A stretch of 64,000 bases of DNA from NCBI RefSeq assembly GCF_014196915.1, contig NZ_JACIEP010000002.1, positions 310,001 through 374,000 on the forward strand, in the 5' to 3' direction. Of this stretch, positions 1 through 64,000 are shown in pieces. Each line of letters begins with the position of its first letter. Positions within the stretch are counted from its first letter, which is position 1. Made by a program: the position numbers and the translations under genes. The notes below the pieces were generated by a model, which made no database searches, had not been told where the DNA came from, and saw nothing but the letters and a program-made list of their open reading frames with translations. The DNA is from Dysgonomonas hofstadii (GTDB lineage Bacteria > Bacteroidota > Bacteroidia > Bacteroidales > Dysgonomonadaceae).

Positions 1-2597
1 AAGCGACTCCGTTGGATGTAGTCCTGAAAGAATCAACACAGCAATTGGGAGAAGTGGTTGTAACGGCAACCTATGGACAGGCATCGGCTACAGGCTTGTA
101 TGCCAAACAAAAGAATATGGCGACTCTAAGTGATGGTATCAGTGCTGATATGATCAAAAAGACCAGTGATAATAATGTAGCGCAAGTCTTAAAACGTGTA
201 TCAGGTGTTACTATCGACAACGGCAAATATGTAACTGTGCGTGGTATGAGTGAACGTTACAATAACGTACAACTCAATGGAGCTTCACTTCCCAGTACCG
301 AGCCCAACCGCCGTAATTTTGCTTTTGATGTTATTCCTTCCGGTTTGGTGGATAATGTGACTATCAACAAAACCTTTACTCCTGATATGCCCGGTGAGTT
401 CACCGGAGGATTGGTTGAAGTAAATACTCTGGCTGTTCCAAATGAGAAATTTCTGAACTTTGGAATTGGGACAGGAATGAACACTATCAGTACCGGGAAA
501 GACTTTTACAGTACTAAACGCTTCAGCTCTGACTGGTTCTTTGGTGAAATTGATAAGCGTAAGTGGTATTCCGATAAGGATGAAGCAGCTACCGCGCAGA
601 ATATCATCAATGCGGGACAGAAAAACACTTATGGATTTGGAAAATATACAGCCATGCCACTTCAAAACTATAGTCTTACCGCAGGTCTTCCTTTTAATCT
701 TGGCAAAAGCTCTCTGGGAATTGTCGCTGCTTTGACGTATCGTCACGAAGAAAATACAGAAGAGATTCTTGAGGGTAATATGATTACCCGTGATAGTATC
801 TTTAAACCATCGGGTAAAGGTTCATTCCGCTATAAAGCAGCTACAAGTATAGGAGCGGTATTGAATAGCGGTTGGCGGATGGGCGGGCATAGTATAACCT
901 GGCGCAACCTGTTTAATAATCGTTTCAACCATACCAACCAGCAACGTTATATCCATAAATATTATGAGGATTACAGTTTGGTAGAATTATACAGTGTGCC
1001 ATTGGTAAACAGCTTATGGCAAACGCAACTGGACGGTAAGCATAATCTTTTCGGAGGAAAACTGATTGCCTCCTGGAATGCTTCTTATAATGACATTACC
1101 CGCACCAATCCGGATGACCGAATGGCACAGGGTTCTATTGTTGGTGAATCACCAGATGGTGCCAGTTTTGTCGATTGGGGATGGGCTACCGATTATGGCA
1201 ACAGTTTTAATGTTGGTAGCGGACATATTATGTATAGTAGGTTACATGAGACAAAGAAGAATATCGGAGTAAATCTTGAACATCCTTTTATAGTAGAAGG
1301 TAATCGTCAAAGTCTTAAAATCGGATATTTGGGTTCATTCCGAAGAGCCAATTTTGAGCAACAATATCTGAAAGCGATGAAAGCAAAGATCGATAATTCA
1401 ATCAATTCTATGCCTATAGAAGAGTTTTATACTCCAGAACATTTTGGAGGAAACCCCTTAGTCTATGAGCTTTCTGGTATGCAGGCCACAAGAGCTGATT
1501 ATTACGAAGGAAAGCAAGATATCCACGCCAGTTACTTCATGGGAGATTTCAGTTTCTTTAGGAAATTGAGATTAATAGGAGGTGTCCGTATGGAAAAAAA
1601 CAATATGGCTGTAACTACTGAAATATTAGAAAAAACAGTAGGAGCTATCCCAAAAGATAGTACCCTGACAATTAAAAAAACAGACTGGTTACCAGCTGCA
1701 ACTCTCATTTACAGCATAACACCGGAATTGAATGCCCGGGCTTCATATAGTAAAACCCTTGCCCGTCCCGATTTTAGAGAGTTATCCCAATCCAGCTATT
1801 ATAATGTAGATGACCGTGTATGGGTAATAAATGGTTCAGGTATTGAACAAAGCCGTATTCATAATTACGACGTACGTCTGGAATGGTATCCGCGTTCAGG
1901 AGAGGTCGTGTCTGTCAGCTATTTCCACAAGAAATTTATCAAACCGGTGGAGATGGTGATGCGTATGTTAAGCGATGGACAGAATTTTGAAATGTACAAT
2001 ATGAACCTTGATAATTCCACAGCCAAAGGAGTTGAGGTCAACTGGCGCAAAGGTTTAGGATTTATTTCTCCGGTACTCCGTGATCTCTATTTTACAGGTA
2101 ACTATACTTGGATGGAAGCCAATGTAAAATATAACCGGCAAAAACTATTAAATCCGAACATAGAAAATTCCAATCCGGATTTTGACCGTGATCGACCTTT
2201 GCAGGGATTAAGCCCTTATACCCTCAATCTGGGGCTTGCTTATGAAGGAAATATTATCGGTGCTGCTATCAATTATAACCGTAATGGGAGAAAACTGGTC
2301 TATGCCGGGGAATATGAAAAATATGATCAATACGAAAATCCACGCAATGTACTAGACCTGCAAATATCCGCACGCCTTTTAAAACAATGCATGGAAATAA
2401 AATTCAATATCAGTGATCTGTTAAATGAAGATATTATTGTTTACCAAAATAGCGGATATGTCAATGGTACGGACGAACCTGATAAATCTTATATAGATAG
2501 GACCGGGTTGGGAATGGATTATAACGAAGGAGACTGGGTTATGAGCCGGATAAAGAAAGGAATCAACCTCTCATTAAGCGCGAGTTATAAATTTTAA
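1..2597 (+). CDS. TonB-dependent outer-membrane receptor, 5' end outside window
   Basis: The reading frame is already open at the window edge (first full codon at 3), so the signal peptide and most of an N-terminal carboxypeptidase-D-like domain are missing. What remains begins at the end of that domain, followed by the linker motif GEVVVTAT that usually precedes the plug, a plug domain with VKRVSGVTI-like and VTVRGMSERYNNVQLNG segments, and a long beta-barrel ending in the aromatic C-terminus SASYKF expected of outer-membrane barrels. The family imports large or scarce ligands with TonB energy. No SusD follows, so this is not a classical SusC pair; a lipoprotein gene lies 12 bases downstream and is probably co-transcribed. 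Ligand unknown. Confidence 0.93.
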   Translation, partial: ATPLDVVLKESTQQLGEVVVTATYGQASATGLYAKQKNMATLSDGISADMIKKTSDNNVAQVLKRVSGVTIDNGKYVTVRGMSERYNNVQLNGASLPSTEPNRRNFAFDVIPSGLVDNVTINKTFTPDMPGEFTGGLVEVNTLAVPNEKFLNFGIGTGMNTISTGKDFYSTKRFSSDWFFGEIDKRKWYSDKDEAATAQNIINAGQKNTYGFGKYTAMPLQNYSLTAGLPFNLGKSSLGIVAALTYRHEENTEEILEGNMITRDSIFKPSGKGSFRYKAATSIGAVLNSGWRMGGHSITWRNLFNNRFNHTNQQRYIHKYYEDYSLVELYSVPLVNSLWQTQLDGKHNLFGGKLIASWNASYNDITRTNPDDRMAQGSIVGESPDGASFVDWGWATDYGNSFNVGSGHIMYSRLHETKKNIGVNLEHPFIVEGNRQSLKIGYLGSFRRANFEQQYLKAMKAKIDNSINSMPIEEFYTPEHFGGNPLVYELSGMQATRADYYEGKQDIHASYFMGDFSFFRKLRLIGGVRMEKNNMAVTTEILEKTVGAIPKDSTLTIKKTDWLPAATLIYSITPELNARASYSKTLARPDFRELSQSSYYNVDDRVWVINGSGIEQSRIHNYDVRLEWYPRSGEVVSVSYFHKKFIKPVEMVMRMLSDGQNFEMYNMNLDNSTAKGVEVNWRKGLGFISPVLRDLYFTGNYTWMEANVKYNRQKLLNPNIENSNPDFDRDRPLQGLSPYTLNLGLAYEGNIIGAAINYNRNGRKLVYAGEYEKYDQYENPRNVLDLQISARLLKQCMEIKFNISDLLNEDIIVYQNSGYVNGTDEPDKSYIDRTGLGMDYNEGDWVMSRIKKGINLSLSASYKF

Positions 2598-2609
2598 AAA
2601 GAAAAGAAG

Positions 2610-3593
2610 ATGAAAAAGATAATAAATTATATACTAATTACCCTACTCTTATTTTCTGTTGTGAGTTGTGATAAGGAGCCTGAACTAAATGAAAACCTAC
2701 ATGGATATTATTTGTTAAGTCTGGATATTGTATACCCGTCAAATTCTTATGGTACTTATACCGCCGAATTTAATGGACAAAATATTTCTGAAACCAAATT
2801 CCTCAGAAGTATAGAAAAAGGAGAATTGAAAATATTTCCGAAAGATAGTAATACTCCTGAATTGACCATCAAGGATTATAATATCATCGAAAATGGAGAA
2901 AAGATTCGTTTGATAAAGTTACCTGGACAGAATATTGAACTATATAAAGAAGAGAATTTTGTTACTTTTCAAAATAATATTCAATTCATGTCTGACAACT
3001 ACAAAGCGGTTTTCAATGGGCAGGAATTGGCAAAGGGATTGAACTATTATAAGAAAGTAAATGGATTGGATGGCGATTTAAAAATATATGAAGAAGGAAA
3101 CCTTGAGCCTATTTTCTCTCAACCATTCTCTGTCATAGAAACAGGAACAAGTGTAATAAATCTTTTACAACTTTCCGAAACATTATTTCTTGATGTTCCA
3201 GAAGATACCGAAGTTGATCCGGAGTCAGACCGATATACTAAGGTACGCTTTTTTTATACTCCGAATGTGTTTCCCGGAGTCGAGAAAATCAAATTGGAAG
3301 TGCTCGAGTATACAAATTTAACTCCACTAGGTTCTATCGAAATGAATGTCGGTGAACTTTCTCCATATCTAACAATAGACTGGGATATTGTTACAAATGC
3401 AGGAGGAAATTTAAACGGATTATGCCAGATCATAACCGATGTTGCGACAGGGAATATCTTGGTCGACGGAGGAACCAATTATGATGCTGTAATTAATTTT
3501 ATTAAGAATAATAATTATAAAAAAGTAACTTGTCAAATTCCTATAGGAGGTATAATGATAACACCAATCGCTAGTTTGAGCAATAAATGGTAG
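2610..3593 (+). CDS. surface lipoprotein of unknown function with internal repeat
   Basis: A 327-residue protein with a lipoprotein signal peptide and lipobox SVVSC (Cys20), so it is probably lipid-anchored to the outer membrane. I do not recognise the family. Residues about 48-112 and 130-195 look like two copies of one module: each has an AEFNGQ/AVFNGQ segment followed by a GELKIF/GDLKIY strand. This suggests a tandem beta-rich domain. It lies 12 bases after the TonB receptor and before a strong terminator, so it is likely the accessory surface protein of that receptor, in the place SusD would hold. Confidence 0.85.
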   Translation: MKKIINYILITLLLFSVVSCDKEPELNENLHGYYLLSLDIVYPSNSYGTYTAEFNGQNISETKFLRSIEKGELKIFPKDSNTPELTIKDYNIIENGEKIRLIKLPGQNIELYKEENFVTFQNNIQFMSDNYKAVFNGQELAKGLNYYKKVNGLDGDLKIYEEGNLEPIFSQPFSVIETGTSVINLLQLSETLFLDVPEDTEVDPESDRYTKVRFFYTPNVFPGVEKIKLEVLEYTNLTPLGSIEMNVGELSPYLTIDWDIVTNAGGNLNGLCQIITDVATGNILVDGGTNYDAVINFIKNNNYKKVTCQIPIGGIMITPIASLSNKW

Positions 3594-3625
3594 GTTTTTT
3601 CTCTCTATATTAAATGATATATATC

Positions 3626-3667
3626 ATAGCTCTTGCTGCTTGGATTGGGCGAGAGCTATTTTTTTTT
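3626..3667 (+). terminator. rho-independent terminator
   Basis: An 11-bp stem (ATAGCTCTTGC pairing with GCGAGAGCTAT, one G-U pair) is followed by a run of about nine T. It closes the receptor/lipoprotein operon. A separate perfect 14-bp palindrome, ATGATATATATCAT, lies directly before it at 3614-3627. Confidence 0.85.
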
Positions 3668-3718
3668 AAGATAATTAATGTTTATATATAATTCTACATC
3701 TGGGATTAGCATATTAGA

Positions 3719-3973
3719 ATGAAAGGAATCGATAAGAGAAAGCACGAACATTTAATGCAATGTTTAGAAGAGCTTCGCCTGCAAACTACCGATGCGGAGC
3801 AAAGACGCAGTGTTGAAAACGAGATAGCAACATTATCCGAGATATACGACAGCTATATTTCATTCATCCATGCTGTAGAAACACAAGCCGACCGTTACAA
3901 TTCCCTCTACAAAGATATACAAGTCAATACCTACAAGGAACTTCGCCGTGTCAGGCGCATACACAAGAAATGA
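3719..3973 (+). CDS. small hypothetical protein, coiled-coil type
   Basis: An 84-residue charged, probably helical protein (ELRLQ, AEQRRSVENEIATLSEIY) with no signal peptide or membrane segment. I do not recognise it. It opens a short block (3.7-5.5 kb) whose other members are a frameshifted gene, an HTH protein and an integrase scrap, so it is probably cargo of a decayed integrative element. The start is the first ATG after the upstream terminator. Confidence 0.6.
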   Translation: MKGIDKRKHEHLMQCLEELRLQTTDAEQRRSVENEIATLSEIYDSYISFIHAVETQADRYNSLYKDIQVNTYKELRRVRRIHKK

Positions 3974-4061
3974 AAAATACAGGAAGAGTTTGGAAAATCC
4001 CTTTCCGGCTTTTTCTTCTTTTCCTATTTTATTTAATACCAATCTAAAAAAATGAACAGTT

Positions 4062-4698
4062 ATGAGTCCATTAAACAATTCGAGGCTGTTCCACCTATTG
4101 GCGGAATCCTCACAGCAACATGCCACAAAGGCTGCCTATGAACAAGCGTACAACGAATTTGTAGAACAACTCATCTTCTATTGCAAGCAGGAGGTTAATC
4201 CGACCTTACTCCTACAGAACTTGCATATGCTACGCATCGAGTTAAATTCTTTCGAGACTGTAAACCTGATTTGTGAGAGTAAAAAAAAATGTAGTCAAAG
4301 ACCTTTTCCTAACTAAAACGATCCATCTGTTACTCTCCGAGCTGGAAGTCCTCGAACAACAGATGCGTTATCCTGACTTCTTTAAAGAAAAAGCAGAGCC
4401 TGAACAGATCAATCCGCTGATTGCTCTTTCTTCCTTACCTGCCGGGGTAAACCAGATAGACATTATGGAGGTTGCCAGTGGCATCTATTACCTGTTATTA
4501 GAAATTGGTGTTCCAAAAGTACTGTTTGCCTTTACCCATGTAGCCCGTACTTTCAGTTGGCTTTTTGGCTTCCGCTTCGATGACATCTACAAACGACGGG
4601 AAGATGTGTTAAAACGGACACCGGAGAAGAAAACCCAGTTCCTGCAACGGATGATTGAAGCCATTATCAAAGAAAGCAAGAAAAAAGGCTATTTATAA
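4062..4698 (+). pseudogene. element-type protein split by a frameshift at an A9 run
   Basis: Two reading frames overlap: 4062-4316 and a second one open to 4698. The first ends with unrelated residues just after the A9 run at 4281-4289. Moving one base in the run joins ...NLICESKK to NVVKDLFLTKTIHLLLSELE..., giving one protein of about 212 residues. The C-terminal part (a YKRRE segment and a KTQFLQRMIEAI helix) faintly recalls the C-terminus of RteC-like proteins of Bacteroides conjugative elements; this is a weak resemblance. Either the gene is broken, or slippage at the A run restores it. A strong terminator follows. Confidence 0.6.
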
Positions 4699-4720
4699 TC
4701 AGTCGGTTCGCAATTATTTT

Positions 4721-4751
4721 ACGGGGAGTAGATGATCTACCCCCGTTTTTT
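4721..4751 (+). terminator. rho-independent terminator
   Basis: ACGGGG-AG-TAG pairs across a short loop with CTA-CCCCGT, followed by TTTTTTGTTT. It separates the frameshifted gene from the HTH gene downstream, which must have its own promoter. Confidence 0.85.
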
Positions 4752-4770
4752 GTTTCTTTTCATTGCCGTA

Positions 4771-4792
4771 CTTTGCTTTATCGATCGATTGG
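4771..4792 (+). promoter_or_regulatory. candidate promoter/operator of HTH gene, shared with paralogue
   Basis: CTTTG at 4771-4775 and ATCGATTGG at 4784-4792 lie 44 bases before the HTH gene. The same pair, with one base difference in spacing, occurs at 40555-40577 upstream of its paralogue, where ATCGATTGG is extended to the 12-bp palindrome CCAATCGATTGG. Conservation between two otherwise different leaders suggests a functional site, perhaps autoregulation by the HTH protein. Confidence 0.45.
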
Positions 4793-4835
4793 TAATAGTG
4801 ACATGAGTATTAATCCAAAAGAAAAATAAAGCAGT

Positions 4836-5174
4836 ATGTATATCAATAACGAAGATTTTGAAACATGGATGCAAAAGCTATCCAAGAAATTGACAGAAAT
4901 AGGTCAGGACTTGAAATCTCTGATAAATACCGATAAGGTGTTTGACTCTGATGAGAAGTTTTTAGATAACCAGGATTTAGCTTTCCTGTTGAAAGTATCC
5001 TACAGGACTTTGCAACGCTACAGGGCAAGTAAGAAGCTCTCCTATTTCTCGATAGGTCATAAAACTTACTACCGTGTTAATGATGTCCGGAACTTTGTCC
5101 GTGAGCATATGGATTCGGGGACTTATCAGGAGTTTGAGAAGAAACACCCGAAAGAAGACGAGGATGAAAGGTGA
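4836..5174 (+). CDS. HTH_17/MerR-like DNA-binding protein of an integrative element
   Basis: A 112-residue protein. Residues about 45-95 form a winged-helix, excisionase-type HTH (LDNQDLAFLLKVSYRTLQRY, then YYRVNDVRNFV). Such small proteins are common in Bacteroides integrative and mobilisable elements as regulators or excision factors. A clear paralogue lies at 41656-41982, sharing the N-terminal DLKSL segment and the HTH. A terminator lies upstream and an integrase remnant downstream, so the gene is probably a survivor of a decayed element. Confidence 0.8.
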   Translation: MYINNEDFETWMQKLSKKLTEIGQDLKSLINTDKVFDSDEKFLDNQDLAFLLKVSYRTLQRYRASKKLSYFSIGHKTYYRVNDVRNFVREHMDSGTYQEFEKKHPKEDEDER

Positions 5175-5579
5175 GGATATGTTTTTTTCTTTCATATCCA
5201 ATACATTGGAGCAACTAAAGAGTTTGGGAAACCGTAAAAAACACGGTGATTCTCTCTATGCCAAACAAAACTTTTGTATCTTTACAGCGAAGATAAGTTG
5301 CTCTTTGTATGTTGTGCAAGAAGAAGAGAAAAACAGAAGTTCTCTCGTTTCTAAATCGTTACCTATTGAGAATATAGAGACACATAATCTATTGATTAAT
5401 AGCTGATAATAAATTTCACTATGCCTTGCCATATGCGTGCTGAGCCGTTTTTTTATTCCACCATATGACAAATATATTTTTGTATGGAGGATGAAAAAGA
5501 AGTAATTTGGGATTAAATATTTTTTATAATATAGGTTTTGTTGAACCCAATATCTTACTAGTATACATCCTTTTACTAG
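5175..5579. other. non-coding stretch with integrase debris
   Basis: I see no convincing gene in these 405 bases. The reading frames present do not look like proteins. The only recognisable content is the short reverse-strand integrase remnant at 5419-5462. Confidence 0.5.
5419..5462 (-). pseudogene. fragment of tyrosine integrase (HxxR box)
   Basis: Read on the reverse strand this encodes GIKKRLSTHMARHS, nearly the same as GINKRLSTHMARHT of the intact integrase at 37376-38590. The DNA is close too: AAACGGCT-AGCACGCATATGGCA is shared apart from single mismatches. The match stops at the His codon after ARH. The complementary piece of an integrase, starting at the equivalent His-Ser codons, lies on the plus strand at 53485. 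Confidence 0.75.
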
Positions 5580-6194
5580 CTATTGTTCCATGAACAATAG
5601 TAAAATGGGTAACAGAAGCTTTAAATTCTCTGAATTGTTTATTGCATAATGGATAGTAAGCTCTTTGCGAACTGAAGAAAGAGCAGACGAAAGCCCATTG
5701 CGAACAGTTTTTTCACTCACAGACAGTTCTTCTGCAACCTGTTTTACCGTTTGGTTTTCTATATGACGTAATTGATAGATGCGGCGGGTGAGAAGAGGCA
5801 TTTTTTGCAATATGCCATCAATGAAAATCAGTATCTCTTTTACATCAATTTCTTCATTGATATGCGTATAACTCAAATTGGTAAAACCTTGTTCGATAAG
5901 TACCTCATCGGGAATTTCTATGCGCTGCATATCTCTCTGCAATTGCTTTAATATCCTATAGGTTAACCGGCGCAATAAATAATTCTTAGCAGAATCATTG
6001 GTGTCAGTTTGTATTTCTTCTGAAGCAGACCAAATTGAAATCCAAAAATTTTGAGTAACATCACAAGCAACATCATAATTGTTCAATCTGGAAAATGTCC
6101 AATTATAAAACAGCTTTTCATAGCGTTCATATAGCACTCTGAAAGCCTTATCATCTTTTTTACTGATCCGTTGTAGTAGTTTCAGATCCGTCAT
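5580..6194 (-). CDS. ECF RNA polymerase sigma factor
   Basis: A protein of about 204 residues from the ATG at 6194, chosen because the sigma-70 fold begins at TDLKLLQRIS; a longer frame to 6269 adds residues foreign to the family. Region 2 is seen in DDKAFRVLYERYEKLFY and DVTQNFW, region 4 in TRRIYQLRHIENQTVKQVAEELSVSEKTV (an HTH). It diverges from the FecR-type anti-sigma gene at 6477. By analogy with FecI/FecR systems it should be held by FecR and freed when the STN-domain SusC protein binds its ligand, switching on the 7.5-13.7 kb operon. Confidence 0.9.
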   Translation of the reverse strand: MTDLKLLQRISKKDDKAFRVLYERYEKLFYNWTFSRLNNYDVACDVTQNFWISIWSASEEIQTDTNDSAKNYLLRRLTYRILKQLQRDMQRIEIPDEVLIEQGFTNLSYTHINEEIDVKEILIFIDGILQKMPLLTRRIYQLRHIENQTVKQVAEELSVSEKTVRNGLSSALSSVRKELTIHYAINNSENLKLLLPILLLFMEQ

Positions 6195-6476
6195 TTTTCT
6201 TAGCTTTTCCCTGCAAAAATAAATTCCTCTTGTTTCAATTATGTTACATTCCTGATATTTTTTCATCACCTCGCAATTTATAACAATTACACTTCATATT
6301 CGATTTTTCCAATTGGGCTCAAGTGTTAACTATCTGTTTTGCAGAATAGTACAATGTATGTTTGGAAATTTAGCAAAAACGTAATGGGTTTCGGATGGGA
6401 CATTTAGCCTTTTCAGGTCTTTTATCTAATAGGGAGGTTTATCTCCGTGTATAAAATCTAAAAAGTATAAAATTCA

Positions 6477-7469
6477 ATGCGAGGGAAATTACTAAAACAA
6501 TTGGACATCATCCTGAAATTTTTGGATCGATACGAAAAGAGTAATTCGGGTGACCGGGTCAAAAGGGTTCTAGATCAATGGAGTCCTGATATGGACGATA
6601 TGAATGTAATGGATGAAGATGAAAAATCAATAGAAGCCAGAGAAAAAGTAAAGCTGATAGTCTTCGAACATGTTCATTCCGATCTGAGTCCGCATCCACT
6701 GCGGGTACTGTGGAACAATTACAGGAAGTATGCTGCTGTTGCCGCTATTGTCCTTGTTTTAGGAAGCGCCATATGGCTCTCTTTCGACCAATCAGGTAAT
6801 ATGACTCATCCGGCATTTGCGGAAATTCATAAGAATTGGCAAACAGAAAACTCCGAACGTATGACAATAAATCTTCCCGATGGTTCTACGGTGCAGATAA
6901 ATGGCGGCAGTAGTTTGGAAATGGATGAGACCGCCTTTAATAAAGAGAAACGGGAAATCTGGCTTTCGGGAGAAGCTTTCTTCAATATAGCCAGGAATCC
7001 TGAAAAACCTTTCATTGTCCATACAGGAAGTGTGCAAACAACGGTAAGAGGAACTTCCTTCAACGTGAAGGCATATACGGAATTAGAAGAAACCGTAATC
7101 TCCGTACGTGAAGGGAAAGTGGAAGTAAGTGCTGATAACCAACTATGCGGAATACTAACCGCCAACAAGCAATTGAGCTATGACAAAGTAAGCGGCAAAG
7201 CCGAAACTGCCGATGCCGACTGGCACGAAGCTGCCGGATGGATAGGCGGGCAAATTGTTCTGAATCATGCCGGAGCAAAAGAACTGGCTTTACGGATCAA
7301 GCAATATTTTGGTATGGAGGTGATAATCGAAGACAATGCTCTCGAAGGAAAACAAATATCAGGAGTTTTTGCACCCGAAAGCAGTATCGTAGAAATGCTC
7401 AATACAATAAGCGCTGTACATCAGATACACTACGATATAAAAGAGAAAAAAGTAATCATTATTCCTTAA
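6477..7469 (+). CDS. FecR-type anti-sigma factor
   Basis: A 330-residue inner-membrane protein: cytoplasmic N-terminal part, one membrane helix at about residues 85-103 (YAAVAAIVLVLGSAIWLSF), then a periplasmic FecR domain (MTINLPDGSTVQINGGSSL, IWLSGEAFFNI, VRGTSFNV) and a C-terminal DUF4974-like domain (GVFAPESSIVEMLNTIS). It would pass the signal from the SusC N-terminal STN domain to the ECF sigma factor encoded divergently. It is followed by the SusC gene after 90 bases. Confidence 0.92.
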   Translation: MRGKLLKQLDIILKFLDRYEKSNSGDRVKRVLDQWSPDMDDMNVMDEDEKSIEAREKVKLIVFEHVHSDLSPHPLRVLWNNYRKYAAVAAIVLVLGSAIWLSFDQSGNMTHPAFAEIHKNWQTENSERMTINLPDGSTVQINGGSSLEMDETAFNKEKREIWLSGEAFFNIARNPEKPFIVHTGSVQTTVRGTSFNVKAYTELEETVISVREGKVEVSADNQLCGILTANKQLSYDKVSGKAETADADWHEAAGWIGGQIVLNHAGAKELALRIKQYFGMEVIIEDNALEGKQISGVFAPESSIVEMLNTISAVHQIHYDIKEKKVIIIP

Positions 7470-7559
7470 TCGGCATCGGTTAGGATATTTGTCGGGAACG
7501 AAATGTGTCCGGAAACCTTTCGCAAACGACAGTTTACTCTAAATATTAAAGCATCTATA

Positions 7560-10500
7560 ATGAATAAACAACTAAAGAAAATGAATGTTACACTTCTAAA
7601 CAGAGTCAACCGATGGGTAGTTCTCATCGTAGCGGTTTTCGGTTTCTTTTGTTCACTACCGGCAAAAACGCTACAGATTGACGTACAATTTCCTGATGAA
7701 CTTCTATCTATCCGGTTAAAAAAGATTAGTACCCAGGCAAATGCCTCTATCCTGTTCGATCCTCAATTAGTGAAAGATACCCGTTCCGAAGCTTTAAGCT
7801 CAACGAAAAACATGACAACCGGCCAACTGATAGCGCAGAGCCTGAAAGGGACACCGTTTTCATATAAGAAAACAGCAGCCACTTCTTATGCTATCATCAG
7901 AAAAGATGACGAAAAAGAAACAGATGCTCTTACTGTTCCTCACGGCCAAGGCACCATATCCGGTACAGTTCTCGACGAAGCCGGTAATCCTGTTACCGGA
8001 GTTACAGTTAGCATTCCGGGAACAACGATAGGGACGGTTACCGATGTCAATGGTAAGTACAGTTTGTCAAACATTCCGGAGGGGACTGTGAATGTACAAT
8101 TTACCTTCATGTCGTATGAAACACAGTTGATGAGAGGTGTGAAAGTTATAGCAGATAAGGCAACATCCTTGGATGTAGTGTTGAAAGAAACAATGACCCA
8201 ATTAGGCGAAGTAGTTGTAACTGCACTCGGTATAAAGAAAGATGTAAAAAAACTGGGTTATGCCGTTCAGGAAATAAACAATGACGAAATTTCGGAAATT
8301 CCATCCACTAACTTTGCTTCACAATTGAGTGGTAAAGTTGCCGGATTAACGGTTTTTAACACACCGAATTTATTACAGGAAAACAGAATAGAATTACGTG
8401 GACGTTCTCCATTAATTGTAATCAACGGAGTTCCGACCAACTCGAACGCTTACGACATCAGTGCAATGGATATTGATAAAGTAGTTGTATTGAAAGGAGC
8501 GACTGCTGCCGCTCTTTACGGGTCAAAAGGCCAGAACGGAGCTATACAGATCATAACTAAATCCGCACAGAAAGGAACATCTATAGAGCTAAGCCAGCGT
8601 TCGGTTTTCAATATGGGATGGATTGTTTACCCGAAAGTACAAACCAAATACGGAAATGGGGAAAAGGGACAGTATGCCTACTTCGACGGGCAAGGAAATG
8701 GTACATATGACAATGATTTTATTTGGGGTCCGGCGCTCGACAAACCCGATCCGTCAACATCCAGCGGAATCTGGGAAACTCCACAATGGGATAGCCCTAT
8801 AGATGCTGACGGGAATAGGATACCAACCCCATTTACATCCCGCGGTAAAAATAATCTGAAAAACTTTCTCGAAACAGGTTACACTTTGAGTAACAACATA
8901 GCTATAACCTACGGGACTGAAAAGGGAAGTATTCGTGCAGGCTTTGGTTATGACTATACAAATGGTGCCATTCCAAATACAAGCCTAAAGAATTATAACG
9001 CATCATTAAACACAACTTTTGAAGTAACGAAAAAACTTAAACTGACAGCGAATATAGCTTTCAACAGACAGGATTCCCCAAATTTTCCACGTATTATATA
9101 TGGCAATTCCAACATATTATACAACATGCTTATATGGGCAGGAACGGACGTGGATATGAGGGCGATGAAAAATTATTGGAAACCGGGACGGGAAAATTAC
9201 GAGCAGGTATATTTCAATTATTCGTGGATAAACAATCCCTATTTTACAGCGTATGAACAGTTGGAAACCTATGTAAGGGATAAGACAAACGGTATATTTC
9301 TGGCTGAATATAAATTAAATGATCATTTCGAATTTGATGTGCGCCAGAGTATCGAGACTATCAGGGATAGCCGCGAGAGTAAGTTCCCATTCGATTATGT
9401 GGGCATGCGTGAAGGGGAATACGGCATCAATAACAACGATTGGAGTGAATTTAATACGGAGTTATTCATAAAATATAATGATACATTCGGTAAATTCGGA
9501 TTGAATGCCTTTGTAGGAGCGGCGACTAATTATAAACAAAGCAAAAATATATACTCAAAGACACATGGTCTCAAAGTTCCCAATGTTTATAATTTAGCTA
9601 ATACAAAGGGTGCTATTGCTTCAACCAATAATCTGACCGAATATGCCCGCAACAGCGTATTCACATCAGTAGATATTGATTATCTGAATACTTATTACTT
9701 GTCTCTAACCGGACGCGTTGATAAATCATCAGCCTTGCCTACTCAAAACAATAGTTATTTCTATCCGTCAGCCTCAGGTTCTGTTATATTGTCCAACTTG
9801 CTGGGATTACCTACGTCTACTTTCCTTAAAGCGCGGGGAACATGGTCTGTCGTACGTGCCGATTTACAGCCATATGAATACATGACCGCATATATGCCTG
9901 CTGTAATATATGGCACGGAATATAGTGTTTCATACCCGAATGTACTTGGCAATAATGAACTAAAAGCTCAAAATACGTCCGGTTATGAATTAGGATTGGG
10001 TGGAACTTTACTCAAAGGGTTGCTTAACTTTGACCTGACTTACTACAATTACATAGACTCAGACATGATATTCGACCAACCGGCATCAATTGCGTCGGGC
10101 TTCATCAGCCATAAAATAAATGGAAATAAATTCAGAAGATACGGTTTCGAGGCAATTGTTGGAACGGACATTAATATAACTAAAGAAGTAAAATGGAATA
10201 GTGCGATCAACTGGAGCCTTTATCGGAATGTGTTGAAAGAGATACATGGAGGCGCAGATAATCTGAATGGAGTAAAAGTCGGTGAAAGATTAGATAAATA
10301 CATGACAACAAATACGATGATGAAATCTCCGTCAGGAGAGCTCATTATTGGAGACAACGGACTGCCGGTTCGTGATACAGAGCTTAAATCGTTGGGACAT
10401 AGAGGCCCGTCATGGACAGCATCATGGAGTAACAAATTCTCGTATAAAAATTTTGATCTCAGTTTCTTGTTTGAAGCACGAATCGGAGGAAAAGATCAGG

Positions 10501-10988
10501 CAAATATGAATCGTCAGATGTGGTATTCAGGTGCACATCCCAATTCGGTAGGTTGGGAACGAGAGGATTATGTAGAAGGTAAACCTTATATAGCAAAAGG
10601 AGTAAATGTTGTATCCGGTTCTTTGACAACAGATGCGAACGGAAATGTTGTGGATACGAGAGTATTCAAGGAAAATGACCGTCCGACCGATTATAAATCA
10701 TTTAGCGAGCAATACTATTACCGGATGAGTGGCGAGACAAACGCCTTTGACCTTTCGTTTCTGAAAATGCGGGAAATATCTTTAGGATACACCTTTCGGC
10801 CACAACTGCTGGAGAAGCTCAATATCGGGATGAAACAAGCATCTCTTAGTGTAGTTGCCTCCAACTTATTCATCATATCCGACTTCCCGATGTCCGACCC
10901 GGACGAAGGTTCGGGAGGGATGGATGAAAACAAACTGCAATTCCCATCGTATAGAAACATCGGTTTTAATATTAACGTCAAATTTTAA
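7560..10988 (+). CDS. SusC/RagA-family TonB-dependent receptor with STN domain
   Basis: About 1142 residues from the ATG at 7560, chosen because a signal peptide (WVVLIVAVFGFFCSLPAKT) follows; the frame opens earlier at 7503 but adds only polar residues. Order of domains: STN signalling domain (about residues 36-113), carboxypeptidase-D-like domain (SGTVLDEAGNPVTGVTVSIPG), plug (GEVVVTALGI, LSGKVAGLTV), and beta-barrel ending in NVKF. The STN domain marks a receptor that signals through FecR/ECF sigma, in agreement with the genes upstream. SusD follows after 5 bases. Ligand unknown. Confidence 0.95.
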   Translation: MNKQLKKMNVTLLNRVNRWVVLIVAVFGFFCSLPAKTLQIDVQFPDELLSIRLKKISTQANASILFDPQLVKDTRSEALSSTKNMTTGQLIAQSLKGTPFSYKKTAATSYAIIRKDDEKETDALTVPHGQGTISGTVLDEAGNPVTGVTVSIPGTTIGTVTDVNGKYSLSNIPEGTVNVQFTFMSYETQLMRGVKVIADKATSLDVVLKETMTQLGEVVVTALGIKKDVKKLGYAVQEINNDEISEIPSTNFASQLSGKVAGLTVFNTPNLLQENRIELRGRSPLIVINGVPTNSNAYDISAMDIDKVVVLKGATAAALYGSKGQNGAIQIITKSAQKGTSIELSQRSVFNMGWIVYPKVQTKYGNGEKGQYAYFDGQGNGTYDNDFIWGPALDKPDPSTSSGIWETPQWDSPIDADGNRIPTPFTSRGKNNLKNFLETGYTLSNNIAITYGTEKGSIRAGFGYDYTNGAIPNTSLKNYNASLNTTFEVTKKLKLTANIAFNRQDSPNFPRIIYGNSNILYNMLIWAGTDVDMRAMKNYWKPGRENYEQVYFNYSWINNPYFTAYEQLETYVRDKTNGIFLAEYKLNDHFEFDVRQSIETIRDSRESKFPFDYVGMREGEYGINNNDWSEFNTELFIKYNDTFGKFGLNAFVGAATNYKQSKNIYSKTHGLKVPNVYNLANTKGAIASTNNLTEYARNSVFTSVDIDYLNTYYLSLTGRVDKSSALPTQNNSYFYPSASGSVILSNLLGLPTSTFLKARGTWSVVRADLQPYEYMTAYMPAVIYGTEYSVSYPNVLGNNELKAQNTSGYELGLGGTLLKGLLNFDLTYYNYIDSDMIFDQPASIASGFISHKINGNKFRRYGFEAIVGTDINITKEVKWNSAINWSLYRNVLKEIHGGADNLNGVKVGERLDKYMTTNTMMKSPSGELIIGDNGLPVRDTELKSLGHRGPSWTASWSNKFSYKNFDLSFLFEARIGGKDQANMNRQMWYSGAHPNSVGWEREDYVEGKPYIAKGVNVVSGSLTTDANGNVVDTRVFKENDRPTDYKSFSEQYYYRMSGETNAFDLSFLKMREISLGYTFRPQLLEKLNIGMKQASLSVVASNLFIISDFPMSDPDEGSGGMDENKLQFPSYRNIGFNINVKF

Positions 10989-10993
10989 AAGCA

Positions 10994-12460
10994 ATGAAGC
11001 TAATAAATATATTCTCAGTAATTATCGTATGTTTACTATTCTCATCGTGCGAGATAGACAAATACAATCTTGATCCAAACAGGCCTATAGAGGTAGAGCC
11101 TGAATCAATCTTACCGAATGTCCTGTTTCAGTCATTTAAGAATAGATACCCTTGGCAACCGGCTTTGGCAATGCGCCAGATAACCGCAGTTTCGGATGCA
11201 CAAGACTGGCAGACATATAATTTTTCTTATGGCAGCTGGGACGAATATAATATTCTCCGTGATGTCCAGAAAATGAAAGAAACTGCTGAAAGAAACGAAT
11301 CGCAGGAAGCATATATTGCCGTATCTCATATACTTAGGGCTCACAACTTTTACTTTCTTACCTGTTTTTATGGGGATATCCCTTATTCTCAGGCTTTGAA
11401 AGGGCAGGATAACACTGTTGCGGATCGTTTTACTCCTGTATATGATTCACAGAAAGATGTAATGATAGGTATTCTGGATGAATTGGAACAAGCAAATCAG
11501 ATTCTTAAAAATGAACAGTTGATACTGAAAGGAGATATAATTTATAATGGAGACATAACGAAATGGCGTAAAGCGGCAAATTCATATAAACTCCGTATAC
11601 TAATAATGCTTAGCAATAAAAAAGACGATAGTGACATACAAGTAACGCAAAAGTTTTCGGCAATCATTTCCAACCCGTCCGAATACCCTGTGTTTACAGA
11701 TAGATCAGATGAATTGAAGTTGAACTATCTGGACGGAGATGGTACCAGATATCCATTATACGAGCATTTGGACACTCGTAACAAGCGATATATGGGAAAA
11801 ACAATTTGCGATTTGATGAAAAACTTACAAGACCCACGTTTATTCTATTATGCAATGCCTTCGAACAACGCGAAGCAGCAAGGGAAAGCGGATACAGATT
11901 TTTCAGCTTATGATGGGATTGACGCAACTCAAAAGTCGGAAGATATTAATTCGGATGCAGAATCAGGAGATTTCAGCCGTATTAATCAAATAAATTATAC
12001 GACGTTTCAGGTAGGAAAGCCATCTCTGGCTCTCTCCCACTCGGAGATAATGCTTGCTATTGCAGAAGCTATTACCAGGGGCTGGATTAGCGGCAATGCC
12101 GGGACATATTATAATGCAGCAATGAGAGCTTCTATGGAATTCTATGATATAGGTGAGTCTGATATAACTGATTATATAAACGGGGTGGCTAAATATAATC
12201 CGACAAAGGCATTGCAACAGATATATGAACAGCGTTATATCTTGTTTTATCATCAAAACGATTTTGAACCTTTATTTCATTATCACCGGACAGGCTATCC
12301 TCAAATATCTTGTGGTATGGGACAAGTAACGGCAACCGTACCCTACAAAATGTTGTATCCTCAATCGGAACAAACAGTAAATAAAAATAATTGGGATAAT
12401 GCAATAAAAGCGCAGGGATATACCTCCGACAGAATATTAAATAAACTTTGGATATACTGA
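10994..12460 (+). CDS. SusD/RagB-like surface lipoprotein (SusD-like_2 type)
   Basis: A 488-residue lipoprotein, lipobox LFSSC (Cys20). The N-terminus has the NLDPNRP segment typical of this SusD subgroup, then TPR-like helices (ILRAHNFYFLTCFYGDIPYSQALKG, KWRKAANSYKLRILIMLS). It forms the ligand-binding lid over the SusC barrel encoded directly upstream. Its TGA stop overlaps the ATG of the next gene, so translation is likely coupled. Confidence 0.93.
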   Translation: MKLINIFSVIIVCLLFSSCEIDKYNLDPNRPIEVEPESILPNVLFQSFKNRYPWQPALAMRQITAVSDAQDWQTYNFSYGSWDEYNILRDVQKMKETAERNESQEAYIAVSHILRAHNFYFLTCFYGDIPYSQALKGQDNTVADRFTPVYDSQKDVMIGILDELEQANQILKNEQLILKGDIIYNGDITKWRKAANSYKLRILIMLSNKKDDSDIQVTQKFSAIISNPSEYPVFTDRSDELKLNYLDGDGTRYPLYEHLDTRNKRYMGKTICDLMKNLQDPRLFYYAMPSNNAKQQGKADTDFSAYDGIDATQKSEDINSDAESGDFSRINQINYTTFQVGKPSLALSHSEIMLAIAEAITRGWISGNAGTYYNAAMRASMEFYDIGESDITDYINGVAKYNPTKALQQIYEQRYILFYHQNDFEPLFHYHRTGYPQISCGMGQVTATVPYKMLYPQSEQTVNKNNWDNAIKAQGYTSDRILNKLWIY

Positions 12461-13716
12461 TGAAAAAAGCGATTATAATATTATTGACTGTTTTGTTGAG
12501 CTTGTATATACAAGCTCAACAATTACATGAATCATATCCTCAATGGCAAAAAGGCGATTTTGATGCATTGATGATAAATACAGGGCGTGGTGATGCCATG
12601 CTTATTACCATGCCGGATGGCACACGAATGCTTATTGATGCCGGAGAGCTGGATCTCGAAGATCCTCGTACATGGTCGCCTAGAAATACAACAGCAAAAC
12701 CAAATGCTTCTCGTTTTGCATACCAATGGATTTCTCATTACATCCGGATATTAACACCAAAAGGAGAAAAGCCTGTATTAGATTATTCCTTGATCACACA
12801 TTTTCACGACGATCATTACGGATTAGTTTATGATGGTTCGGCTAAATCTTGCGAAGGCGGCTATTTACTCTCGGGAATAACCGGTGTTGGTGATAATATT
12901 CCTATTCGCAAGATTGTCGACAGGGGATACCCTGACTATAATCAGCCATACAATTTGGAATACCATTTGGCTAATGGGGCGAACAAGAAAGAATATCAAA
13001 CATTTATTAATTACAAAGAGTTTCTTGATTATCACAAAAAAGAATCGGGGCTTGTAATAGAAAAGTTCGATGTCGGGTCAGATACACAGTTTGTTCCTAA
13101 GTCTGGATTCTCCGGATTCAAAATACGGAATCTATATGCAAATGGATATACAGCCAACAAAGAAATAGAACCTCTTTATAGCGATACCGCTTCTTACAAA
13201 GCTTCTGAAAACAATGTCAGCTGCGCATTGCGCATCAACTATGGTAAATTCAGTATGTTTATAGGAGGTGATATAACTGGAATTGGAGGTGTTGGTGATC
13301 CACAAAGTTATAATGTAGAAAGTGCGATTGCCCCTTTAATTGGAAGAGTCGATGTTGCAGTGGCTAATCATCATGCCGGAAGAGATGTGCTGAATTCAAC
13401 ATTTATCGGGACATTGAGGCCGAGGGTATGGATGCAGTCGGTTTGGTCGAGTGACCAGCCTGCACACAAGACACTCATACGCCTGACATCAAAAGGTATA
13501 TACCCGGACGACAGGGATTTATTTGCCACTAATATACTTGATGTAAATAGGAATTTTATTGGAGATTTAGTAGAAAAGGCGTATAAATCTACCGATGGGC
13601 ATATCCTTCTGAGAGTTAAGGAAAACGGAGAGTATTATATTTATATACTGGACTCAGACCGCAATGATTTGAAATTGAAACAGAAATTTGGCCCATATTC
13701 AGGTTTTACTAAATAA
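12460..13716 (+). CDS. secreted metallo-beta-lactamase-fold hydrolase (ComEC-like)
   Basis: 418 residues from the ATG at 12460, which overlaps the SusD stop (TGATG); an upstream start at 12448 would spoil the signal peptide KKAIIILLTVLLSLYIQAQ. The HxHxDH zinc motif is HFHDDH (His114, His116, Asp118, His119); further ligands probably lie in FIGGDIT and ANHHAGRD. The fold resembles the metallo-hydrolase domain of ComEC/Rec2-like proteins. Many members cleave phosphodiester or ester bonds, but the substrate here is unknown. It is probably exported and acts on material handled by the SusC/SusD pair upstream. Confidence 0.85.
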   Translation: MKKAIIILLTVLLSLYIQAQQLHESYPQWQKGDFDALMINTGRGDAMLITMPDGTRMLIDAGELDLEDPRTWSPRNTTAKPNASRFAYQWISHYIRILTPKGEKPVLDYSLITHFHDDHYGLVYDGSAKSCEGGYLLSGITGVGDNIPIRKIVDRGYPDYNQPYNLEYHLANGANKKEYQTFINYKEFLDYHKKESGLVIEKFDVGSDTQFVPKSGFSGFKIRNLYANGYTANKEIEPLYSDTASYKASENNVSCALRINYGKFSMFIGGDITGIGGVGDPQSYNVESAIAPLIGRVDVAVANHHAGRDVLNSTFIGTLRPRVWMQSVWSSDQPAHKTLIRLTSKGIYPDDRDLFATNILDVNRNFIGDLVEKAYKSTDGHILLRVKENGEYYIYILDSDRNDLKLKQKFGPYSGFTK

Positions 13717-13823
13717 AAGGTCTATAAAATGAATATGAAATACCCGATGGTATAATCTTGATATTTCAATGTATATTTATTTATAATTTTCGATTTATTA
13801 ATACTGTCGTAACATCTAAAAAA

Positions 13824-13831
13824 TATCTTTG
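13824..13831 (+). promoter_or_regulatory. candidate -7 element (TATCTTTG)
   Basis: TATCTTTG fits the Bacteroidales TAnnTTTG element and lies about 100 bases before the phosphoesterase gene, inside a 215-base gap. No good TTTG partner lies 19-21 bases upstream, so this is only a candidate. Confidence 0.4.
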
Positions 13832-13931
13832 CTCCCGGGAAATATTACCCAATCATTATAATCATGTCTGATAAAGAATTGTTTGAAGCAATTACTATAT
13901 AAATTAGCAAAAGACAAAATAATCTGTTTTT

Positions 13932-15515
13932 ATGAAAAAACTATTACTCATTACGTTCTTACTGACAAGTTTATTTAATTTGTCGGCACAGCAACTAGCC
14001 AAAGGCTATGTATTTGAAGACATAAATAACAACGGACAAAAAGAGAAAAAGGAAAAGGGGATCGCCGATGTTGCCGTATCGAACGGAACGGATGTTGTAT
14101 TGACAGATTCCGAAGGTAAATATACTTTGCCTGTAGGTGATGATAATATCATCTTTGTAATAAAACCAACCGGATATAAAATTCCTGTAAATGAGTATAA
14201 CTTCCTCCAATTTTATTATATACATAAACCCAAAGGGTCACCCTCATCCTTTTTTTATAAAGGAGTAGAGCCGACAGGCGAATTACCAAAATCGATAGAC
14301 TTTGGCCTTATCAGATACAATGAACCGGAGGTTTATTCGTCATTCATCTTTGGGGACTCACAGGTTTACTCTGAGCAGGAAGTAGAATATTTTATCAAAG
14401 GTATTGTAAATGAGGCAAAAGAAAGAAGCGGTCTAAGCTTCGGCATTACGTTAGGTGACCTTGTAGGAGATAATCTGAATCTACATTTGTTATACAAAGA
14501 GGCTATTAAACAAATGGGATTACCTTGGTATAATGTCATTGGTAATCACGATATGAATTATGATGCCAAAGAAGATATATTTTCTGACGAGACATTCGAA
14601 TCTAATTTTGGTCCGGCAAACTATTCTTTCAATTATGGGAAAGTGCATTATATTGTACTGGATGATATACTTTATCCTAACCCTGTCACAGGCAAAGGAT
14701 ATCTTGGCGGATTGAGAGAAGATCAATTGAAATTTGTAGAAAACGATCTTAAATTTGTACAGCCGGATCAGCTCATTATAATCAGTATGCATATTCCTTT
14801 GTTTGATAGGCAAGACAAAGATGCTTTCAGGGAAACAGACAGGCAACAACTGTATTCGTTGTTAAATAGCTATCCGAATGTATTAGTATTATCCGCCCAT
14901 ACACACATTCAGTCCCATAATTTTATAGGAAAAGAAGATGGGTTGGACAGGGAGAAACCGATTCACGAATATAATGTGGGAACCTCCTGTGGTGACTGGT
15001 ATTCAGGAGTACTCAATGCTAAAGGCTTGCCGACATCTACAATGCGTGACGGGACACCCCAGGGGTATGCAATTATAAATATAAAAGGCGATAAATATAC
15101 ATTGGACTATAAAGTAGCCGGACAGCCGGACGATTACCAGATATCCATATATAACCCCAAAGTTGTACCTTATAAAGGACGATGGATCACATCGGGGATA
15201 TATGCCAATTTCTTTATGGGATCAGATAATGATAATGTAGAATACCGTGTCGATGATGGGACATGGACAAAAATGACAAAAATAGATGATTACGATCCTG
15301 CCTACTATCGTTATATGCAGGACTGGGATTATTTAGACGAAGTAAAACCTGTAAGAAGACCTTCGAATGCGCAGATATGCCGCCATTTGTGGCGTGCCAG
15401 TATACCAAGTAACCTCCCCATAGGAGAGCATCGCATAGAAGTTCGGGCAACTGATATGTTTGGACGGGTATTTACTCAAAACAGTACATATAAGATAAAG
15501 GAACTTCCTAAATAA
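13932..15515 (+). CDS. secreted calcineurin-like phosphoesterase with MetallophosN/C domains
   Basis: 527 residues with a signal peptide (LLLITFLLTSLFNLSAQ). Residues about 22-120 form an SdrD/carboxypeptidase-like N-domain (YVFEDINNNGQKE, VVLTDSEGKYTLPVG). The catalytic metallophosphatase core has FGDSQ (142-144), GDLVGD (Asp176), GNHD (204-207), His287 and AHTH (322-325). A C-terminal beta domain follows, as in the Bacteroidetes family with MetallophosN and MetallophosC modules. It should hydrolyse phosphate esters in the periplasm or at the surface. It lies 215 bases after the SusC/SusD/MBL genes with its own possible promoter, and a terminator follows. Confidence 0.92.
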   Translation: MKKLLLITFLLTSLFNLSAQQLAKGYVFEDINNNGQKEKKEKGIADVAVSNGTDVVLTDSEGKYTLPVGDDNIIFVIKPTGYKIPVNEYNFLQFYYIHKPKGSPSSFFYKGVEPTGELPKSIDFGLIRYNEPEVYSSFIFGDSQVYSEQEVEYFIKGIVNEAKERSGLSFGITLGDLVGDNLNLHLLYKEAIKQMGLPWYNVIGNHDMNYDAKEDIFSDETFESNFGPANYSFNYGKVHYIVLDDILYPNPVTGKGYLGGLREDQLKFVENDLKFVQPDQLIIISMHIPLFDRQDKDAFRETDRQQLYSLLNSYPNVLVLSAHTHIQSHNFIGKEDGLDREKPIHEYNVGTSCGDWYSGVLNAKGLPTSTMRDGTPQGYAIINIKGDKYTLDYKVAGQPDDYQISIYNPKVVPYKGRWITSGIYANFFMGSDNDNVEYRVDDGTWTKMTKIDDYDPAYYRYMQDWDYLDEVKPVRRPSNAQICRHLWRASIPSNLPIGEHRIEVRATDMFGRVFTQNSTYKIKELPK

Positions 15516-15535
15516 AAAAACACTACTTAATTCGG

Positions 15536-15567
15536 AATAAGCGGCTAGGGATTAGTCGCTTATTTTT
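15536..15567 (+). terminator. rho-independent terminator
   Basis: AATAAGCG pairs with CGCTTATT across a loop of about 13 bases that can extend the stem (CTA/TAG); TTTTT follows. It ends the phosphoesterase transcript. Confidence 0.85.
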
Positions 15568-15710
15568 ATATTGTAACCTGACTTTTAAGTGTCATATAAT
15601 ACTGCATTTAAAATATTAGCAAAATTGTAATAGTCAAGTCACCTTCTGGTAATTGTATTTATGTTGCTTTGAAATATATAGAAAAGCATATAAACAAATT
15701 AAAACTTGCT

Positions 15711-18401
15711 ATGAAACTTATCCGTTTAGTATTCATTTTACTACTTATTACTTGTTTCAATATAACACTATGTGCGCAACAGAACAGAATATCCGGAAAA
15801 ATAACCGATGATAAAGGAGAGAGCTTGGCCGGGGTCAGTGTTATAGTGAAAGGTACCAGAACCGGAATTAATAGTGATCAGGAAGGGTTGTTCACCCTTT
15901 CGGATGTAAAAAGACAGAATATCCTTGTTTTTTCGTTATTAGGCTATATTACAAAAGAGATGCAGGCCAACGAAAGTATGCAGGTGACTTTACAGGAAGA
16001 TACACAACTACTGAATGAAGTGGTTGTAACTACCCAAAAAAGGAGCCAAAGCAATATCGAAGTCCCGGCCGCGGTAAGCGCATTGTCAGGAGAAAACCTG
16101 ACGGCTTTGAACATTAGGCAATTGGATGAATTGTCGGAGTATATCCCGGGTATGCAGATGCAATTGCAGAGTCCTAACAATCCGGGTTATGTGATCCGCG
16201 GGGTAACGTCAGACGATGGTGATTCCCGGTCTCAGCCCAGGGTTTCTGTTTTTCAGGACGGTATATCTATATCCCGGTCTCGCGGGTCTGCAGTAGAGTT
16301 GTTCGACCTGGAACGGATAGAAGTAGTTAAAGGCCCTCAGGGAACACTCTTTGGGCGTGGTGCGGAGATAGGGGCATTACACATCGTGCGTCATAAACCT
16401 GTAAATACTTTGGGCGCAGAGGTCACTCTTGGATATGGATCTCATAATCAGAAGTTAGCTTCCGGATTTATAAATACTCCTATAGTAAAAGACAAATTAT
16501 TAAACCGCTTTTCATTCAACTATGAAGACAGGGATGGTTTTATCAAGAATCTTTCGGGTGGTGATCTGAATGGTAAAAATACCTGGGCAATCAGGAATTC
16601 TACGCGGTTTTTTGGTGGGGAAAATACAATTGCCGATCTTATTTTAGACTATCAACGTGACAATTACCCCGGAACTTCTTTCAAAAACGGACAATATGCC
16701 CCAGCCGGAGGAAATACAGCCCCGAATACAATGGCTGACCTGGAACAAGGTAAAAACCTTTATATAAAGAGAAATGTTGGAGGAGCCGGCTTTTTAATTG
16801 ATCATACAATTAATCCAAACTGGAAATTCTCTTCTATATCCGGATTTCGCGCATTCGACTCAGATGAATCGTTCGATGCGGATGGTACCGCAGCTCCCAT
16901 TCTTTGGGTTTCGGAAAAAGCGAAAGGGACACAGCTAAGTCAGGAGTTCCGCTTTAATTATGACAATAAGGATAATTTTTCAGGTTTTGTCGGAGCGAGT
17001 TATTTTTACGAAAACAATTCCCAGGAAGTACCGATGCGTATTAATGAGCAAAGTTTATATCCGGCCTATATTTCTCCTGTATTGAAAAAAATGCTGACCG
17101 ACCAGTTTGCGGCAACGGGATTTTTGTCTGAAGAGCAGGTTGCCGGGATTGCCGATATGTTATTCCCTTCTACTCCAGCACTAACAGATGGCAAACCGAA
17201 TTATGTAAGTAATATTCCCGACATCAGAACTACATTAGAGCAGGTATTCAGCGCTCAGATGGGTATGCCTCTGAAACTGGAGCAAATATTCGCGCAATTA
17301 CCTGTAGAGACACAGCAGCAACTGATCGGAACCATTGATTTACTCTCCAATCATCCTATAAATGCTTACCATGAAGAGACGTCTAAAAATACAGGTGTGA
17401 ATAACGCGGCAGAGTTCTTTGCCGACGGTACATATAAAATTACTTCCCGACTGGGAATTACCGGTGGTATCAGATTAAGTTACGAACATCAGAAAGGATC
17501 ATACGAATCGGTTGGTTCAGCACAGCCAAGTATATTCGGACAGTTGATGAATCAATCTCCTAATTTGTTGAACCCTGTTTCGAATGGAAAAATTTCAGCG
17601 TCAAAAGACTATTTCTCTTATGTAGGGCGTTTGGCATTAAACTATATGTTTAACCGGAACAATATTTATGCAAGTGTATCGCGGGGCAGGCGTCCGGGCG
17701 TCGTTAGCGTGTTACCTTCTGAAACAACTTATCTTCAACCTGAAATTATCTGGAGTTACGAAACCGGAATAAAAGGGAATGTGCTCAAAGGCAGGCTTAA
17801 CTATGATTTTACCATGTTTTATTATGACTGGAATCATTTCCAGACCACTTCGTTAAAGACGATCGAAGGCAGCCTCACTCCTCAATATCAGGCTAATGAT
17901 GCGGGTAAAGCTCATAGTTTCGGCATCGAAACAGGCTTGAGATACCATTTTATGTCTCAGTTGAGTGCGTTTGCAAATTTCGCGTATATTGATGGCAAAT
18001 TTAATGATGAAGATGAAGACGGAAATCCTCAGGAATATGCAGGAAATAGATTCCGGCTTACCCCCAAACAGACCTTTTCTCTAGGTGTGGATGCGAATAT
18101 CCCATTGAAAGGCGGACAAACCATATTTATACGTCCCGCATATTCTTATAAATCGAAGGTATATTTTGAGGATGACAATACAGAGTTATTAAGCCAAAAA
18201 GGTTACGGACTATTTAATTATACAGCCGGAATTGGATTTAAAATGAATAAGATGTATTGTGAAATCAGTACCTATGGTAAGAATGCTTTTGATAAGAAAT
18301 ACATTATTGATGCCGGAAACAGCGGAAATACTATAGGTATGCCAACATTTATAGGAGGTAGCCCCAGTCAATACGGGGTGCAGATTAAAGTAGGATTCTA
18401 A
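15711..18401 (+). CDS. TonB-dependent receptor with carboxypeptidase-D-like domain
   Basis: 896 residues from the ATG at 15711, which begins a good signal peptide (LIRLVFILLLITCFNITLCA); a TTG start at 15669 is possible but adds a charged leader. Domains: carboxypeptidase-D-like (ISGKITDDKGESLAGVSVIV), plug (YIPGMQMQ, GYVIRGVTS, ERIEVVKGPQGTLFGRGAE) and barrel ending in QIKVGF. The plug is of the siderophore/small-ligand receptor kind, not SusC, and there is no SusD. A small secreted protein follows after 15 bases. Ligand unknown; its place between phosphoester- and phosphonate-related genes suggests a phosphorus compound. Confidence 0.92.
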   Translation: MKLIRLVFILLLITCFNITLCAQQNRISGKITDDKGESLAGVSVIVKGTRTGINSDQEGLFTLSDVKRQNILVFSLLGYITKEMQANESMQVTLQEDTQLLNEVVVTTQKRSQSNIEVPAAVSALSGENLTALNIRQLDELSEYIPGMQMQLQSPNNPGYVIRGVTSDDGDSRSQPRVSVFQDGISISRSRGSAVELFDLERIEVVKGPQGTLFGRGAEIGALHIVRHKPVNTLGAEVTLGYGSHNQKLASGFINTPIVKDKLLNRFSFNYEDRDGFIKNLSGGDLNGKNTWAIRNSTRFFGGENTIADLILDYQRDNYPGTSFKNGQYAPAGGNTAPNTMADLEQGKNLYIKRNVGGAGFLIDHTINPNWKFSSISGFRAFDSDESFDADGTAAPILWVSEKAKGTQLSQEFRFNYDNKDNFSGFVGASYFYENNSQEVPMRINEQSLYPAYISPVLKKMLTDQFAATGFLSEEQVAGIADMLFPSTPALTDGKPNYVSNIPDIRTTLEQVFSAQMGMPLKLEQIFAQLPVETQQQLIGTIDLLSNHPINAYHEETSKNTGVNNAAEFFADGTYKITSRLGITGGIRLSYEHQKGSYESVGSAQPSIFGQLMNQSPNLLNPVSNGKISASKDYFSYVGRLALNYMFNRNNIYASVSRGRRPGVVSVLPSETTYLQPEIIWSYETGIKGNVLKGRLNYDFTMFYYDWNHFQTTSLKTIEGSLTPQYQANDAGKAHSFGIETGLRYHFMSQLSAFANFAYIDGKFNDEDEDGNPQEYAGNRFRLTPKQTFSLGVDANIPLKGGQTIFIRPAYSYKSKVYFEDDNTELLSQKGYGLFNYTAGIGFKMNKMYCEISTYGKNAFDKKYIIDAGNSGNTIGMPTFIGGSPSQYGVQIKVGF

Positions 18402-18416
18402 AATTATAATACAGCA

Positions 18417-18944
18417 ATGAAAAAAGTCTTTTTACTTATTACATTATTGGCTTCATTACTGGTAATGAACGCTCAGGTTAAAGCAGATTTGCAAGATTAT
18501 ACGGGACACTATGTCTTTCCGGAAGGTAGCCTTGCTGAGGACGCCGTTATCTCAATCGTAAATGATACGGTTCTGAATATTACAGCCTCGGTAGGAGAAT
18601 GCGATCTGAAATATGTTGAGGGAGAAACTTTTGCCTTGCCTCAATATGGTGGCAGTATAGTATTTAATCGCAATGCGGAAAATAAGATTGATGGTTTCAC
18701 TGTTTCGATACCGATGGCCGGCATAGATAGCCTGGAAGCCTGTAAAGAAGTTAAAGTTCCGGTTGAGGCTTATATCCACAGTAATAATAGAAGCAAGCAA
18801 CCGGATAATGTGGCCTTAGCTGCAATAAGTTTTATGAACATTGATATGACTCTGGAATCTGATAAAACTCAAAACTCAGGAGGAAACGGAATTATAGCAG
18901 ATTATCCGGACCTACTGGCTAAAATAGCTGAATCCGGAGATTAG
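18417..18944 (+). CDS. small secreted beta-rich protein
   Basis: 175 residues with a signal peptide (VFLLITLLASLLVMNAQ). The body (YTGHYVFPEG, VNDTVLNITAS, SIVFNRNAENKIDGFTV) recalls the lipocalin-like beta-barrel tail (DUF3471 type) found on some secreted serine hydrolases, here standing alone; this is a pattern resemblance only. It is 15 bases after the TonB receptor and before a terminator, so it is probably a periplasmic partner of that receptor. Confidence 0.8.
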   Translation: MKKVFLLITLLASLLVMNAQVKADLQDYTGHYVFPEGSLAEDAVISIVNDTVLNITASVGECDLKYVEGETFALPQYGGSIVFNRNAENKIDGFTVSIPMAGIDSLEACKEVKVPVEAYIHSNNRSKQPDNVALAAISFMNIDMTLESDKTQNSGGNGIIADYPDLLAKIAESGD

Positions 18945-19026
18945 TAAACAGAATAGAAGAATTTGTTTGGTTATAGCTACCTGTTATATTGGTTAGGTAG
19001 ATCAAATTTTGGTATTTAGCTTAGTT

Positions 19027-19050
19027 AGCCCACTTTTAGTGGGCTTTCTT
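19027..19050 (+). terminator. rho-independent terminator
   Basis: A perfect 8-bp stem, AGCCCACT/AGTGGGCT, with a TTT loop and a T-rich tail. It ends the receptor operon, which is convergent with the gene at 19148. Confidence 0.85.
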
Positions 19051-19147
19051 GTTATTATAAGTTTGCTGACAAGCAAGCTTTCTGATGATGTATAGTGTAA
19101 ATGAATTGCCTTTTTGCTAATGAAAATATTTGCAAAGAGCCATTACA

Positions 19148-20023
19148 TTATTTTATTGACAACAAAATTTTTTTCTCAGTGATTAAATCGTCTTGGTTAA
19201 ACTGAGGAAAAGGAATAGAGCACATTTTGATTACATCTGATGAACCTGATACATAATCATAATATACTTTAAGATGATTATCAATCTCATCCTTCTCTAT
19301 TATTCTCCCTGTCAGACTTTCTATATCGATCGGGGATTCATTTTTCACAAAAAGGATTCGACGAGCTATCGGATTTCTATTATAATCTAATGTCATATAC
19401 ATTCCCCTCAGGAATTTAACATTTTCATAAAACGGCAATTGAAGATAAATAGTTACCAATGCCAGTTGAGACTCATCTGATTCATTGAGCATGATATACA
19501 TACTATACCCATGTATTACGATGGCAATTCCCGAATTTAATGAATTGTATGCATTTTTCCTGACAACATTTATTTGCCCCATTTCGCCATTTTCTAAAAT
19601 AAAAGGTTCTTTCTTCAGGGCATCCCGGGCCGATGACAGGCTGTAACTATCATAAGATCCTAAATAACTTAGTGCTATATCATCAGATTTTTTTGAGAAT
19701 TTATCAAGAGAATTGATAAATGTGCCTTTGCCTGGAGTGCTGATATGAGGGATGAAAGATGATAGCCGGGTGTGTATGTCTGTAATGGATGCCAATAGCC
19801 TTTTCTTTGACACATTGTTTACCTGGGATATGGCATAATCTAACGCTTCATTTTTTCCTAATTTCTCAAGATTATTCAGGTATGCGGGCAGAACAGTAGA
19901 ATATATCGCCGAAACAACACTGGAAGGCATATCAATATGATTGGCGATATCCTTCATCTTTATGCCTTTCTGCCGCAAATCATTTATCTGTTTATATACT
20001 TCTTTTAGCAAATCAAAAAACAT
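19148..20023 (-). CDS. HTH protein divergent from the phosphonate locus, putative regulator
   Basis: A 291-residue cytoplasmic protein of no family I recognise. The N-terminal 50 residues hold a probable HTH (LRQKGIKMKDIANHIDMPSS). The rest is a mixed alpha/beta region without membrane helices (SGIAIVIHGYSMYIMLNE, LALVTIYLQLPFYENVKFLRG) that could be a ligand-sensing domain. It is transcribed away from the SusC gene of the AEP locus across a 204-base gap, the usual place for a local regulator. No other regulator is seen in that locus. The regulatory role is inferred from the HTH and position only. Confidence 0.75.
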   Translation of the reverse strand: MFFDLLKEVYKQINDLRQKGIKMKDIANHIDMPSSVVSAIYSTVLPAYLNNLEKLGKNEALDYAISQVNNVSKKRLLASITDIHTRLSSFIPHISTPGKGTFINSLDKFSKKSDDIALSYLGSYDSYSLSSARDALKKEPFILENGEMGQINVVRKNAYNSLNSGIAIVIHGYSMYIMLNESDESQLALVTIYLQLPFYENVKFLRGMYMTLDYNRNPIARRILFVKNESPIDIESLTGRIIEKDEIDNHLKVYYDYVSGSSDVIKMCSIPFPQFNQDDLITEKKILLSIK

Positions 20024-20190
20024 GGAGTCGTTGGTTTATCAGGCATGAAGATATTATATGCTTGTTAATTATATTTTACGAAATTGCTATATTTTCTTCC
20101 TGTTTATTGCATAAATATTAAGTAATAAAACCCCCTGTATTTTAATAAATTATTCATTATAAATTCATAGACGGAATGGTTTTGCTCACA

Positions 20191-20198
20191 TAATTTTG
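20191..20198 (+). promoter_or_regulatory. candidate -7 element of the phosphonate operon (TAATTTTG)
   Basis: TAATTTTG matches TAnnTTTG and lies 30 bases before the SusC start at 20228 in the divergent gap. A correctly spaced -33 TTTG is not evident, which would fit a promoter that needs an activator. Confidence 0.45.
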
Positions 20199-20227
20199 AG
20201 CCAAACTAACATACAAAAGATGATTAT

Positions 20228-23200
20228 ATGGAAAATTTATTTAAAAAAAATGTAGTACTTATATGTTTTCTGTTCATGTTTTTTAGTGTATTTGCTCAGA
20301 ATACATTTAAAGTTAGAGGTGTTGTTACTGATCAGAATGGAGAGATCCTTCTTGGCGCCACTATTCTGGAAAAAGGGACAAGCAATGCTACTCTGACGAA
20401 TGAAAATGGCGAGTATGAATTGGCAATATCTTCGCCTGACAAAACCTTAGTATATTCTTATCTGGGAGCCTTATCTCAGGAGCTAAAGGTAAATAACAGG
20501 ACATTAATTAATGTATCCTTACAGGAAAATCAACAGTTGCTCGACGAAGTGGTTGTGACTGCATTAGGAATATCGAGAGAGAAAAAAGCATTGGGATATG
20601 CAGTCCAGGACATAAAGGGAAGTGATATGGATGGTCATGTGTCTAATTTTTCATCAGCCCTTTCCGGGAAAGTTGCAGGCGTTACCGTGAATACGAACTC
20701 TACGGTGGGAGGACATAGCCGTGTTGTTATCAGGGGTGAGTCGTCATTAAATTATCAGGCAAACCAGCCGCTCTATGTAATAGACGGGATACCTGTCGGG
20801 AATGATGCCGTGCAGAACCATAGTAATGCCGACTATGGCAACAGTTCTGCTGAATTCAATCCGGATGACGTGGAATCGATAAGCGTGCTCAAAGGCGCTG
20901 CCGCATCCGCTCTCTATGGTTCCAGAGCCGCCAACGGAGTAATAATGATTACAACCAAATCCGGAAAGAACCAGAAAGGGCTGGGGATATCATACAGCGG
21001 GTCATTCTCAAGGGAAACACCCCTGAGGCTTCCTCAGTTGCAACGTCTGTTTGGGCAGGGAAACAATGGCGTATATGAAGGCAGCAACTTTGGATATAGC
21101 AATGGAGGCTTGTATCCCGATGGTGTAAACGACAGTTACGATGAAAGCTGGGGGCCTCGTTTCGATGGCAAACCCCGTGTACAGTTCGATTCACCTACCG
21201 ACAATGGGTATAGGGCAGGCGACGTATATTTGCAGGATCGCGGTAACCCCATCGCGACACCATGGGTAGCCCATCCCGATAATCTAAAAGACTTTTTCGA
21301 TTCGGGATATACCCGTGTGCACAATGTAGCTATTAGTAATGCCAATGACAAAGGAAGCTTCAGGGCATCTTATACCAATCATAATCAGGAAGGATTGACT
21401 CCTAATAATAAAATGACACGCAATACTTTCAATATAAACTCAACTTACGAAATCAACAAGTGGGTTGACGCCTCATTCGTGGGTAATTATATTAAAACCA
21501 AAAGTACCAATCGCCCCGATTTAGGTTATGGCCGCGAAACGCCAATGTATTTCTTCATTTGGTTACCTCAAAGTAACAATATAAATAGTTATAAGAACTA
21601 CTGGACTACCGGCATGGAAGGGATACATCAGTTTCAGGGGAACTATGGGGAAAATCACAATAACCCGTATTTCTATCAGTATGAAAATACTTCGGAGCAA
21701 AATAAGGATAAATTTTTTGGTAATCTGAAATTTGACGTAAAGCTAAATGATAAACTGAAGTTCATGCTTCGGGGTGGTACAGATTTTTACAGCGATTTTC
21801 GACCTCGTAAAATGGCTGTAAGTACGGCAGACTATCCGGAAGGTTTTTATCAAGAAACGAAAATTACTTTTCAGGAAAATAACTTTGACGGGCTCTTAAC
21901 CTATAACACTACCATAAATAAGGACATCAGCCTCATTGCCAATTTGGGAGCCAACCAAATGGATCGTAAACAAAGGACATCCATAAATACGGCGAATAGC
22001 CTGATTATTCCGGGTCTTTATTCTTTGGGCAACTCTAAAGAACGTCCTTCTGTGTCGGCATATGGATATCATAAACGTATCAATAGCGTGTATGGAAACG
22101 TTCTGTTAGATTATAAAAGAACAGTGTTTTTAGACCTGTCGGGACGAAATGACTGGTCCAGTACCTTACCTGAGGATAAAAATTCCTATTTCTATCCCGC
22201 CATTACAGCAAGTGTGTTGATAAATGAAGTGGCTAACCTGCCATCATATATAGACATGCTGAAAATAAGGGGAGGCTATGCACAGGTAGGTAATGATACC
22301 GACCCTTACAATCTGCGTACGACTTATTCCTATGGCGGATTTTACGGAAATTATGCGCTTATTTCGGAAGAAAGCGCGTTAAAAAACAAAAACTTAAAGC
22401 CTGAACTTATTACCACAATAGAGGGTGGTCTCGAACTAATGATGTTTAATAATCGGTTGAGCGTCGATCTTAGTTGGTACCAATCCGATTCGAAAGACCA
22501 GATTCTTAACCTGCAATCGACTCCGACATCAGGATACGGAAGCCAGGTTATCAATGCCGGAAAACTCCGAAATACAGGATTTGAACTGGTACTGGGTGCT
22601 ACTCCCATTAAACTGTCTAATGGATTTGAATGGAATGTAAATGTAAATTTTGCAACAAATAGAGGAAAAGTCTTAGAGTTGGCTGAAGGCTTGGATGAGC
22701 TCGTTGTATCTGCTCCCGGCGAGGATGCAAAAATGGTGGCTAAGGTTGGAGAACGGTTAGGTCAGCTATACGGACCTGGATTTGAACGTGTCAAAGAAGG
22801 CCCTATGAAAGGTGAAATTATCATCGGGGCGAATGGGTTGCCGGTGATGACCGAAGATCCTATCCTGTTAGGAAATGTAAATCCTGATTGGACGGCCGGT
22901 ATATATAACAGTTTCTCATTCAAAGGATTTTCTCTTAGCTGCCTGTTCGATATCCGTCAGGGCGGAGTATTTGTATCCCGCACACTCAACAAGGGAATTG
23001 GCTCAGGGCAATTGGTAGAAACCGAAACAGGGCGTGGCGCCCGCCAGATAGGTACGGAGTACGACGACCCTTATTACCTTGAGGGTGCTGCTCAGCTACC
23101 CGATGGAACATATACCCCTAACCTGACGATACATGATGGAACCTACAGTCAGGGCGTATATGGCACTGATGCCCGTGGTTTTCACAAAAATTACTATGAC

Positions 23201-23482
23201 CACAATTCCGAAGCACAAAAACTGGATGCATCGTTTGTAAAACTCAGGGAACTTAAGTTCGGATACCAGTTTCCACAAAAAATGCTGCAAAAAGTACACC
23301 TGAAAAATGCTGGCATCTACCTGTTCGGAAGAGATCTCCTTTTGTTCACTGACGGGAAAAACAAACATATAGATCCGGAGAATGCAATGGCTAACACAGG
23401 AAACGGCCTTGTTTTAGGTTTCGAAAATCTGAGTATCCCAACTTCCAAAAGTATAGGGATACAGTTAAATCTGAGTTTCTAA
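20228..23482 (+). CDS. SusC/RagA-family receptor of the aminoethylphosphonate locus
   Basis: 1084 residues: signal peptide (VVLICFLFMFFSVFAQ), carboxypeptidase-D-like domain (VRGVVTDQNGEILLGATIL), plug (LDEVVVTALGIS, LSGKVAGVTV, plus the SusC-type tail SVLKGAAASALYGSRAANG) and a 22-strand-type barrel ending in LNLSF. There is no STN domain, so it is not wired to an ECF sigma system, unlike the SusC at 7560. It is the first gene of an apparently single operon running to 31245 that ends with phosphonate-degrading enzymes, so its cargo is probably AEP or an AEP-carrying glycan or lipid fragment (inference). Confidence 0.95.
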   Translation: MENLFKKNVVLICFLFMFFSVFAQNTFKVRGVVTDQNGEILLGATILEKGTSNATLTNENGEYELAISSPDKTLVYSYLGALSQELKVNNRTLINVSLQENQQLLDEVVVTALGISREKKALGYAVQDIKGSDMDGHVSNFSSALSGKVAGVTVNTNSTVGGHSRVVIRGESSLNYQANQPLYVIDGIPVGNDAVQNHSNADYGNSSAEFNPDDVESISVLKGAAASALYGSRAANGVIMITTKSGKNQKGLGISYSGSFSRETPLRLPQLQRLFGQGNNGVYEGSNFGYSNGGLYPDGVNDSYDESWGPRFDGKPRVQFDSPTDNGYRAGDVYLQDRGNPIATPWVAHPDNLKDFFDSGYTRVHNVAISNANDKGSFRASYTNHNQEGLTPNNKMTRNTFNINSTYEINKWVDASFVGNYIKTKSTNRPDLGYGRETPMYFFIWLPQSNNINSYKNYWTTGMEGIHQFQGNYGENHNNPYFYQYENTSEQNKDKFFGNLKFDVKLNDKLKFMLRGGTDFYSDFRPRKMAVSTADYPEGFYQETKITFQENNFDGLLTYNTTINKDISLIANLGANQMDRKQRTSINTANSLIIPGLYSLGNSKERPSVSAYGYHKRINSVYGNVLLDYKRTVFLDLSGRNDWSSTLPEDKNSYFYPAITASVLINEVANLPSYIDMLKIRGGYAQVGNDTDPYNLRTTYSYGGFYGNYALISEESALKNKNLKPELITTIEGGLELMMFNNRLSVDLSWYQSDSKDQILNLQSTPTSGYGSQVINAGKLRNTGFELVLGATPIKLSNGFEWNVNVNFATNRGKVLELAEGLDELVVSAPGEDAKMVAKVGERLGQLYGPGFERVKEGPMKGEIIIGANGLPVMTEDPILLGNVNPDWTAGIYNSFSFKGFSLSCLFDIRQGGVFVSRTLNKGIGSGQLVETETGRGARQIGTEYDDPYYLEGAAQLPDGTYTPNLTIHDGTYSQGVYGTDARGFHKNYYDHNSEAQKLDASFVKLRELKFGYQFPQKMLQKVHLKNAGIYLFGRDLLLFTDGKNKHIDPENAMANTGNGLVLGFENLSIPTSKSIGIQLNLSF

Positions 23483-23521
23483 ACAGGCTCTTTTGTACAA
23501 TATTTAAAAACAAATTTCCGT

Positions 23522-25075
23522 ATGAAAAAGATATATAAATTCATTTCAATCATTTTGGGCTTTCTATTTATACAGTCTTGTACAAATGATTTCGAAGACA
23601 TAAATACAAATCCAAACAGCCCCGAAGAAATTAAACAGGTAGAACTATTACTGCCTTCCATTATCAATAGCGCATCGAGGTCATATTTCAGCAACACTTT
23701 GTCGAGAGGGACAATCGTTTGCGATTATTTGGAAGATACGTTCACAAGCATGTTTGCCAGCGCATTCAATGCTACAGATACAGAACGGTATTATTTCGGT
23801 TGCCTGCGCGATGTACAAAATATAATCGATGCGTCCGACGCGGAAGCAAATCCCCACATGCTGGGAATAGGAATTACATTAAAGTCGTGGATGTTTCAGG
23901 TAATGACTGATATGTACGGGGACTTTCCTTATTCGCAAGCCCTGAAAAACAAAACCGAAGGGAATAAATATCCGGTATATGACAAGCAGGAAGATATCTA
24001 TTACGATCTGATAGCGAAACTCGATGAGGCCAATACGCTTCTTGGTAAAAATTCGGCGGAGAACATATCCAAAGATATCCTGTTCGATGGGGATGCGGTC
24101 AAATGGCAGAAGTTTGCAAACGGTCTTCGCATACGCCTCCTGATGAGAATATCTGATAAATCCGGACTGAAAATAAATGTAGCGCAACTTCTACAGGAGA
24201 TGGTATCTAATCCGGCAAAATACCCGTTATTCGAAAGCAATGCCGACAATGCTGTTTTTACTTTTCTGAACGAGGAGGGCAATTATGCACCATCTTACAC
24301 CAATACGCCGGCCGATTTTAACAACAGCCGTTTTATGGCAACCACTTTAGCGGCTAATCTCGAAGCATTGAACGACAACAGGATACATGCCTATGCCAGC
24401 CCTACAAAAAACAGTGTGGTACAAGGCAACCCTCAGTTTGCAGGCGTGCCTAACTGTCTGAACACAGCCGATGAGATTAACTTCAATGGAGGTACGAATG
24501 ATAATTCAACCTTGAGCAACATTTTTCTTCCCCGGTCTATCGACCCTGCTATTGCTTCGCCAACAGCGGCTCAAACCATTATCTTAACCTACAGTGAGAT
24601 ACAGTTGCATTTAGCCGAAGCGCGGGAAAGAGGGCTGATTTCGACAGGCAATGCCGAAACTTATTACAGGGAAGGCATCAATGCCAGTTTCGAATATTGG
24701 GCGAGCCGCGTGCCTTCATATTTCACCTATCCTGCAAGCAGCAATATTTTGCCGCAGAATGACTATATGACACAACCGGCAGTGGCCTATACCGGGACAC
24801 AAGCCCAAAAGCTCGAAAAAATATATACCCAGAAATGGATTGCGCTCTTTTTCTGCGGCTTCGAGGGTTGGAGTGAATGGCGAAGAACCGGTATCCCCCA
24901 TCAAATATCGACAACGCCTCCCGGCGGATATAACAGCAGCAGTGCTATAAATGAATGGCCTCGCCGCATCCCGTATCCTCAATTCGAACAAAATTATAAT
25001 AACAAAAACTATAAAGAGGCTGTTGGCCGACAAGGTGCCGATAATCTGACTACCCGTATTTGGATAGATAAATAA
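23522..25075 (+). CDS. SusD-like lipoprotein of the aminoethylphosphonate locus
   Basis: 517 residues, lipobox LFIQSC (Cys20), followed by FEDINTNPNSPEE, the usual N-terminus of the SusD-like_2 group. Helical repeats include LKSWMFQVMTDMYGDFPYSQALK and KWQKFANGLRIRLLMRIS. It pairs with the SusC encoded 39 bases upstream and would bind the ligand at the cell surface. The phosphodiesterase gene starts 3 bases after its stop. Confidence 0.94.
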   Translation: MKKIYKFISIILGFLFIQSCTNDFEDINTNPNSPEEIKQVELLLPSIINSASRSYFSNTLSRGTIVCDYLEDTFTSMFASAFNATDTERYYFGCLRDVQNIIDASDAEANPHMLGIGITLKSWMFQVMTDMYGDFPYSQALKNKTEGNKYPVYDKQEDIYYDLIAKLDEANTLLGKNSAENISKDILFDGDAVKWQKFANGLRIRLLMRISDKSGLKINVAQLLQEMVSNPAKYPLFESNADNAVFTFLNEEGNYAPSYTNTPADFNNSRFMATTLAANLEALNDNRIHAYASPTKNSVVQGNPQFAGVPNCLNTADEINFNGGTNDNSTLSNIFLPRSIDPAIASPTAAQTIILTYSEIQLHLAEARERGLISTGNAETYYREGINASFEYWASRVPSYFTYPASSNILPQNDYMTQPAVAYTGTQAQKLEKIYTQKWIALFFCGFEGWSEWRRTGIPHQISTTPPGGYNSSSAINEWPRRIPYPQFEQNYNNKNYKEAVGRQGADNLTTRIWIDK

Positions 25076-25078
25076 TAA

Positions 25079-26734
25079 ATGATGATGAAAAAGATATTTT
25101 TGATAATAGCGATCCTGTTTCAGCTAAACGCTGTAGCCCAGCAACCTGCAACAGGTATTGAACATGTAATTGTAATAGGTATTGATGCCTTGAGTGTAGA
25201 AGGATTAAAAAAAGCCTCAACACCGAATATGGACAAACTTATTCGCAACGGAGCTTTATGTGAACATGTCAGGACAGTACAACCGTCATCCAGCGCTGCC
25301 AACTGGGGATCTATGCTGATGGGAGCCGGAACCGAGATACACGGGGTAACGAACAACGATTGGCGGATAAATGACCATAGCCTCAAGGCTGTGGTAGTAG
25401 ATAAACAGGGATTTTTTCCTACAGTATTGAGTGTAATCAGGGCGCAGCGTGCAGATGCCGAACTGGGGATGATATATCATTGGAGTGGTTTTGGCGACCT
25501 TTTTGAGAAGGGCTTGGCTTCCGTCGATAAGACTTATCCCACTCAGGAGGAAACAGCTTTAGCTATGGCCGCGTATATAAAAGAAAAGAAACCGATGTTT
25601 TTATTTTCACAATTCGATGATGTGGATGCGGCCGGACACCACGACGGGCACATGTCGCAAGGCTATATGGATTGTATCGGCAGAACCGATTCATTGGTCG
25701 GTATCATTGTTGATGCAGTGAAAGAAGCCGGTATAGAGAATAAGACAATGATTATGATTGTTTCGGATCATGGTGGTATTGGATTGGGACACGGAGGTAC
25801 AACCCAGGAGGAAATAACAGTTCCTTTTATTTTAAGAGGAAAAGGGATAAAACAAAATTATTCTATTCCTACCGAGGTATATATGTTTGATGTAGCGCCT
25901 ACCATCACTTATGCTTTGGGTCTGAAAGAGCCTTATGCATGGCGCGGAAAAGCTATCCGATGTGCATTCGAAGGTAACGACTCCCCCATTGATCCTTTAC
26001 CTTTGATACGATTTGCAAATCCGCCTAAAATTAATGGAGGACGAGCATCTGCAGCTCAGCAGGGAGGTTTGTATGTAGATAAAACGGCAATAGTTAAGAT
26101 AGAAGGAAACGATTCTTCCGATAAGATTTATTATACGACGGATGGCACCGATCCAACACAAGAATCGAAATTATATACAGCGCCGTTCACTCTAAACAAA
26201 ACAACTGTAGTGAAAGCCAAATCTTTCGGAAAGAACGATACTGAAAGTTTTATATCGGAGGCTTACTTCCGTATTGTAAGCAGTAATGAGGCAAATGGCG
26301 TGAATGTCAGCTACTTTGAAGGCAAAGAGTGGAACAGTGTACCTGATTTTCGTCCCCTGAGTCCCGATAAGACATGGAAAAGTCCGGAAATAAGTCTCGA
26401 CCGTGAGTATATTAAGTCTTTAATGCCGGAAGGAAAGAGTTCATTAGGATTACAATTCGAGTCTCTTCTTGAGATTGATCAGGACGGAGAATACACCTTT
26501 TATCTCCAATCGGATGATGGCAGCCTGTTATATGTAAATGACCAATTGGTTGTAAATAACGATGGTGATCATGGGGTGATAGAAAAGCAGGGCACGGTAA
26601 AACTCACAAAGGGGAGACATCATATCCGCGTAGGATTCATCAATGTTGGTGGAGGCTTTTGGATAGAGACTCTGTACAGAGGCCCCGGCATTCCGAAACA
26701 AATTATCCCGGCTAATAAATTATTCTTGAGATAA
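25079..26734 (+). CDS. secreted alkaline-phosphatase-superfamily phosphodiesterase with PA14 domain
   Basis: 551 residues with a signal peptide. Residues about 28-295 are a type I phosphodiesterase/nucleotide pyrophosphatase fold: metal ligands are probably Asp36, Asp183, His187, Asp230-His231 (SDHGG) and His238 (GLGHGG), with the nucleophile in PSSSAANW (70-72). Residues about 325-400 resemble a chitobiase C-terminal domain (YYTTDGTDPTQESKLYTAPF), and about 405-551 a PA14 domain (YTFYLQSDDGSLLYVNDQL). The two C-terminal modules suggest carbohydrate contact. Inference: it frees AEP, or a phosphonate ester, from glycans or lipids before import. Its stop overlaps the next start (TAATG). Confidence 0.88.
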   Translation: MMMKKIFLIIAILFQLNAVAQQPATGIEHVIVIGIDALSVEGLKKASTPNMDKLIRNGALCEHVRTVQPSSSAANWGSMLMGAGTEIHGVTNNDWRINDHSLKAVVVDKQGFFPTVLSVIRAQRADAELGMIYHWSGFGDLFEKGLASVDKTYPTQEETALAMAAYIKEKKPMFLFSQFDDVDAAGHHDGHMSQGYMDCIGRTDSLVGIIVDAVKEAGIENKTMIMIVSDHGGIGLGHGGTTQEEITVPFILRGKGIKQNYSIPTEVYMFDVAPTITYALGLKEPYAWRGKAIRCAFEGNDSPIDPLPLIRFANPPKINGGRASAAQQGGLYVDKTAIVKIEGNDSSDKIYYTTDGTDPTQESKLYTAPFTLNKTTVVKAKSFGKNDTESFISEAYFRIVSSNEANGVNVSYFEGKEWNSVPDFRPLSPDKTWKSPEISLDREYIKSLMPEGKSSLGLQFESLLEIDQDGEYTFYLQSDDGSLLYVNDQLVVNNDGDHGVIEKQGTVKLTKGRHHIRVGFINVGGGFWIETLYRGPGIPKQIIPANKLFLR

Positions 26735-28008
26735 TGGGAGTTAAGGCGCAAAAGCAACCATCCGATATTCTGTTCATTATCTGGGCCGGAGGCGGGTCAT
26801 TATTTGCTTATTTTCTGGTTTATACATTACGGAAAGCATTTACTGCTTCTACTTTCGACGGACTGGAACTTTTTAGTCTGGACTATAAAGTGGTTATCAG
26901 TATAAGCCAGATATCGGGTTACCTGTTGGCGAAATTTCTTGGTATCAAATTCGTCTCGGAACTCAAGCGCAATCACCGCCTGCCCGTAATTGTCATATCG
27001 GCAGCCTGTGCCGAACTGTCTTTGGTCTTATTTGGGGCTATCTCATATCCGTTCAACTTTTTTTGCCTGTTCTTCAATGGATTGTCGTTGGGTTGTATGT
27101 GGGGTTTCCTGTTCTCCTATCTCGAAGGGCGGAAGCTGACCGATATTTTAGCCAGTTTTTTGGGCGTAAGTATGGTCGTTAGTTCGGGAGCGGCAAAATC
27201 GCTTGGGCTTTTTGTCCTTGATATGGATGTAAGCCCTTTCTGGATGCCGGCAGTTATAGGGGCGGTTACTTTCCCGCTATTGGTTACGATAGCCTGTTTT
27301 CTGGATCGCTTGCCCGACCCGACGGATGAAGATAAAGCAAATCGCACGGAACGTATCCCGCTCGGAGGAAAGCAACGGATGTCATTGTTGAAGAAGTATA
27401 GTACATTGCTGATACCATTTCTTATTGTCAATGTCCTGTATACTGTGCTGCGTGATATAAAGGAAGATTTTTTAGTAGATATTCTAAGGCATACGAGCAT
27501 AAATCTTACCTCTTTTTTGTTTGTGCAGGTAGATTCCGTTATAACGATCATTCTCTTGGTAGTATTTGGTGCGATGATTTTAATTAAAGATAATGCAAAA
27601 TCCCTGAATATATTGCTGTTGTTGATGATGACCGGTTCCCTGTTTGTCCTGTTTACTTCTTTATTTTTTAATCAATTAAGCACCACCCCGGTTACCTGGT
27701 TGTTTTTGCAGAGTATAGGTATCTATACGGCATACCTGGCATTTCAGACTATATTCTTCGATCGTTTTATTGCTTGTTTCAGGATTGCAGGCAATGTCGG
27801 TTTCTTTATCTATTTAGCCGATTTTCTTGGGTATTTGTTTTCCTGTGTTTTCTTACTTGGAAAGTCGGTTTTAGGATTTGAAATTAATTGGCTGCAATAT
27901 TATAATTCCCTGTCGATAGGAATTAGTTTGATCTGTATTTTATCTATTACAATTGCTTTAAAAGTGCTGTATAATAAACAAAGAAGTTTAACCCTTGTAA
28001 AAATATAA
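26734..28008 (+). CDS. DUF5690-type polytopic membrane protein, candidate phosphonate importer
   Basis: 424 residues with about twelve hydrophobic helices in two halves joined by a charged loop (FLDRLPDPTDEDKANRTERIPLGG), the layout of MFS-type carriers. The beginning (LFAYFLVYTLRKAFTASTFDG) matches my memory of the DUF5690 family, whose function is not established. It is translationally coupled to the phosphodiesterase gene and lies 4 bases before phnX. No other inner-membrane transporter is present in the operon, so it is the obvious candidate importer of AEP or a related phosphonate. This role is inferred from context. Confidence 0.8.
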   Translation: MGVKAQKQPSDILFIIWAGGGSLFAYFLVYTLRKAFTASTFDGLELFSLDYKVVISISQISGYLLAKFLGIKFVSELKRNHRLPVIVISAACAELSLVLFGAISYPFNFFCLFFNGLSLGCMWGFLFSYLEGRKLTDILASFLGVSMVVSSGAAKSLGLFVLDMDVSPFWMPAVIGAVTFPLLVTIACFLDRLPDPTDEDKANRTERIPLGGKQRMSLLKKYSTLLIPFLIVNVLYTVLRDIKEDFLVDILRHTSINLTSFLFVQVDSVITIILLVVFGAMILIKDNAKSLNILLLLMMTGSLFVLFTSLFFNQLSTTPVTWLFLQSIGIYTAYLAFQTIFFDRFIACFRIAGNVGFFIYLADFLGYLFSCVFLLGKSVLGFEINWLQYYNSLSIGISLICILSITIALKVLYNKQRSLTLVKI

Positions 28009-28012
28009 AATA

Positions 28013-28810
28013 ATGTCAAAAGAAAAACAAATAGAATGCGTTGTTATGGATTGGGCAGGTACAGCCATCGATTTTGGATGTTTCGCACCTGTAGACGCTT
28101 TTGTAAAAGCATTCCGGGATTTTAATATTAAAGTCACAACGGACGAAGTCCGTATCCCTATGGGAATGGCTAAAATAGAACATATAAGGCAATTGCTTCG
28201 GATGAGCCGGGTCAATAGCGAATTCAAGGCCTTATACGATAGGGATTGGGTGGAATCAGATGTTGTAAAACTGAATCAATTCTTTGAGAAATATCTTTTT
28301 TCTACGTTGTCTGAATATACTGATCCCATACCTTACGTTGTAGACACATTAAATACTCTCCGGATTAAGAATATCAAAATTGGTTCTACAACCGGTTACA
28401 CACGCAAGATGATGGATATTGTAGAGCCTGCCGCAGGTATGAAGGGGTATGTGGTTGACAATTGTGTTACACCGGATGATTTACCAATGGGACGCCCCGC
28501 ACCATTTATGATTTTCAGGAACATGATTGATTTGAATATTCAAAATCCGGATTGTGTGGTCAAAGTTGGTGATACAGTCGAAGATATCCGTGAAGGAATA
28601 AATGCTAAAGTATGGACAGTGGGTGTTGTGATGGGAAGCAGTATGCTTGGTATATCTGAATATGAGGCAAATGAAATGCCCGAAACCGTGTTAACTGAGA
28701 AAATGAATATAGTCAGATCCGAAATGTCAGCCACAGGGGCACATTATGTAATTGATTCAATAACAGAACTTCCCCAAGTTATAGAACAAATTAATACGAA
28801 TATAAAATAA
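28013..28810 (+). CDS. phnX: phosphonoacetaldehyde hydrolase
   Basis: 265 residues of the HAD superfamily. The Asp nucleophile is in VMDWAGT (Asp13). The Schiff-base Lys that distinguishes phosphonatases is Lys54 in IPMGMAKIEHI, and the acidic HAD motif is VKVGDTVEDI. It cleaves the carbon-phosphorus bond of phosphonoacetaldehyde to acetaldehyde and phosphate. Length and motifs agree with the family. Its TAA stop shares a base with the ATG of phnW, so the two products are made together. Confidence 0.96.
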   Translation: MSKEKQIECVVMDWAGTAIDFGCFAPVDAFVKAFRDFNIKVTTDEVRIPMGMAKIEHIRQLLRMSRVNSEFKALYDRDWVESDVVKLNQFFEKYLFSTLSEYTDPIPYVVDTLNTLRIKNIKIGSTTGYTRKMMDIVEPAAGMKGYVVDNCVTPDDLPMGRPAPFMIFRNMIDLNIQNPDCVVKVGDTVEDIREGINAKVWTVGVVMGSSMLGISEYEANEMPETVLTEKMNIVRSEMSATGAHYVIDSITELPQVIEQINTNIK

Positions 28811-29892
28811 TGAAACCATATATATTATTAACACCCGGCCCCCTGACTACCTCGCCAACAGTAAAAGAGAAAATGATGGTGGATTACTGTACATGGGACG
28901 ACGACTATAATATATCAATAGTACAAAATATCAGGGATCGCCTGGTTGCTTTAGCCACAAAACATACAGCAGACTATACATCCGTCTTGTTACAGGGTAG
29001 CGGAACGTATGCTGTTGAAGCTACAATAACCTGTTCCATGTCGCAAAAAGACAAAGTGTTAATACTCACGAATGGTACATATGGCGACCGGATGATAACT
29101 ATTTGCCAATATGCAAAACTAAATTATGAAGTATTGGCATTTGGAGAGGCAGAACCTCTATCATTATCTGAGTTAGATTCTTCTCTGCAAAAGATGAACG
29201 ATATTACACATGTGGCGTTTGTTCATTGCGAAACTACTTCGGGTATATTGAATCCATTGGAAGACTTGTGCCTGATCGCGAAAAAACACAATAAAACGCT
29301 TATTGTAGATGCCATGAGCAGTTTTGGAGGAATACCGTTCGATATAGGTAGTCTGGGTATTGATTATATGATAAGCAGTGCAAACAAATGCATAGAAGGT
29401 GTTCCCGGATTTGCCTTTATTATAGCCAGACATAGCGAATTGGAAAGATGTAAGGGAAACTCAAAAAGTTTGTCACTGGATATATATGCTCAATGGAAAA
29501 CAATGGAAGATGGCAATGGAAAATGGCGATTTACTTCTCCAACCCATACCGTAAGAGCTTTTAAGCAGGCTCTGGATGAGCTTGACGCCGAAGGAGGGAT
29601 AGAAAGCAGATATAAAAGATATAAGGAAAATCAACAGATATTGGCTCAGGGAATGAAATCGTTAGGATACAATATCTTATTACCGGAAGATATACAGTCG
29701 CCAATTATATCTTCATTTGAATATCCGGATGAAAATTTCTCATTCAAAGATTTTTATACAAAACTGAAAGAACAGGGATTCGTTATTTATCCCGGAAAAA
29801 TATCGGGGACGGATACATTCAGAATCGGCTCTATCGGCCAAATATATCCAACCGATATGAAGAAACTAATAGAAGCGATATCATCATTATAA
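28810..29892 (+). CDS. phnW: 2-aminoethylphosphonate:pyruvate aminotransferase
   Basis: 360 residues, class V PLP-dependent aminotransferase. Family signatures are visible: LLTPGPLTTS at the N-terminus, QGSGTYAVEA for cofactor phosphate binding, Asp167 in VDAMSSFG, and the PLP Lys193 in SSANKCIEGVPG. It converts AEP and pyruvate to phosphonoacetaldehyde and alanine, the step before PhnX. It starts on the last base of the phnX stop codon, and the PbfA-like gene follows after 9 bases. Confidence 0.96.
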   Translation: MKPYILLTPGPLTTSPTVKEKMMVDYCTWDDDYNISIVQNIRDRLVALATKHTADYTSVLLQGSGTYAVEATITCSMSQKDKVLILTNGTYGDRMITICQYAKLNYEVLAFGEAEPLSLSELDSSLQKMNDITHVAFVHCETTSGILNPLEDLCLIAKKHNKTLIVDAMSSFGGIPFDIGSLGIDYMISSANKCIEGVPGFAFIIARHSELERCKGNSKSLSLDIYAQWKTMEDGNGKWRFTSPTHTVRAFKQALDELDAEGGIESRYKRYKENQQILAQGMKSLGYNILLPEDIQSPIISSFEYPDENFSFKDFYTKLKEQGFVIYPGKISGTDTFRIGSIGQIYPTDMKKLIEAISSL

Positions 29893-29901
29893 CCACAATA
29901 T

Positions 29902-31245
29902 ATGTTACAGGATTTAAGGAGTGAAGGGGATGTTAATCTTTCACGTCTACACACAGTCTGGCAAAATAAGTTGCAGGAAACAGAGGCCTCCCGTTTTCTC
30001 GAACGCGACAAAAGCCAATATCTTCATCAGTCACTTTCTACTCCATGCCTCGATGTGTTGGATAGGGCGGAGGGTGTATATTTATATGCCAAAAGTGGGA
30101 AAAAATATATTGACTTTCATGGCAACAATGTTCATCAGTTAGGACACAAGAATCCTTATATTGTTGACCGTATCAAAACACAGATGGATGTGCTTCCATT
30201 TTCGCCCCGCCGTTTTACGAATGAACCTGCAATCGAATGTGCCGAAAAGCTTGCAAGCCTGATGCCTTCAGACCTGAATAGGGTATTGTTTGCCCCTGCC
30301 GGGACATTGGCAGTAGGAATAGCTTTGAAGCTTGCCCGTGTCGTAACAGGAAAATATAAAGTCGTTTCGGTGTGGGACGCTTTTCATGGTGCCTCAATGG
30401 ATGCTATTGCAGTCGGAGGAGAGGCTCAGTTTAGGGCAGGCATAGGGCCTTTATTTCCCGGAGTGGAGCGTATTCCCCCACCGATGCTTTATAGAGGTGT
30501 TTTTGAAACAGATAATGATTCTATATATGCTGATTATCTCGAATACGTTGTGCAAAAAGAAGGAGATATTGGAGCTTTCATCATCGAAACTATCCGTAAT
30601 ACTGATGTACAGATACCATCATTGGCATATTGGAAACGGGTACGCGAAATATGTGATAAATATAATATCCTGTTGATTCTGGATGAAATTCCAATCGCTT
30701 TCGGAAGAAGCGGCAAGATGTTTGCTTTCGAGCACTTTGGGATAGAACCCGATATTATCTGTATTGGAAAAGGTATGGGAGGCGGAATATTTCCAATGGC
30801 CGGAATAGTTGTCCGCGAATCGTTTAATATAGCTAAAGACATCTCGCTGGGGCATTATACGCATGAAAAATCTCCTTTAGGCTGTGTTGCTACTTTGGCT
30901 ACGATAGAATATATTGAACAGAATAATATATTATTGAAGGTACAAGAGGATCAAGCCTATATAAAGGAGCGTTTAGATACGTTGCAATCCATGTACTCCA
31001 GTATCGGAGATGTCAGGGGAATTGGTGCTCTGTGGGGAATTGAGTTAGTAAAAGACCGAAAGACGAAAGAACCTGCATCCGATCTGGCCGAAACCATACT
31101 ATATCGATGTTTGGATAATGGGCTGAGCTTTAAGGTGTCGAAAGGAAATATAATACAACTATCTCCTCCTCTTACCATCTCCAAAAAAGAATTGGACACA
31201 TCTTTTGATATATTAAGGAATGCATTTAAAAGCTCGATAAATTAG
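29902..31245 (+). CDS. pbfA: class III PLP enzyme, probable (R)-1-hydroxy-2-aminoethylphosphonate ammonia-lyase
   Basis: 447 residues with the class III aminotransferase fold: YIDFHGNNVHQLGHKNP at the N-terminus, Asp261 in LILDEIP, and PLP Lys290 in IGKGMGGG. Enzymes of this subgroup linked to phnW and phnX (PbfA) eliminate ammonia from (R)-1-hydroxy-AEP to give phosphonoacetaldehyde, so the PhnW/PhnX route can also use this oxidised AEP. The position directly after phnW strongly favours PbfA over an ordinary transaminase. An unusual APAGTLAVG stretch stands where aminotransferases often have a GSEA-type motif. Function is assigned from family and context. Confidence 0.85.
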   Translation: MLQDLRSEGDVNLSRLHTVWQNKLQETEASRFLERDKSQYLHQSLSTPCLDVLDRAEGVYLYAKSGKKYIDFHGNNVHQLGHKNPYIVDRIKTQMDVLPFSPRRFTNEPAIECAEKLASLMPSDLNRVLFAPAGTLAVGIALKLARVVTGKYKVVSVWDAFHGASMDAIAVGGEAQFRAGIGPLFPGVERIPPPMLYRGVFETDNDSIYADYLEYVVQKEGDIGAFIIETIRNTDVQIPSLAYWKRVREICDKYNILLILDEIPIAFGRSGKMFAFEHFGIEPDIICIGKGMGGGIFPMAGIVVRESFNIAKDISLGHYTHEKSPLGCVATLATIEYIEQNNILLKVQEDQAYIKERLDTLQSMYSSIGDVRGIGALWGIELVKDRKTKEPASDLAETILYRCLDNGLSFKVSKGNIIQLSPPLTISKKELDTSFDILRNAFKSSIN

Positions 31246-31303
31246 CACAAAACATAAAGAGGTCTCAAAAGTAAATTTATCTCTTTGAGAATTACAGACC
31301 GAA

Positions 31304-31338
31304 GAAAAAGGGGCTTGTCCAATATCGAGGATAGCCCC
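31304..31338 (-). terminator. bidirectional terminator between convergent operons
   Basis: GGGGCT at 31310-31315 pairs with AGCCCC at 31333-31338. On the minus strand the stem is followed by TTTTTCTTC, a good tail for the gene ending at 31362. On the plus strand the tail is poorer but may also stop the phosphonate operon. A second weaker inverted repeat (TCTCAAA/TTTGAGA) lies just before it. Confidence 0.75.
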
Positions 31339-31361
31339 ATTATAATAGATATTAATCATGC

Positions 31362-32318
31362 TTATTTTTTTACACGCTGAATACTATGCAGGGGTACCGC
31401 ATTCTGATCGAGCATGATAAGTTTTAGTGTGTCAGGGGTGACAGAAACTACAGAAAAGCCAGCCTCTCCCGAGCTAAACTGCATACCTTCGATAGGTACA
31501 ACCTCACGGCTCAATGACCCGGACGAATTGACTACATAATCTATATCGCTACCCTCCATACGGATATGCTGGAAATTGTGTATGTGCCCGCATATATAAA
31601 AGTCTACTCCTCCACGGCGCAGAATCGGGTCGAGACGTGCCTGCATATCTATGCGTTCCTCATCGTCTTTATTCGTTCCGGCATAGATGGGATGATGTCC
31701 TACCACAATTTTCCATGTTTCCTGCGAAGCAGTCAGTACTGAGTCAACCCATTGCAGTTGGCGATCCATATCCTGCTTGCCTGCATCGGAATATTCTTCG
31801 TCATTGCGGTATTTATCTATTAATGGAGCCGTGTCGATAAATACAAGTCGCAAAGATGCGCCTTCTTCCACCTCGTATTTACGGGTGTAATACCGTGCAG
31901 GCATTACCCACCTGCGGCTAACCGCAGAATAATCTATTACGGCTTGTGGGTTACCCTGGTATTCGTGGTTACCGAGTATAGGAAGCCATTCCACCTGTAA
32001 TTCGGGATGCTCATAGATGAGTTCGTAATTGGTCATCCACAGCGGGTCATCTATGCTTTGTACTCCCAAATAATGGTGTATGTCACCGGCGGCAACCACA
32101 AATTCTATATCGACCCTTTCGGCCAGCAACCCCATTTCATTGGCAATAGGTTTCTGCAAGTAATGGCCATTGCGGCCAAGGTCATTGGCTACGATGAAGT
32201 TGAGCGCATTCTCCGGAAGCTCGGATAATTTGCTGTTGTTTTCTTCTTTTTTTACTCCAATCTTACTGCAACTGCCCAGCAGGATGAGTATCAGCATTGA
32301 AAATAGTATTCTTTTCAT
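31362..32318 (-). CDS. purple-acid-phosphatase-like metallophosphoesterase lipoprotein
   Basis: 318 residues from the ATG at 32318, with lipobox LLGSC (Cys17). Metallophosphoesterase motifs: VANDLGRNGHY (the usual GDWG is altered to AND-LG), AAGDIHHY, GNHEYQGNP, VGHHPIY and CGHIHNFQ. The pattern resembles mammalian tartrate-resistant acid phosphatase type 5, which removes phosphate from many esters. It begins one base after the stop of the TonB receptor upstream, so the pair probably forms a surface phosphate-ester scavenging unit. Inducer unknown; phosphate limitation is likely. Confidence 0.88.
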   Translation of the reverse strand: MKRILFSMLILILLGSCSKIGVKKEENNSKLSELPENALNFIVANDLGRNGHYLQKPIANEMGLLAERVDIEFVVAAGDIHHYLGVQSIDDPLWMTNYELIYEHPELQVEWLPILGNHEYQGNPQAVIDYSAVSRRWVMPARYYTRKYEVEEGASLRLVFIDTAPLIDKYRNDEEYSDAGKQDMDRQLQWVDSVLTASQETWKIVVGHHPIYAGTNKDDEERIDMQARLDPILRRGGVDFYICGHIHNFQHIRMEGSDIDYVVNSSGSLSREVVPIEGMQFSSGEAGFSVVSVTPDTLKLIMLDQNAVPLHSIQRVKK

Positions 32319-32319
32319 A

Positions 32320-35136
32320 TTAAAAATCAAATTTAAGACCTATGTTATAAGTCGGTTTGTAATATTCCATTTGCGCTACACGATTCCTGATACCGCTTTG
32401 ATAGTACCGGAGCGGTTGGTTAGTCAGGTTATTGGCCTCAGCAAAAATACGCATATACGGGAGAATCCGGTAAGAAGCATTGGCATCGAGAAAGAGCTGG
32501 CGATCATAGTAGAGGTCTTCAAAAGCCGAGCCACCCACTTCGTCAATGTAGCTGCCTGTATAGTTGAGCGATACACGTGCTGACAGACGGTTGTTCTCCC
32601 ATGATAGCGATGCGTTGAACATGTGCGGGGCTGTTCCCGGCAGCTTGACATCGGTACGTTGTTCTCCATCTTCGTTGTAGATACCTTTCGTTTTAGAATC
32701 GGTGTAAGTATAGTTCAGATAGACACCAAAGTTTTTCAGGAATGGGGAATGGAAGAAGTCGAGTTTACGCTGGAAAGCAACCTCAAAACCAAAGATATCT
32801 ACATTGTCTCCATTCATAGGCCGGAGCAATTCCCAACGTTCGCCATCGCCTATAGGATTGTTCATGCCTGGAAAGTCGCGGGCGAACTTATCTCTGGAAT
32901 ATTCGGCATCGGAATAAAAATAAGTAAAATCCTTCATACTTTTATAGAAACCGCCAATGGAGAATATTCCCACCGATTTGAAATAATACTCGCCCATCAG
33001 GTCGAAGTTATAAGAGTAAGTAGGTTTAAGGGATGAATTACCGGCTTCTATTTCCCTGTCTTCGCGGTTGATATTGGCAAACGGGACGAGGTCGTAATAG
33101 TTAGGACGTGCCAGCGATGTGGTAAATGCCGCACGGAAAATAAGGTTTTCACGGGCATTCCACTTGAGAGAAAGACTTGGAAGAATATCCAGGTAATTAT
33201 TGTCGAACTTGTTACTGATAGCATCCTCGAATTCTTCATCTACTATAAAGTTGCCTTCGTACTCCATATAAGTGTGTTCAGCCCTTATACCAAGGATCAT
33301 CACCAAATCTTCAGAGAAGTTCTGGTCCCAACGCAGATAACCGGCCAGGATACGCTCTTTGGCTTTGTAGTTTTCGGCCATATATTCATCGGGAGCATCT
33401 TCTGCCTCAAACAGGCTGGTATTCTTCAGATCGAGCTTGCCGACATATTTAGGATCGAAAAACGAACCGGGAATGTAACGTGAATCCATTTGCAGTGCTT
33501 TATCAAATGTTACTGCCTGGTCAGCCAGGCTTGGGAAATCGCCGATAGGTTCATATTTGGTAAAATTGTTATTGCGGTCCTTGTCTTTGAATCGAGACCG
33601 AAGTCCGAAACGTAACCTTCCTTTCTGGTCGTCAATTACCGAAAGCGGTACCCTTGCATCGATACGGGCTGCCAACTCATTCTCGGCTGTATGGTCATTA
33701 TTTTCGGTAAGTTCATCCAGTGAGAAATCGGCGATATTCTGATCCGGCGAACTGATAAAAGGGCGCTTTTGGTTGCTTATATCCTGAACGATACTTACAT
33801 CTTCCTGTGCAAAGGTAATATAGCGTTCGTTTGAAGCCTTTTCAACCCCTCTGGCATAGCTCAGATTCCAGTTGAGATCAAATGTTGTAGAGATAAGGTG
33901 TTGTCCGCTGAGCGCATAACTCTGCACGGTCTGTATTTCGAGGCGGCGTCCGGGCTTGGCACTACTGCCGATACCTGCTTTATCTTCACGGACTATTTCA
34001 CCGGTGTATCCGGTCACTTTTCCATTGTCGTCATACTCCGGTTCTACTTCATAACCGAGCCGATAGCGGTTTTCCAGGTCATCCCGCCAATTATATATTG
34101 CATCGAAAGCGATTGTATTAGACGAATTGATTTTCCAATCGGTATTGAGAGCTATGCTACGCCTGATTCGCTGTACATAGTACTGTCTGATATCCATTGC
34201 TTCGAGAAAGAGACCTCCGTTATCATCTTCGGCCCATACGCTTTCTACATTGTCAGAACCATAATCCTTATTTTGGTATGAACCACTTACCACAACGCCG
34301 AGTTTGTTTTTGAAAAAACGATTGGCATATACCAATGATCCGCCCCAGGTTGCACTTTCGCGAATAGGGTTATACCCGCCCAGTATAGTTGCAGAGATTC
34401 GCTGTCCACCTGTTGCTGCACGGGTAATCAGGTTGACCGAACCGCCGATAGCATCGGCGTCCATATCAGCAGTAAGCGTTTTGCTCACCTCAATAGTTTG
34501 AACCATATCGGCAGGAATAAGGTCCATTTGTATATTCCGGTTATCGCCTTCAGCCGAAGGAATACGATTGCCGTTCAACGTTACTGAGTTAAGTTGCGGA
34601 GCCAGACCACGTATCACTATATTGCGCGCTTCTCCCTGGTCGCCCTGTGTTGCAATTCCCGGTACACGCTTGAGGGCATCGCCTATGTTGGCATCAGGGA
34701 AACGCCCGATTTGGTCTGAAGAAATTACATTGGTTATCCTGTCATTTGTCTTCTGGGTATTGAGCGCTTTTGCCTGCCCGCGTAATCCGTCCCCCATAAC
34801 CACTACCTCGCCAATAGATGACATTGATTCGGCTAGAACAATATCAACAACTCTGTTTCCACCCTGTGTCACATTGGCCTGCCGGGTTTCAGTCTTGTAT
34901 CCCAAATACGATACTTCTATCGAATAGTCTCCGGCAGGTACATTGAGAAATTCATAGTGTCCGTTTTGGTCAGAAATAGTGTAGCGGTTATGCTTGTCCA
35001 GTTTGAGCGTTGCTCCCGGCAAAGGCCGTTTCTCGGTTGCATCGGCCACCATTCCCGAAATTACTCCGCTAGTTTGTGCCTGTAAAACCAAACCATACAG
35101 CAATAGTATCAGTCCGCAAAATAAAATCTTTTTCAT
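32320..35136 (-). CDS. TonB-dependent receptor paired with acid phosphatase
   Basis: 938 residues: signal peptide (ILFCGLILLLYGLVLQAQ), carboxypeptidase-D-like domain (ISGMVADATEKRPLPGATL), plug (SIGEVVVMGD, LKRVPGIATQG, RNIVIRGLAPQLNSVTLNG) and barrel ending in GLKFDF. It is of the broad family with an MDADAIGGSVNL segment also seen in receptors for sugars and phosphorylated compounds. Together with the phosphatase lipoprotein one base downstream it likely takes up a phosphorylated ligand or its product. The leader holds a 14-bp palindrome at 35185-35198. Confidence 0.93.
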   Translation of the reverse strand: MKKILFCGLILLLYGLVLQAQTSGVISGMVADATEKRPLPGATLKLDKHNRYTISDQNGHYEFLNVPAGDYSIEVSYLGYKTETRQANVTQGGNRVVDIVLAESMSSIGEVVVMGDGLRGQAKALNTQKTNDRITNVISSDQIGRFPDANIGDALKRVPGIATQGDQGEARNIVIRGLAPQLNSVTLNGNRIPSAEGDNRNIQMDLIPADMVQTIEVSKTLTADMDADAIGGSVNLITRAATGGQRISATILGGYNPIRESATWGGSLVYANRFFKNKLGVVVSGSYQNKDYGSDNVESVWAEDDNGGLFLEAMDIRQYYVQRIRRSIALNTDWKINSSNTIAFDAIYNWRDDLENRYRLGYEVEPEYDDNGKVTGYTGEIVREDKAGIGSSAKPGRRLEIQTVQSYALSGQHLISTTFDLNWNLSYARGVEKASNERYITFAQEDVSIVQDISNQKRPFISSPDQNIADFSLDELTENNDHTAENELAARIDARVPLSVIDDQKGRLRFGLRSRFKDKDRNNNFTKYEPIGDFPSLADQAVTFDKALQMDSRYIPGSFFDPKYVGKLDLKNTSLFEAEDAPDEYMAENYKAKERILAGYLRWDQNFSEDLVMILGIRAEHTYMEYEGNFIVDEEFEDAISNKFDNNYLDILPSLSLKWNARENLIFRAAFTTSLARPNYYDLVPFANINREDREIEAGNSSLKPTYSYNFDLMGEYYFKSVGIFSIGGFYKSMKDFTYFYSDAEYSRDKFARDFPGMNNPIGDGERWELLRPMNGDNVDIFGFEVAFQRKLDFFHSPFLKNFGVYLNYTYTDSKTKGIYNEDGEQRTDVKLPGTAPHMFNASLSWENNRLSARVSLNYTGSYIDEVGGSAFEDLYYDRQLFLDANASYRILPYMRIFAEANNLTNQPLRYYQSGIRNRVAQMEYYKPTYNIGLKFDF

Positions 35137-35184
35137 AGTGTTTTTGTTTGTTTAAAGAAATTTAGCGAAAGAAGAAAAACATAA

Positions 35185-35198
35185 TAACAGAGCTGTTA
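35185..35198 (-). promoter_or_regulatory. palindrome upstream of receptor/phosphatase operon
   Basis: TAACAG-AG-CTGTTA, two perfect 6-bp half-sites, 49 bases before the receptor start. It may be an operator for a dimeric regulator. No canonical Pho box is recognisable, so a link to phosphate control is only a guess. Confidence 0.35.
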
Positions 35199-35319
35199 CG
35201 AAAGCATTATGAACTAAAGAATTTATTGTGCCAACATACTTTTTGAGACACCGCCTGTTTTTTACCATGGAATTGTGCAAATTTTCAGGTTAGGATAAGA
35301 TAAGTTACTTCGTAACTGC

Positions 35320-36150
35320 TCACCCTTTTTCCGGCAGGTTAAAAACCACTTCGCGAACCCGGTCAGCCCACTCCTTATGATTTTTTACTTGTCCGAATGT
35401 TTGCCAGGGTATGGGTCTGCCTATATACAGAGTAAACGTGTTGCCTCTTTGTTTGAAAAATTCATTGGCAAACAGTAATACTTCAAAATTAACTTTCGAA
35501 CGAATCCTTTTTCGGAAATTCTCGATGCAATAAAACAAATTTGAGTTTCTGGCTTCAAAGTATAAGGGTACAACATCGCGTTGATAGTTAATTGCTTCTT
35601 TGATAAAATTCTTATGCCATTCATGGTCTGTAATCTTTCCTTTCGACTTATACGCCGTCACTCCGGCAGGGAAAACGATAAGATGGTAATCTGTTTCATA
35701 GAACTCCTTAATCCGGTGAATATTATCCCTGTTCTGACGTTGGTGTTTATATATCGGCAGGAACATCTCTTTCAGAGGTTCCAAAATGGTGAGAAATTCA
35801 TTTGCATAAAACTTAATATTTCCATTGTACTGATGGCCAAGTATATATGCCATACAGATAGCCTCAGCCCCACCTTGCGGATGATTGCTTACGAAAATAA
35901 ATTTTCCGGCAGAAAAAGCCGGAAGATTTTCCTTTCCCACAACATTGCATGAAAAACGAAGCTGTTCCATACAGGAATCGATAAAGTCGAGGTTTTTCTT
36001 TCCCGGTGCATTAATAAACAGCGTATTGATGTCTTTTTCCCTGAGTATCTTCCGGATAAGGTTAACAACAAAGGCTGGGAACTTCTTTCCGGGAAACTGT
36101 TCGGCAAAAAACTGGGCTATATCAACTTTTGCTATATATCGGCTTTGCAT
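35320..36150 (-). CDS. LPLAT-family acyltransferase
   Basis: 276 residues of the lysophospholipid/glycerol-phosphate acyltransferase superfamily. The catalytic block is SNHPQGGAEA, an NHxxxxE form of the usual NHxxxxD; the second block is FPAG followed by a basic stretch. No clear membrane anchor. Members acylate glycerolipids, ornithine lipids or glycolipids; the acceptor is unknown. It follows the glycosyltransferase gene by 9 bases on the same strand, so the two probably act on one glycolipid or envelope lipid. Confidence 0.8.
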   Translation of the reverse strand: MQSRYIAKVDIAQFFAEQFPGKKFPAFVVNLIRKILREKDINTLFINAPGKKNLDFIDSCMEQLRFSCNVVGKENLPAFSAGKFIFVSNHPQGGAEAICMAYILGHQYNGNIKFYANEFLTILEPLKEMFLPIYKHQRQNRDNIHRIKEFYETDYHLIVFPAGVTAYKSKGKITDHEWHKNFIKEAINYQRDVVPLYFEARNSNLFYCIENFRKRIRSKVNFEVLLFANEFFKQRGNTFTLYIGRPIPWQTFGQVKNHKEWADRVREVVFNLPEKG

Positions 36151-36159
36151 AAGCGGCTT

Positions 36160-37104
36160 TTATTTATGACTGTCACTAAGATTCATAAAAACCATGTGAT
36201 AATTACAAACCATTTTCGTCCAACTATAATTGTCTATCGTATATTGACTGAATACCGGCCTGTACTGTTGGAATGAATCGGGATTCAGGGACAACTCAAT
36301 CAGCTTGTCTACCCATGCATGGGAATCTTCAGAGGGCAAAAGATACCCGTTCTTTCCATCCATAATAGCATCGGAGATACCATCAATATTTGCAGCAAAG
36401 ACTAATGAGCCGTGTGCAGATGCTTCGAGACATACCAATCCGAATCCTTCCATATCTCCGTCAACCGGAATATTCGGCATCAGAAAGGCATCCGTTTTAC
36501 TTAATAATATTTCGATTTCGGGATAAGGTAAGCGCCCAAGATGTTTAATATTTGTCGTATTGTTTATCACTTTTCGTAATTGTCTTTCATCCGAGAAGTA
36601 TCCGGTCAAAAGCATCATTTTTTTTCTAAATCCTTTTGGCAGTGAATAAATAATTTTCTCGGATAAAGTTGCCCTTTGATGGAAAGGCCCCACAATAACC
36701 AGATAAAACTGGTCCTGTAAAAGAGGAAGTACCTGTTCGGCAAACCATGTAAAGCCCTTCCGGCGGACAGGTCTGCCCATCATTATCAACAGTTTCCGGC
36801 CTGCTAAATCTATTTGTCTGGCAGATAGCCAGTTTTGGAATGCTTCTGTTGAAATGTCATGGGAAGGGGTTATATCTACCCCGTTTGAAATCACGACTAT
36901 TTTTCCCGGTTTTATGCCCAGACTAACGGCTTTTTTTGCTGTTGCGTTACTTACAGCAATCATACAGCTATAAAAGTTGAGTCGGCTGAAAATATATTTG
37001 TGATATATTTTACTCGGAAAAACAACATCGAGCCCATGCAAAGTAGCAACGCAGGATACCCTTTCCGTCAACGCCCACCGAAAGGTGGAAATGTCGAAAG
37101 ACAA
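36160..37104 (-). pseudogene. glycosyltransferase family 4, N-terminal domain truncated
   Basis: The C-terminal GT-B half is intact: VVISNGVD, LLIMMGRPVRRKGF, YLVIVGPFHQ, LGRLPYPEIEILLSKTDAFLMPNI, EGFGLVCLEASAHG (the acidic sugar-nucleotide motif). The family is normally about 350-400 residues, but here only some 30 residues precede TLHGLDVVFP. The frame runs upstream without any ATG (first start is TTG at 37104) into a terminator-like hairpin. The acceptor-binding half therefore appears lost where the integrase-bearing DNA begins. The missing part was not found elsewhere in the window. The protein is probably inactive. Confidence 0.75.
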
Positions 37105-37126
37105 AGAAAGCCAACAAAAGACAAAG
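37097..37126 (+). repeat. 10-bp direct repeat at glycosyltransferase/integrase boundary
   Basis: AAAGACAAAG occurs at 37097-37106 and again at 37117-37126, followed by further GACAAA copies to about 37210. The position between the truncated glycosyltransferase and the integrase gene fits an attachment site with integrase arm sites. Confidence 0.4.
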
Positions 37127-37161
37127 AGTCTGATTATCAGTAGATAGTCAGACTTTTTTTA
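37127..37161 (+). terminator. rho-independent terminator without an upstream gene
   Basis: AGTCTGA pairs with TCAGACT, followed by seven T. No plus-strand gene precedes it, so it may be the remaining end of a gene lost at the junction, or part of the element end. Confidence 0.6.
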
Positions 37162-37214
37162 TTTCCACGATTGACAAAACAAGACAAAAATTGACATGTT
37201 GAGACAACCTATCC

Positions 37215-37262
37215 GTGTACAAATCGTGTACAAAACAGACCTCAAAATTCTGTACACGATTT
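37215..37262. repeat. inverted and direct repeats upstream of integrase
   Basis: AAATCGTGTACA at 37221-37232 is inverted as TGTACACGATTT at 37251-37262, perfect over 12 bp with an 18-base spacer. A direct copy of GTGTACAAA lies at 37215-37223 before the one at 37226-37234. Such sites near an integrase gene are candidates for integrase or excisionase binding. Confidence 0.6.
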
Positions 37263-37375
37263 ACGGGGTAACTTAATGATTTACATTGTCTTAATATGAC
37301 ATCTTTTGTCCACTTTCAGAGTTCTTAATCTCTTGGTTTCGAGTAATAAATTTGTCGAATTAAAAGAGAAAAGAA

Positions 37376-38590
37376 ATGAAAACAACTTTCCGTGTATTAT
37401 TTTTAGTTAGAAAAACCAGGCTTAACAAAGACGGTTCAGCTACAGTAATGGCTCGCATTACTGTCGGTGGAGATTTTGTGGAGTTTAATTCAAAAGTTAC
37501 TGTTGACCCTACCTTGTGGAATCCCATCGGGAGGGTAACAGGAAGAAGCAAGGATGCAAAAGACGCAAATGATATGCTAGACAAGATCCGTGCAAACTTA
37601 AAAATGCACTATGATAACCTATATGACCGTGACGGTTATGTAACTCCTGAAAAACTGCGGGATTCATACTTAGGTATAGAGATACAGCAATACACATTAA
37701 TTATGCTGTATGATAAGAAAGTGGAACAGAAACGGAACCTTGTTGGTAAGGTTATCCGTGACACTACCTTATGTAAATATACTGCTACTAAAAAGCGAAT
37801 GGAAGATTATCTGGAATATCAATACAAAAAGAAAGATATTCCTGTCCGGGATATAAACTTTCAGTTCGTACTTGATTATGAAACTTATCTTCGCTCGAAA
37901 TGCGACTGCGGACATAATTCTACAGTCAAACATCTGCGATACCTGAAACAAATATTAGGCGAAGCTTTTAAGAACAGGTATATTACAACCGACCCATTTG
38001 CTGATTATCGGCTCGGTTACAAACCTGTCGATAAGGAATATTTATTGGAGTCGGAAATCAAAAAACTTATGAACCAAAAGTTTGGAGCTAAAAGACTGGA
38101 GGAAGTACGCGATGTGTTTCTGTTCCAAATATTTACCGGATTAGCCTATATAGATGCAGCTAACCTCACGGAAGACAATCTCATAGAAGATGAATTCGGA
38201 CAGAAATGGATTCGCCTTTATCGTCAGAAGTCCTCTGTTCAAGCAAATATCCCATTGTTGGAAGTTCCCCAAATGATTCTTGATAAATATAAGCATCTGG
38301 AAGGGAAACTACTCCCAATCCATACCAACCAAAAGATGAATGAATATTTGAAAGAGATTGCAACCTTATGCGGCATCAACAAACGGCTAAGCACGCATAT
38401 GGCACGCCATACATTCGCCTCCGTGATGCTGACCAAAGGTGTATCGATAGAAAGTGTATCTAAAATGCTCGGGCATACAAATATCACTACCACGCAAATT
38501 TACGCCCGTGTACTCAATCAGAAGATAAAGGAGGAGGTAAATAAGGTCAGCAAGGAATTTAATGATATGAAAGAATTTTATGTTCAATAA
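37376..38590 (+). CDS. CTnDOT-like tyrosine integrase
   Basis: 404 residues: arm-binding domain (about 1-90), SAM-like core-binding domain (about 105-205) and catalytic domain. Active-site residues: Lys285, HxxR His341/Arg344 in STHMARH, His367 in LGHTN and nucleophile Tyr376. The first Arg of the family is Ala257 (TGLAYID), with Arg245 twelve residues upstream; IntDOT of CTnDOT likewise lacks the canonical first Arg and is reported to use one twelve residues earlier. A TAAATTTG -7-like element is at 37347-37354. The gene probably drives the element that truncated the glycosyltransferase. Two remnants of close relatives lie at 5419 and 53485. Confidence 0.93.
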   Translation: MKTTFRVLFLVRKTRLNKDGSATVMARITVGGDFVEFNSKVTVDPTLWNPIGRVTGRSKDAKDANDMLDKIRANLKMHYDNLYDRDGYVTPEKLRDSYLGIEIQQYTLIMLYDKKVEQKRNLVGKVIRDTTLCKYTATKKRMEDYLEYQYKKKDIPVRDINFQFVLDYETYLRSKCDCGHNSTVKHLRYLKQILGEAFKNRYITTDPFADYRLGYKPVDKEYLLESEIKKLMNQKFGAKRLEEVRDVFLFQIFTGLAYIDAANLTEDNLIEDEFGQKWIRLYRQKSSVQANIPLLEVPQMILDKYKHLEGKLLPIHTNQKMNEYLKEIATLCGINKRLSTHMARHTFASVMLTKGVSIESVSKMLGHTNITTTQIYARVLNQKIKEEVNKVSKEFNDMKEFYVQ

Positions 38591-38606
38591 TTGGATATCT
38601 AGCAGG

Positions 38607-38632
38607 ACTGGTCGTATTTGCGGCCAGTTTTG
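38607..38632 (+). terminator. terminator of integrase gene
   Basis: ACTGGTC pairs with GGCCAGT (one G-U) and TTTTGTT follows. A degraded version of the same hairpin (GGCTGG...TTACCAG) follows the integrase remnant at 53485-53661, showing common descent of the two loci. Confidence 0.75.
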
Positions 38633-38645
38633 TTATATTTATATC

Positions 38646-38915
38646 TCATCTCCCGAACGTGCTTAAAAAGAACCAGAGCGCTCCTGTAAGGATTACCACT
38701 ACGCAAAGGATGCCGTAAACAATGCGAGCGGTCTTTACACCAAACATATTTACCCAGCCGTCTATCTTTTTGAGGCTGTATGTTACTCCGCTCACGTCTT
38801 TGAACAACCATTTCCAGTTGAAAATTGCACCCAATAAGCCAACTACACCAAATACCACGAAAACCAACCCCAATAAGCTGGGATTTTCTGTAAGCATTCC
38901 CTTTATTTTTTCCAT
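38646..38915 (-). CDS. small two-helix membrane protein, immunity-17-like
   Basis: 89 residues with membrane helices at about 13-33 (LLGLVFVVFGVVGLLGAIFN) and 65-85 (IVYGILCVVVILTGALWFF). Between them is WKWLFKDVSGVTYSLKKIDGW, which fits my memory of the Imm17 family of small immunity proteins guarding against polymorphic or type VI secretion toxins. No toxin gene lies beside it, so it would be an orphan immunity gene carried as cargo. The family call rests on remembered sequence pattern. Confidence 0.6.
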   Translation of the reverse strand: MEKIKGMLTENPSLLGLVFVVFGVVGLLGAIFNWKWLFKDVSGVTYSLKKIDGWVNMFGVKTARIVYGILCVVVILTGALWFFLSTFGR

Positions 38916-38985
38916 TGTGGTTTATGTTTTTTCAAAAGTTTCCAACATAGTAATAAGACAAAAACCGTGTAGAGGCTTATGTTTA

Positions 38986-40326
38986 TCAGTCAACCTTTTT
39001 GATAACATTCCTCGCAACCTCTATCTTATACTTCTTACCTTTCATCTTCTCGTCCCTGATATTAGCCAACAAGGTTTTTACGACAGATGAGCGGACAGCC
39101 ACAAAAGATATAAAGTCCTTCACTTCGATCAGTCCTAAATCGGATTTATCCAGTTTCCCTTTTTGCAAAAAGAAACCGACAATATCGCTTTTATTCAGTT
39201 TGTTTTTCTTGCCACCACTGACATAGATAGTCTGATATTCAGGACGGTTTGGTAACGGGTTCCCTGCTTTGAGTTGTAGTATATCCAGGTTTTCAGGGAT
39301 ATAATCCGGTGCCTTATCTTCTTTGAACTGTATAATATAGGCTGTTCCCGAAGCGTGCATACGTGCAGTACGTCCGTTGCGGTGGATAAACTCACTCTCC
39401 TTAGCCGGAAGATGATAATGTATGACATGTTTCATTTCGGGTATATCAAGCCCTCTGGCCGCCAAATCGGTTGTAACCAGATAATTTAAGCTTCCATTCC
39501 GGAATTGTACCAATACTCTTTCCCTGTCATCCTGATCCATACCTCCGTGATAATATCCGGTCTGTATCTTTTTCTTATTCAGTAAATCGCTGATACGTTC
39601 TGTAACTTCCCTGTGATTGCAGAAAATAAGCGCAGGCTCGGAATTAAGGGAACATATAAGTTGGAACAAAGATTCAATCTTATCTTTCTCAGGGGATAAC
39701 ACAAGTTTGATGGAAAGTGCATCATTCTTTTCTTCCTCTATATAATCAAGAATTGCAGGCGATTCCATATTTACAAAATCAGGAATCTCCACATCGGAAG
39801 TTGCTGAAAGGAGAACTCTTTTTTCCTGGTTGGGCAGTTGACCGATAATCGTATTCATCTCTTCCTGAAAACCCAGTTGCAGCGATTTGTCAAATTCGTC
39901 CAACACCAATATTCCAATAGAACCGGTATCAAAGGATTTTCGCTCCAGATGGTCGGTCAACCGTCCCGGCGTTCCGATAAGCAGGGCCGGAGGGTTGCTT
40001 AGATTTTTTAGTTCTGTATCAATGGAGTGTCCGCCATAACATACATTTACCTTGAACTTTGTTCCCATTTTCTTCCATACCTGCTCTATCTGGAGAGCCA
40101 GTTCGCGTGAAGGTACTATGACCAGGCACTGCACGGTCTTTATATCCTCTTTCAATAATTGCAGGACAGGAAGCAAATAAGCAAGCGTCTTTCCCGAACC
40201 TGTCGGGGACAATAACAGTGTATTTTGTTTATTGGTTATTGTATTCCGGGCTGCTACCTGCATTTTATTCAGGTGGTCAATTCCCAGATTGGATAATATA
40301 CTTATTGTTTGTTCATCTGTTTTCAT
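38986..40326 (-). CDS. DEAD-box RNA helicase, DbpA type
   Basis: 446 residues with helicase motifs in order: Walker A SPTGSGKT, PSRELALQ, GTPGRL, LDEFD (DEAD variant), LLSATS, then TDLAARGLD and HRNGRTAR. The last 80 residues (KKNKLNKSDIVGFFLQKGKL...DFISFVAV) match the DbpA RNA-binding domain that in E. coli docks on 23S rRNA hairpin 92 during large-subunit assembly. It is probably a housekeeping or cold-adaptation gene. It lies between the integrase/Imm17 genes and the IS982-interrupted HTH gene. Confidence 0.93.
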   Translation of the reverse strand: MKTDEQTISILSNLGIDHLNKMQVAARNTITNKQNTLLLSPTGSGKTLAYLLPVLQLLKEDIKTVQCLVIVPSRELALQIEQVWKKMGTKFKVNVCYGGHSIDTELKNLSNPPALLIGTPGRLTDHLERKSFDTGSIGILVLDEFDKSLQLGFQEEMNTIIGQLPNQEKRVLLSATSDVEIPDFVNMESPAILDYIEEEKNDALSIKLVLSPEKDKIESLFQLICSLNSEPALIFCNHREVTERISDLLNKKKIQTGYYHGGMDQDDRERVLVQFRNGSLNYLVTTDLAARGLDIPEMKHVIHYHLPAKESEFIHRNGRTARMHASGTAYIIQFKEDKAPDYIPENLDILQLKAGNPLPNRPEYQTIYVSGGKKNKLNKSDIVGFFLQKGKLDKSDLGLIEVKDFISFVAVRSSVVKTLLANIRDEKMKGKKYKIEVARNVIKKVD

Positions 40327-40676
40327 GTGGCAAAGGTAAGATATTATATTATACGCCTTTGGCGGATTGCTGAATTTTGAGAATTACATGTCAGCTTTGA
40401 CCTTCTATCTGTATTCCATTCCAACTTTTTATTTCTTGTAAACCGTATCTGAAAGACTTTTAATTGTTTTTACATGCCTTATAATCTGACTAATACAAAA
40501 TAATTAAAAAATAGTTATTCCAACTTTGTAAACCGGGTTATCTAATTTACAGAACTTTGTATCAACCAATCGATTGGAATGAATCAACTTAGTAACAACC
40601 GGTATCTATGCAGTACTATAGAATCAAAGCATTGCCTGTATTTATACCCGGTTGGTAAACAAAAAGTAATAAGTAT
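40327..40676. other. intergenic region cut off from its gene by an IS
   Basis: There is no gene in these 350 bases. They hold the former leader of the HTH gene now at 41656: two AACTTTGTA motifs (about 40522 and 40553), the CTTTG-9-ATCGATTGG block at 40555-40577 shared with the paralogue, and two CCGG-centred motifs (ACCGGTATC, ACCCGGTTGG). The IS982 element separates all of this from the start codon. Confidence 0.6.
40555..40577 (+). promoter_or_regulatory. shared promoter/operator block with 12-bp palindrome
   Basis: CTTTG at 40555-40559 and the palindrome CCAATCGATTGG at 40566-40577 correspond to CTTTG and ATCGATTGG at 4771-4792. It originally lay about 100 bases before the HTH start; the 974-bp IS insertion now separates them. 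Confidence 0.45.
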
Positions 40677-41650
40677 ACCCGTAGTGCATTTAGGCAATAC
40701 GTATTTTTAAATTGTTAATATTCCGGTTATTTAATTTATTTATCAGTTGTATAATGGTAAAAGCCATTATTTTAGATAATATTCTGTTTTTGAATCCATC
40801 AAAGGATTTAGCATAATTTCTGCGAATCATAAATTGGTCGCATAATTGTGAAAACAAGGTCTCAATCCGTTTCCTTGATTTTCTGAAAATATATGCCTGA
40901 GGTTTATAATCATGTTGATTCTTACGCATTTGGACTTCAAGCTTAATCTGATTCGATGAAAACAAATCCCTTTGATAATCAATATTTAAATACCCTTTAT
41001 CTCCTAAAATAGTACAATTTTGATAGAGTGATTTTATGTTTTTAAGATAATGAATATCATGTATGGATGCCTGTGTCAAATCAAAATCCGTAAATACTCC
41101 GTCAATGGTGCATATCGCATGCAATTTGTATCCATAATAATGAATTGATTGAGAAGCACAATACCCTTTGTCTGGTGCAGTTTCGTACTCTTCTTTACAT
41201 ATTTGACTTCGATAACTTCGACTTAGTTTGCATATCTCCAACGGCATACTGTCCACAATATAATAATCATTTGATGAAATTCTGTTTGCCAATTTCTTGC
41301 GAATAGACTCTCTTTTAGAGAACAGCTTTCGCTTTCGCCTATTATAGACGCTACGTTCTATTTTATTAGATAAACATGACGGAAGTATTCTAAATAATTG
41401 ATATTCTGAATCAATACTCATATACTCAGAGGTTAAGTCGATAGCAATCAACTCTATATCTGAGAGTTTTGGTTTACGTATTTGATTCAAAAAATTCATT
41501 TTAGGTTCTACTTGTTGCAATGTTTTCAATATTTTTCGGTAATTTCGAATGAAGTTGTTCATGTTATTTAATTGCGTGAGATACAATTAAATATAATCAT
41601 TTAATTGATAATGAGCAACTTCTTTTTATTTATCCAAATGCACTACGGGT
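40677..41650 (-). mobile_element. IS982-family insertion sequence, complete
   Basis: 974 bp. Terminal inverted repeats are perfect over 15 bp: ACCCGTAGTGCATTT at 40677-40691 and its complement at 41636-41650. A 7-bp target duplication, TAAGTAT, flanks it (40670-40676 and 41651-41657), typical of the family. It holds one transposase gene on the minus strand. The intact ends and exact duplication indicate a recent insertion. Confidence 0.95.
40690..41562 (-). CDS. IS982-family transposase
   Basis: 290 residues from the ATG at 41562; a TTG start at 41586 would add 8 residues. DDE-type catalytic residues are visible as Asp in YYIVDSMPLE, Asp in ILGDKGYL and Glu in RKRIETLFSQL. Length and the stop lying 13 bases inside the left end fit IS982. 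It appears intact. Confidence 0.93.
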   Translation of the reverse strand: MNNFIRNYRKILKTLQQVEPKMNFLNQIRKPKLSDIELIAIDLTSEYMSIDSEYQLFRILPSCLSNKIERSVYNRRKRKLFSKRESIRKKLANRISSNDYYIVDSMPLEICKLSRSYRSQICKEEYETAPDKGYCASQSIHYYGYKLHAICTIDGVFTDFDLTQASIHDIHYLKNIKSLYQNCTILGDKGYLNIDYQRDLFSSNQIKLEVQMRKNQHDYKPQAYIFRKSRKRIETLFSQLCDQFMIRRNYAKSFDGFKNRILSKIMAFTIIQLINKLNNRNINNLKIRIA

Positions 41651-41655
41651 TAAGT

Positions 41656-41982
41656 ATGTATTTAGATAATGAAGATTTTATCTGCTGGATGGAGAAGCTG
41701 TCCAAGAGATTAAATGAAATAGGCAATGACCTTAAATCGTTGGTTGCGACCAAAGATATACTGGGCGATGATGATAAAATACTGGATAACCAGGACCTGT
41801 GTTTCCTGCTTAAAGTATCTTACCGGACTCTACAACGCTACCACACAAAGAAACAATTGCCTTATTTTAAGATAAATAACAGGCCTTACTACAGGGCATC
41901 GGATATCCGGGCGTTTGTTCAAAAATATTGTGATATCCATACAATGAAACACTACGAACAGCAAAATAAGGATAAGCAGTAA
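41656..41982 (+). CDS. HTH_17-type protein, start codon at IS982 target site
   Basis: 108 residues beginning MYLDNEDF, parallel to MYINNEDF of the paralogue at 4836. The HTH is LDNQDLCFLLKVSYRTLQRY. The frame also opens upstream inside the IS (from 41605), but those residues are IS end sequence. The first two bases of the ATG belong to the 7-bp target duplication, so the coding sequence survived while its leader was moved 974 bp away. Expression now depends on a promoter in the IS end, if any. Confidence 0.8.
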   Translation: MYLDNEDFICWMEKLSKRLNEIGNDLKSLVATKDILGDDDKILDNQDLCFLLKVSYRTLQRYHTKKQLPYFKINNRPYYRASDIRAFVQKYCDIHTMKHYEQQNKDKQ

Positions 41983-42023
41983 GCAAAACATCAGTGTATA
42001 GCTACCCATTCCAATAACAAAAT

Positions 42024-42084
42024 TTTTCCCTTTAGACAAACGGCCTCTCACAAATCCTTGGAGGTCTTTGACTGAAAGGGAAAA
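42024..42084. terminator. bidirectional hairpin between convergent genes
   Basis: TTTTCCCTTT and AAAGGGAAAA form a perfect 10-bp outer stem, with an inner GGCCTC/GAGGTC pair. It lies between the HTH gene (plus) and the glutathione peroxidase gene (minus), and T or A runs allow it to work in both directions. Confidence 0.65.
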
Positions 42085-42101
42085 GTTTTCTTTAAATAAC
42101 C

Positions 42102-42587
42102 TTATTTTATATCATCCAAAAGCTTTTCAATATCACCGCTAATCTTTGCGGGATTTGTTATCGGGGCATATCGGTCTGTTATATTCCCTTGTTTATCAAT
42201 CAGGAATTTGGTAAAGTTCCATTTAATAGCTTCACCCAAAAATCCTTTGCTGTTGGATTTTAGATATTTGTACAGCGGGTCGGCATTGTCCCCGTTTACG
42301 TCTATTTTTCCAAAAGTTTTGAATGTTGTCTTATATTTCATTTCACAGAAATCCGCAATTTCCTCGTTTGTGCCCGGAGCCTGCGAGCCAAACTGGTTAC
42401 AGGGAAAGTCCAGTATTTCGAATCCCTTGTCTTTATACCTGAGGTATAAATCCTGTAAGTCCTTGTACTGTGGGGTAAATCCGCATTTGGTAGCTGTGTT
42501 TACAATCAGTAACACTTTTCCTTTGTAAGCATCAAGTGAAACATCGTTTCCCTGAACATCTTTTACTTTAAAATCATATATGCTCAT
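42102..42587 (-). CDS. glutathione-peroxidase-family thiol peroxidase
   Basis: 161 residues from the ATG at 42587 (MSIYDFKV), the standard start for this family; an upstream extension to 42641 is not conserved in kind. The peroxidatic Cys lies in NTATKCGFTPQY, followed by FPCNQFG and WNFTKFL, which supply the Gln and Trp/Asn of the active site. Bacterial members usually use thioredoxin to reduce peroxides. The next gene upstream on this strand is the YjbR gene 55 bases away. Confidence 0.92.
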   Translation of the reverse strand: MSIYDFKVKDVQGNDVSLDAYKGKVLLIVNTATKCGFTPQYKDLQDLYLRYKDKGFEILDFPCNQFGSQAPGTNEEIADFCEMKYKTTFKTFGKIDVNGDNADPLYKYLKSNSKGFLGEAIKWNFTKFLIDKQGNITDRYAPITNPAKISGDIEKLLDDIK

Positions 42588-42642
42588 AAGCTTTTTCTTA
42601 TATAACATTCTCCGACAGTTTTTGATTAAAACTTTCATCAAT

Positions 42643-43005
42643 TTATAAATTCAAATATTCTTCCCGTTTTCGCTTTGGAAGTTTTTTAATTACTTCGTCC
42701 ACCGAATGCCGGATTAGTTCTTTAATCAAATCGTCCGGTACATCACTGTCTAAAGTCACCAAATTCCATAAGGGAGTTTTAAAATCAGTCCCGGTTATGC
42801 CATTGTATCTTTCTCTTAAATCAATCGACTTTTCAGGGTTGCATTTCAGGTCTGCCTTGAATATCCCGTCTTTGGGTTCTAATGGAATATATGCAAACAT
42901 TTTATCCATTACTTTAAAGACTAAAACATTATGTCCCAGAAAAGGAAGAGACTCGCCACTGCCTTTGATTGACAAACAATATTCCCGGAATTCTTCGATA
43001 TTCAT
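42643..43005 (-). CDS. MmcQ/YjbR-family protein
   Basis: 120 residues with the CyaY-like double-wing fold of the YjbR family: N-terminal MNIEEFREYCLSIKG, central KMFAYI and a C-terminal ELIRHSVDEVIKKLPKRKR helix. The family binds DNA in at least one structural study, but its cell role is unclear. It is probably co-transcribed with the peroxidase gene downstream. Confidence 0.85.
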   Translation of the reverse strand: MNIEEFREYCLSIKGSGESLPFLGHNVLVFKVMDKMFAYIPLEPKDGIFKADLKCNPEKSIDLRERYNGITGTDFKTPLWNLVTLDSDVPDDLIKELIRHSVDEVIKKLPKRKREEYLNL

Positions 43006-43052
43006 ACTCTTTTCTTGCTGATAATATTTATAGATTAAGCATCTATGTATCC

Positions 43053-43703
43053 CTACTGCGTAGGTGCAGCTTCTGCTTTATAAAATTTTGTAGAATAGCC
43101 GATATGATATTTAGAACCATCGGCTTTTTCATATTCTTTTAAATAGCAAATTGTTTCATCGTCAATCCAATAAATGCCGGACATTTCACCTTTTCCCCCG
43201 TACGCGAGAAGATAAGGAACATATGTTTCTCCTTCCTCTACTTCAATATAATACCGGACTCCATCATATTCAAATGTCCCGAACCTGTATTTCTTGGATG
43301 GAGAATAGACATAACTTGACGGATTAACAAAGATTTCTTCCAAGCTGACTAAGTCGTATGCAGAAACAAAGCCATGCCCTCCCGTTATCATTACATAATT
43401 TAATTCAGGACAATATTCGTATGCTTCCTGTTCTCTAAAGAATATGGTACTATCATTTTCCAGTTTAATATACTCTCCAAATATCCCAGAATCTTTGAGC
43501 CTCTCGTTTTGCATCAGTAACTCACTGAATTTTTGTTCTGCTTCCTGCTCATAATAAACCTTATGCGGATTCCTTTTTACTTTACTGTAATCATAGACTC
43601 CTATATCAAGGGCTTTGGGACGAATTTGGAGTTGCTTTTCTTGTGCATATATTTGAGATACACTACACATAATCAGCATTAATAAAAGTATTTTCCTTTT
43701 CAT
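43053..43703 (-). CDS. secreted protein of unknown function
   Basis: 216 residues with a signal peptide (KILLLMLIMCSVSQIYAQ). The rest is rich in Tyr and acidic residues (YYIEVEEGETYVPYLLAYGGKGEMSGIYW, a WD40-like beta pattern). I do not recognise it. It lies 47 bases upstream of the YjbR gene on the same strand and may share its transcript. Confidence 0.75.
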   Translation of the reverse strand: MKRKILLLMLIMCSVSQIYAQEKQLQIRPKALDIGVYDYSKVKRNPHKVYYEQEAEQKFSELLMQNERLKDSGIFGEYIKLENDSTIFFREQEAYEYCPELNYVMITGGHGFVSAYDLVSLEEIFVNPSSYVYSPSKKYRFGTFEYDGVRYYIEVEEGETYVPYLLAYGGKGEMSGIYWIDDETICYLKEYEKADGSKYHIGYSTKFYKAEAAPTQ

Positions 43704-43910
43704 GTTCTTAATAAAGATTGCTTTTTGAAAATAAAAATAAATATTATTTGTGGCAATTACGACAATTAATTTTCATTCTTTGATATTCCCAATACATTTT
43801 CCCCACTAAACTAGCCTTACCTAATAATTGTTATGTTGTTATCTTTGTTTCAATAATGAAGCAAACAGACAAATTCACAAACCCTTTAAATCAAAAAATC
43901 AAAAAGAATT

Positions 43911-45155
43911 ATGGCAAGTTTAACCTTTTATTTGCGTTCCTCGCGTCGTGGGGAGGATTACCCGGGACGCCTGTGCCTGCGTATCATTCACCGGAGGCAG
44001 GGCAAGTCGCAGTCCACCCCCTTCCGTCTCTCGCGGGATGATTTCAACCTGCTGGAGCAGGGGGCAGATGTCCCCTCCCGCCTGGATGATGTACGGCAGT
44101 ATATGCAGGATGTACGGGAAACTTTCGAACGTATCACCGGCTCTGCGGATGAACCTTTCCTGAATGCGCAGGGGCTTATCCGCCACTTCCGCTACAACAG
44201 CAATAACCTGTCGGACTATGGCCTTCGCCTGGCCGAAGAGCTGGAAGCTGCCGGCCGGGTACGCACCGCCCGCGCCTACCGCTCTGCTGTCAAACGACTG
44301 TCAGCATTCATTGGAAAGCAGGGCATCCCTTTTACAAGTATCACCTGCAGCCTCATGGAAGCTTTCGAACGTCAGCTGCGGGAAGACGGTCGGTCACCCA
44401 ACACGATTTCCTTCTATATGCGCAACCTGCGTGCCATCTACCGCAAAGCCATAGAAGAAGGCTTGGTCGAAGAAGGGCGTAAAAACCCATTCAGGCATGT
44501 CTTCACCGGCGTATATAAGACGCAGAAGCGTGCCCTGGATGCTTCACAGATGCAACGCCTGCAGAACCTGGACTATAACCTGTGGCTCGAACAGGGTGTT
44601 TGCCCTGTCCAAACACGCCCCTCTGCCATGTATACCTCCTGGCGGCTGTTCACCTTCTGCTTCCATGCCCGGGGTATGAGCTTTGTAGATTTAGCTTATT
44701 TGAAAAAGGAAAATATCACAAACGGGGTTATACGCTATTACAGGAAGAAAACAGGGGGATTGATTGAGGTCAGGGTTACTTCCCTGATGCAGGATATCAT
44801 AGACAGTTTTGCCAAGGAAACAGTAAATTCCCCTTATGTATTCCCCATTATCACCCGTCAGGATAAGTATACACGCCTGCAATACGAGAATGCCCTGTAT
44901 CTGCAGAACCGCCGTCTGAAAAAGCTGGCAAAGGAAGCGGGAATCAATATGGCTTTGAGCACCCATGTCTCGCGCCACAGCTGGGCTTCTATCGCCAAGA
45001 GCAGGGATACGCCTTTGTGGGTTATCAGCGAAGGACTGGGGCACAGCAGCGAGAAGGTCACCTATACCGACCTCTCCCGGCTGGACAGGGCCAACGAGGA
45101 GGTATGCGCTTTGGTAAAAAGGATAGGCAGTCCGGGCACACACGCAGCCTTCTGA
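43911..45155 (+). CDS. tyrosine recombinase with altered catalytic tyrosine position
   Basis: 414 residues, GC-richer than the flanks, so recently acquired. N-terminal arm domain, SAM-like domain (about 100-190) and catalytic domain with Arg254 (FHARGMS), Lys279/280, His352/Arg355 (STHVSRH) and His378 (GLGHSS). Relatives have a Tyr nine residues after that His, followed by L-x-x-LD. Here the residue is Asp387 (GAC; TAC would be Tyr) in KVTYTDLSRLD, with a Tyr two residues earlier. The enzyme is probably inactive, or uses the shifted Tyr. An rteC-like fragment follows. Similar enzymes invert or integrate DNA in Bacteroides. Confidence 0.88.
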   Translation: MASLTFYLRSSRRGEDYPGRLCLRIIHRRQGKSQSTPFRLSRDDFNLLEQGADVPSRLDDVRQYMQDVRETFERITGSADEPFLNAQGLIRHFRYNSNNLSDYGLRLAEELEAAGRVRTARAYRSAVKRLSAFIGKQGIPFTSITCSLMEAFERQLREDGRSPNTISFYMRNLRAIYRKAIEEGLVEEGRKNPFRHVFTGVYKTQKRALDASQMQRLQNLDYNLWLEQGVCPVQTRPSAMYTSWRLFTFCFHARGMSFVDLAYLKKENITNGVIRYYRKKTGGLIEVRVTSLMQDIIDSFAKETVNSPYVFPIITRQDKYTRLQYENALYLQNRRLKKLAKEAGINMALSTHVSRHSWASIAKSRDTPLWVISEGLGHSSEKVTYTDLSRLDRANEEVCALVKRIGSPGTHAAF

Positions 45156-45184
45156 CAGTATCAGCCTTTGTTATATCGTGTTAG

Positions 45185-45616
45185 TATGTACAGGGTGTAT
45201 TCAGCTTTGACAGGGATGCGGAGTTCTCCAGCGGCGGTGACCGCCTGGTCACCCGGATACTGGCCTACGACATGCTCGAGACGTGGCTGCTGGAGGAGAT
45301 AGACCGTGTCGATGACGATGCAGGGATAAACGGGCAAGTGAAGACGGGATTGTTCTGGACATTCTCCAAGACAGACCTGACGGAGTTATCCGGCCCCTTA
45401 TTACTGGTCGGGGCCCTCAATGGAGGGAAGCTAACCCGTAAGGAATATAAAAAGCGTATAGAAAATACGTTTAATATTGAACTGGGGGATTTCTCGCGTA
45501 CGCTCTACGACCTGAGAAACCGGAGTAACCCGGCTCAGTTCCTGGACAAATTAAAGAAAGCCCTGCTGGATTACTTAAATAAAGACGATGTATTTACGGA
45601 TAATGATAAAAGATAA
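45185..45616 (+). pseudogene. rteC-like gene fragment, 5' end missing
   Basis: The frame is open from a TAG at 45182 but has no ATG until 45272. The residues before that ATG (VFSFDRDAEFSSGGDRLVTR) continue a recognisable protein, so the real start has been lost. The rest (GLFWTFSKTDLTELSGPLL, NTFNIELGDFSRTLYDLR, FLDKLKKALLDYL) resembles the C-terminal half of RteC, the excision regulator of CTnDOT, as I remember it. It is probably a relic of the element that brought the recombinase upstream. Confidence 0.7.
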
Positions 45617-45882
45617 ATTATAAATGAACAAAAACCTGAAGCAAAGACAAAACGAATGCATTATAAAATAAAACGGATTGTTTCCGCTGGGTGGAAACAC
45701 ATGAAACAGGTAATTACCATATTACTTGAATATACGACATAACTGAATCCACTCTCCATCTTTTTACGGGAAAACTGGTAATTTTCTAGAATAAAGAAGA
45801 AAAAGAGTCTGGAATTCATGCGCTATGAATATAGGACGTGGATTGCGGCTTTTCTTTATTCGGGCATACCAGTGCCTCCTGT

Positions 45883-45913
45883 AAAAAAAAGCAAATGTGG
45901 TCCACGCTTTTTT
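45883..45913. terminator. hairpin with A/T flanks
   Basis: AAAAAAAAGC, inner GTGG/CCAC and GCTTTTTT make a long stem usable on both strands. It closes the recombinase/rteC relic block before the two-component operon. Confidence 0.55.
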
Positions 45914-46005
45914 GATTAAAATTTTCATTCATAAATTCAATACATATTCCTCTTTAATCCTGTCTTTTTCGTGATAGTCTGATAATTATATGAACAAAGT
46001 AAAGA

Positions 46006-46035
46006 TTGCCTAACTTTAGGAATCTATTATATTTG
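46006..46035 (+). promoter_or_regulatory. Bacteroidales-type promoter, TTG-N19-TATATTTG
   Basis: TTG at 46006-46008 and TATATTTG at 46028-46035 are 19 bases apart, the expected spacing for the -33 and -7 boxes. Transcription would start around 46040, only a few bases before the ATG at 46046, so the message may be almost leaderless. Confidence 0.7.
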
Positions 46036-46045
46036 TATAAAAAGT

Positions 46046-47065
46046 ATGGAAATAAAGCTATTAACAAAATATACGACAGCCAAACTACTATTGATTAGTG
46101 TCATTAGTGCTGTTTTTATTGTTTATCCCAATATCGCATGTCTGCCATGGGAGTTGGATTTTATAAAAGGTACGGAACGGATTTATCATTTAGCCTTTTT
46201 CGGTTTCCGCTATGTATTTTTCAGTGCATTAATCTTCGCATTGATAAAGGTTAATCTGGACAAATTCAGCACACAATCATTTAACAAACGCTTTTTATAT
46301 ACAGCGATAATCAGTGCTGTTGCCTATGGCATTCTTGTGGCGATAACCTTCACCTTTTATCCCAAAGCAAGCCATTTTGGAAGCATTCTGGTCTTTCAGT
46401 TTTTTGTGGTTTGCTTCCTAAGTACATTCGTGGGACATATTTATTTGATGTATAATGTACAAAGAAAAAAGGAACAGGAAATCGAGCGATTGAAAGTAGA
46501 GAATCTCCAGAGCCGTTACGATGCCCTGATGAATCAGATTAACCCGCATTTCTTTTTCAATTCATTAAACGGATTAACGGCTCTTATCCGGAAAAAGAAT
46601 GATGAAAATACACTCACCTATGTCAATAAGATGTCGGATGTATTCCGCTATATATTACAGAGCGATAAAAAAGGATTTGTAACCCTTGAAGAAGAACTGG
46701 AGTTTGTACAGGCATTCCGCTACATGATGGAAGTACGTTTTGCAAACAAACTGCAATTCAATGTTGATGTAGACAGTAAAATGTTATGCAGTAAACTGCC
46801 TGTGCTGTCCATTCTCCCGCTTATAGAAAATGTAGTTGTTCATAATACAATTGACAGTGAGCATAAAATGGTGGTTACAATCCGCTTGAATGAACGGAAA
46901 GAGTTGGTTGTCTCCAATCCTAAATATCCGAAGTTAGCACCTGCTGAAACAAACGGGACAGGGCTTGTGAACCTGAATAACCGTTTCTCATTGCTAATGG
47001 ATAAGCAAATCAGGATTGAAGACAAGGAGGATGTATTTTATGTGTATTTACCGCTAATATCATAA
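46046..47065 (+). CDS. LytS/YehU-type sensor histidine kinase
   Basis: 339 residues with four membrane helices in the first 140 residues, then a short coiled coil and a His_kinase domain. The phospho-accepting His168 is in NQINPHFFFNSLN. The ATPase part has PLIENVVVHN (N box) and NGTGLVNLNNRF (G box). There is no large extracellular sensor, so the signal may be sensed in the membrane. The response regulator gene follows after 4 bases. Confidence 0.93.
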   Translation: MEIKLLTKYTTAKLLLISVISAVFIVYPNIACLPWELDFIKGTERIYHLAFFGFRYVFFSALIFALIKVNLDKFSTQSFNKRFLYTAIISAVAYGILVAITFTFYPKASHFGSILVFQFFVVCFLSTFVGHIYLMYNVQRKKEQEIERLKVENLQSRYDALMNQINPHFFFNSLNGLTALIRKKNDENTLTYVNKMSDVFRYILQSDKKGFVTLEEELEFVQAFRYMMEVRFANKLQFNVDVDSKMLCSKLPVLSILPLIENVVVHNTIDSEHKMVVTIRLNERKELVVSNPKYPKLAPAETNGTGLVNLNNRFSLLMDKQIRIEDKEDVFYVYLPLIS

Positions 47066-47069
47066 AACA

Positions 47070-47825
47070 ATGAAAGTACTGATAGTAGAAGACGAAACGG
47101 CCGCTTACGAAAACCTTGTGGATATTCTGAATGAGGTAGATCCTTCCATCGAAGTTTTAGGAAATACAGAGAGTATAAAGCAAACGGTTCAGTGGTTATA
47201 TACGAATCCTCTGCCTGATATTATACTGATGGATATCCATCTGTCCGATGGCTCCGCTTTTGCTATTTTTGATGTTATTGAGGTAGAAACCCCGATTATT
47301 TTCACTACTGCCTATGATGAGTATGCAATCGATGCTTTCAAAGTAAATAGCGTGGATTACCTGCTCAAACCTATTAAACCCGAAGAATTAAAGCGTGCAT
47401 TGGTGAAGCTGAGCAAGTGGACGAGAAGCGACATTGTTGATTATTTGTCAAGATTGACAAACCTAACACCAACAACGAACTACAAAGACAAACTATTAGT
47501 CCCGATTAAAGATAAATTGCTTCCGGCTGACCTTAAAGAGATTTCCTGCTTTTATACAAGTGATAAAAGCACAAGGATATATATGAAAGACGGTCAATCC
47601 TACCCCTATTCAAAAACATTGGAGCAAATTATAGTTTCACTGAATCCTGCTGATTTTTACAGGGCAAACAAACAGTTTATCATATCACGTGATAGTGTAA
47701 AAAATATAACAATCTGGTTTGACAACCGCCTGCTTATTACTCTTGATATTGAAGTTCCCGAACGTGTCTATATCAGCAAAAATAAAGCTTCGGAGTTCAA
47801 AATGTGGGTTGTGAATGAAAAATAA
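47070..47825 (+). CDS. LytTR-family response regulator
   Basis: 251 residues: receiver domain with phospho-acceptor Asp55 (IILMDIHLSDG), Thr in FTTAYDEYAID and Lys in YLLKPIKP, followed by a LytTR DNA-binding domain (about 150-245; ISCFYTSDKSTRIYM, FYRANKQFIISRDSV). It is the partner of the kinase upstream. A terminator follows, then the redox operon at 48165, its most likely target because it is adjacent and in line. Confidence 0.94.
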   Translation: MKVLIVEDETAAYENLVDILNEVDPSIEVLGNTESIKQTVQWLYTNPLPDIILMDIHLSDGSAFAIFDVIEVETPIIFTTAYDEYAIDAFKVNSVDYLLKPIKPEELKRALVKLSKWTRSDIVDYLSRLTNLTPTTNYKDKLLVPIKDKLLPADLKEISCFYTSDKSTRIYMKDGQSYPYSKTLEQIIVSLNPADFYRANKQFIISRDSVKNITIWFDNRLLITLDIEVPERVYISKNKASEFKMWVVNEK

Positions 47826-47880
47826 TACAGAAAGTTACCCAGACTCCTGATTAGCAAGAGATATTCATATATTTTTTTCG

Positions 47881-47911
47881 AAGAGCAGCTTGTTTCAGGC
47901 TGCTCTTTATA
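47881..47911 (+). terminator. rho-independent terminator
   Basis: AAGAGCAGC pairs perfectly with GCTGCTCTT over a 9-base loop; the tail is TTAT-rich. It ends the two-component transcript. Confidence 0.8.
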
Positions 47912-48164
47912 TTTCTATTCTGGTCATTCGTATCCTAATTCGTTTTTATTGATAATTTTTTCGTGTTGGTCAGACAAGAATAACAACTTGTTAAAAAACA
48001 CTGAATATTTGTACTTGAATTACTGAATTTCAATGAACAAATACACAAAAAACATAATCAGTGCAAAGCGTCAATCATCGGATGCAGTACCATACAAAAG
48101 GACCCTGCTGTTGATACTTTTTACTATCAGGATTCATGTGCATGAAATATAAAACACGAATATA

Positions 48165-49712
48165 ATGCTAAAGAAAATCAGGTTAATACTTGCGGTTATT
48201 TGCTTTTTACTCATCACGTTGCTATTTCTCGATTTTACGGGAACGCTTCATCAGTGGTTCGGTTGGTTGGCTAAGATTCAGTTTCTTCCCGCATTGCTGG
48301 CTCTCAATACCGGAGTAATTATCGGGCTAATCGTGCTGACATTGTTCTTCGGGCGGATTTACTGTTCTGTAATCTGTCCGCTGGGTATTTTTCAGGACAT
48401 AACATTAAGATTGTCCCGGAGATTTAATAAGAAAAAACGTTTTTCTTTTTCCCGTGCCCTGCCATGGCTTCGTTATGGTGTATTGATATTAGCCATAGCA
48501 GCTTTCGCTTTAGGCATGGGCTCATTGGTTGCGTTACTTGACCCCTATGGAGCTTACGGGCGGGTTGCCAATAATTTGTTTTCACCGGTCTATCAGGGGA
48601 TAAATAATATACTTGCCTATTTTGCCGGACGGGCAGACAGTTACTCATTCTATTCGACGGATATATGGATAAAGAGTACCGCTACCTTCCTTATCGCTGT
48701 CACTACATTTGTTGTAATCGGAATACTGGCATGGCGCAATGGCCGCACTTATTGCAATACGATTTGCCCGGTAGGAACTGTCTTAGGCTTTATATCGCGC
48801 TTTTCTATATTCAGGCTGAGATTTGATGCTGAAAAATGTACCAAATGCGGGTTGTGTGAGCGGAATTGTAAAGCCTCCTGTATAGATTCAAAGAATATGT
48901 CTGTGGATAGCAGCCGTTGTATAACCTGTTTCAACTGCATTGAAAAATGCAAGGCCGGAGCAATAAAATATACTCCCTTAAAAATAAGCACAGGGAAAGA
49001 AAATAAGAACAAAGTCGAATCAATTGTTGAGAATGAAGAAACCAACAGTGTTTCAAGACAAAACTTTCTGACTATTACAGGACTGTTCCTTCTTGCTAAT
49101 ACAGTTAAAGCACAACAATTGCATGTAGATGGCGGATTAGCCGAAATACAGGATAAAAAAATACCTGACAGAAAAGTTCCTATCGTTCCGCCTGGTGCTG
49201 AGGGGGAAAAGAACTTTAACAGCCGTTGTACAGGCTGCCAGTTATGCGTAACGATTTGCCCTAATAACATATTGCGCCCTTCCAATAAGCTTTCGACAAT
49301 GATGCAACCGGAAATGTCTTTTGAAAGGGGATATTGCCGGCCTGAATGTGTCGAATGCTCAAAAGTATGCCCAAGCAAAGCAATCAAACAAATAACGACT
49401 GCCGATAAGACTGCAATCTCAATTGGGCAGGCTGTATGGATTAAAGACAATTGCGTGGTAAATAGGGATGAAGTACCATGTACTGCCTGTGAGCGCCATT
49501 GTCCGACCAAAGCTATTACGCTTATTCCTGTTCATCCGGAAGAAGAAAATACCCCTCAACAGGGACCTCCCGGCCAACAGCCACCAGTACTGAAAACACC
49601 TGTAATCAATAAAGAATTATGCATCGGATGCGGGGCTTGTGAATACTATTGCCCGGCACGTCCGTTCAGCGCTATTTATATTGAAGGTAATGTAAGACAT
49701 CATTCTGTTTAA
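48165..49712 (+). CDS. membrane polyferredoxin, NapH-like with fused ferredoxin domains
   Basis: 515 residues. The N-terminal 240 residues are NapH-like: several membrane helices and two CxxxCP motifs facing the cytoplasm (YCSVICPLG, YCNTICPVG). Two 4Fe-4S clusters follow (CTKCGLCERNCKASC; CITCFNCIEKC). After a linker with a hydrophobic stretch (NFLTITGLFLLANTVKAQQ) the C-terminal part carries further clusters (CTGCQLCVTICP, CVECSKVCP, CTACERHCP, CIGCGACEYYCP). It looks like a NapH and a NapG-like protein in one chain, moving electrons across the membrane. The aldo/keto reductase gene follows after 17 bases. Confidence 0.92.
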   Translation: MLKKIRLILAVICFLLITLLFLDFTGTLHQWFGWLAKIQFLPALLALNTGVIIGLIVLTLFFGRIYCSVICPLGIFQDITLRLSRRFNKKKRFSFSRALPWLRYGVLILAIAAFALGMGSLVALLDPYGAYGRVANNLFSPVYQGINNILAYFAGRADSYSFYSTDIWIKSTATFLIAVTTFVVIGILAWRNGRTYCNTICPVGTVLGFISRFSIFRLRFDAEKCTKCGLCERNCKASCIDSKNMSVDSSRCITCFNCIEKCKAGAIKYTPLKISTGKENKNKVESIVENEETNSVSRQNFLTITGLFLLANTVKAQQLHVDGGLAEIQDKKIPDRKVPIVPPGAEGEKNFNSRCTGCQLCVTICPNNILRPSNKLSTMMQPEMSFERGYCRPECVECSKVCPSKAIKQITTADKTAISIGQAVWIKDNCVVNRDEVPCTACERHCPTKAITLIPVHPEEENTPQQGPPGQQPPVLKTPVINKELCIGCGACEYYCPARPFSAIYIEGNVRHHSV

Positions 49713-49729
49713 TTGTTAGAAAGTTGGTT

Positions 49730-51103
49730 ATGAAGAAAAATAATAAAAATATAAGTCGCAGAGGTTTCTTAAAAGCAGTAGGTGCAGGTACGGTTACTAC
49801 CACAGCTATAATGACAGGTTGCAAACCTGACAATAAAGTTTCCGCTACAGGCGGTACCATAGGCGAAGTACCAACAGATAAAATGACCTATCGTACCAAT
49901 CCGAAAGATGGGAGCAAAGTTTCGCTTCTCGGATACGGATGCATGCGGTGGCCGTTAAGTAAAAATGCGAATGGTGAAGAAGAAGCCGATCAGGATGCTA
50001 TCAACGAACTGGTAGATTATGCCATAGCGCATGGTGTTAATTATTTCGACTCATCTCCCGTGTATGTCCGCGGCTGGTCGGAAACCGCTACAGGTATTGC
50101 CTTAAGCCGCCATCCCCGCGATAAATATTTCGTTTCTACGAAAATGTCAAATTTCCGGAACCGGACATTTGAAGAAGGGGTTGCTATGTATCGAAAATCA
50201 ATGAAAGATTTTCAGGTCGATTATCTGGATTACTATCTGTTGCATATGGTTGGTACGAGTATCGAAGATTTTCATGCCCGGTTTATCGACAATAAACTAC
50301 TCGATTTTCTACTGAAAGAACGTGAAGCAGGACGTATCCGCAATTTGGGATGGTCATTTCACGGAACTAAAGAAGGTTTCGATTATGTACTGGCAACAGA
50401 TGTTAAATGGGATTTCTGTTTAATTCAGCTCAATTATCAGGACTGGAAATATGCAACCGGCATGAATGTAAATGCCGAATATCTTTATGCCGAACTTACA
50501 AAGAAAGAGGTTCCGGTAATGATTATGGAACCTTTGTTGGGGGGACGGCTTGCGCGGGTACCTGTACAGGCTTTATCATTGATGACAGAGGTTCACCCCG
50601 AAGATAGTGCCGCGAAATGGGCATTCCGTTATGCCGGATCTCAGGAAAATGTACTAACCGTACTTAGTGGAATGGTTTATATGGAACATTTACAGGAAAA
50701 TATCCGTACATACGCGCCACTAGAAACACTTAATGAGCAGGAATATAAAGTGTTGCAACAGGTAACGGATATTCTAATCAATTCGGACTATATCCAATGT
50801 ACAGAATGCCAGTATTGTATGCCTTGTCCATATGGTATTGATATTCCTCAGACTTTTACCCACTATAACCGCTGTGTAAGCGCCGGAAACATTCTTAAGA
50901 GTTCCAATGATGAAGGTTATAAGAAAGCCCGCAGGGAGTTTTTGATAGGATATGACAGGCGTGTTGATAAATTACGGCAGGCTGCCCATTGCATAGAATG
51001 TAATGAATGTCTATCGAAATGTCCGCAAAGAATTAAAATTACCGAAGAATTACGGCGGGTAGATAAATATGCGGAACAACTGAAACAAAATATAGAATTT
51101 TGA
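49730..51103 (+). CDS. Tat-exported aldo/keto reductase with 4Fe-4S domain
   Basis: 457 residues from the ATG at 49730. The N-terminus has a twin-Arg signal (ISRRGFLKAVGAGTV) ending at a possible lipobox (IMTGC). The aldo/keto reductase barrel has YFDSSPVY (Asp/Tyr), the Lys in FVSTKM and DYYLLHMVG. The C-terminus carries two ferredoxin-type motifs, CTECQYCMPCPYG and CIECNECLSKCP. It probably receives or gives electrons to the polyferredoxin encoded upstream, outside the cytoplasmic membrane. Substrate unknown. Confidence 0.92.
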   Translation: MKKNNKNISRRGFLKAVGAGTVTTTAIMTGCKPDNKVSATGGTIGEVPTDKMTYRTNPKDGSKVSLLGYGCMRWPLSKNANGEEEADQDAINELVDYAIAHGVNYFDSSPVYVRGWSETATGIALSRHPRDKYFVSTKMSNFRNRTFEEGVAMYRKSMKDFQVDYLDYYLLHMVGTSIEDFHARFIDNKLLDFLLKEREAGRIRNLGWSFHGTKEGFDYVLATDVKWDFCLIQLNYQDWKYATGMNVNAEYLYAELTKKEVPVMIMEPLLGGRLARVPVQALSLMTEVHPEDSAAKWAFRYAGSQENVLTVLSGMVYMEHLQENIRTYAPLETLNEQEYKVLQQVTDILINSDYIQCTECQYCMPCPYGIDIPQTFTHYNRCVSAGNILKSSNDEGYKKARREFLIGYDRRVDKLRQAAHCIECNECLSKCPQRIKITEELRRVDKYAEQLKQNIEF

Positions 51104-51161
51104 TGATTAGTGTAATTATCATACAATTGGAAGAACAACTTCAAACAAGAATAACTTAAAA

Positions 51162-51689
51162 ATGAATATGGAAGCAACGACGTTAAGACTTCAAACGCTG
51201 AATTACAATACTGTAAAAATTTATTTGGTTGCAGCACTTTTTATTGCGGGTAACCTGCTGTTGCCACAGATTTGCCACTTAGTACCCAACGGAGGTAAAA
51301 TCTTATTGCCTATATACTTTTTTACGCTTATCGGAGCGTATAAATATGGCTGGAAAGCCGGTTTGTTAATTGCCGTTTTCTCTCCGTTAATCAACTCTGC
51401 TTTGTTTGGCATGCCTTCTGCGGCAGTACTGCCCATTATACTTATCAAATCTGTATTGTTAGCCGGAGCAGCCGGATTCGCAGCTCATAAATTCGGAAAG
51501 ATATCCATTCCGATTCTTATCGGTGTTGTATTATCTTATCAGATAGTAGGCTCTATGGCTGAATGGGCTTTGGAAGGTAGTTTCTTTAAAGGGATGCAGG
51601 ACTTCAGGCTTGCAGTACCCGGTATGCTGATACAGGTCTTGGGTAGTTATGCGCTTATTAAATATCTGGTGAGTAATAATGAAAAGTAA
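51162..51689 (+). CDS. ECF-type transporter S component
   Basis: 175 residues with about five or six membrane helices and the look of an ECF substrate-binding subunit (LVAALFIAGNLLLPQICHL, LPIYFFTLIGAYKYGWKAGLLIAVFSPL). No ECF A, A' or T genes are nearby, so it would share an energising module encoded elsewhere. It follows the reductase gene by 58 bases on the same strand. The vitamin or metal it carries is not evident; a cofactor for the redox proteins upstream is possible. Confidence 0.8.
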   Translation: MNMEATTLRLQTLNYNTVKIYLVAALFIAGNLLLPQICHLVPNGGKILLPIYFFTLIGAYKYGWKAGLLIAVFSPLINSALFGMPSAAVLPIILIKSVLLAGAAGFAAHKFGKISIPILIGVVLSYQIVGSMAEWALEGSFFKGMQDFRLAVPGMLIQVLGSYALIKYLVSNNEK

Positions 51690-52131
51690 TTTTCATTGAT
51701 AAATTCTGTACAGATAATTAAATCAAAAAAGAATGGGTAACGCTATAGAAACCAGCCTACACACCCGAATCATCCATCTCTGAATCAGCTATTTGCGTCG
51801 ACTGCAACTCAAAATAGGTAACGGATAAGTAACGAGTCAACTTCTCTGTTTTACTCCGCTTTGAGCAGATTGATTAGCTAGAGACAAAGGTACAAAGATG
51901 TATCAAAATCCCAATGTTTTTAACCCTGCTTTTTCTAAATTCCAATGCAAGAAATGCACCCAACATTTTTATAATAATACAATGTGGTGGAATAAAATCA
52001 TAGATTTGTTCTATAGGGTAATAGTCTAAGATTGTTTTCTGATTTATCTTCTATCTTTATAAGTACATATTTCCCTCGAAAAAAATATATCCAAAGAACA
52101 GAAAAAATAATAAAGAAAAACAATAGTGATA
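51690..52131. other. intergenic stretch, nothing recognised
   Basis: No gene longer than about 20 codons with any plausible features, and no clear terminator after the S-component gene. The stretch ends at the IS630 left end. It may include debris of earlier insertions. Confidence 0.4.
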
Positions 52132-53020
52132 TATAGTTGAATCATTATAATATGTCATATCTTTGATTATGAGTTACTCACTAGATTTCCGTCAACAGGT
52201 ATTCAAGATAAAGAATCAGGAAAACCTTATATTTGAAGAAACCGGAGAAAGGTTTGGAGTACCCATTCGTACTCTATTTAGATGGCAACAGCGTATTGAG
52301 CCTAAGAGCAAACGCAACAAACCCTCAACAAAAATAAATATGGATGCATTAGCAAAAGATGTAGAAGATAATCCCGATGATTATCAATATGAACGAGCAA
52401 AGAAATTTGGTGTTGGTCAAAGTACGATATTCTATGCATTGAAACGTTTGGAAATCAGCAATAAAAAAAACGCTGTTCCATCCCAAAGCAGATAAACTAT
52501 CCAGGCTTATATTTCAACTTAAGCTTTTCAAATATGAATTTATAGATAAACGACCGATTGTTTATCTGGATGAGAGTGGCTTTTGTGTAGATGCTCCCAG
52601 AGACAGAGGCTATAGCTTAAAAGGTAAAAAATGTTATGCAAGTAAAGACTGGCATGCCAAGGGTAGGATAAATGTAATCGGAGACATCAGTAGCTTCAAA
52701 TTATTTAGTGTTTGTTTATTCCACTGCAATATCGATTCCGATGTGTTTTATCAATGGCTTACTTTGGAACTACTTCCAAATGTTCCCCAAAATTCAGTCA
52801 TAGTACTTGATAATGCGACCTTTCACAAAAGAAGGGATGCTTTGTTGGCAGTACAAAAACATGGACATACTTTAGAGTTTCTTCCCCCTTATAGTCCAGA
52901 TTTAAATCCCATAGAAAAGAAATGGGCGCAAGCCAAATCTATCAGGCGTAAGTATGGATATTCAACTCAAGAACTTTTTATTTATGCAGAATTATGACGT
53001 CTTATTATGATTTAACTATA
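52132..53020 (+). mobile_element. IS630-family insertion sequence
   Basis: Left end TAGTTGAATCATTATAATA (52134) and the complement of the right end, TAGTTAAATCATAATAAGA (ending 53018), form imperfect inverted repeats of about 28 bp. A TA dinucleotide flanks each end (52132-52133 and 53019-53020), as expected for TA-targeting IS630 elements. Total about 885 bp with a two-frame transposase gene. Confidence 0.88.
52169..52997 (+). CDS. IS630-family transposase in two frames
   Basis: Frame A (52169-52495) encodes the N-terminal helix-turn-helix part (FGVPIRTLFRWQQRIEPK). Frame B, ending at 52997, encodes the DDE domain: Asp in VYLDESGFC, Asp in VLDNATFH and Glu in NPIEKKW. The frames meet at the A8 run at 52463-52470; shifting there joins ...EISNKK to TLFHPKADKLSRL. 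IS630 members often make their transposase by frameshifting or slippage at such a run, so this may be a functional arrangement and not decay. Confidence 0.82.
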
Positions 53021-53484
53021 TGTTTCTTTTGCTTTTTCACATTCGGCACTGAAAGAGTTGGACGGATATACCCGTAAAATAGGCAATGTCCTATCTTCAA
53101 TATCCCCTTTTATATCATTTAAACGGCGTGTAAAATTAATTCCGGCATTATCCAGGTCGTCAACTTTTCCGATAAGTGCATTGAGTTTTCTTATCAGGTC
53201 GTCAAAGAATTGTAATTTGGGCAATTCGTGTGATGTGCCTTCGAGTTTTATTTTCTCTTCTTTTACATGCTTGCAGATATCGATTAAAATACGAATTGAC
53301 AAGTGCATTTTCATTAATTCAAAAATAGTAGCCAACCTGTCTTTTAATACGGCATCTTGTTCCAAAACTGTTTTGTAGGTATTTTTGGTACACCCGATAG
53401 CTAATTTGCGTAACTCATCATCCCAATTCTGAGATTGTGAAGAAAGTCCTATCGATTTCCAATAACCTAAAGTTTTTTCTATAC
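53012..53484 (-). pseudogene. hypothetical protein, truncated at both ends
   Basis: The reading frame of about 158 residues (FELMKMHLSIRILIDICKHV, FFDDLIRKLNALIGKVDDL: helical, no signal peptide) is not a family I know. Its stop lies inside the right end of the IS630 element. Its only start, GTG at 53497, lies inside integrase-derived DNA. It is therefore probably an internal piece of a longer gene, cut by IS630 on one side and by a rearrangement on the other. Confidence 0.55.
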
Positions 53485-53661
53485 ATTCTTTTGCCACAGT
53501 AATGCTAAAACGTATTAATAGAAAGTGTATCTAAAATGCTCGGCCATACGAATACAAATACTACTCAGATTTATACACGAGTCCTTAATCAGAAGATAAA
53601 ATAAGAAGTCAGTAAGGTTAGTAAAGAGTTTAACTATATGAAAGAATTTTATATGCAATGA
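53485..53661 (+). pseudogene. 3' end of a CTnDOT-like integrase
   Basis: The sequence begins with His-Ser-Phe-Ala-Thr-Val-Met-Leu codons and continues, after a small deletion that shifts the frame, with ESVSKMLGHTNTNTTQIYTR, an internal TAA (in AAG ATA AAA TAA GAA), and the ending KEFNYMKEFYMQ. It is closely related to residues 345-404 of the integrase at 37376-38590. A degraded copy of the same terminator follows. It is a dead remnant. Confidence 0.88.
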
Positions 53662-53784
53662 GTAAGATCCCTAATAAGGCTGGTCACAATTCGTTACCAG
53701 TTATGAAAATATGATACAGCTTTATATTATTCATTTATGTTTTATCTTAGCAAGATCCGACAATCCCGGTTAAATTTAAGATGT

Positions 53785-53792
53785 TACCTTTG
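53785..53792 (+). promoter_or_regulatory. candidate -7 element (TACCTTTG)
   Basis: TACCTTTG fits TAnnTTTG and lies 31 bases before the nucleotidyltransferase gene. No convincing -33 TTTG box is seen. Confidence 0.4.
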
Positions 53793-53823
53793 TATGATTC
53801 ATTATTTCTAAAATCATTGTATT

Positions 53824-54591
53824 ATGCGACAATTACAGTTAATAGAAAAAGTCAGGCAACAATCCCTGCAGAATGAAGATATTTCAGCAGTATTGATGTA
53901 TGGGTCATTTACCAAAGGAGAAGGAGACCAATATTCCGACATTGAGTTTTATATATATTACAGGACAAAAGAGTGTCCGGATAAATTAGGTTTAATTTCG
54001 CAAATAGCTCCCGTGCTATTATTTTTTACTAATGAGTTCGGGACAGATGTTGCCGTTTTTGAGAATATGATCCGTGGAGAATTTCATTTTCACCCTGTAT
54101 CCGACATTGAAGACATAAGGGCGTGGCCGAAAGTAATATCTTTTGAATTCAAAGATAAAATGAACTTGATGGATAAGGACGGAACGCTTTCAGCTGTCTT
54201 AGACTCAATCCCTCCCATTCGACCAGAACGCTATACGTCCGAAAACAGAGAATATCTCGCCTGTAATCTGATTAACAATCTTATTTTTGAGAATAACCTG
54301 ATTCTTCGAGGAGAATATGCACATGCACATCAGTTATTTGGATTCATACAACGATATATTCTCTGGTTGATGCGGTTATACCTCAAAAAAGATAATCACT
54401 GGGAAGCCCCAACAAAAAAACTGGAGGAGGATATTCCCCATGAGTGGTATTTAAAATATGAGCAATGTATACCAACACTGGATAAAGAGTCTTTGCAAGA
54501 AAGCTTTAAGTCTGCCGTTGAGTTAACGGATTTTCTTTTCTCTGGACTCGATATTCCTGAAAATATCCACACAATCTTAAGAAGATTATAG
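53824..54591 (+). CDS. lincosamide nucleotidyltransferase-like protein (Lnu(B)/(F) type)
   Basis: 255 residues. The nucleotidyltransferase signature is MYGSFTKGEGDQYSDIEFY, with the two catalytic Asp/Glu residues in D-x-E, almost the same as I remember for Lnu(B). IRGEFHFHP and RGEYAHAHQLFGFIQ continue the family pattern. Such enzymes adenylylate lincomycin or clindamycin. The gene stands alone between integrase debris and a mannosidase gene, a typical position for an acquired resistance gene. Whether it confers resistance cannot be judged from sequence. Confidence 0.82.
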   Translation: MRQLQLIEKVRQQSLQNEDISAVLMYGSFTKGEGDQYSDIEFYIYYRTKECPDKLGLISQIAPVLLFFTNEFGTDVAVFENMIRGEFHFHPVSDIEDIRAWPKVISFEFKDKMNLMDKDGTLSAVLDSIPPIRPERYTSENREYLACNLINNLIFENNLILRGEYAHAHQLFGFIQRYILWLMRLYLKKDNHWEAPTKKLEEDIPHEWYLKYEQCIPTLDKESLQESFKSAVELTDFLFSGLDIPENIHTILRRL

Positions 54592-54646
54592 TTAATCAAC
54601 ATATTCTTACTAAAGAAGAATTCAGCATCAGTTTATCCTTCCTTTT

Positions 54647-56077
54647 TTATTCTACGCTATTCAATAGATTCAATTTACCTTCATTAACCAGCTTCAGGAT
54701 AAGTTCTCCGAAAAGGGTATTCTGCCAAGCAAACCAGGCACGGGTAAAATTCTCAGGGTCATTCTTATGAAATGACTCGTGCATAAATCCTGTGCCGGCA
54801 TCAGTATCAAGCAACATCTTGATACAAGTTTTTATTTCCTCATCATCCTGGCTTGTAAAAGCTTTCATCATAATGCTCATTGGCCATACCATGTCGTATC
54901 CGATATGTGGGCCACCGATACCTTCTCCAGCACTACCCTTGAAGAAATAAGGATTATTATCACTCCACACAAATTTACGGGTATTCTGATAGATAGGGTC
55001 ATTTATACTTACATCTCCTAAATAAGGCATCGCTAACAGACTGGGTACATTTGCATCGTCCATCAACAGGTGATTACCAAATCCATCTATTTCGAATGCA
55101 TATATCTTCCCGAACTCCGGATGATTATATATTGCATATTTTTTTATGGCTGTTTCTATTTCCTCTGCCAAGGCTGTGCATTCATTGGCTAATGCAGATT
55201 TCTTATTTATGCTGTCCAGTATTTCAGCTGCTTTTCTCAAGGAAGATACGGCAAAGAAATTAGATGGGATAAGAAATTGAAGTGTTGTTGCATCATCCGA
55301 GGGGCGGAAACCGGAAGCTATCAATCCTACGGGTTTTACAGGCGAGCCCAGTCCGTTATTATTTAATGTATCGAGAGCTCTTTCCGTTTTACGTTGAAAC
55401 TTATACGGTCCCCAATTATGTTTGCGTTGCTGCTCTTTGAAAGTTTGCAGAATAAGTTCGATAGCTTGTATCCATTCTTCATCAAATACGCTCGTATCTC
55501 CTGTTTCTTTCCAATATTGATAAGCCAGACGGATAGGATAGCACAAGGAATCTATTTCCCATTTGCGTTCATGTAATTCCGGTTTCATTGCGGTATTGTC
55601 CGACATCCATTGATGATCGGGGTCAGGGTCATAAGGATCGAGGAATGCATTTGCATAAGGATCGATAATTATACATTTAAACTGGCGGCGAATAACTCCT
55701 GCCAACATGCTTTTCAGTTCGGGATCATCATTTGCTAACTGGATGTATGGCCATACCTGCGCTCCGGAGTCGCGAAGCCACATAGCGTGAATGTCTCCTG
55801 TGTAGACAACAGTGTCGTCCTTACCATCTATTCTGCGATAGCGTACTGTTGTATCCAACGTATTGGGAAAACAGTTTTCAAACATCCAGGCAAGCTTTGG
55901 ATTAGTCAAAGACCGCTTAACCCGGATAATCTCATTTTCTACAGCTTTTGAGACAAATAAACGTTTTGATTTTTCGGGACGATTGTTTTTTGTATAATCT
56001 ATTTTTACCTTCGTATTATCGCACGACAAAGCAGTCCACTCCGATGCATGTGCAGTACTGTTAACCAATAGGCAAAT
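54647..56077 (-). pseudogene. GH125 exo-alpha-1,6-mannosidase, signal peptide cut by prophage
   Basis: About 477 residues of the GH125 family (WLRDSGAQVWPYI, WEIDSLCYPIRLAYQYW, DDANVPSLLAMPYLG, AGEGIGGPHIGYDMVWP), which removes non-reducing alpha-1,6-mannose, for example from N-glycans or yeast mannan. The mature domain is complete, but there is no ATG at its start. The frame begins after a stop at 56078-56080 with ICLLVNSTAHASEW, which is the end of a signal peptide. The remainder of the signal peptide and the promoter were displaced by the prophage. Without them the gene is probably silent. The last 300 residues look undamaged. Confidence 0.85.
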
Positions 56078-56098
56078 CTACCCCCCTAAAAACAACGA

Positions 56099-56198
56099 GT
56101 ACAAAACGGACGACATTGTAAACGGCGGAAACCTTTATTAGTAAACAGTTTACGGAAAGCGAGCGCGGACGGCGTTTTAATACGACTTGTACAAAACG
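56099..56198. repeat. left-end repeats, candidate transposase-binding sites
   Basis: GTACAAAACG occurs at 56099-56108 and 56189-56198, exactly 90 bases apart. Related sites are GTAAACGG at 56118-56125, the palindrome GTAAACAGTTTAC at 56141-56153, GTTTAAAACG at 56399-56408 and GTTAAAACGG at 56503-56512. Their place at the prophage end fits MuA-type end-binding sites. Confidence 0.55.
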
Positions 56199-56586
56199 AT
56201 GGATTTTGCCTTGATTGTGGCTGGATTTCTGAGGGCATGAATTGACTGATAACAGCGCAGGCGGCTCTGTGATATAGCGAAGTGATAAAAGCGGCGCAAA
56301 TGGCTTTAAACAGGCTGTTTGCGCTTTCTTTATGCACGATAGTAATATATGGAATAGGGCCGGCAAAGAAGAAAATGCCAAAAGTGTTAAAATTGAGGGT
56401 TTAAAACGAAAAATACGCGAGTTAGGGCGGAGTTAGGGCGAAAGATAGGGCAATATGCTGATTGTTGTGTGTAGTTTATTTGTGTATTTGGCTTTAATTA
56501 TGGTTAAAACGGTGTTAATGACATACCTATAATTCCACATATAGCAAACGGATTTCGTATGTAAACATCACAAATACAGCAACTTG
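56199..56586. other. non-coding left-end region of prophage
   Basis: No gene recognised between the end repeats and the repressor gene. It contains the 11-bp tandem repeats at 56419-56440 and further weak copies of the end-repeat motif. Confidence 0.5.
56419..56452 (+). repeat. tandem 11-bp iterons in prophage left end
   Basis: GAGTTAGGGCG is repeated exactly at 56419-56429 and 56430-56440. A third, partial copy (GATAGGGCA) follows at 56444-56452. They may be protein-binding sites acting as a transposition enhancer or a regulatory region. Confidence 0.6.
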
Positions 56587-57432
56587 CTATTTTGCGTCCA
56601 CTTTTTTGAGCGCCTTTTGTATATTCTCTACTTTGTCTTCGATTGTGCTGAGCCTATCAAAGTATATTTGGTTAATATTTGTCATGTCATTAGAAAAGCG
56701 CCACTCAACATAGTATATATTGGCTATATCATCGGCCTGTATAGGAATATCCCTATACTTTTTATCGTGGTTGTCGGATTGGCAAAGAAGAATACCCTCA
56801 TCTCTTAATCTATTTTTTACCCGCTTTACGATGCCCTCGCCCGACCTATTGATAATAAAGTATATATTATCACTTTTTATGTCGCCCCATTCGCCGGGGG
56901 ATAGTAACCGAAATATAATCCAATCATTATATAATAAAGTAGGCTCCATAGAGTCTCCATTTACTCGCCCACAATAGTAATTGCCATACTTTTTTTGTAA
57001 AAAATTAGTAGGGAATGACAGTTCCCCAAGTTTTTCGGGGTTGTCTGAGTTGAAACGGCCATAACCAGCCGCGGCGGAAACATCAACGATAGGTATAGAG
57101 GTAATATTCTCGGCTACATACTCATGATCTACATCTGCGACAATGTTATATAGTGTTTTTTTGTTCTGTATAACTGAGTCACTTTCTTTATTTATCAAGG
57201 TTCTTGATAATTCTGTTTGAGAGGCCGCCTCAATATCTGTATATAAAATATCGTGTGCAGATACATGAAAGAAAGAAACAATCTTCTCTAATATACTGTA
57301 ATCAGGTGCACTTACCTCATTTTCATAATTAGATATAGTATTTGATTTTATATCTAAGTGTTTCGCAAGGTCACTTTGCCCCATCCCTTGTTTTTTTCTG
57401 AGAAATTTCAAGTTTTTTGATAAAAATATCAT
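56587..57432 (-). CDS. prophage repressor, XRE HTH fused to S24/LexA peptidase
   Basis: 281 residues from the ATG at 57432, chosen because the XRE helix-turn-helix starts at once (LKFLRKKQGMGQSDLAKHL...SNTISNYE); a start at 57462 is possible. The C-terminal part is an S24 peptidase: cleavage region near AAAGYG, catalytic Ser in GDSMEPTL and Lys in IVKRVKN. It would hold the prophage silent and cleave itself upon RecA activation. It lies divergent to the early genes, with operators at its own start and one inside its coding sequence. Confidence 0.93.
   Translation of the reverse strand: MIFLSKNLKFLRKKQGMGQSDLAKHLDIKSNTISNYENEVSAPDYSILEKIVSFFHVSAHDILYTDIEAASQTELSRTLINKESDSVIQNKKTLYNIVADVDHEYVAENITSIPIVDVSAAAGYGRFNSDNPEKLGELSFPTNFLQKKYGNYYCGRVNGDSMEPTLLYNDWIIFRLLSPGEWGDIKSDNIYFIINRSGEGIVKRVKNRLRDEGILLCQSDNHDKKYRDIPIQADDIANIYYVEWRFSNDMTNINQIYFDRLSTIEDKVENIQKALKKVDAK
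57194..57208. promoter_or_regulatory. intragenic operator, O3
   Basis: ATCAAGGTTCTTGAT is a near-perfect 15-bp palindrome of the same kind as the operator at 57458-57472. It lies inside the repressor gene, about 260 bases from the first operator. Confidence 0.7.
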
Positions 57433-57472
57433 GTTTCTTGTGTTTTTATTTTGAAATATCAAGAATCTTGAT
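57428..57472. promoter_or_regulatory. repressor operators O1 and O2 in the divergent control region
   Basis: O1, ATCAAGAATCTTGAT at 57458-57472, is palindromic apart from its central base. O2, ATCATGTTTCTTGTG at 57428-57442, is a degenerate copy that overlaps the repressor start codon. A TTTG at 57477-57480, next to O1, may be the -33 box of the early promoter. Binding here would control both the repressor and the lytic transcript. Confidence 0.75.
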
Positions 57473-57523
57473 TTATTTTGTCATGTGATACAACTACTAA
57501 TGCAAATATAATTAGATATTGTT

Positions 57524-57730
57524 ATGAAAACCCAAACAAAAGTAGAAAAAGAAAAACTGAGGCTGTTAAAATATTCGCCTTTGGCAGAAAAATACGGTTG
57601 CTCGGTGGGCTATGTGCGTATGGTATTGCTGGGGGAACGGGTATCGGACTCTGTGAGGGCGCAAAAGATATTGCGGGATGCCGTGGATATGTTAGAAATA
57701 TTGGAACGAGAAACTAAAGTAACACTATGA
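57524..57730 (+). CDS. small HTH protein, Ner/Cro-like
   Basis: 68 residues; the region YSPLAEKYGCSVGYVRMVLLGERV is an HTH. As the first gene of the early transcript, opposite the repressor, it holds the place of Ner in Mu and Cro in lambda, and probably down-regulates the repressor or early promoter. Its TGA overlaps the ATG of the next gene. Confidence 0.75.
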   Translation: MKTQTKVEKEKLRLLKYSPLAEKYGCSVGYVRMVLLGERVSDSVRAQKILRDAVDMLEILERETKVTL

Positions 57731-57897
57731 AAGCAAAAGATTTAAAGAAAGGTAAAAGCTACTACTATACCGCCGGGGCAGAATGGGTAAAGGTGACTTA
57801 TAAATACAAGACAATAAACGGATATCTGTTTACGTCTGACGGCGTGGATAATGCGCTTGCGACACAGAGTGTTGAACTTTATATTGAAGAAATATGA
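57727..57897 (+). CDS. 56-residue phage early protein
   Basis: Encodes MKAKDLKKGKSYYYTAGAEW and onward, ending LYIEEI; a compact beta-rich protein of unknown function. The start overlaps the stop of the Ner-like gene (ATGA), a common sign of coupled phage genes. Too short to be found by a 60-codon cut-off. Confidence 0.65.
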   Translation: MKAKDLKKGKSYYYTAGAEWVKVTYKYKTINGYLFTSDGVDNALATQSVELYIEEI

Positions 57898-57903
57898 GAA
57901 GCA

Positions 57904-58269
57904 TTAAACCGGGAACGGATATTGAGGCAGGGACTTTTGGGGCAGCGAGAAAATCTCGAAAGAGTAATATTTTAACAGCCGATAGTCCTCGAATATGTGG
58001 TCAATCAATTTTCGAAAATCAGCAACGGCAACTTTTGTATGCCGTGAAGAGCGGAAATATACAATGTCAGAAACAAGTGCTTTCAGAAATATATCGTGTT
58101 CATCAGATGGTTCGTACTCGAACAGGCGGTCGTACTCTATCGCGCAATCAATTCCTTTCAGAAATGCAACATTTTTTAGAACGTCAAGGGCTGGCTTTCG
58201 ATAAATGTTTGCTACGGATAGGGTTTGATAAGTAATGCAATAATTGATTCTCCATTTTTTAGCGGCCAT
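57904..58269 (-). CDS. reverse-strand prophage cassette gene 1 (unknown function)
   Basis: 121 residues (MAAKKWRINYCITYQTLSV..., KALVSDIVYFRSSRHTKVAVADFRKLIDHIF). No known family. It is favoured over the plus-strand frame in the same place (57894-58235) because a leader of about 45 bases directly before its ATG is repeated before another reverse-strand gene at 59013. It runs against the early transcript, as moron or cargo genes often do. The last dozen residues may be read into older phage sequence. Confidence 0.6.
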   Translation of the reverse strand: MAAKKWRINYCITYQTLSVANIYRKPALDVLKNVAFLKGIDCAIEYDRLFEYEPSDEHDIFLKALVSDIVYFRSSRHTKVAVADFRKLIDHIFEDYRLLKYYSFEIFSLPQKSLPQYPFPV

Positions 58270-58316
58270 AATATTAGATTTTTTTAGAATTAGGCAGCGT
58301 AAAGTTAATTATTAAT
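58270..58316 (-). promoter_or_regulatory. shared cassette leader, copy 1
   Basis: On the minus strand: TTAACTTTACGCTG followed by CTAATTC and an A-rich stretch ending at the ATG. It matches copy 2 at 59014-59056 over more than 30 positions. TAACTTTA resembles TAnnTTTG and may be the -7 box. Confidence 0.65.
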
Positions 58317-58496
58317 ATGAAAAAGGAAAAGCATTTAAACCCATTTGTTGGGTTGCTGATAATCATAGTCTTATATCTTCTTGCCTCCACAATGACGCGG
58401 CAAGAAATAGAGGAAGACAGGCAGGCGCAAATCGATTGCATGACGCGGGACATTGATAATGATAATAACCATATAATAGATTATAGCAATGAGTAA
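58317..58496 (+). CDS. 59-residue single-helix membrane protein
   Basis: MKKEKHLNPF is followed by the membrane helix VGLLIIIVLYLLAST and a charged tail ending NNHIIDYSNE. It looks like a small phage membrane protein. The next gene's ATG lies within its last codons. Function unknown. Confidence 0.6.
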   Translation: MKKEKHLNPFVGLLIIIVLYLLASTMTRQEIEEDRQAQIDCMTRDIDNDNNHIIDYSNE

Positions 58497-58704
58497 AGCA
58501 AGACCGCAAAGTTTAGGCCGCGCCATCAGAAGGGGCAACGCCGTAGTATCGTATAGCAGGGCAGGGCAAGGCCTTTCGCAAGTATATAAAAAAGGTTCAA
58601 CACGCCAACAATGGCACTTAGCCCAAAGCAACCGAGTTAGTGAGGAACCGCAAAGAGAGAAAAGGCAGTTTAAACCCGTAATCAAAAAGGAAAAGACATG
58701 TTAG
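58489..58704 (+). CDS. 71-residue basic protein
   Basis: Rich in Arg, Lys, Gln and Ser (RPQSLGRAIRRGNAVVSYSR), ending KKEKTC. It may bind nucleic acid. It overlaps the preceding small gene by 8 bases, which supports a real coupled phage gene. No family recognised. Confidence 0.5.
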   Translation: MSKARPQSLGRAIRRGNAVVSYSRAGQGLSQVYKKGSTRQQWHLAQSNRVSEEPQREKRQFKPVIKKEKTC

Positions 58705-58725
58705 AGGTAAGATTCAATAAAGTTT

Positions 58726-59013
58726 TTATAGTGAAGAAAGGAGATGCTCCTGTAAGTCTATCGAATGAAAACGACAAAACGCATTCAGAGCCTCTGAAAA
58801 TCGTAGCACAGGTAGGAAACTATGACGTTTATAGCAGATATCCGCTGAGTAATAGTAGCTATCGGATGGCTCTTCGTCTGATATTTTCAAAATCTCACAA
58901 TCAGACACTTGCACAGCCTTCAAAAAGTTAGCCATTGCATCTTTCAGCATTTCAGTTTCATACATGGACATGTTGCCCATAGTGACAGTACAAGTATAAA
59001 CATATTCTTTCAT
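58726..59013 (-). CDS. reverse-strand prophage cassette gene 2 (unknown function)
   Basis: 95 residues (MKEYVYTCTVTMGNMSMYETEMLKDAMANFLKAV...EILKISDEEPSDSYYYSADICY). It looks like a small cytoplasmic alpha/beta protein, family unknown. The ATG is preceded by the same leader as cassette gene 1. It lies opposite the early operon just before the transposase gene. The overlapping plus-strand frame at 58698-58931 is less convincing. Confidence 0.6.
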   Translation of the reverse strand: MKEYVYTCTVTMGNMSMYETEMLKDAMANFLKAVQVSDCEILKISDEEPSDSYYYSADICYKRHSFLPVLRFSEALNAFCRFHSIDLQEHLLSSL

Positions 59014-59056
59014 AATGATTAGTTTTTGAATTAGACAGCGTAAAGTTAATCATTAA
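59014..59056 (-). promoter_or_regulatory. shared cassette leader, copy 2
   Basis: TTAACTTTACGCTGTCTAAT followed by TCAAAAAC and reaching the ATG at 59013, nearly the same as copy 1. Two copies of one leader before two unlike genes indicate a modular cargo site. Confidence 0.65.
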
Positions 59057-59127
59057 TCCCGAAAGGTAGCCAAGCCTTGTAGCCGGTTCGAGTTCCGGCA
59101 CGGGTACAAAAGATAAAACGTAAATAT

Positions 59128-61173
59128 ATGTATCAGGTAATAGATAATAACATAATAGCCATAACAGTAAACGACTGGTGCAAAGCAGGGCTGTCATATA
59201 ACCAATTCAACCATGATGCAAAAGATGGCTATCTGACTATTGTTCGCCGTGGACTTAACGGCAATACATTGATAGATGTAAAAAGTATCAAGCGCCCGGA
59301 GCGCCGCCGTGTGATCGAGGCGTATATGGGGAAGATAGATACAGAAAAAGCGGCACAAAGGTCGATATTCAGACCCGAATTAGATACAAATGCCCGTACT
59401 TTTTACTTAACGCAACGGAAGCCTGACGGCTTACCAATCGACCCGGAACGCCAAAAAGAATATGTAAACCGTGCGACATTGCTGAATGCGATTAAAGACG
59501 GTATGGCGCGACAAATAGAAACCCGTGCCCGCGCCGGAAAGAAAATAAACAAGGGTGATTTTTGGAAAACGGCTTTAGATTGGTACCGCGAGCAAGCCGA
59601 GGGTTATGCCGACGGCGAAATAAGCAAAGAAGCGGCTTACCCTTGCCAATCGTATAAAAATGTCCGCAGCCTTGAACGGGTATATAAAGCATATATAAAT
59701 GACAACTATGCGGCATTGCTGGACGGACGCGACGGGAACGACAACGCCCGCAAGGTATCGGTATCGGCAGAAAAATTATTCCTTGCCCTATGGCGCACAG
59801 AAGACAAACCTTTTATAAACCGTGTGCATGAGTTGTACCTCGAATTTGTATCGGGTAACAGAGAATTGTTTGATAAAGAAACGGGGGAAGTATTCCGCCC
59901 CGAAGATTTCAGATATAAAGACGGCCGTGCATTGGAGGTTAGCATCGGTACCGTGTGGTCGTACCTGAAAGATGTTGTCAATAATACAGCCGTTTACGCA
60001 TCGCGGAACGGAAATTTCGACTATGCCAATAACCGCCGCCCGAAACAAAAACGCAAGCGCGGGCGCTATTCCCTTTCAAAAATATCGATGGACGACGTTG
60101 TACTGAGCCGCAAAAGTGTTCGCGGGTGGGTAGCGAAATATATTGCCGTGGATGTTGTTTCGGGATATTACTTCCGCCCTGCATATATCATAGGCAAGCC
60201 GAATATAGGCACCGTTGTCGAAGCATTCAGGAATATGTTTTGCGAATTGTCGGAACTTGGCTTGCCGATGCCGGGCGAATTGGAGGTAGAATATCACCTG
60301 ATGAAAGATATAGACTGGTTAAACAAACTATTCCCATTTGTCCGCTTTTGCGCCAGCCCTACGGAAAAACGCGCCGAGCATAAGATTAAGGATTTAAAAT
60401 ACGGGGCGGCGAAAGATGCGGGCCATACGCGCGGGCGCTGGTATGCTAAACATGAGGCTTGGCGGTCGGTTCGCAATAAAGTATCGGGCGACTTCATAGA
60501 GCCGGAATACCAACCGCAGGCAATCGTTGCCGACGATTTGGCCGACATCGAAAAATACAACAACGAATTGCACCCATTGCAAAAAACATATCCGGGAATG
60601 ACGCGCAAACAAGTTATGTTATCGAATATCAACTCGAACTTACAACCAATCGAGCATTGGTCGCTATACCGCTTCATCGGTAACGATACGGAAACATCTA
60701 TATACAACAATGACTATGTAAAATGCGCCAATGAGATTTTCGAGATAACAAACTTCGATTGTCTGAAACGCCTGAAACCGAATAACTACGGTGTTACGGC
60801 CTACTGGATGCCCGAAGCTGACGGCAGTATAAATAAAGTGTATCTGTATCAGGGCGATGTGTATATAGGCGAAGCACTAAACAGCGAGCAATTTGCATAC
60901 AACGAATGCGCCATCGAGCGGACAGACGAAGACAAAGCCAATATGCTATACCAGAACAAACGCCTTGCCAAATTTGACAAGTTCGTAAAAGAGGAACGGG
61001 CAGATATCCCGAAAGTAGGCTCTTTACAGCCCGAAACGATACAGGCTATTAACGACATTCCCGAGATACCCGAAAATACCACAAATACAATTATATGCGC
61101 CGACGATGTAGACGAGGAATTCGACTTCACAGGGGTTGAAGATTGGGCAACGCGCGCCATAGCTAATTTGTAA
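59128..61173 (+). CDS. Mu A-like transposase
   Basis: 681 residues. N-terminal DNA-binding region (WCKAGLSYNQFNHDAKDGY, an HTH as in Mu A), a central integrase core and a C-terminal tail for contact with the B protein. Likely catalytic residues: Asp in SMDDVVLS or AVDVVSG for the first, and Glu in PTEKRAEHKIKD for the last. At the second position, where Mu A has Asp followed by Asn, I read ELEVEYHLMKD, so an Asp to Glu change or shift is possible. It would cut the prophage ends and join them to target DNA. Confidence 0.9.
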   Translation: MYQVIDNNIIAITVNDWCKAGLSYNQFNHDAKDGYLTIVRRGLNGNTLIDVKSIKRPERRRVIEAYMGKIDTEKAAQRSIFRPELDTNARTFYLTQRKPDGLPIDPERQKEYVNRATLLNAIKDGMARQIETRARAGKKINKGDFWKTALDWYREQAEGYADGEISKEAAYPCQSYKNVRSLERVYKAYINDNYAALLDGRDGNDNARKVSVSAEKLFLALWRTEDKPFINRVHELYLEFVSGNRELFDKETGEVFRPEDFRYKDGRALEVSIGTVWSYLKDVVNNTAVYASRNGNFDYANNRRPKQKRKRGRYSLSKISMDDVVLSRKSVRGWVAKYIAVDVVSGYYFRPAYIIGKPNIGTVVEAFRNMFCELSELGLPMPGELEVEYHLMKDIDWLNKLFPFVRFCASPTEKRAEHKIKDLKYGAAKDAGHTRGRWYAKHEAWRSVRNKVSGDFIEPEYQPQAIVADDLADIEKYNNELHPLQKTYPGMTRKQVMLSNINSNLQPIEHWSLYRFIGNDTETSIYNNDYVKCANEIFEITNFDCLKRLKPNNYGVTAYWMPEADGSINKVYLYQGDVYIGEALNSEQFAYNECAIERTDEDKANMLYQNKRLAKFDKFVKEERADIPKVGSLQPETIQAINDIPEIPENTTNTIICADDVDEEFDFTGVEDWATRAIANL

Positions 61174-61228
61174 ATGTGAAAATATGCCAATGTGCCAATT
61201 GATAAAACGACAATAAAAATATAATAGC

Positions 61229-62116
61229 ATGATAACAAATGAAGTAAAAAAACAGATAGTTGAAGCCCTAAAGGAGCAAAAGGCAAATTTTTCGGGCAAC
61301 GATACTCAATATGCAATAAGCCTCGGTATAAATAAGGCGATTTGGAACCGCATACAAAAAGGCGACTTCGATAAAGTTCTTAGCGAAGTAAAATGGACTA
61401 CGCTTGCCCGCCGTGCCGGTATTCCTCTGAAAGCGGAGCGCGAATGGCAAAAAGCCGATACCCCTGTTTTTCAGTTTATCACCGCTCAATTGGAAAAGTG
61501 CCAAGAAAAAAGCCTTTGCTCCATTCTCTGCGATAAGAGCGATATCGGTAAAACATTTACCGCAAGATATTATGCCAAACATCACAAAAACGCTTTGTAT
61601 GTAGATTGCAGCCTTGTAAAATCGAAACAAAAATTAATCAGATTTATTGCTAAAGGCTTCGGGATTGACGATACAGGTAAATACGCTGATGTGTTTGACG
61701 ACTTAGTTTTCTATCTGAAAACGTTAGATCGCCCGATAATCATATTAGACGAAGCTGGCGACTTAAAATATGAGGCATTCCTCGAACTAAAAGCCATATA
61801 TAACGCAACTGAATATGAGTGCGCCATGTATATGATTGGTGCCGACGGATTAGAGGCTTTAATGAGAAGGGCCATTAATAATAAGAAAGTAGGATATGCC
61901 GAAATATTCTCACGCTTCGGTAAAAAATACGGCACAGTGGTTCCCGTCAATGCTGACGAGCGCGAAAAATTCTTATCTGTAACGGCGGCAATGATTATTA
62001 AAGTCAATGCCCCAGCCGGAACAAATATAAACGTGACACTTCGCCAAACGATGGGCGACGACAATGTACCGAGCTTGCGCCGCATATATACTGAATTTTC
62101 AAAAGCGGAGGGCTGA
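61229..62116 (+). CDS. Mu B-like AAA ATPase, transposition target selector
   Basis: 295 residues. An N-terminal HTH-like part (KKQIVEALKEQKANFSGNDTQ) precedes an AAA domain with Walker A CDKSDIGKTFTA (the first Gly is replaced, as in Mu B relatives) and Walker B PIIILDEAGD. It binds target DNA and activates the transposase. It follows transposase A after 55 bases, the standard order. Confidence 0.92.
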   Translation: MITNEVKKQIVEALKEQKANFSGNDTQYAISLGINKAIWNRIQKGDFDKVLSEVKWTTLARRAGIPLKAEREWQKADTPVFQFITAQLEKCQEKSLCSILCDKSDIGKTFTARYYAKHHKNALYVDCSLVKSKQKLIRFIAKGFGIDDTGKYADVFDDLVFYLKTLDRPIIILDEAGDLKYEAFLELKAIYNATEYECAMYMIGADGLEALMRRAINNKKVGYAEIFSRFGKKYGTVVPVNADEREKFLSVTAAMIIKVNAPAGTNINVTLRQTMGDDNVPSLRRIYTEFSKAEG

Positions 62117-62118
62117 TA

Positions 62119-62745
62119 ATGATAGAGAGAGCATGGTCGCCTACGGATATAGAACGGGCCAAGTTTAAAGAATTGGAGTTCGAGGGTGAGTGGCTCAGAG
62201 AAATAGGCAAACCCCAAATAACGGGAAGCTGGATAATTATGGGGCCACCCAAAAACGGAAAAACATCTTTTGCCATGATGGTGGCAAAGTATCTGACAAA
62301 TTTCGGACGCGTTTGTTACAATTCAATCGAGGAAGGATTTTCCAAAACGATGCAACTTGCATTTAAGCGCGTGGATATGAGCGAAACAAAAGGAAAACTT
62401 ATTCTTGCACAGGATAATTTCAATCAAATGTACACCCGCCTATCAAGACATAAATCGCCCGACATCGTGATAATTGACAGCTTGCAGTTTATGGAATTGG
62501 AATTCAGCGAGTATAAAAAACTAAAGGTTGATTTCGCAAACAAGATATTCATATTCATAAGCCACGTAGACGGGCGCAAGCCCGAAGGGAAAACGGCGCA
62601 AAGGATATGGCGCGATGCAAATGTTATCGCCCGGGTAGAAGGCCGCAGGGCTTTTATTGAGAGCCGTTTCGAGCCTGATGGTGTGGGATATATAGATATA
62701 GAGGCGGAATTCGCAAATAATTATTGGCAGGGACAAAGTAAATGA
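62119..62745 (+). CDS. RecA-like P-loop ATPase
   Basis: 208 residues. Walker A is MGPPKNGKTSFA; Walker B is DIVIIDSLQFM; ISHVDGRKPEGKT follows. It resembles small RecA/DnaB-core-like phage ATPases, perhaps a recombinase or helicase loader. Its start lies 2 bases after the B gene and its TGA overlaps the next ATG, so it belongs to the same transcript. Confidence 0.8.
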   Translation: MIERAWSPTDIERAKFKELEFEGEWLREIGKPQITGSWIIMGPPKNGKTSFAMMVAKYLTNFGRVCYNSIEEGFSKTMQLAFKRVDMSETKGKLILAQDNFNQMYTRLSRHKSPDIVIIDSLQFMELEFSEYKKLKVDFANKIFIFISHVDGRKPEGKTAQRIWRDANVIARVEGRRAFIESRFEPDGVGYIDIEAEFANNYWQGQSK

Positions 62746-63548
62746 TATTACAAGATAAAATAGAGCATTCTATCATGGCCATTAGAAAAGCCGAAAAGCT
62801 GGCGCTAAAATATAGCGACGAGGGCTTTCATCTGGCTTTTTCGGGTGGCAAAGATAGTCAGCTTATATATCTACTCGCCCAATTGGCTGGCGTGAAGTTC
62901 CAAGCCTATTTCTATAAAACATCCGTTGATCCCAAAGAATTGTTGTCTTTTATCCGCACTAATTACCCGGATGTTATTTGGATTAAGCCCAAATTAACAA
63001 TGTTTCAGTTGATTCTGAAAAAGAAAAACTTTCCTACTCGGAAAAGTCGCTTTTGTTGCGAATATATCAAAGAAAAACAAGGACTTAACCGAGTTGTAAT
63101 AATAGGAATAAGAAAAGCCGAAAGTACAAATAGAGCCAAACGAATAGAGTTTACCTCAGATTGTAAGAATGGGTGCGATAAAAATTTATTATCACCGGCA
63201 TTGGAGTTTACAGACGCGGAAGTATGGCTTGTCCTAAAAATGTACGGTATCTCAACATGTGTATTGTACAAAACACAAAGGCGCATTGGTTGTATCGGTT
63301 GTCCTCTAAATAGGAATATGTTAAAAGAGTTACAGAAGTTCCCCAATATTATGCGTGCTTATATCAATACCGCTCAAAAAATAATAGACAAATATCCCGA
63401 TTGCAAATTTGCTCAAAACTTCAAAAGCGGGCAAGACGCATTTAACTGGTGGGTGTCAGATATGGGCGTAAAGGCATATATCGCAATGAGAGATAAACAA
63501 TTAAAACTAAAGTTCAAAGAAAATGAAACCAGCAATAGCGACATATAA
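62742..63548 (+). CDS. PAPS-reductase-family protein with Fe-S cysteines
   Basis: 268 residues of the adenine-nucleotide alpha-hydrolase (PP-loop) fold: SGGKDSQ at about 34-40. A CC pair (RFCCEYIK) and a later CxxC (IGCIGCP) form the four-Cys pattern that binds a 4Fe-4S cluster in APS reductases. The C-terminal catalytic Cys motif of true assimilatory reductases is absent. In phages such proteins are of unknown use; DndC-like sulfur chemistry on DNA or nucleotide modification are possibilities. It is coupled to the ATPase gene (ATGA overlap). Confidence 0.88.
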   Translation: MILQDKIEHSIMAIRKAEKLALKYSDEGFHLAFSGGKDSQLIYLLAQLAGVKFQAYFYKTSVDPKELLSFIRTNYPDVIWIKPKLTMFQLILKKKNFPTRKSRFCCEYIKEKQGLNRVVIIGIRKAESTNRAKRIEFTSDCKNGCDKNLLSPALEFTDAEVWLVLKMYGISTCVLYKTQRRIGCIGCPLNRNMLKELQKFPNIMRAYINTAQKIIDKYPDCKFAQNFKSGQDAFNWWVSDMGVKAYIAMRDKQLKLKFKENETSNSDI

Positions 63549-64000
63549 CCCTCATAAATGGTTTTTCGGCTATGTAAATTCATTGGAAGGGTACAATAAG
63601 GAATTTGCAAAAGTTATCCGTGAGGGCATCGTATTCGAGTACTCAGAAGGAAAAACGGAAAGCCTAAAGGTAATGTACGACAATCATCGGTTTATGTACG
63701 ACCGCATGAGGCGGAAACTAACCGGGGGATTTAAAGACGAGTTGGATATGGCGCGCAAGCGTGTGATCGCGGTCTTGTTTTCGTGGTTGAGCTATAAGGG
63801 GTATAAAGCCGATATCGCCTATGTGAAAAAAGTAGCTTGCAATGCGGCGGGTTCCCAGCGCTTCAATGCGATACCACTTCTTAAACTTCGCCAGCTATAC
63901 AGGATTTTCGGAGATATGAAAAGTAAAGAGGCCGAGGCATGGGTAACGGCCGTACTAAATAAAGTAATGGAGGACATGACAAATGAAACAACAAAGTCTT
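63523..64000 (+). CDS. phage early protein of unknown function, 3' end outside window
   Basis: The frame starts at 63523, 26 bases inside the previous gene, and stays open to the window end (159 codons so far). It begins MKPAIATYNPHKWFFGYVN and is mainly helical and basic (MYDRMRRKLTGGF, ELDMARKRVIAVLFSWLSY). No family recognised. The overlap and codon use agree with the other early phage genes. Confidence 0.75.
   Translation, partial: MKPAIATYNPHKWFFGYVNSLEGYNKEFAKVIREGIVFEYSEGKTESLKVMYDNHRFMYDRMRRKLTGGFKDELDMARKRVIAVLFSWLSYKGYKADIAYVKKVACNAAGSQRFNAIPLLKLRQLYRIFGDMKSKEAEAWVTAVLNKVMEDMTNETTKS

Follow-up and report, generated by a model that had tools for sequence, protein, structure and literature searches.

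Why should enzymes that break down 2-aminoethylphosphonate (AEP) share one gene run with a SusC/SusD outer-membrane pair? In the window (the whole stretch of 64,000 nucleotides of Dysgonomonas hofstadii DNA that was analyzed), the original prediction had placed a SusC/SusD pair, a phosphodiesterase and PhnW, PhnX and PbfA in a single run, and family scores and packing bear this out. The interpretation as a SusC/SusD-linked aminophosphonate utilization locus is well supported. Its features and the families that identify them are:

19148–20023, minus strand: divergent candidate regulator, 291 aa, outside Pfam and NCBIfam families
20024–20227, no strand: divergent intergenic region, by position the presumed promoter/operator of operon and regulator
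20228–23482, plus strand: SusC-type TonB-dependent outer-membrane channel, 1084 aa (TIGR04056)
23522–25075, plus strand: SusD-type lipoprotein, 517 aa (PF12771)
25079–26734, plus strand: exported type I phosphodiesterase (PDE), 551 aa (PF01663, PF07691, PF13290)
26734–28008, plus strand: DUF5690 membrane protein, 424 aa, proposed aminophosphonate permease of MFS type (PF18943)
28013–28810, plus strand: PhnX, phosphonoacetaldehyde hydrolase, 265 aa (TIGR01422)
28810–29892, plus strand: PhnW, 2-aminoethylphosphonate:pyruvate transaminase, 360 aa (TIGR02326)
29902–31245, plus strand: PbfA (NF049939)

According to Pfam and NCBIfam scans, seven genes are packed on one strand between 20228 and 31245, and the gaps from SusC to PbfA are 39, 3, -1, 4, -1 and 9 bases. 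The last five values agree with the tight packing or overlap described earlier for SusD to PbfA. Because the genes are packed, SusC to PbfA is presumed to form a single transcript. The frames of SusC, SusD, PDE, PhnX, PhnW and PbfA are all open, neither tRNAs nor Rfam families were found within the window, and no inverted repeat of at least 12 bases was found in 31200–31420. The earlier gene list holds for the genes that it named, but it left out the DUF5690 gene between PDE and PhnX. It also started the locus at 19148, which is the 3′ end of the divergent gene rather than part of the operon run, and listed the catabolic genes as PhnW, PhnX, PbfA where the actual order is PhnX-PhnW-PbfA.

The three catabolic enzymes are adjacent and each reaches equivalog level: PhnX scores 330 bits against a cut-off of 220 and overlaps phnW by one base, PhnW scores 557.1 bits (cut-off 400.8) and is the sole match over cut-off in the genome, and PbfA scores 700.5 bits (cut-off 525). 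Together they are predicted to provide a hydrolytic AEP pathway with PbfA as a side branch. PhnW can serve synthesis or breakdown according to the available text of PMC8154272, and three clusters in the phylum (L046–L048) resemble, by eye, PEP mutase-decarboxylase-PhnW arrangements; PhnW might hence act in AEP synthesis or in recycling of the cell's own phosphonates. However, PhnX and PbfA are degradative and the genome contains no PEP mutase match at E 0.001, on which ground AEP biosynthesis was rejected and which leaves such a role for PhnW scarcely credible. Published PhnW-PhnX(-PbfA) clusters, as far as the available text of PMC8154272 shows, likewise hold the same three enzymes in one gene run; they are drawn with phosphonate transporter genes, whereas the run here includes SusCD, DUF5690 and an exported PDE. 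The terms ‘SusC’, ‘TonB’ and ‘phosphodiesterase’ are absent from the main text of that paper. The available portion also traces the first isolation of hydroxy-AEP to polysaccharides of Acanthamoeba castellanii and refers to a phosphonoglycan bearing AEP and 1-hydroxy-AEP. These two compounds are the substrates of PhnW and PbfA, respectively.

SusC matches TIGR04056 with 644.8 bits (cut-off 368.25), and SusD matches PF12771 (SusD-like_2) with 303 bits and shows a lipobox, LFIQSC, by eye. Since the 5.0 Mb genome holds 56 SusC genes, a SusCD neighbor is not rare, and relatives from the order carry the catabolic core without SusCD. A polysaccharide SusCD pair might therefore have been inserted upstream of the phn operon without any functional link. 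The one-strand packing with overlaps speaks against such a chance neighborhood, as does the Pfam result that none of the seven operon genes encodes a CAZyme catalytic or glycoside hydrolase domain, only accessory PA14 and CHB_HEX_C_1. In this respect the genes differ from polysaccharide utilization loci, which they resemble in combining SusC/SusD, an exported hydrolase and catabolic genes. The seven best matches of the window SusC across 18 selected genomes all lie within phosphonate loci; in nine of the 18, the best match is a SusC other than that of the phosphonate locus.

Recurrence in other families further counts against the chance explanation, which was already weakened and appears very improbable. 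Conservation of the SusCD-phosphodiesterase-phn order in relatives had been named beforehand as a test of the original prediction, and two genomes of the same class show it: G202 has SusC-SusD-PDE-PbfA, then a second AP-superfamily gene, DUF5690, an FAD oxidoreductase and a PhnX-like gene, and G182 has SusC-SusD-PDE-423aa-PbfA, where a single gene separates PDE from PbfA. Further genomes also bring SusCD, phosphoesterases and phn genes together, as SusC-SusD-...-PhnX-MFS-PbfA-AP-superfamily gene-PhnW in an order relative (G840) and as PhnX-PhnW-SusC-SusD-phosphoesterase-type protein in G621 and G675. Neighboring genes were labeled with our own profile HMMs and bit thresholds, checked on single representatives; PhnX of L038, found by a separate search, was overlaid by a spurious ORF in labeling, and DUF5690 and PhnX of L044 are present but were missed by the ORF picker. 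When PhnW alone served as query, the genome scan yielded only three loci, all of them from Pseudoalteromonas.

The PDE starts 3 bases past the end of SusD and combines PF01663 (Phosphodiest; 87.7 bits, cut-off 23) with PF07691 (PA14) and PF13290 (CHB_HEX_C_1, Fn3-like). Residues D36, S72, D183, H187, D230, H231 and H238, which we take to be metal and nucleophile residues, are invariant in seven sequences including that of the window. A Sec-type signal visible by eye agrees with the earlier term ‘secreted’ as regards export, with periplasm and outside being indistinguishable. We propose that the enzyme frees aminophosphonate from esters. Judged by sequence, however, it belongs to the nucleotide pyrophosphatase family, which would also suit general organophosphorus scavenging, where SusCD would take up and the PDE would cleave ordinary phosphodiesters (phospholipid head groups, nucleotides, teichoic-type polymers), the only tie to the phn genes would be shared regulation under phosphate starvation, and free AEP would enter via porins. 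The PusCD systems of Flavobacterium are read in this way in the available text of PMC8115612, and 11 of 21 PDE-family ORFs do not lie within ~10 kb of a C-P gene (neighborhoods read by eye). On the other hand, 12 of the 16 PDE-positive genomes among 395 also carry PhnW, compared with 14 of 395 overall (Fisher 6e-18, with related genomes treated as independent). SusC-SusD-PDE-PbfA is kept in distant genomes, and L041, L043 and L045 place the PDE between PhnW and PbfA without a labeled SusC or SusD in the locus. We thus consider general scavenging unlikely.

PusCD shares with the present locus a SusCD-like complex beside phosphoesterases, whereas the window joins a complete AEP and hydroxy-AEP pathway to SusCD (compared with the available text of PMC8115612). 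The words ‘phnX’, ‘phosphonatase’ and ‘2AEP’ are missing from the main text of that paper; PusCD loci described as carrying ‘phosphonate-degrading enzymes’ have already been published.

The fourth gene encodes a DUF5690 protein (PF18943, 427.4 bits), a family named in no paper of the literature searched. A low-confidence model (pLDDT 53.5) retrieves in Foldseek 50 best matches that we recognize by name as presumable MFS proteins (best E 1e-4). Profile comparison with MFS is weak (hhalign E 0.013, probability 3.3), and the DUF5690 profile has no match among PDB sequences. C-P catabolism genes lie within 6 kb of 34 of the 47 DUF5690 copies, 11 of which qualify by PhnW/PhnX/PbfA/PhnA/PhnY alone and 23 solely via PhnX-like, FAD or HD labels; the remaining 13 copies have no C-P gene nearby. 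The single representatives scanned for these labels score just below the NCBIfam cut-off for PhnX-like (203.5 bits, cut-off 218.9) and HD (209.1 bits, cut-off 214.6) and above it for FAD (367.7 bits, cut-off 285.1). SusC or SusD is found near 16 of the 34 linked copies, compared with 1 of 13 unlinked copies and none of 20 control regions, which were taken from 19 genomes ~100 kb off a DUF5690 copy (an unlinked copy in 6 of the 20). An AP-superfamily gene is likewise near 16 of 34 linked and 0 of 13 unlinked copies. Of the 11 strictly linked copies, only three lie within 6 kb of a SusC or SusD gene, and in G347, one of these, it is a separate SusC that is not part of the operon. Three loci in which no DUF5690 was labeled contain an MFS gene (G258 and G840, by Pfam) or a homolog of one (G215, by alignment). 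DUF5690 is a probable inner-membrane transporter, proposed to carry aminophosphonate as a permease of MFS type. The contrast originally drawn with clusters fed by ABC or MFS importers breaks down: the operon has a probable MFS-type carrier of its own, and SusCD would be an added outer-membrane step. In the available text of PMC8316502, AepP is a GlpT-related MFS permease for AEP beside phnWX/phnWAY, in one case in a Bacteroidetes. Both would be single-component inner-membrane carriers next to AEP catabolic genes; DUF5690 is set apart as a separate Pfam family rather than by comparison with AepP sequences.

An outer-membrane importer, a phosphodiesterase, a probable inner-membrane transporter and three C-P enzymes in one cluster suggest phosphorus harvest from larger aminophosphonate-bearing molecules. 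SusD would capture a phosphonate-bearing ligand and TonB-driven SusC would import it across the outer membrane, and the exported PDE may cleave the phosphonate ester to release AEP and (R)-1-hydroxy-AEP. Both products could cross the inner membrane via DUF5690, PhnW and PbfA would convert AEP and hydroxy-AEP, respectively, to phosphonoacetaldehyde, and PhnX would split the latter into acetaldehyde and phosphate. That one operon scavenges aminophosphonates from larger or esterified molecules by this full mechanism is the explanation we favor and regard as fairly likely, and a phosphonoglycan or phosphonolipid is a plausible larger ligand. SusCD might instead take in free or small aminophosphonates in a high-affinity outer-membrane step, with the PDE serving another purpose and no larger ligand involved, as could be the case in loci that combine SusCD and C-P genes without a labeled PDE-superfamily gene within 6 kb (G391, G204 and G300:C6). 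The G204 locus contains a PhoD-type phosphatase, and phosphoesterases of other families occupy the place of the PDE elsewhere; the PA14 and Fn3-type domains would suit bulky substrates, and AEP is small enough to pass porins. We regard this alternative as quite improbable.

The proposed scavenging operon looks like a mosaic of a regulator/DUF5690-PhnX-PhnW core, an upstream SusC-SusD-PDE unit that would have been joined to it, and a downstream PbfA. The core is known from seven order relatives (L035, L038, L125, L130, L131, L132, L134), which carry the regulator, PhnX and PhnW, six of them with DUF5690, and lack SusCD and PDE in the PhnX-PhnW operon. In a tree, a branch with support 79/95 separates the window PbfA and those of three other SusCD-linked loci from the remaining sequences. 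One same-genus and two same-family genomes yield no PhnW match at 1e-100. Given these three genomes, the locus is sporadic, and together with the seven relatives without SusCD they indicate that the outer-membrane part is not general.

Phosphorus gain from aminophosphonate-bearing larger molecules would parallel sugar harvest from polysaccharides by related clusters, and the locus, like its relatives, hints at a way in which Bacteroidota could exploit bound AEP. What becomes testable is an outer-membrane phosphonate route, the existence of a phosphonate diesterase and the role of DUF5690. A broader proposal, which we offer tentatively and hold to be possible rather than likely, is a Bacteroidota-wide locus class in which SusCD imports phosphonate esters, a dedicated phosphonate diesterase cleaves them, DUF5690 is a new aminophosphonate permease family and C-P modules are interchangeable (PhnWX-PbfA; PhnWAY; FAD oxidoreductase TIGR03364 with PhnX-like TIGR03351 and HD oxygenase TIGR03276); the window version would target a phosphonoglycan or phosphonolipid with AEP and 1-hydroxy-AEP, e.g., a protist surface glycan, under a new regulator family. 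Among the matches listed, no title or abstract opening describes a SusCD-PhnWX operon, with subscription journals, preprints and supplements outside the scope of the search.

The divergent gene is probably the regulator of the locus, as suggested by its sequence and neighbors. Its product has a helical, HTH-like N-terminus by eye, and its profile has a single weak match against the PDB (E 0.04); an AlphaFold fold from the single sequence was discarded (pLDDT 41). Eight homologs in order relatives (35–46% identity) lie beside DUF5690/PhnX/PhnW or DUF5690 alone, and the family is present in seven of nine PhnW-positive order genomes compared with none of the 51 other order genomes searched, i.e., those not among the genomes listed with PhnW. 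Five of nine divergent intergenic regions, that of the window being among the nine, contain a perfect 11-bp direct repeat of Pho-box-like appearance, TTNCAT-N5-TTNCAT-N5-TTNC, which also occurs within one mismatch upstream of two of four pstS genes over cut-off; the best PstS candidate of this genome stays below cut-off at 84.9 bits. The repeats are clear in relatives but degenerate here, where the copy in 20024–20227 has three mismatches, and a Pho box in this region is unsupported. The sole window site within one mismatch of the repeat is at position 4859, away from the operon upstream region.

The operon runs on the plus strand from SusC to PbfA, with intergene gaps of 39, 3, -1, 4, -1 and 9 bases, in a genome of 5.04 Mb and 44 contigs whose gene content and neighbours point to Bacteroidota.

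Genes of the operon and the divergent gene beside it
19148-20023, minus strand: divergent gene (candidate regulator), without any family match
20228-23482, plus strand: SusC
23522-25075, plus strand: SusD, lipobox LFIQSC (read by eye)
25079-26734, plus strand: PDE, with type I phosphodiesterase, CHB_HEX_C_1 (Fn3-like) and PA14 domains and a Sec-type signal (read by eye)
26734-28008, plus strand: DUF5690
28013-28810, plus strand: PhnX, above curated cut-off
28810-29892, plus strand: PhnW, above curated cut-off
29902-31245, plus strand: PbfA, above curated cut-off

The original prediction of a SusC/SusD-linked 2-aminoethylphosphonate (AEP) utilisation locus omitted DUF5690 from its gene list, and its start at 19148 belongs to the divergent minus-strand gene, outside the plus-strand run. 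Convergent to the operon lie a metallophosphoesterase and a TonB-dependent receptor (31362-35136, minus strand), and a tyrosine integrase with an Arm-DNA-bind_5 domain (37376-38590) may indicate mobility close by. The general idea behind the operon already exists in the literature, and one paper describes AepP, an AEP permease resembling GlpT that accompanies phnWAY or phnWX, in one member of the Bacteroidetes too (PMC8316502). A SusCD-PDE-DUF5690-PhnX-PhnW-PbfA operon was not seen among the literature matches listed, and no paper in the literature search named DUF5690.

Since the genome holds 56 SusC matches, a single SusC neighbour means little. Relatives were therefore compared by surveying up to 20 kb around PhnW, PhnX and DUF5690 matches and labelling the genes with profiles. 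PhnW scored above the cut-off in 14 of 395 genomes of the phylum and 9 of 295 of the order, and PhnX in 6 of 395 genomes of the class; at 1e-100, PhnW had no match in G699 (same genus) or in G855 and G950 (both same family). The core of order-level relatives is a divergent regulator homolog with DUF5690-PhnX-PhnW (loci L035, L038, L130, L131, L132), and window DUF5690, PhnX and PhnW find their best matches in core loci (52%, 56% and 66% identity). L134 places the regulator between PhnX and DUF5690; DUF5690 is missing from L125 (regulator, PhnX and PhnW), and the regulator is missing from L133, a contig of 6.3 kb with DUF5690-PhnX-PhnW. SusCD is inside the core operon in none of the order-relative loci L035, L038, L125 and L130-L134; in L038 the end of a SusC lies about 4 kb from the regulator, with three other genes in between. 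An alignment search with the regulator matched 7 of 60 order genomes, which are seven of the nine known PhnW carriers and none of the 51 others. Two of these seven carry a second copy (contigs G351:C8 and G715:C13), and the G351:C8 copy adjoins a DUF5690 gene with no C-P gene labelled near it.

Five of nine divergent regions (the intergenic phn promoters of L038, L125, L130, L131 and L132) contain direct repeats of 11 bp that match TTNCAT-N5-TTNCAT-N5-TTNC perfectly; the window copy has three mismatches. With at most one mismatch, the repeats also lie upstream of pstS in G978 and G887 (two of four pstS above cut-off; loci L221 and L222), and 240 kb of control sequence held one such match. They are a candidate Pho box of the window's order.

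Elsewhere, SusCD does stand with phosphonate genes. G202 (L215, L142) encodes, on one strand, SusC-SusD-PDE-PbfA-second AP-superfamily gene-DUF5690-FAD oxidoreductase-PhnX-like. G182 has SusC-SusD-PDE-423aa-PbfA-metallophosphoesterase-second AP-superfamily gene (L202); on the far side of SusC, past an XRE gene that points the other way, comes a PhnX-like/FAD/DUF5690 group (L095). The order is SusC-SusD-402aa-two metallophosphoesterases-PhnX-MFS-PbfA-AP-superfamily gene-PhnW in G840 (same order as the window; L135, L154), and PhnX-PhnW-SusC-SusD-901aa phosphoesterase-type protein in G621 and G675. In a 14-row PbfA tree, one branch has the sequences of the four SusCD loci (window, G202, G182 and G840) on the same side (support 79/95), and another does so for the window, G202 and G182 alone (85/84); support for these forks is not strong.

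Window SusC was searched against 18 genomes picked for SusC/SusD-phosphonate loci. Its top seven matches (768-917 bits) all lie inside phosphonate loci, the best match per genome is a phosphonate-locus SusC in nine and another SusC in nine, and the six ranked next each have SusD without a labelled C-P gene. Window SusC thus belongs to a group that is enriched for phosphonate loci, not restricted to them. The top-scoring match outside any phosphonate locus (L234, in G182) is upstream of binding-protein-like, two permease-like, ATPase-like and nucleoside-hydrolase-like genes (read by eye).

Of 395 genomes, 42 carry DUF5690, with 47 copies in total. A distance of up to 6 kb takes in one or more C-P catabolism labels for 34 copies and two or more kinds for 30; 11 copies are linked via PhnW, PhnX, PbfA, PhnA or PhnY alone, and the other 23 count through PhnX-like, HD and FAD genes. 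Among the 34 linked copies, 23 have a TIGR03364-type FAD oxidoreductase nearby and 13 a TIGR03276-type HD oxygenase (representatives of both labels were checked). Because 13 copies are unlinked, the family extends beyond phosphonates. At the same distance of 6 kb, 16 linked copies and one unlinked copy have SusC or SusD as a neighbour, and 20 control regions, each 12 kb long, have none; for strictly linked copies the count is 3 of 11, including G347, where SusC is outside the operon. An AP-superfamily gene is near 16 of 34 linked versus 0 of 13 unlinked copies. Outside Bacteroidota, three Pseudoalteromonas genomes (L055, L056, L057) have TonB-dependent receptor, DUF5690 and PhnX consecutively on one strand, near PhnW. 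Foldseek top matches of a low-confidence DUF5690 model (pLDDT 53.5) are MFS carriers, including the glucose-6-phosphate carrier SLC37A4, and we infer that DUF5690 is a permease.

A search with the PDE catalytic domain (E 1e-25) gave 24 matches, 21 ORFs by our own reading, in 16 of 395 genomes, 12 of which have PhnW above cut-off; a C-P gene lies within about 10 kb of 10 ORFs and not of 11. Its solved relatives are nucleotide pyrophosphatases and sulfatases, with phosphonate monoester hydrolases as weaker matches. Residues D36, S72, D183, H187, D230, H231 and H238 are common to seven PDE sequences from phosphonate-gene contigs, the window included, and presumably have the roles known from nucleotide pyrophosphatases. 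PbfA adjoins PDE in G182 and G202, and PDE lies between PhnW and PbfA in L041 (G352), L043 (G258) and L045 (G215). These three loci are PhnW-PDE-PbfA-PhnA-PhnY clusters, and their genomes are assigned to the same phylum as the window. The genes of L043 were checked with NCBIfam (PhnY just below cut-off), and those of L041 and L045 were labelled by our own profiles; the excerpted text of one paper states the pbfA-phnY-phnA combination as Proteobacteria-only (PMC12366243).

PhnW converts AEP, and PbfA (R)-1-hydroxy-AEP, to phosphonoacetaldehyde, on which PhnX acts next, according to the excerpted text of PMC8154272. Because the window proteins belong to these families, both compounds would yield phosphonoacetaldehyde via PhnW and PbfA, and PhnX would then follow. 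A genome search found no PEP mutase in the window genome. According to PMC8154272, polysaccharides of Acanthamoeba are where hydroxy-AEP was first found; the paper also cites a phosphonoglycan with both AEP and 1-hydroxy-AEP. A cell equipped with SusCD, a PDE bearing PA14 and Fn3-like domains, PhnW and PbfA would suit a substrate of this kind.

Just upstream, window 5580-18944 encodes an ECF sigma factor, FecR, SusCD, a 422-aa protein, a calcineurin-type phosphoesterase (MetallophosN/C) and a TonB receptor, and is possibly a second organophosphorus uptake locus. The 422-aa protein (12448-13716), after this other SusCD pair, is without a Pfam match; by eye, its N-terminal NTGRGDA...PDGT motif is metallo-beta-lactamase-like, and homologs with 39-42% identity occur in phosphonate loci L105 and L202.
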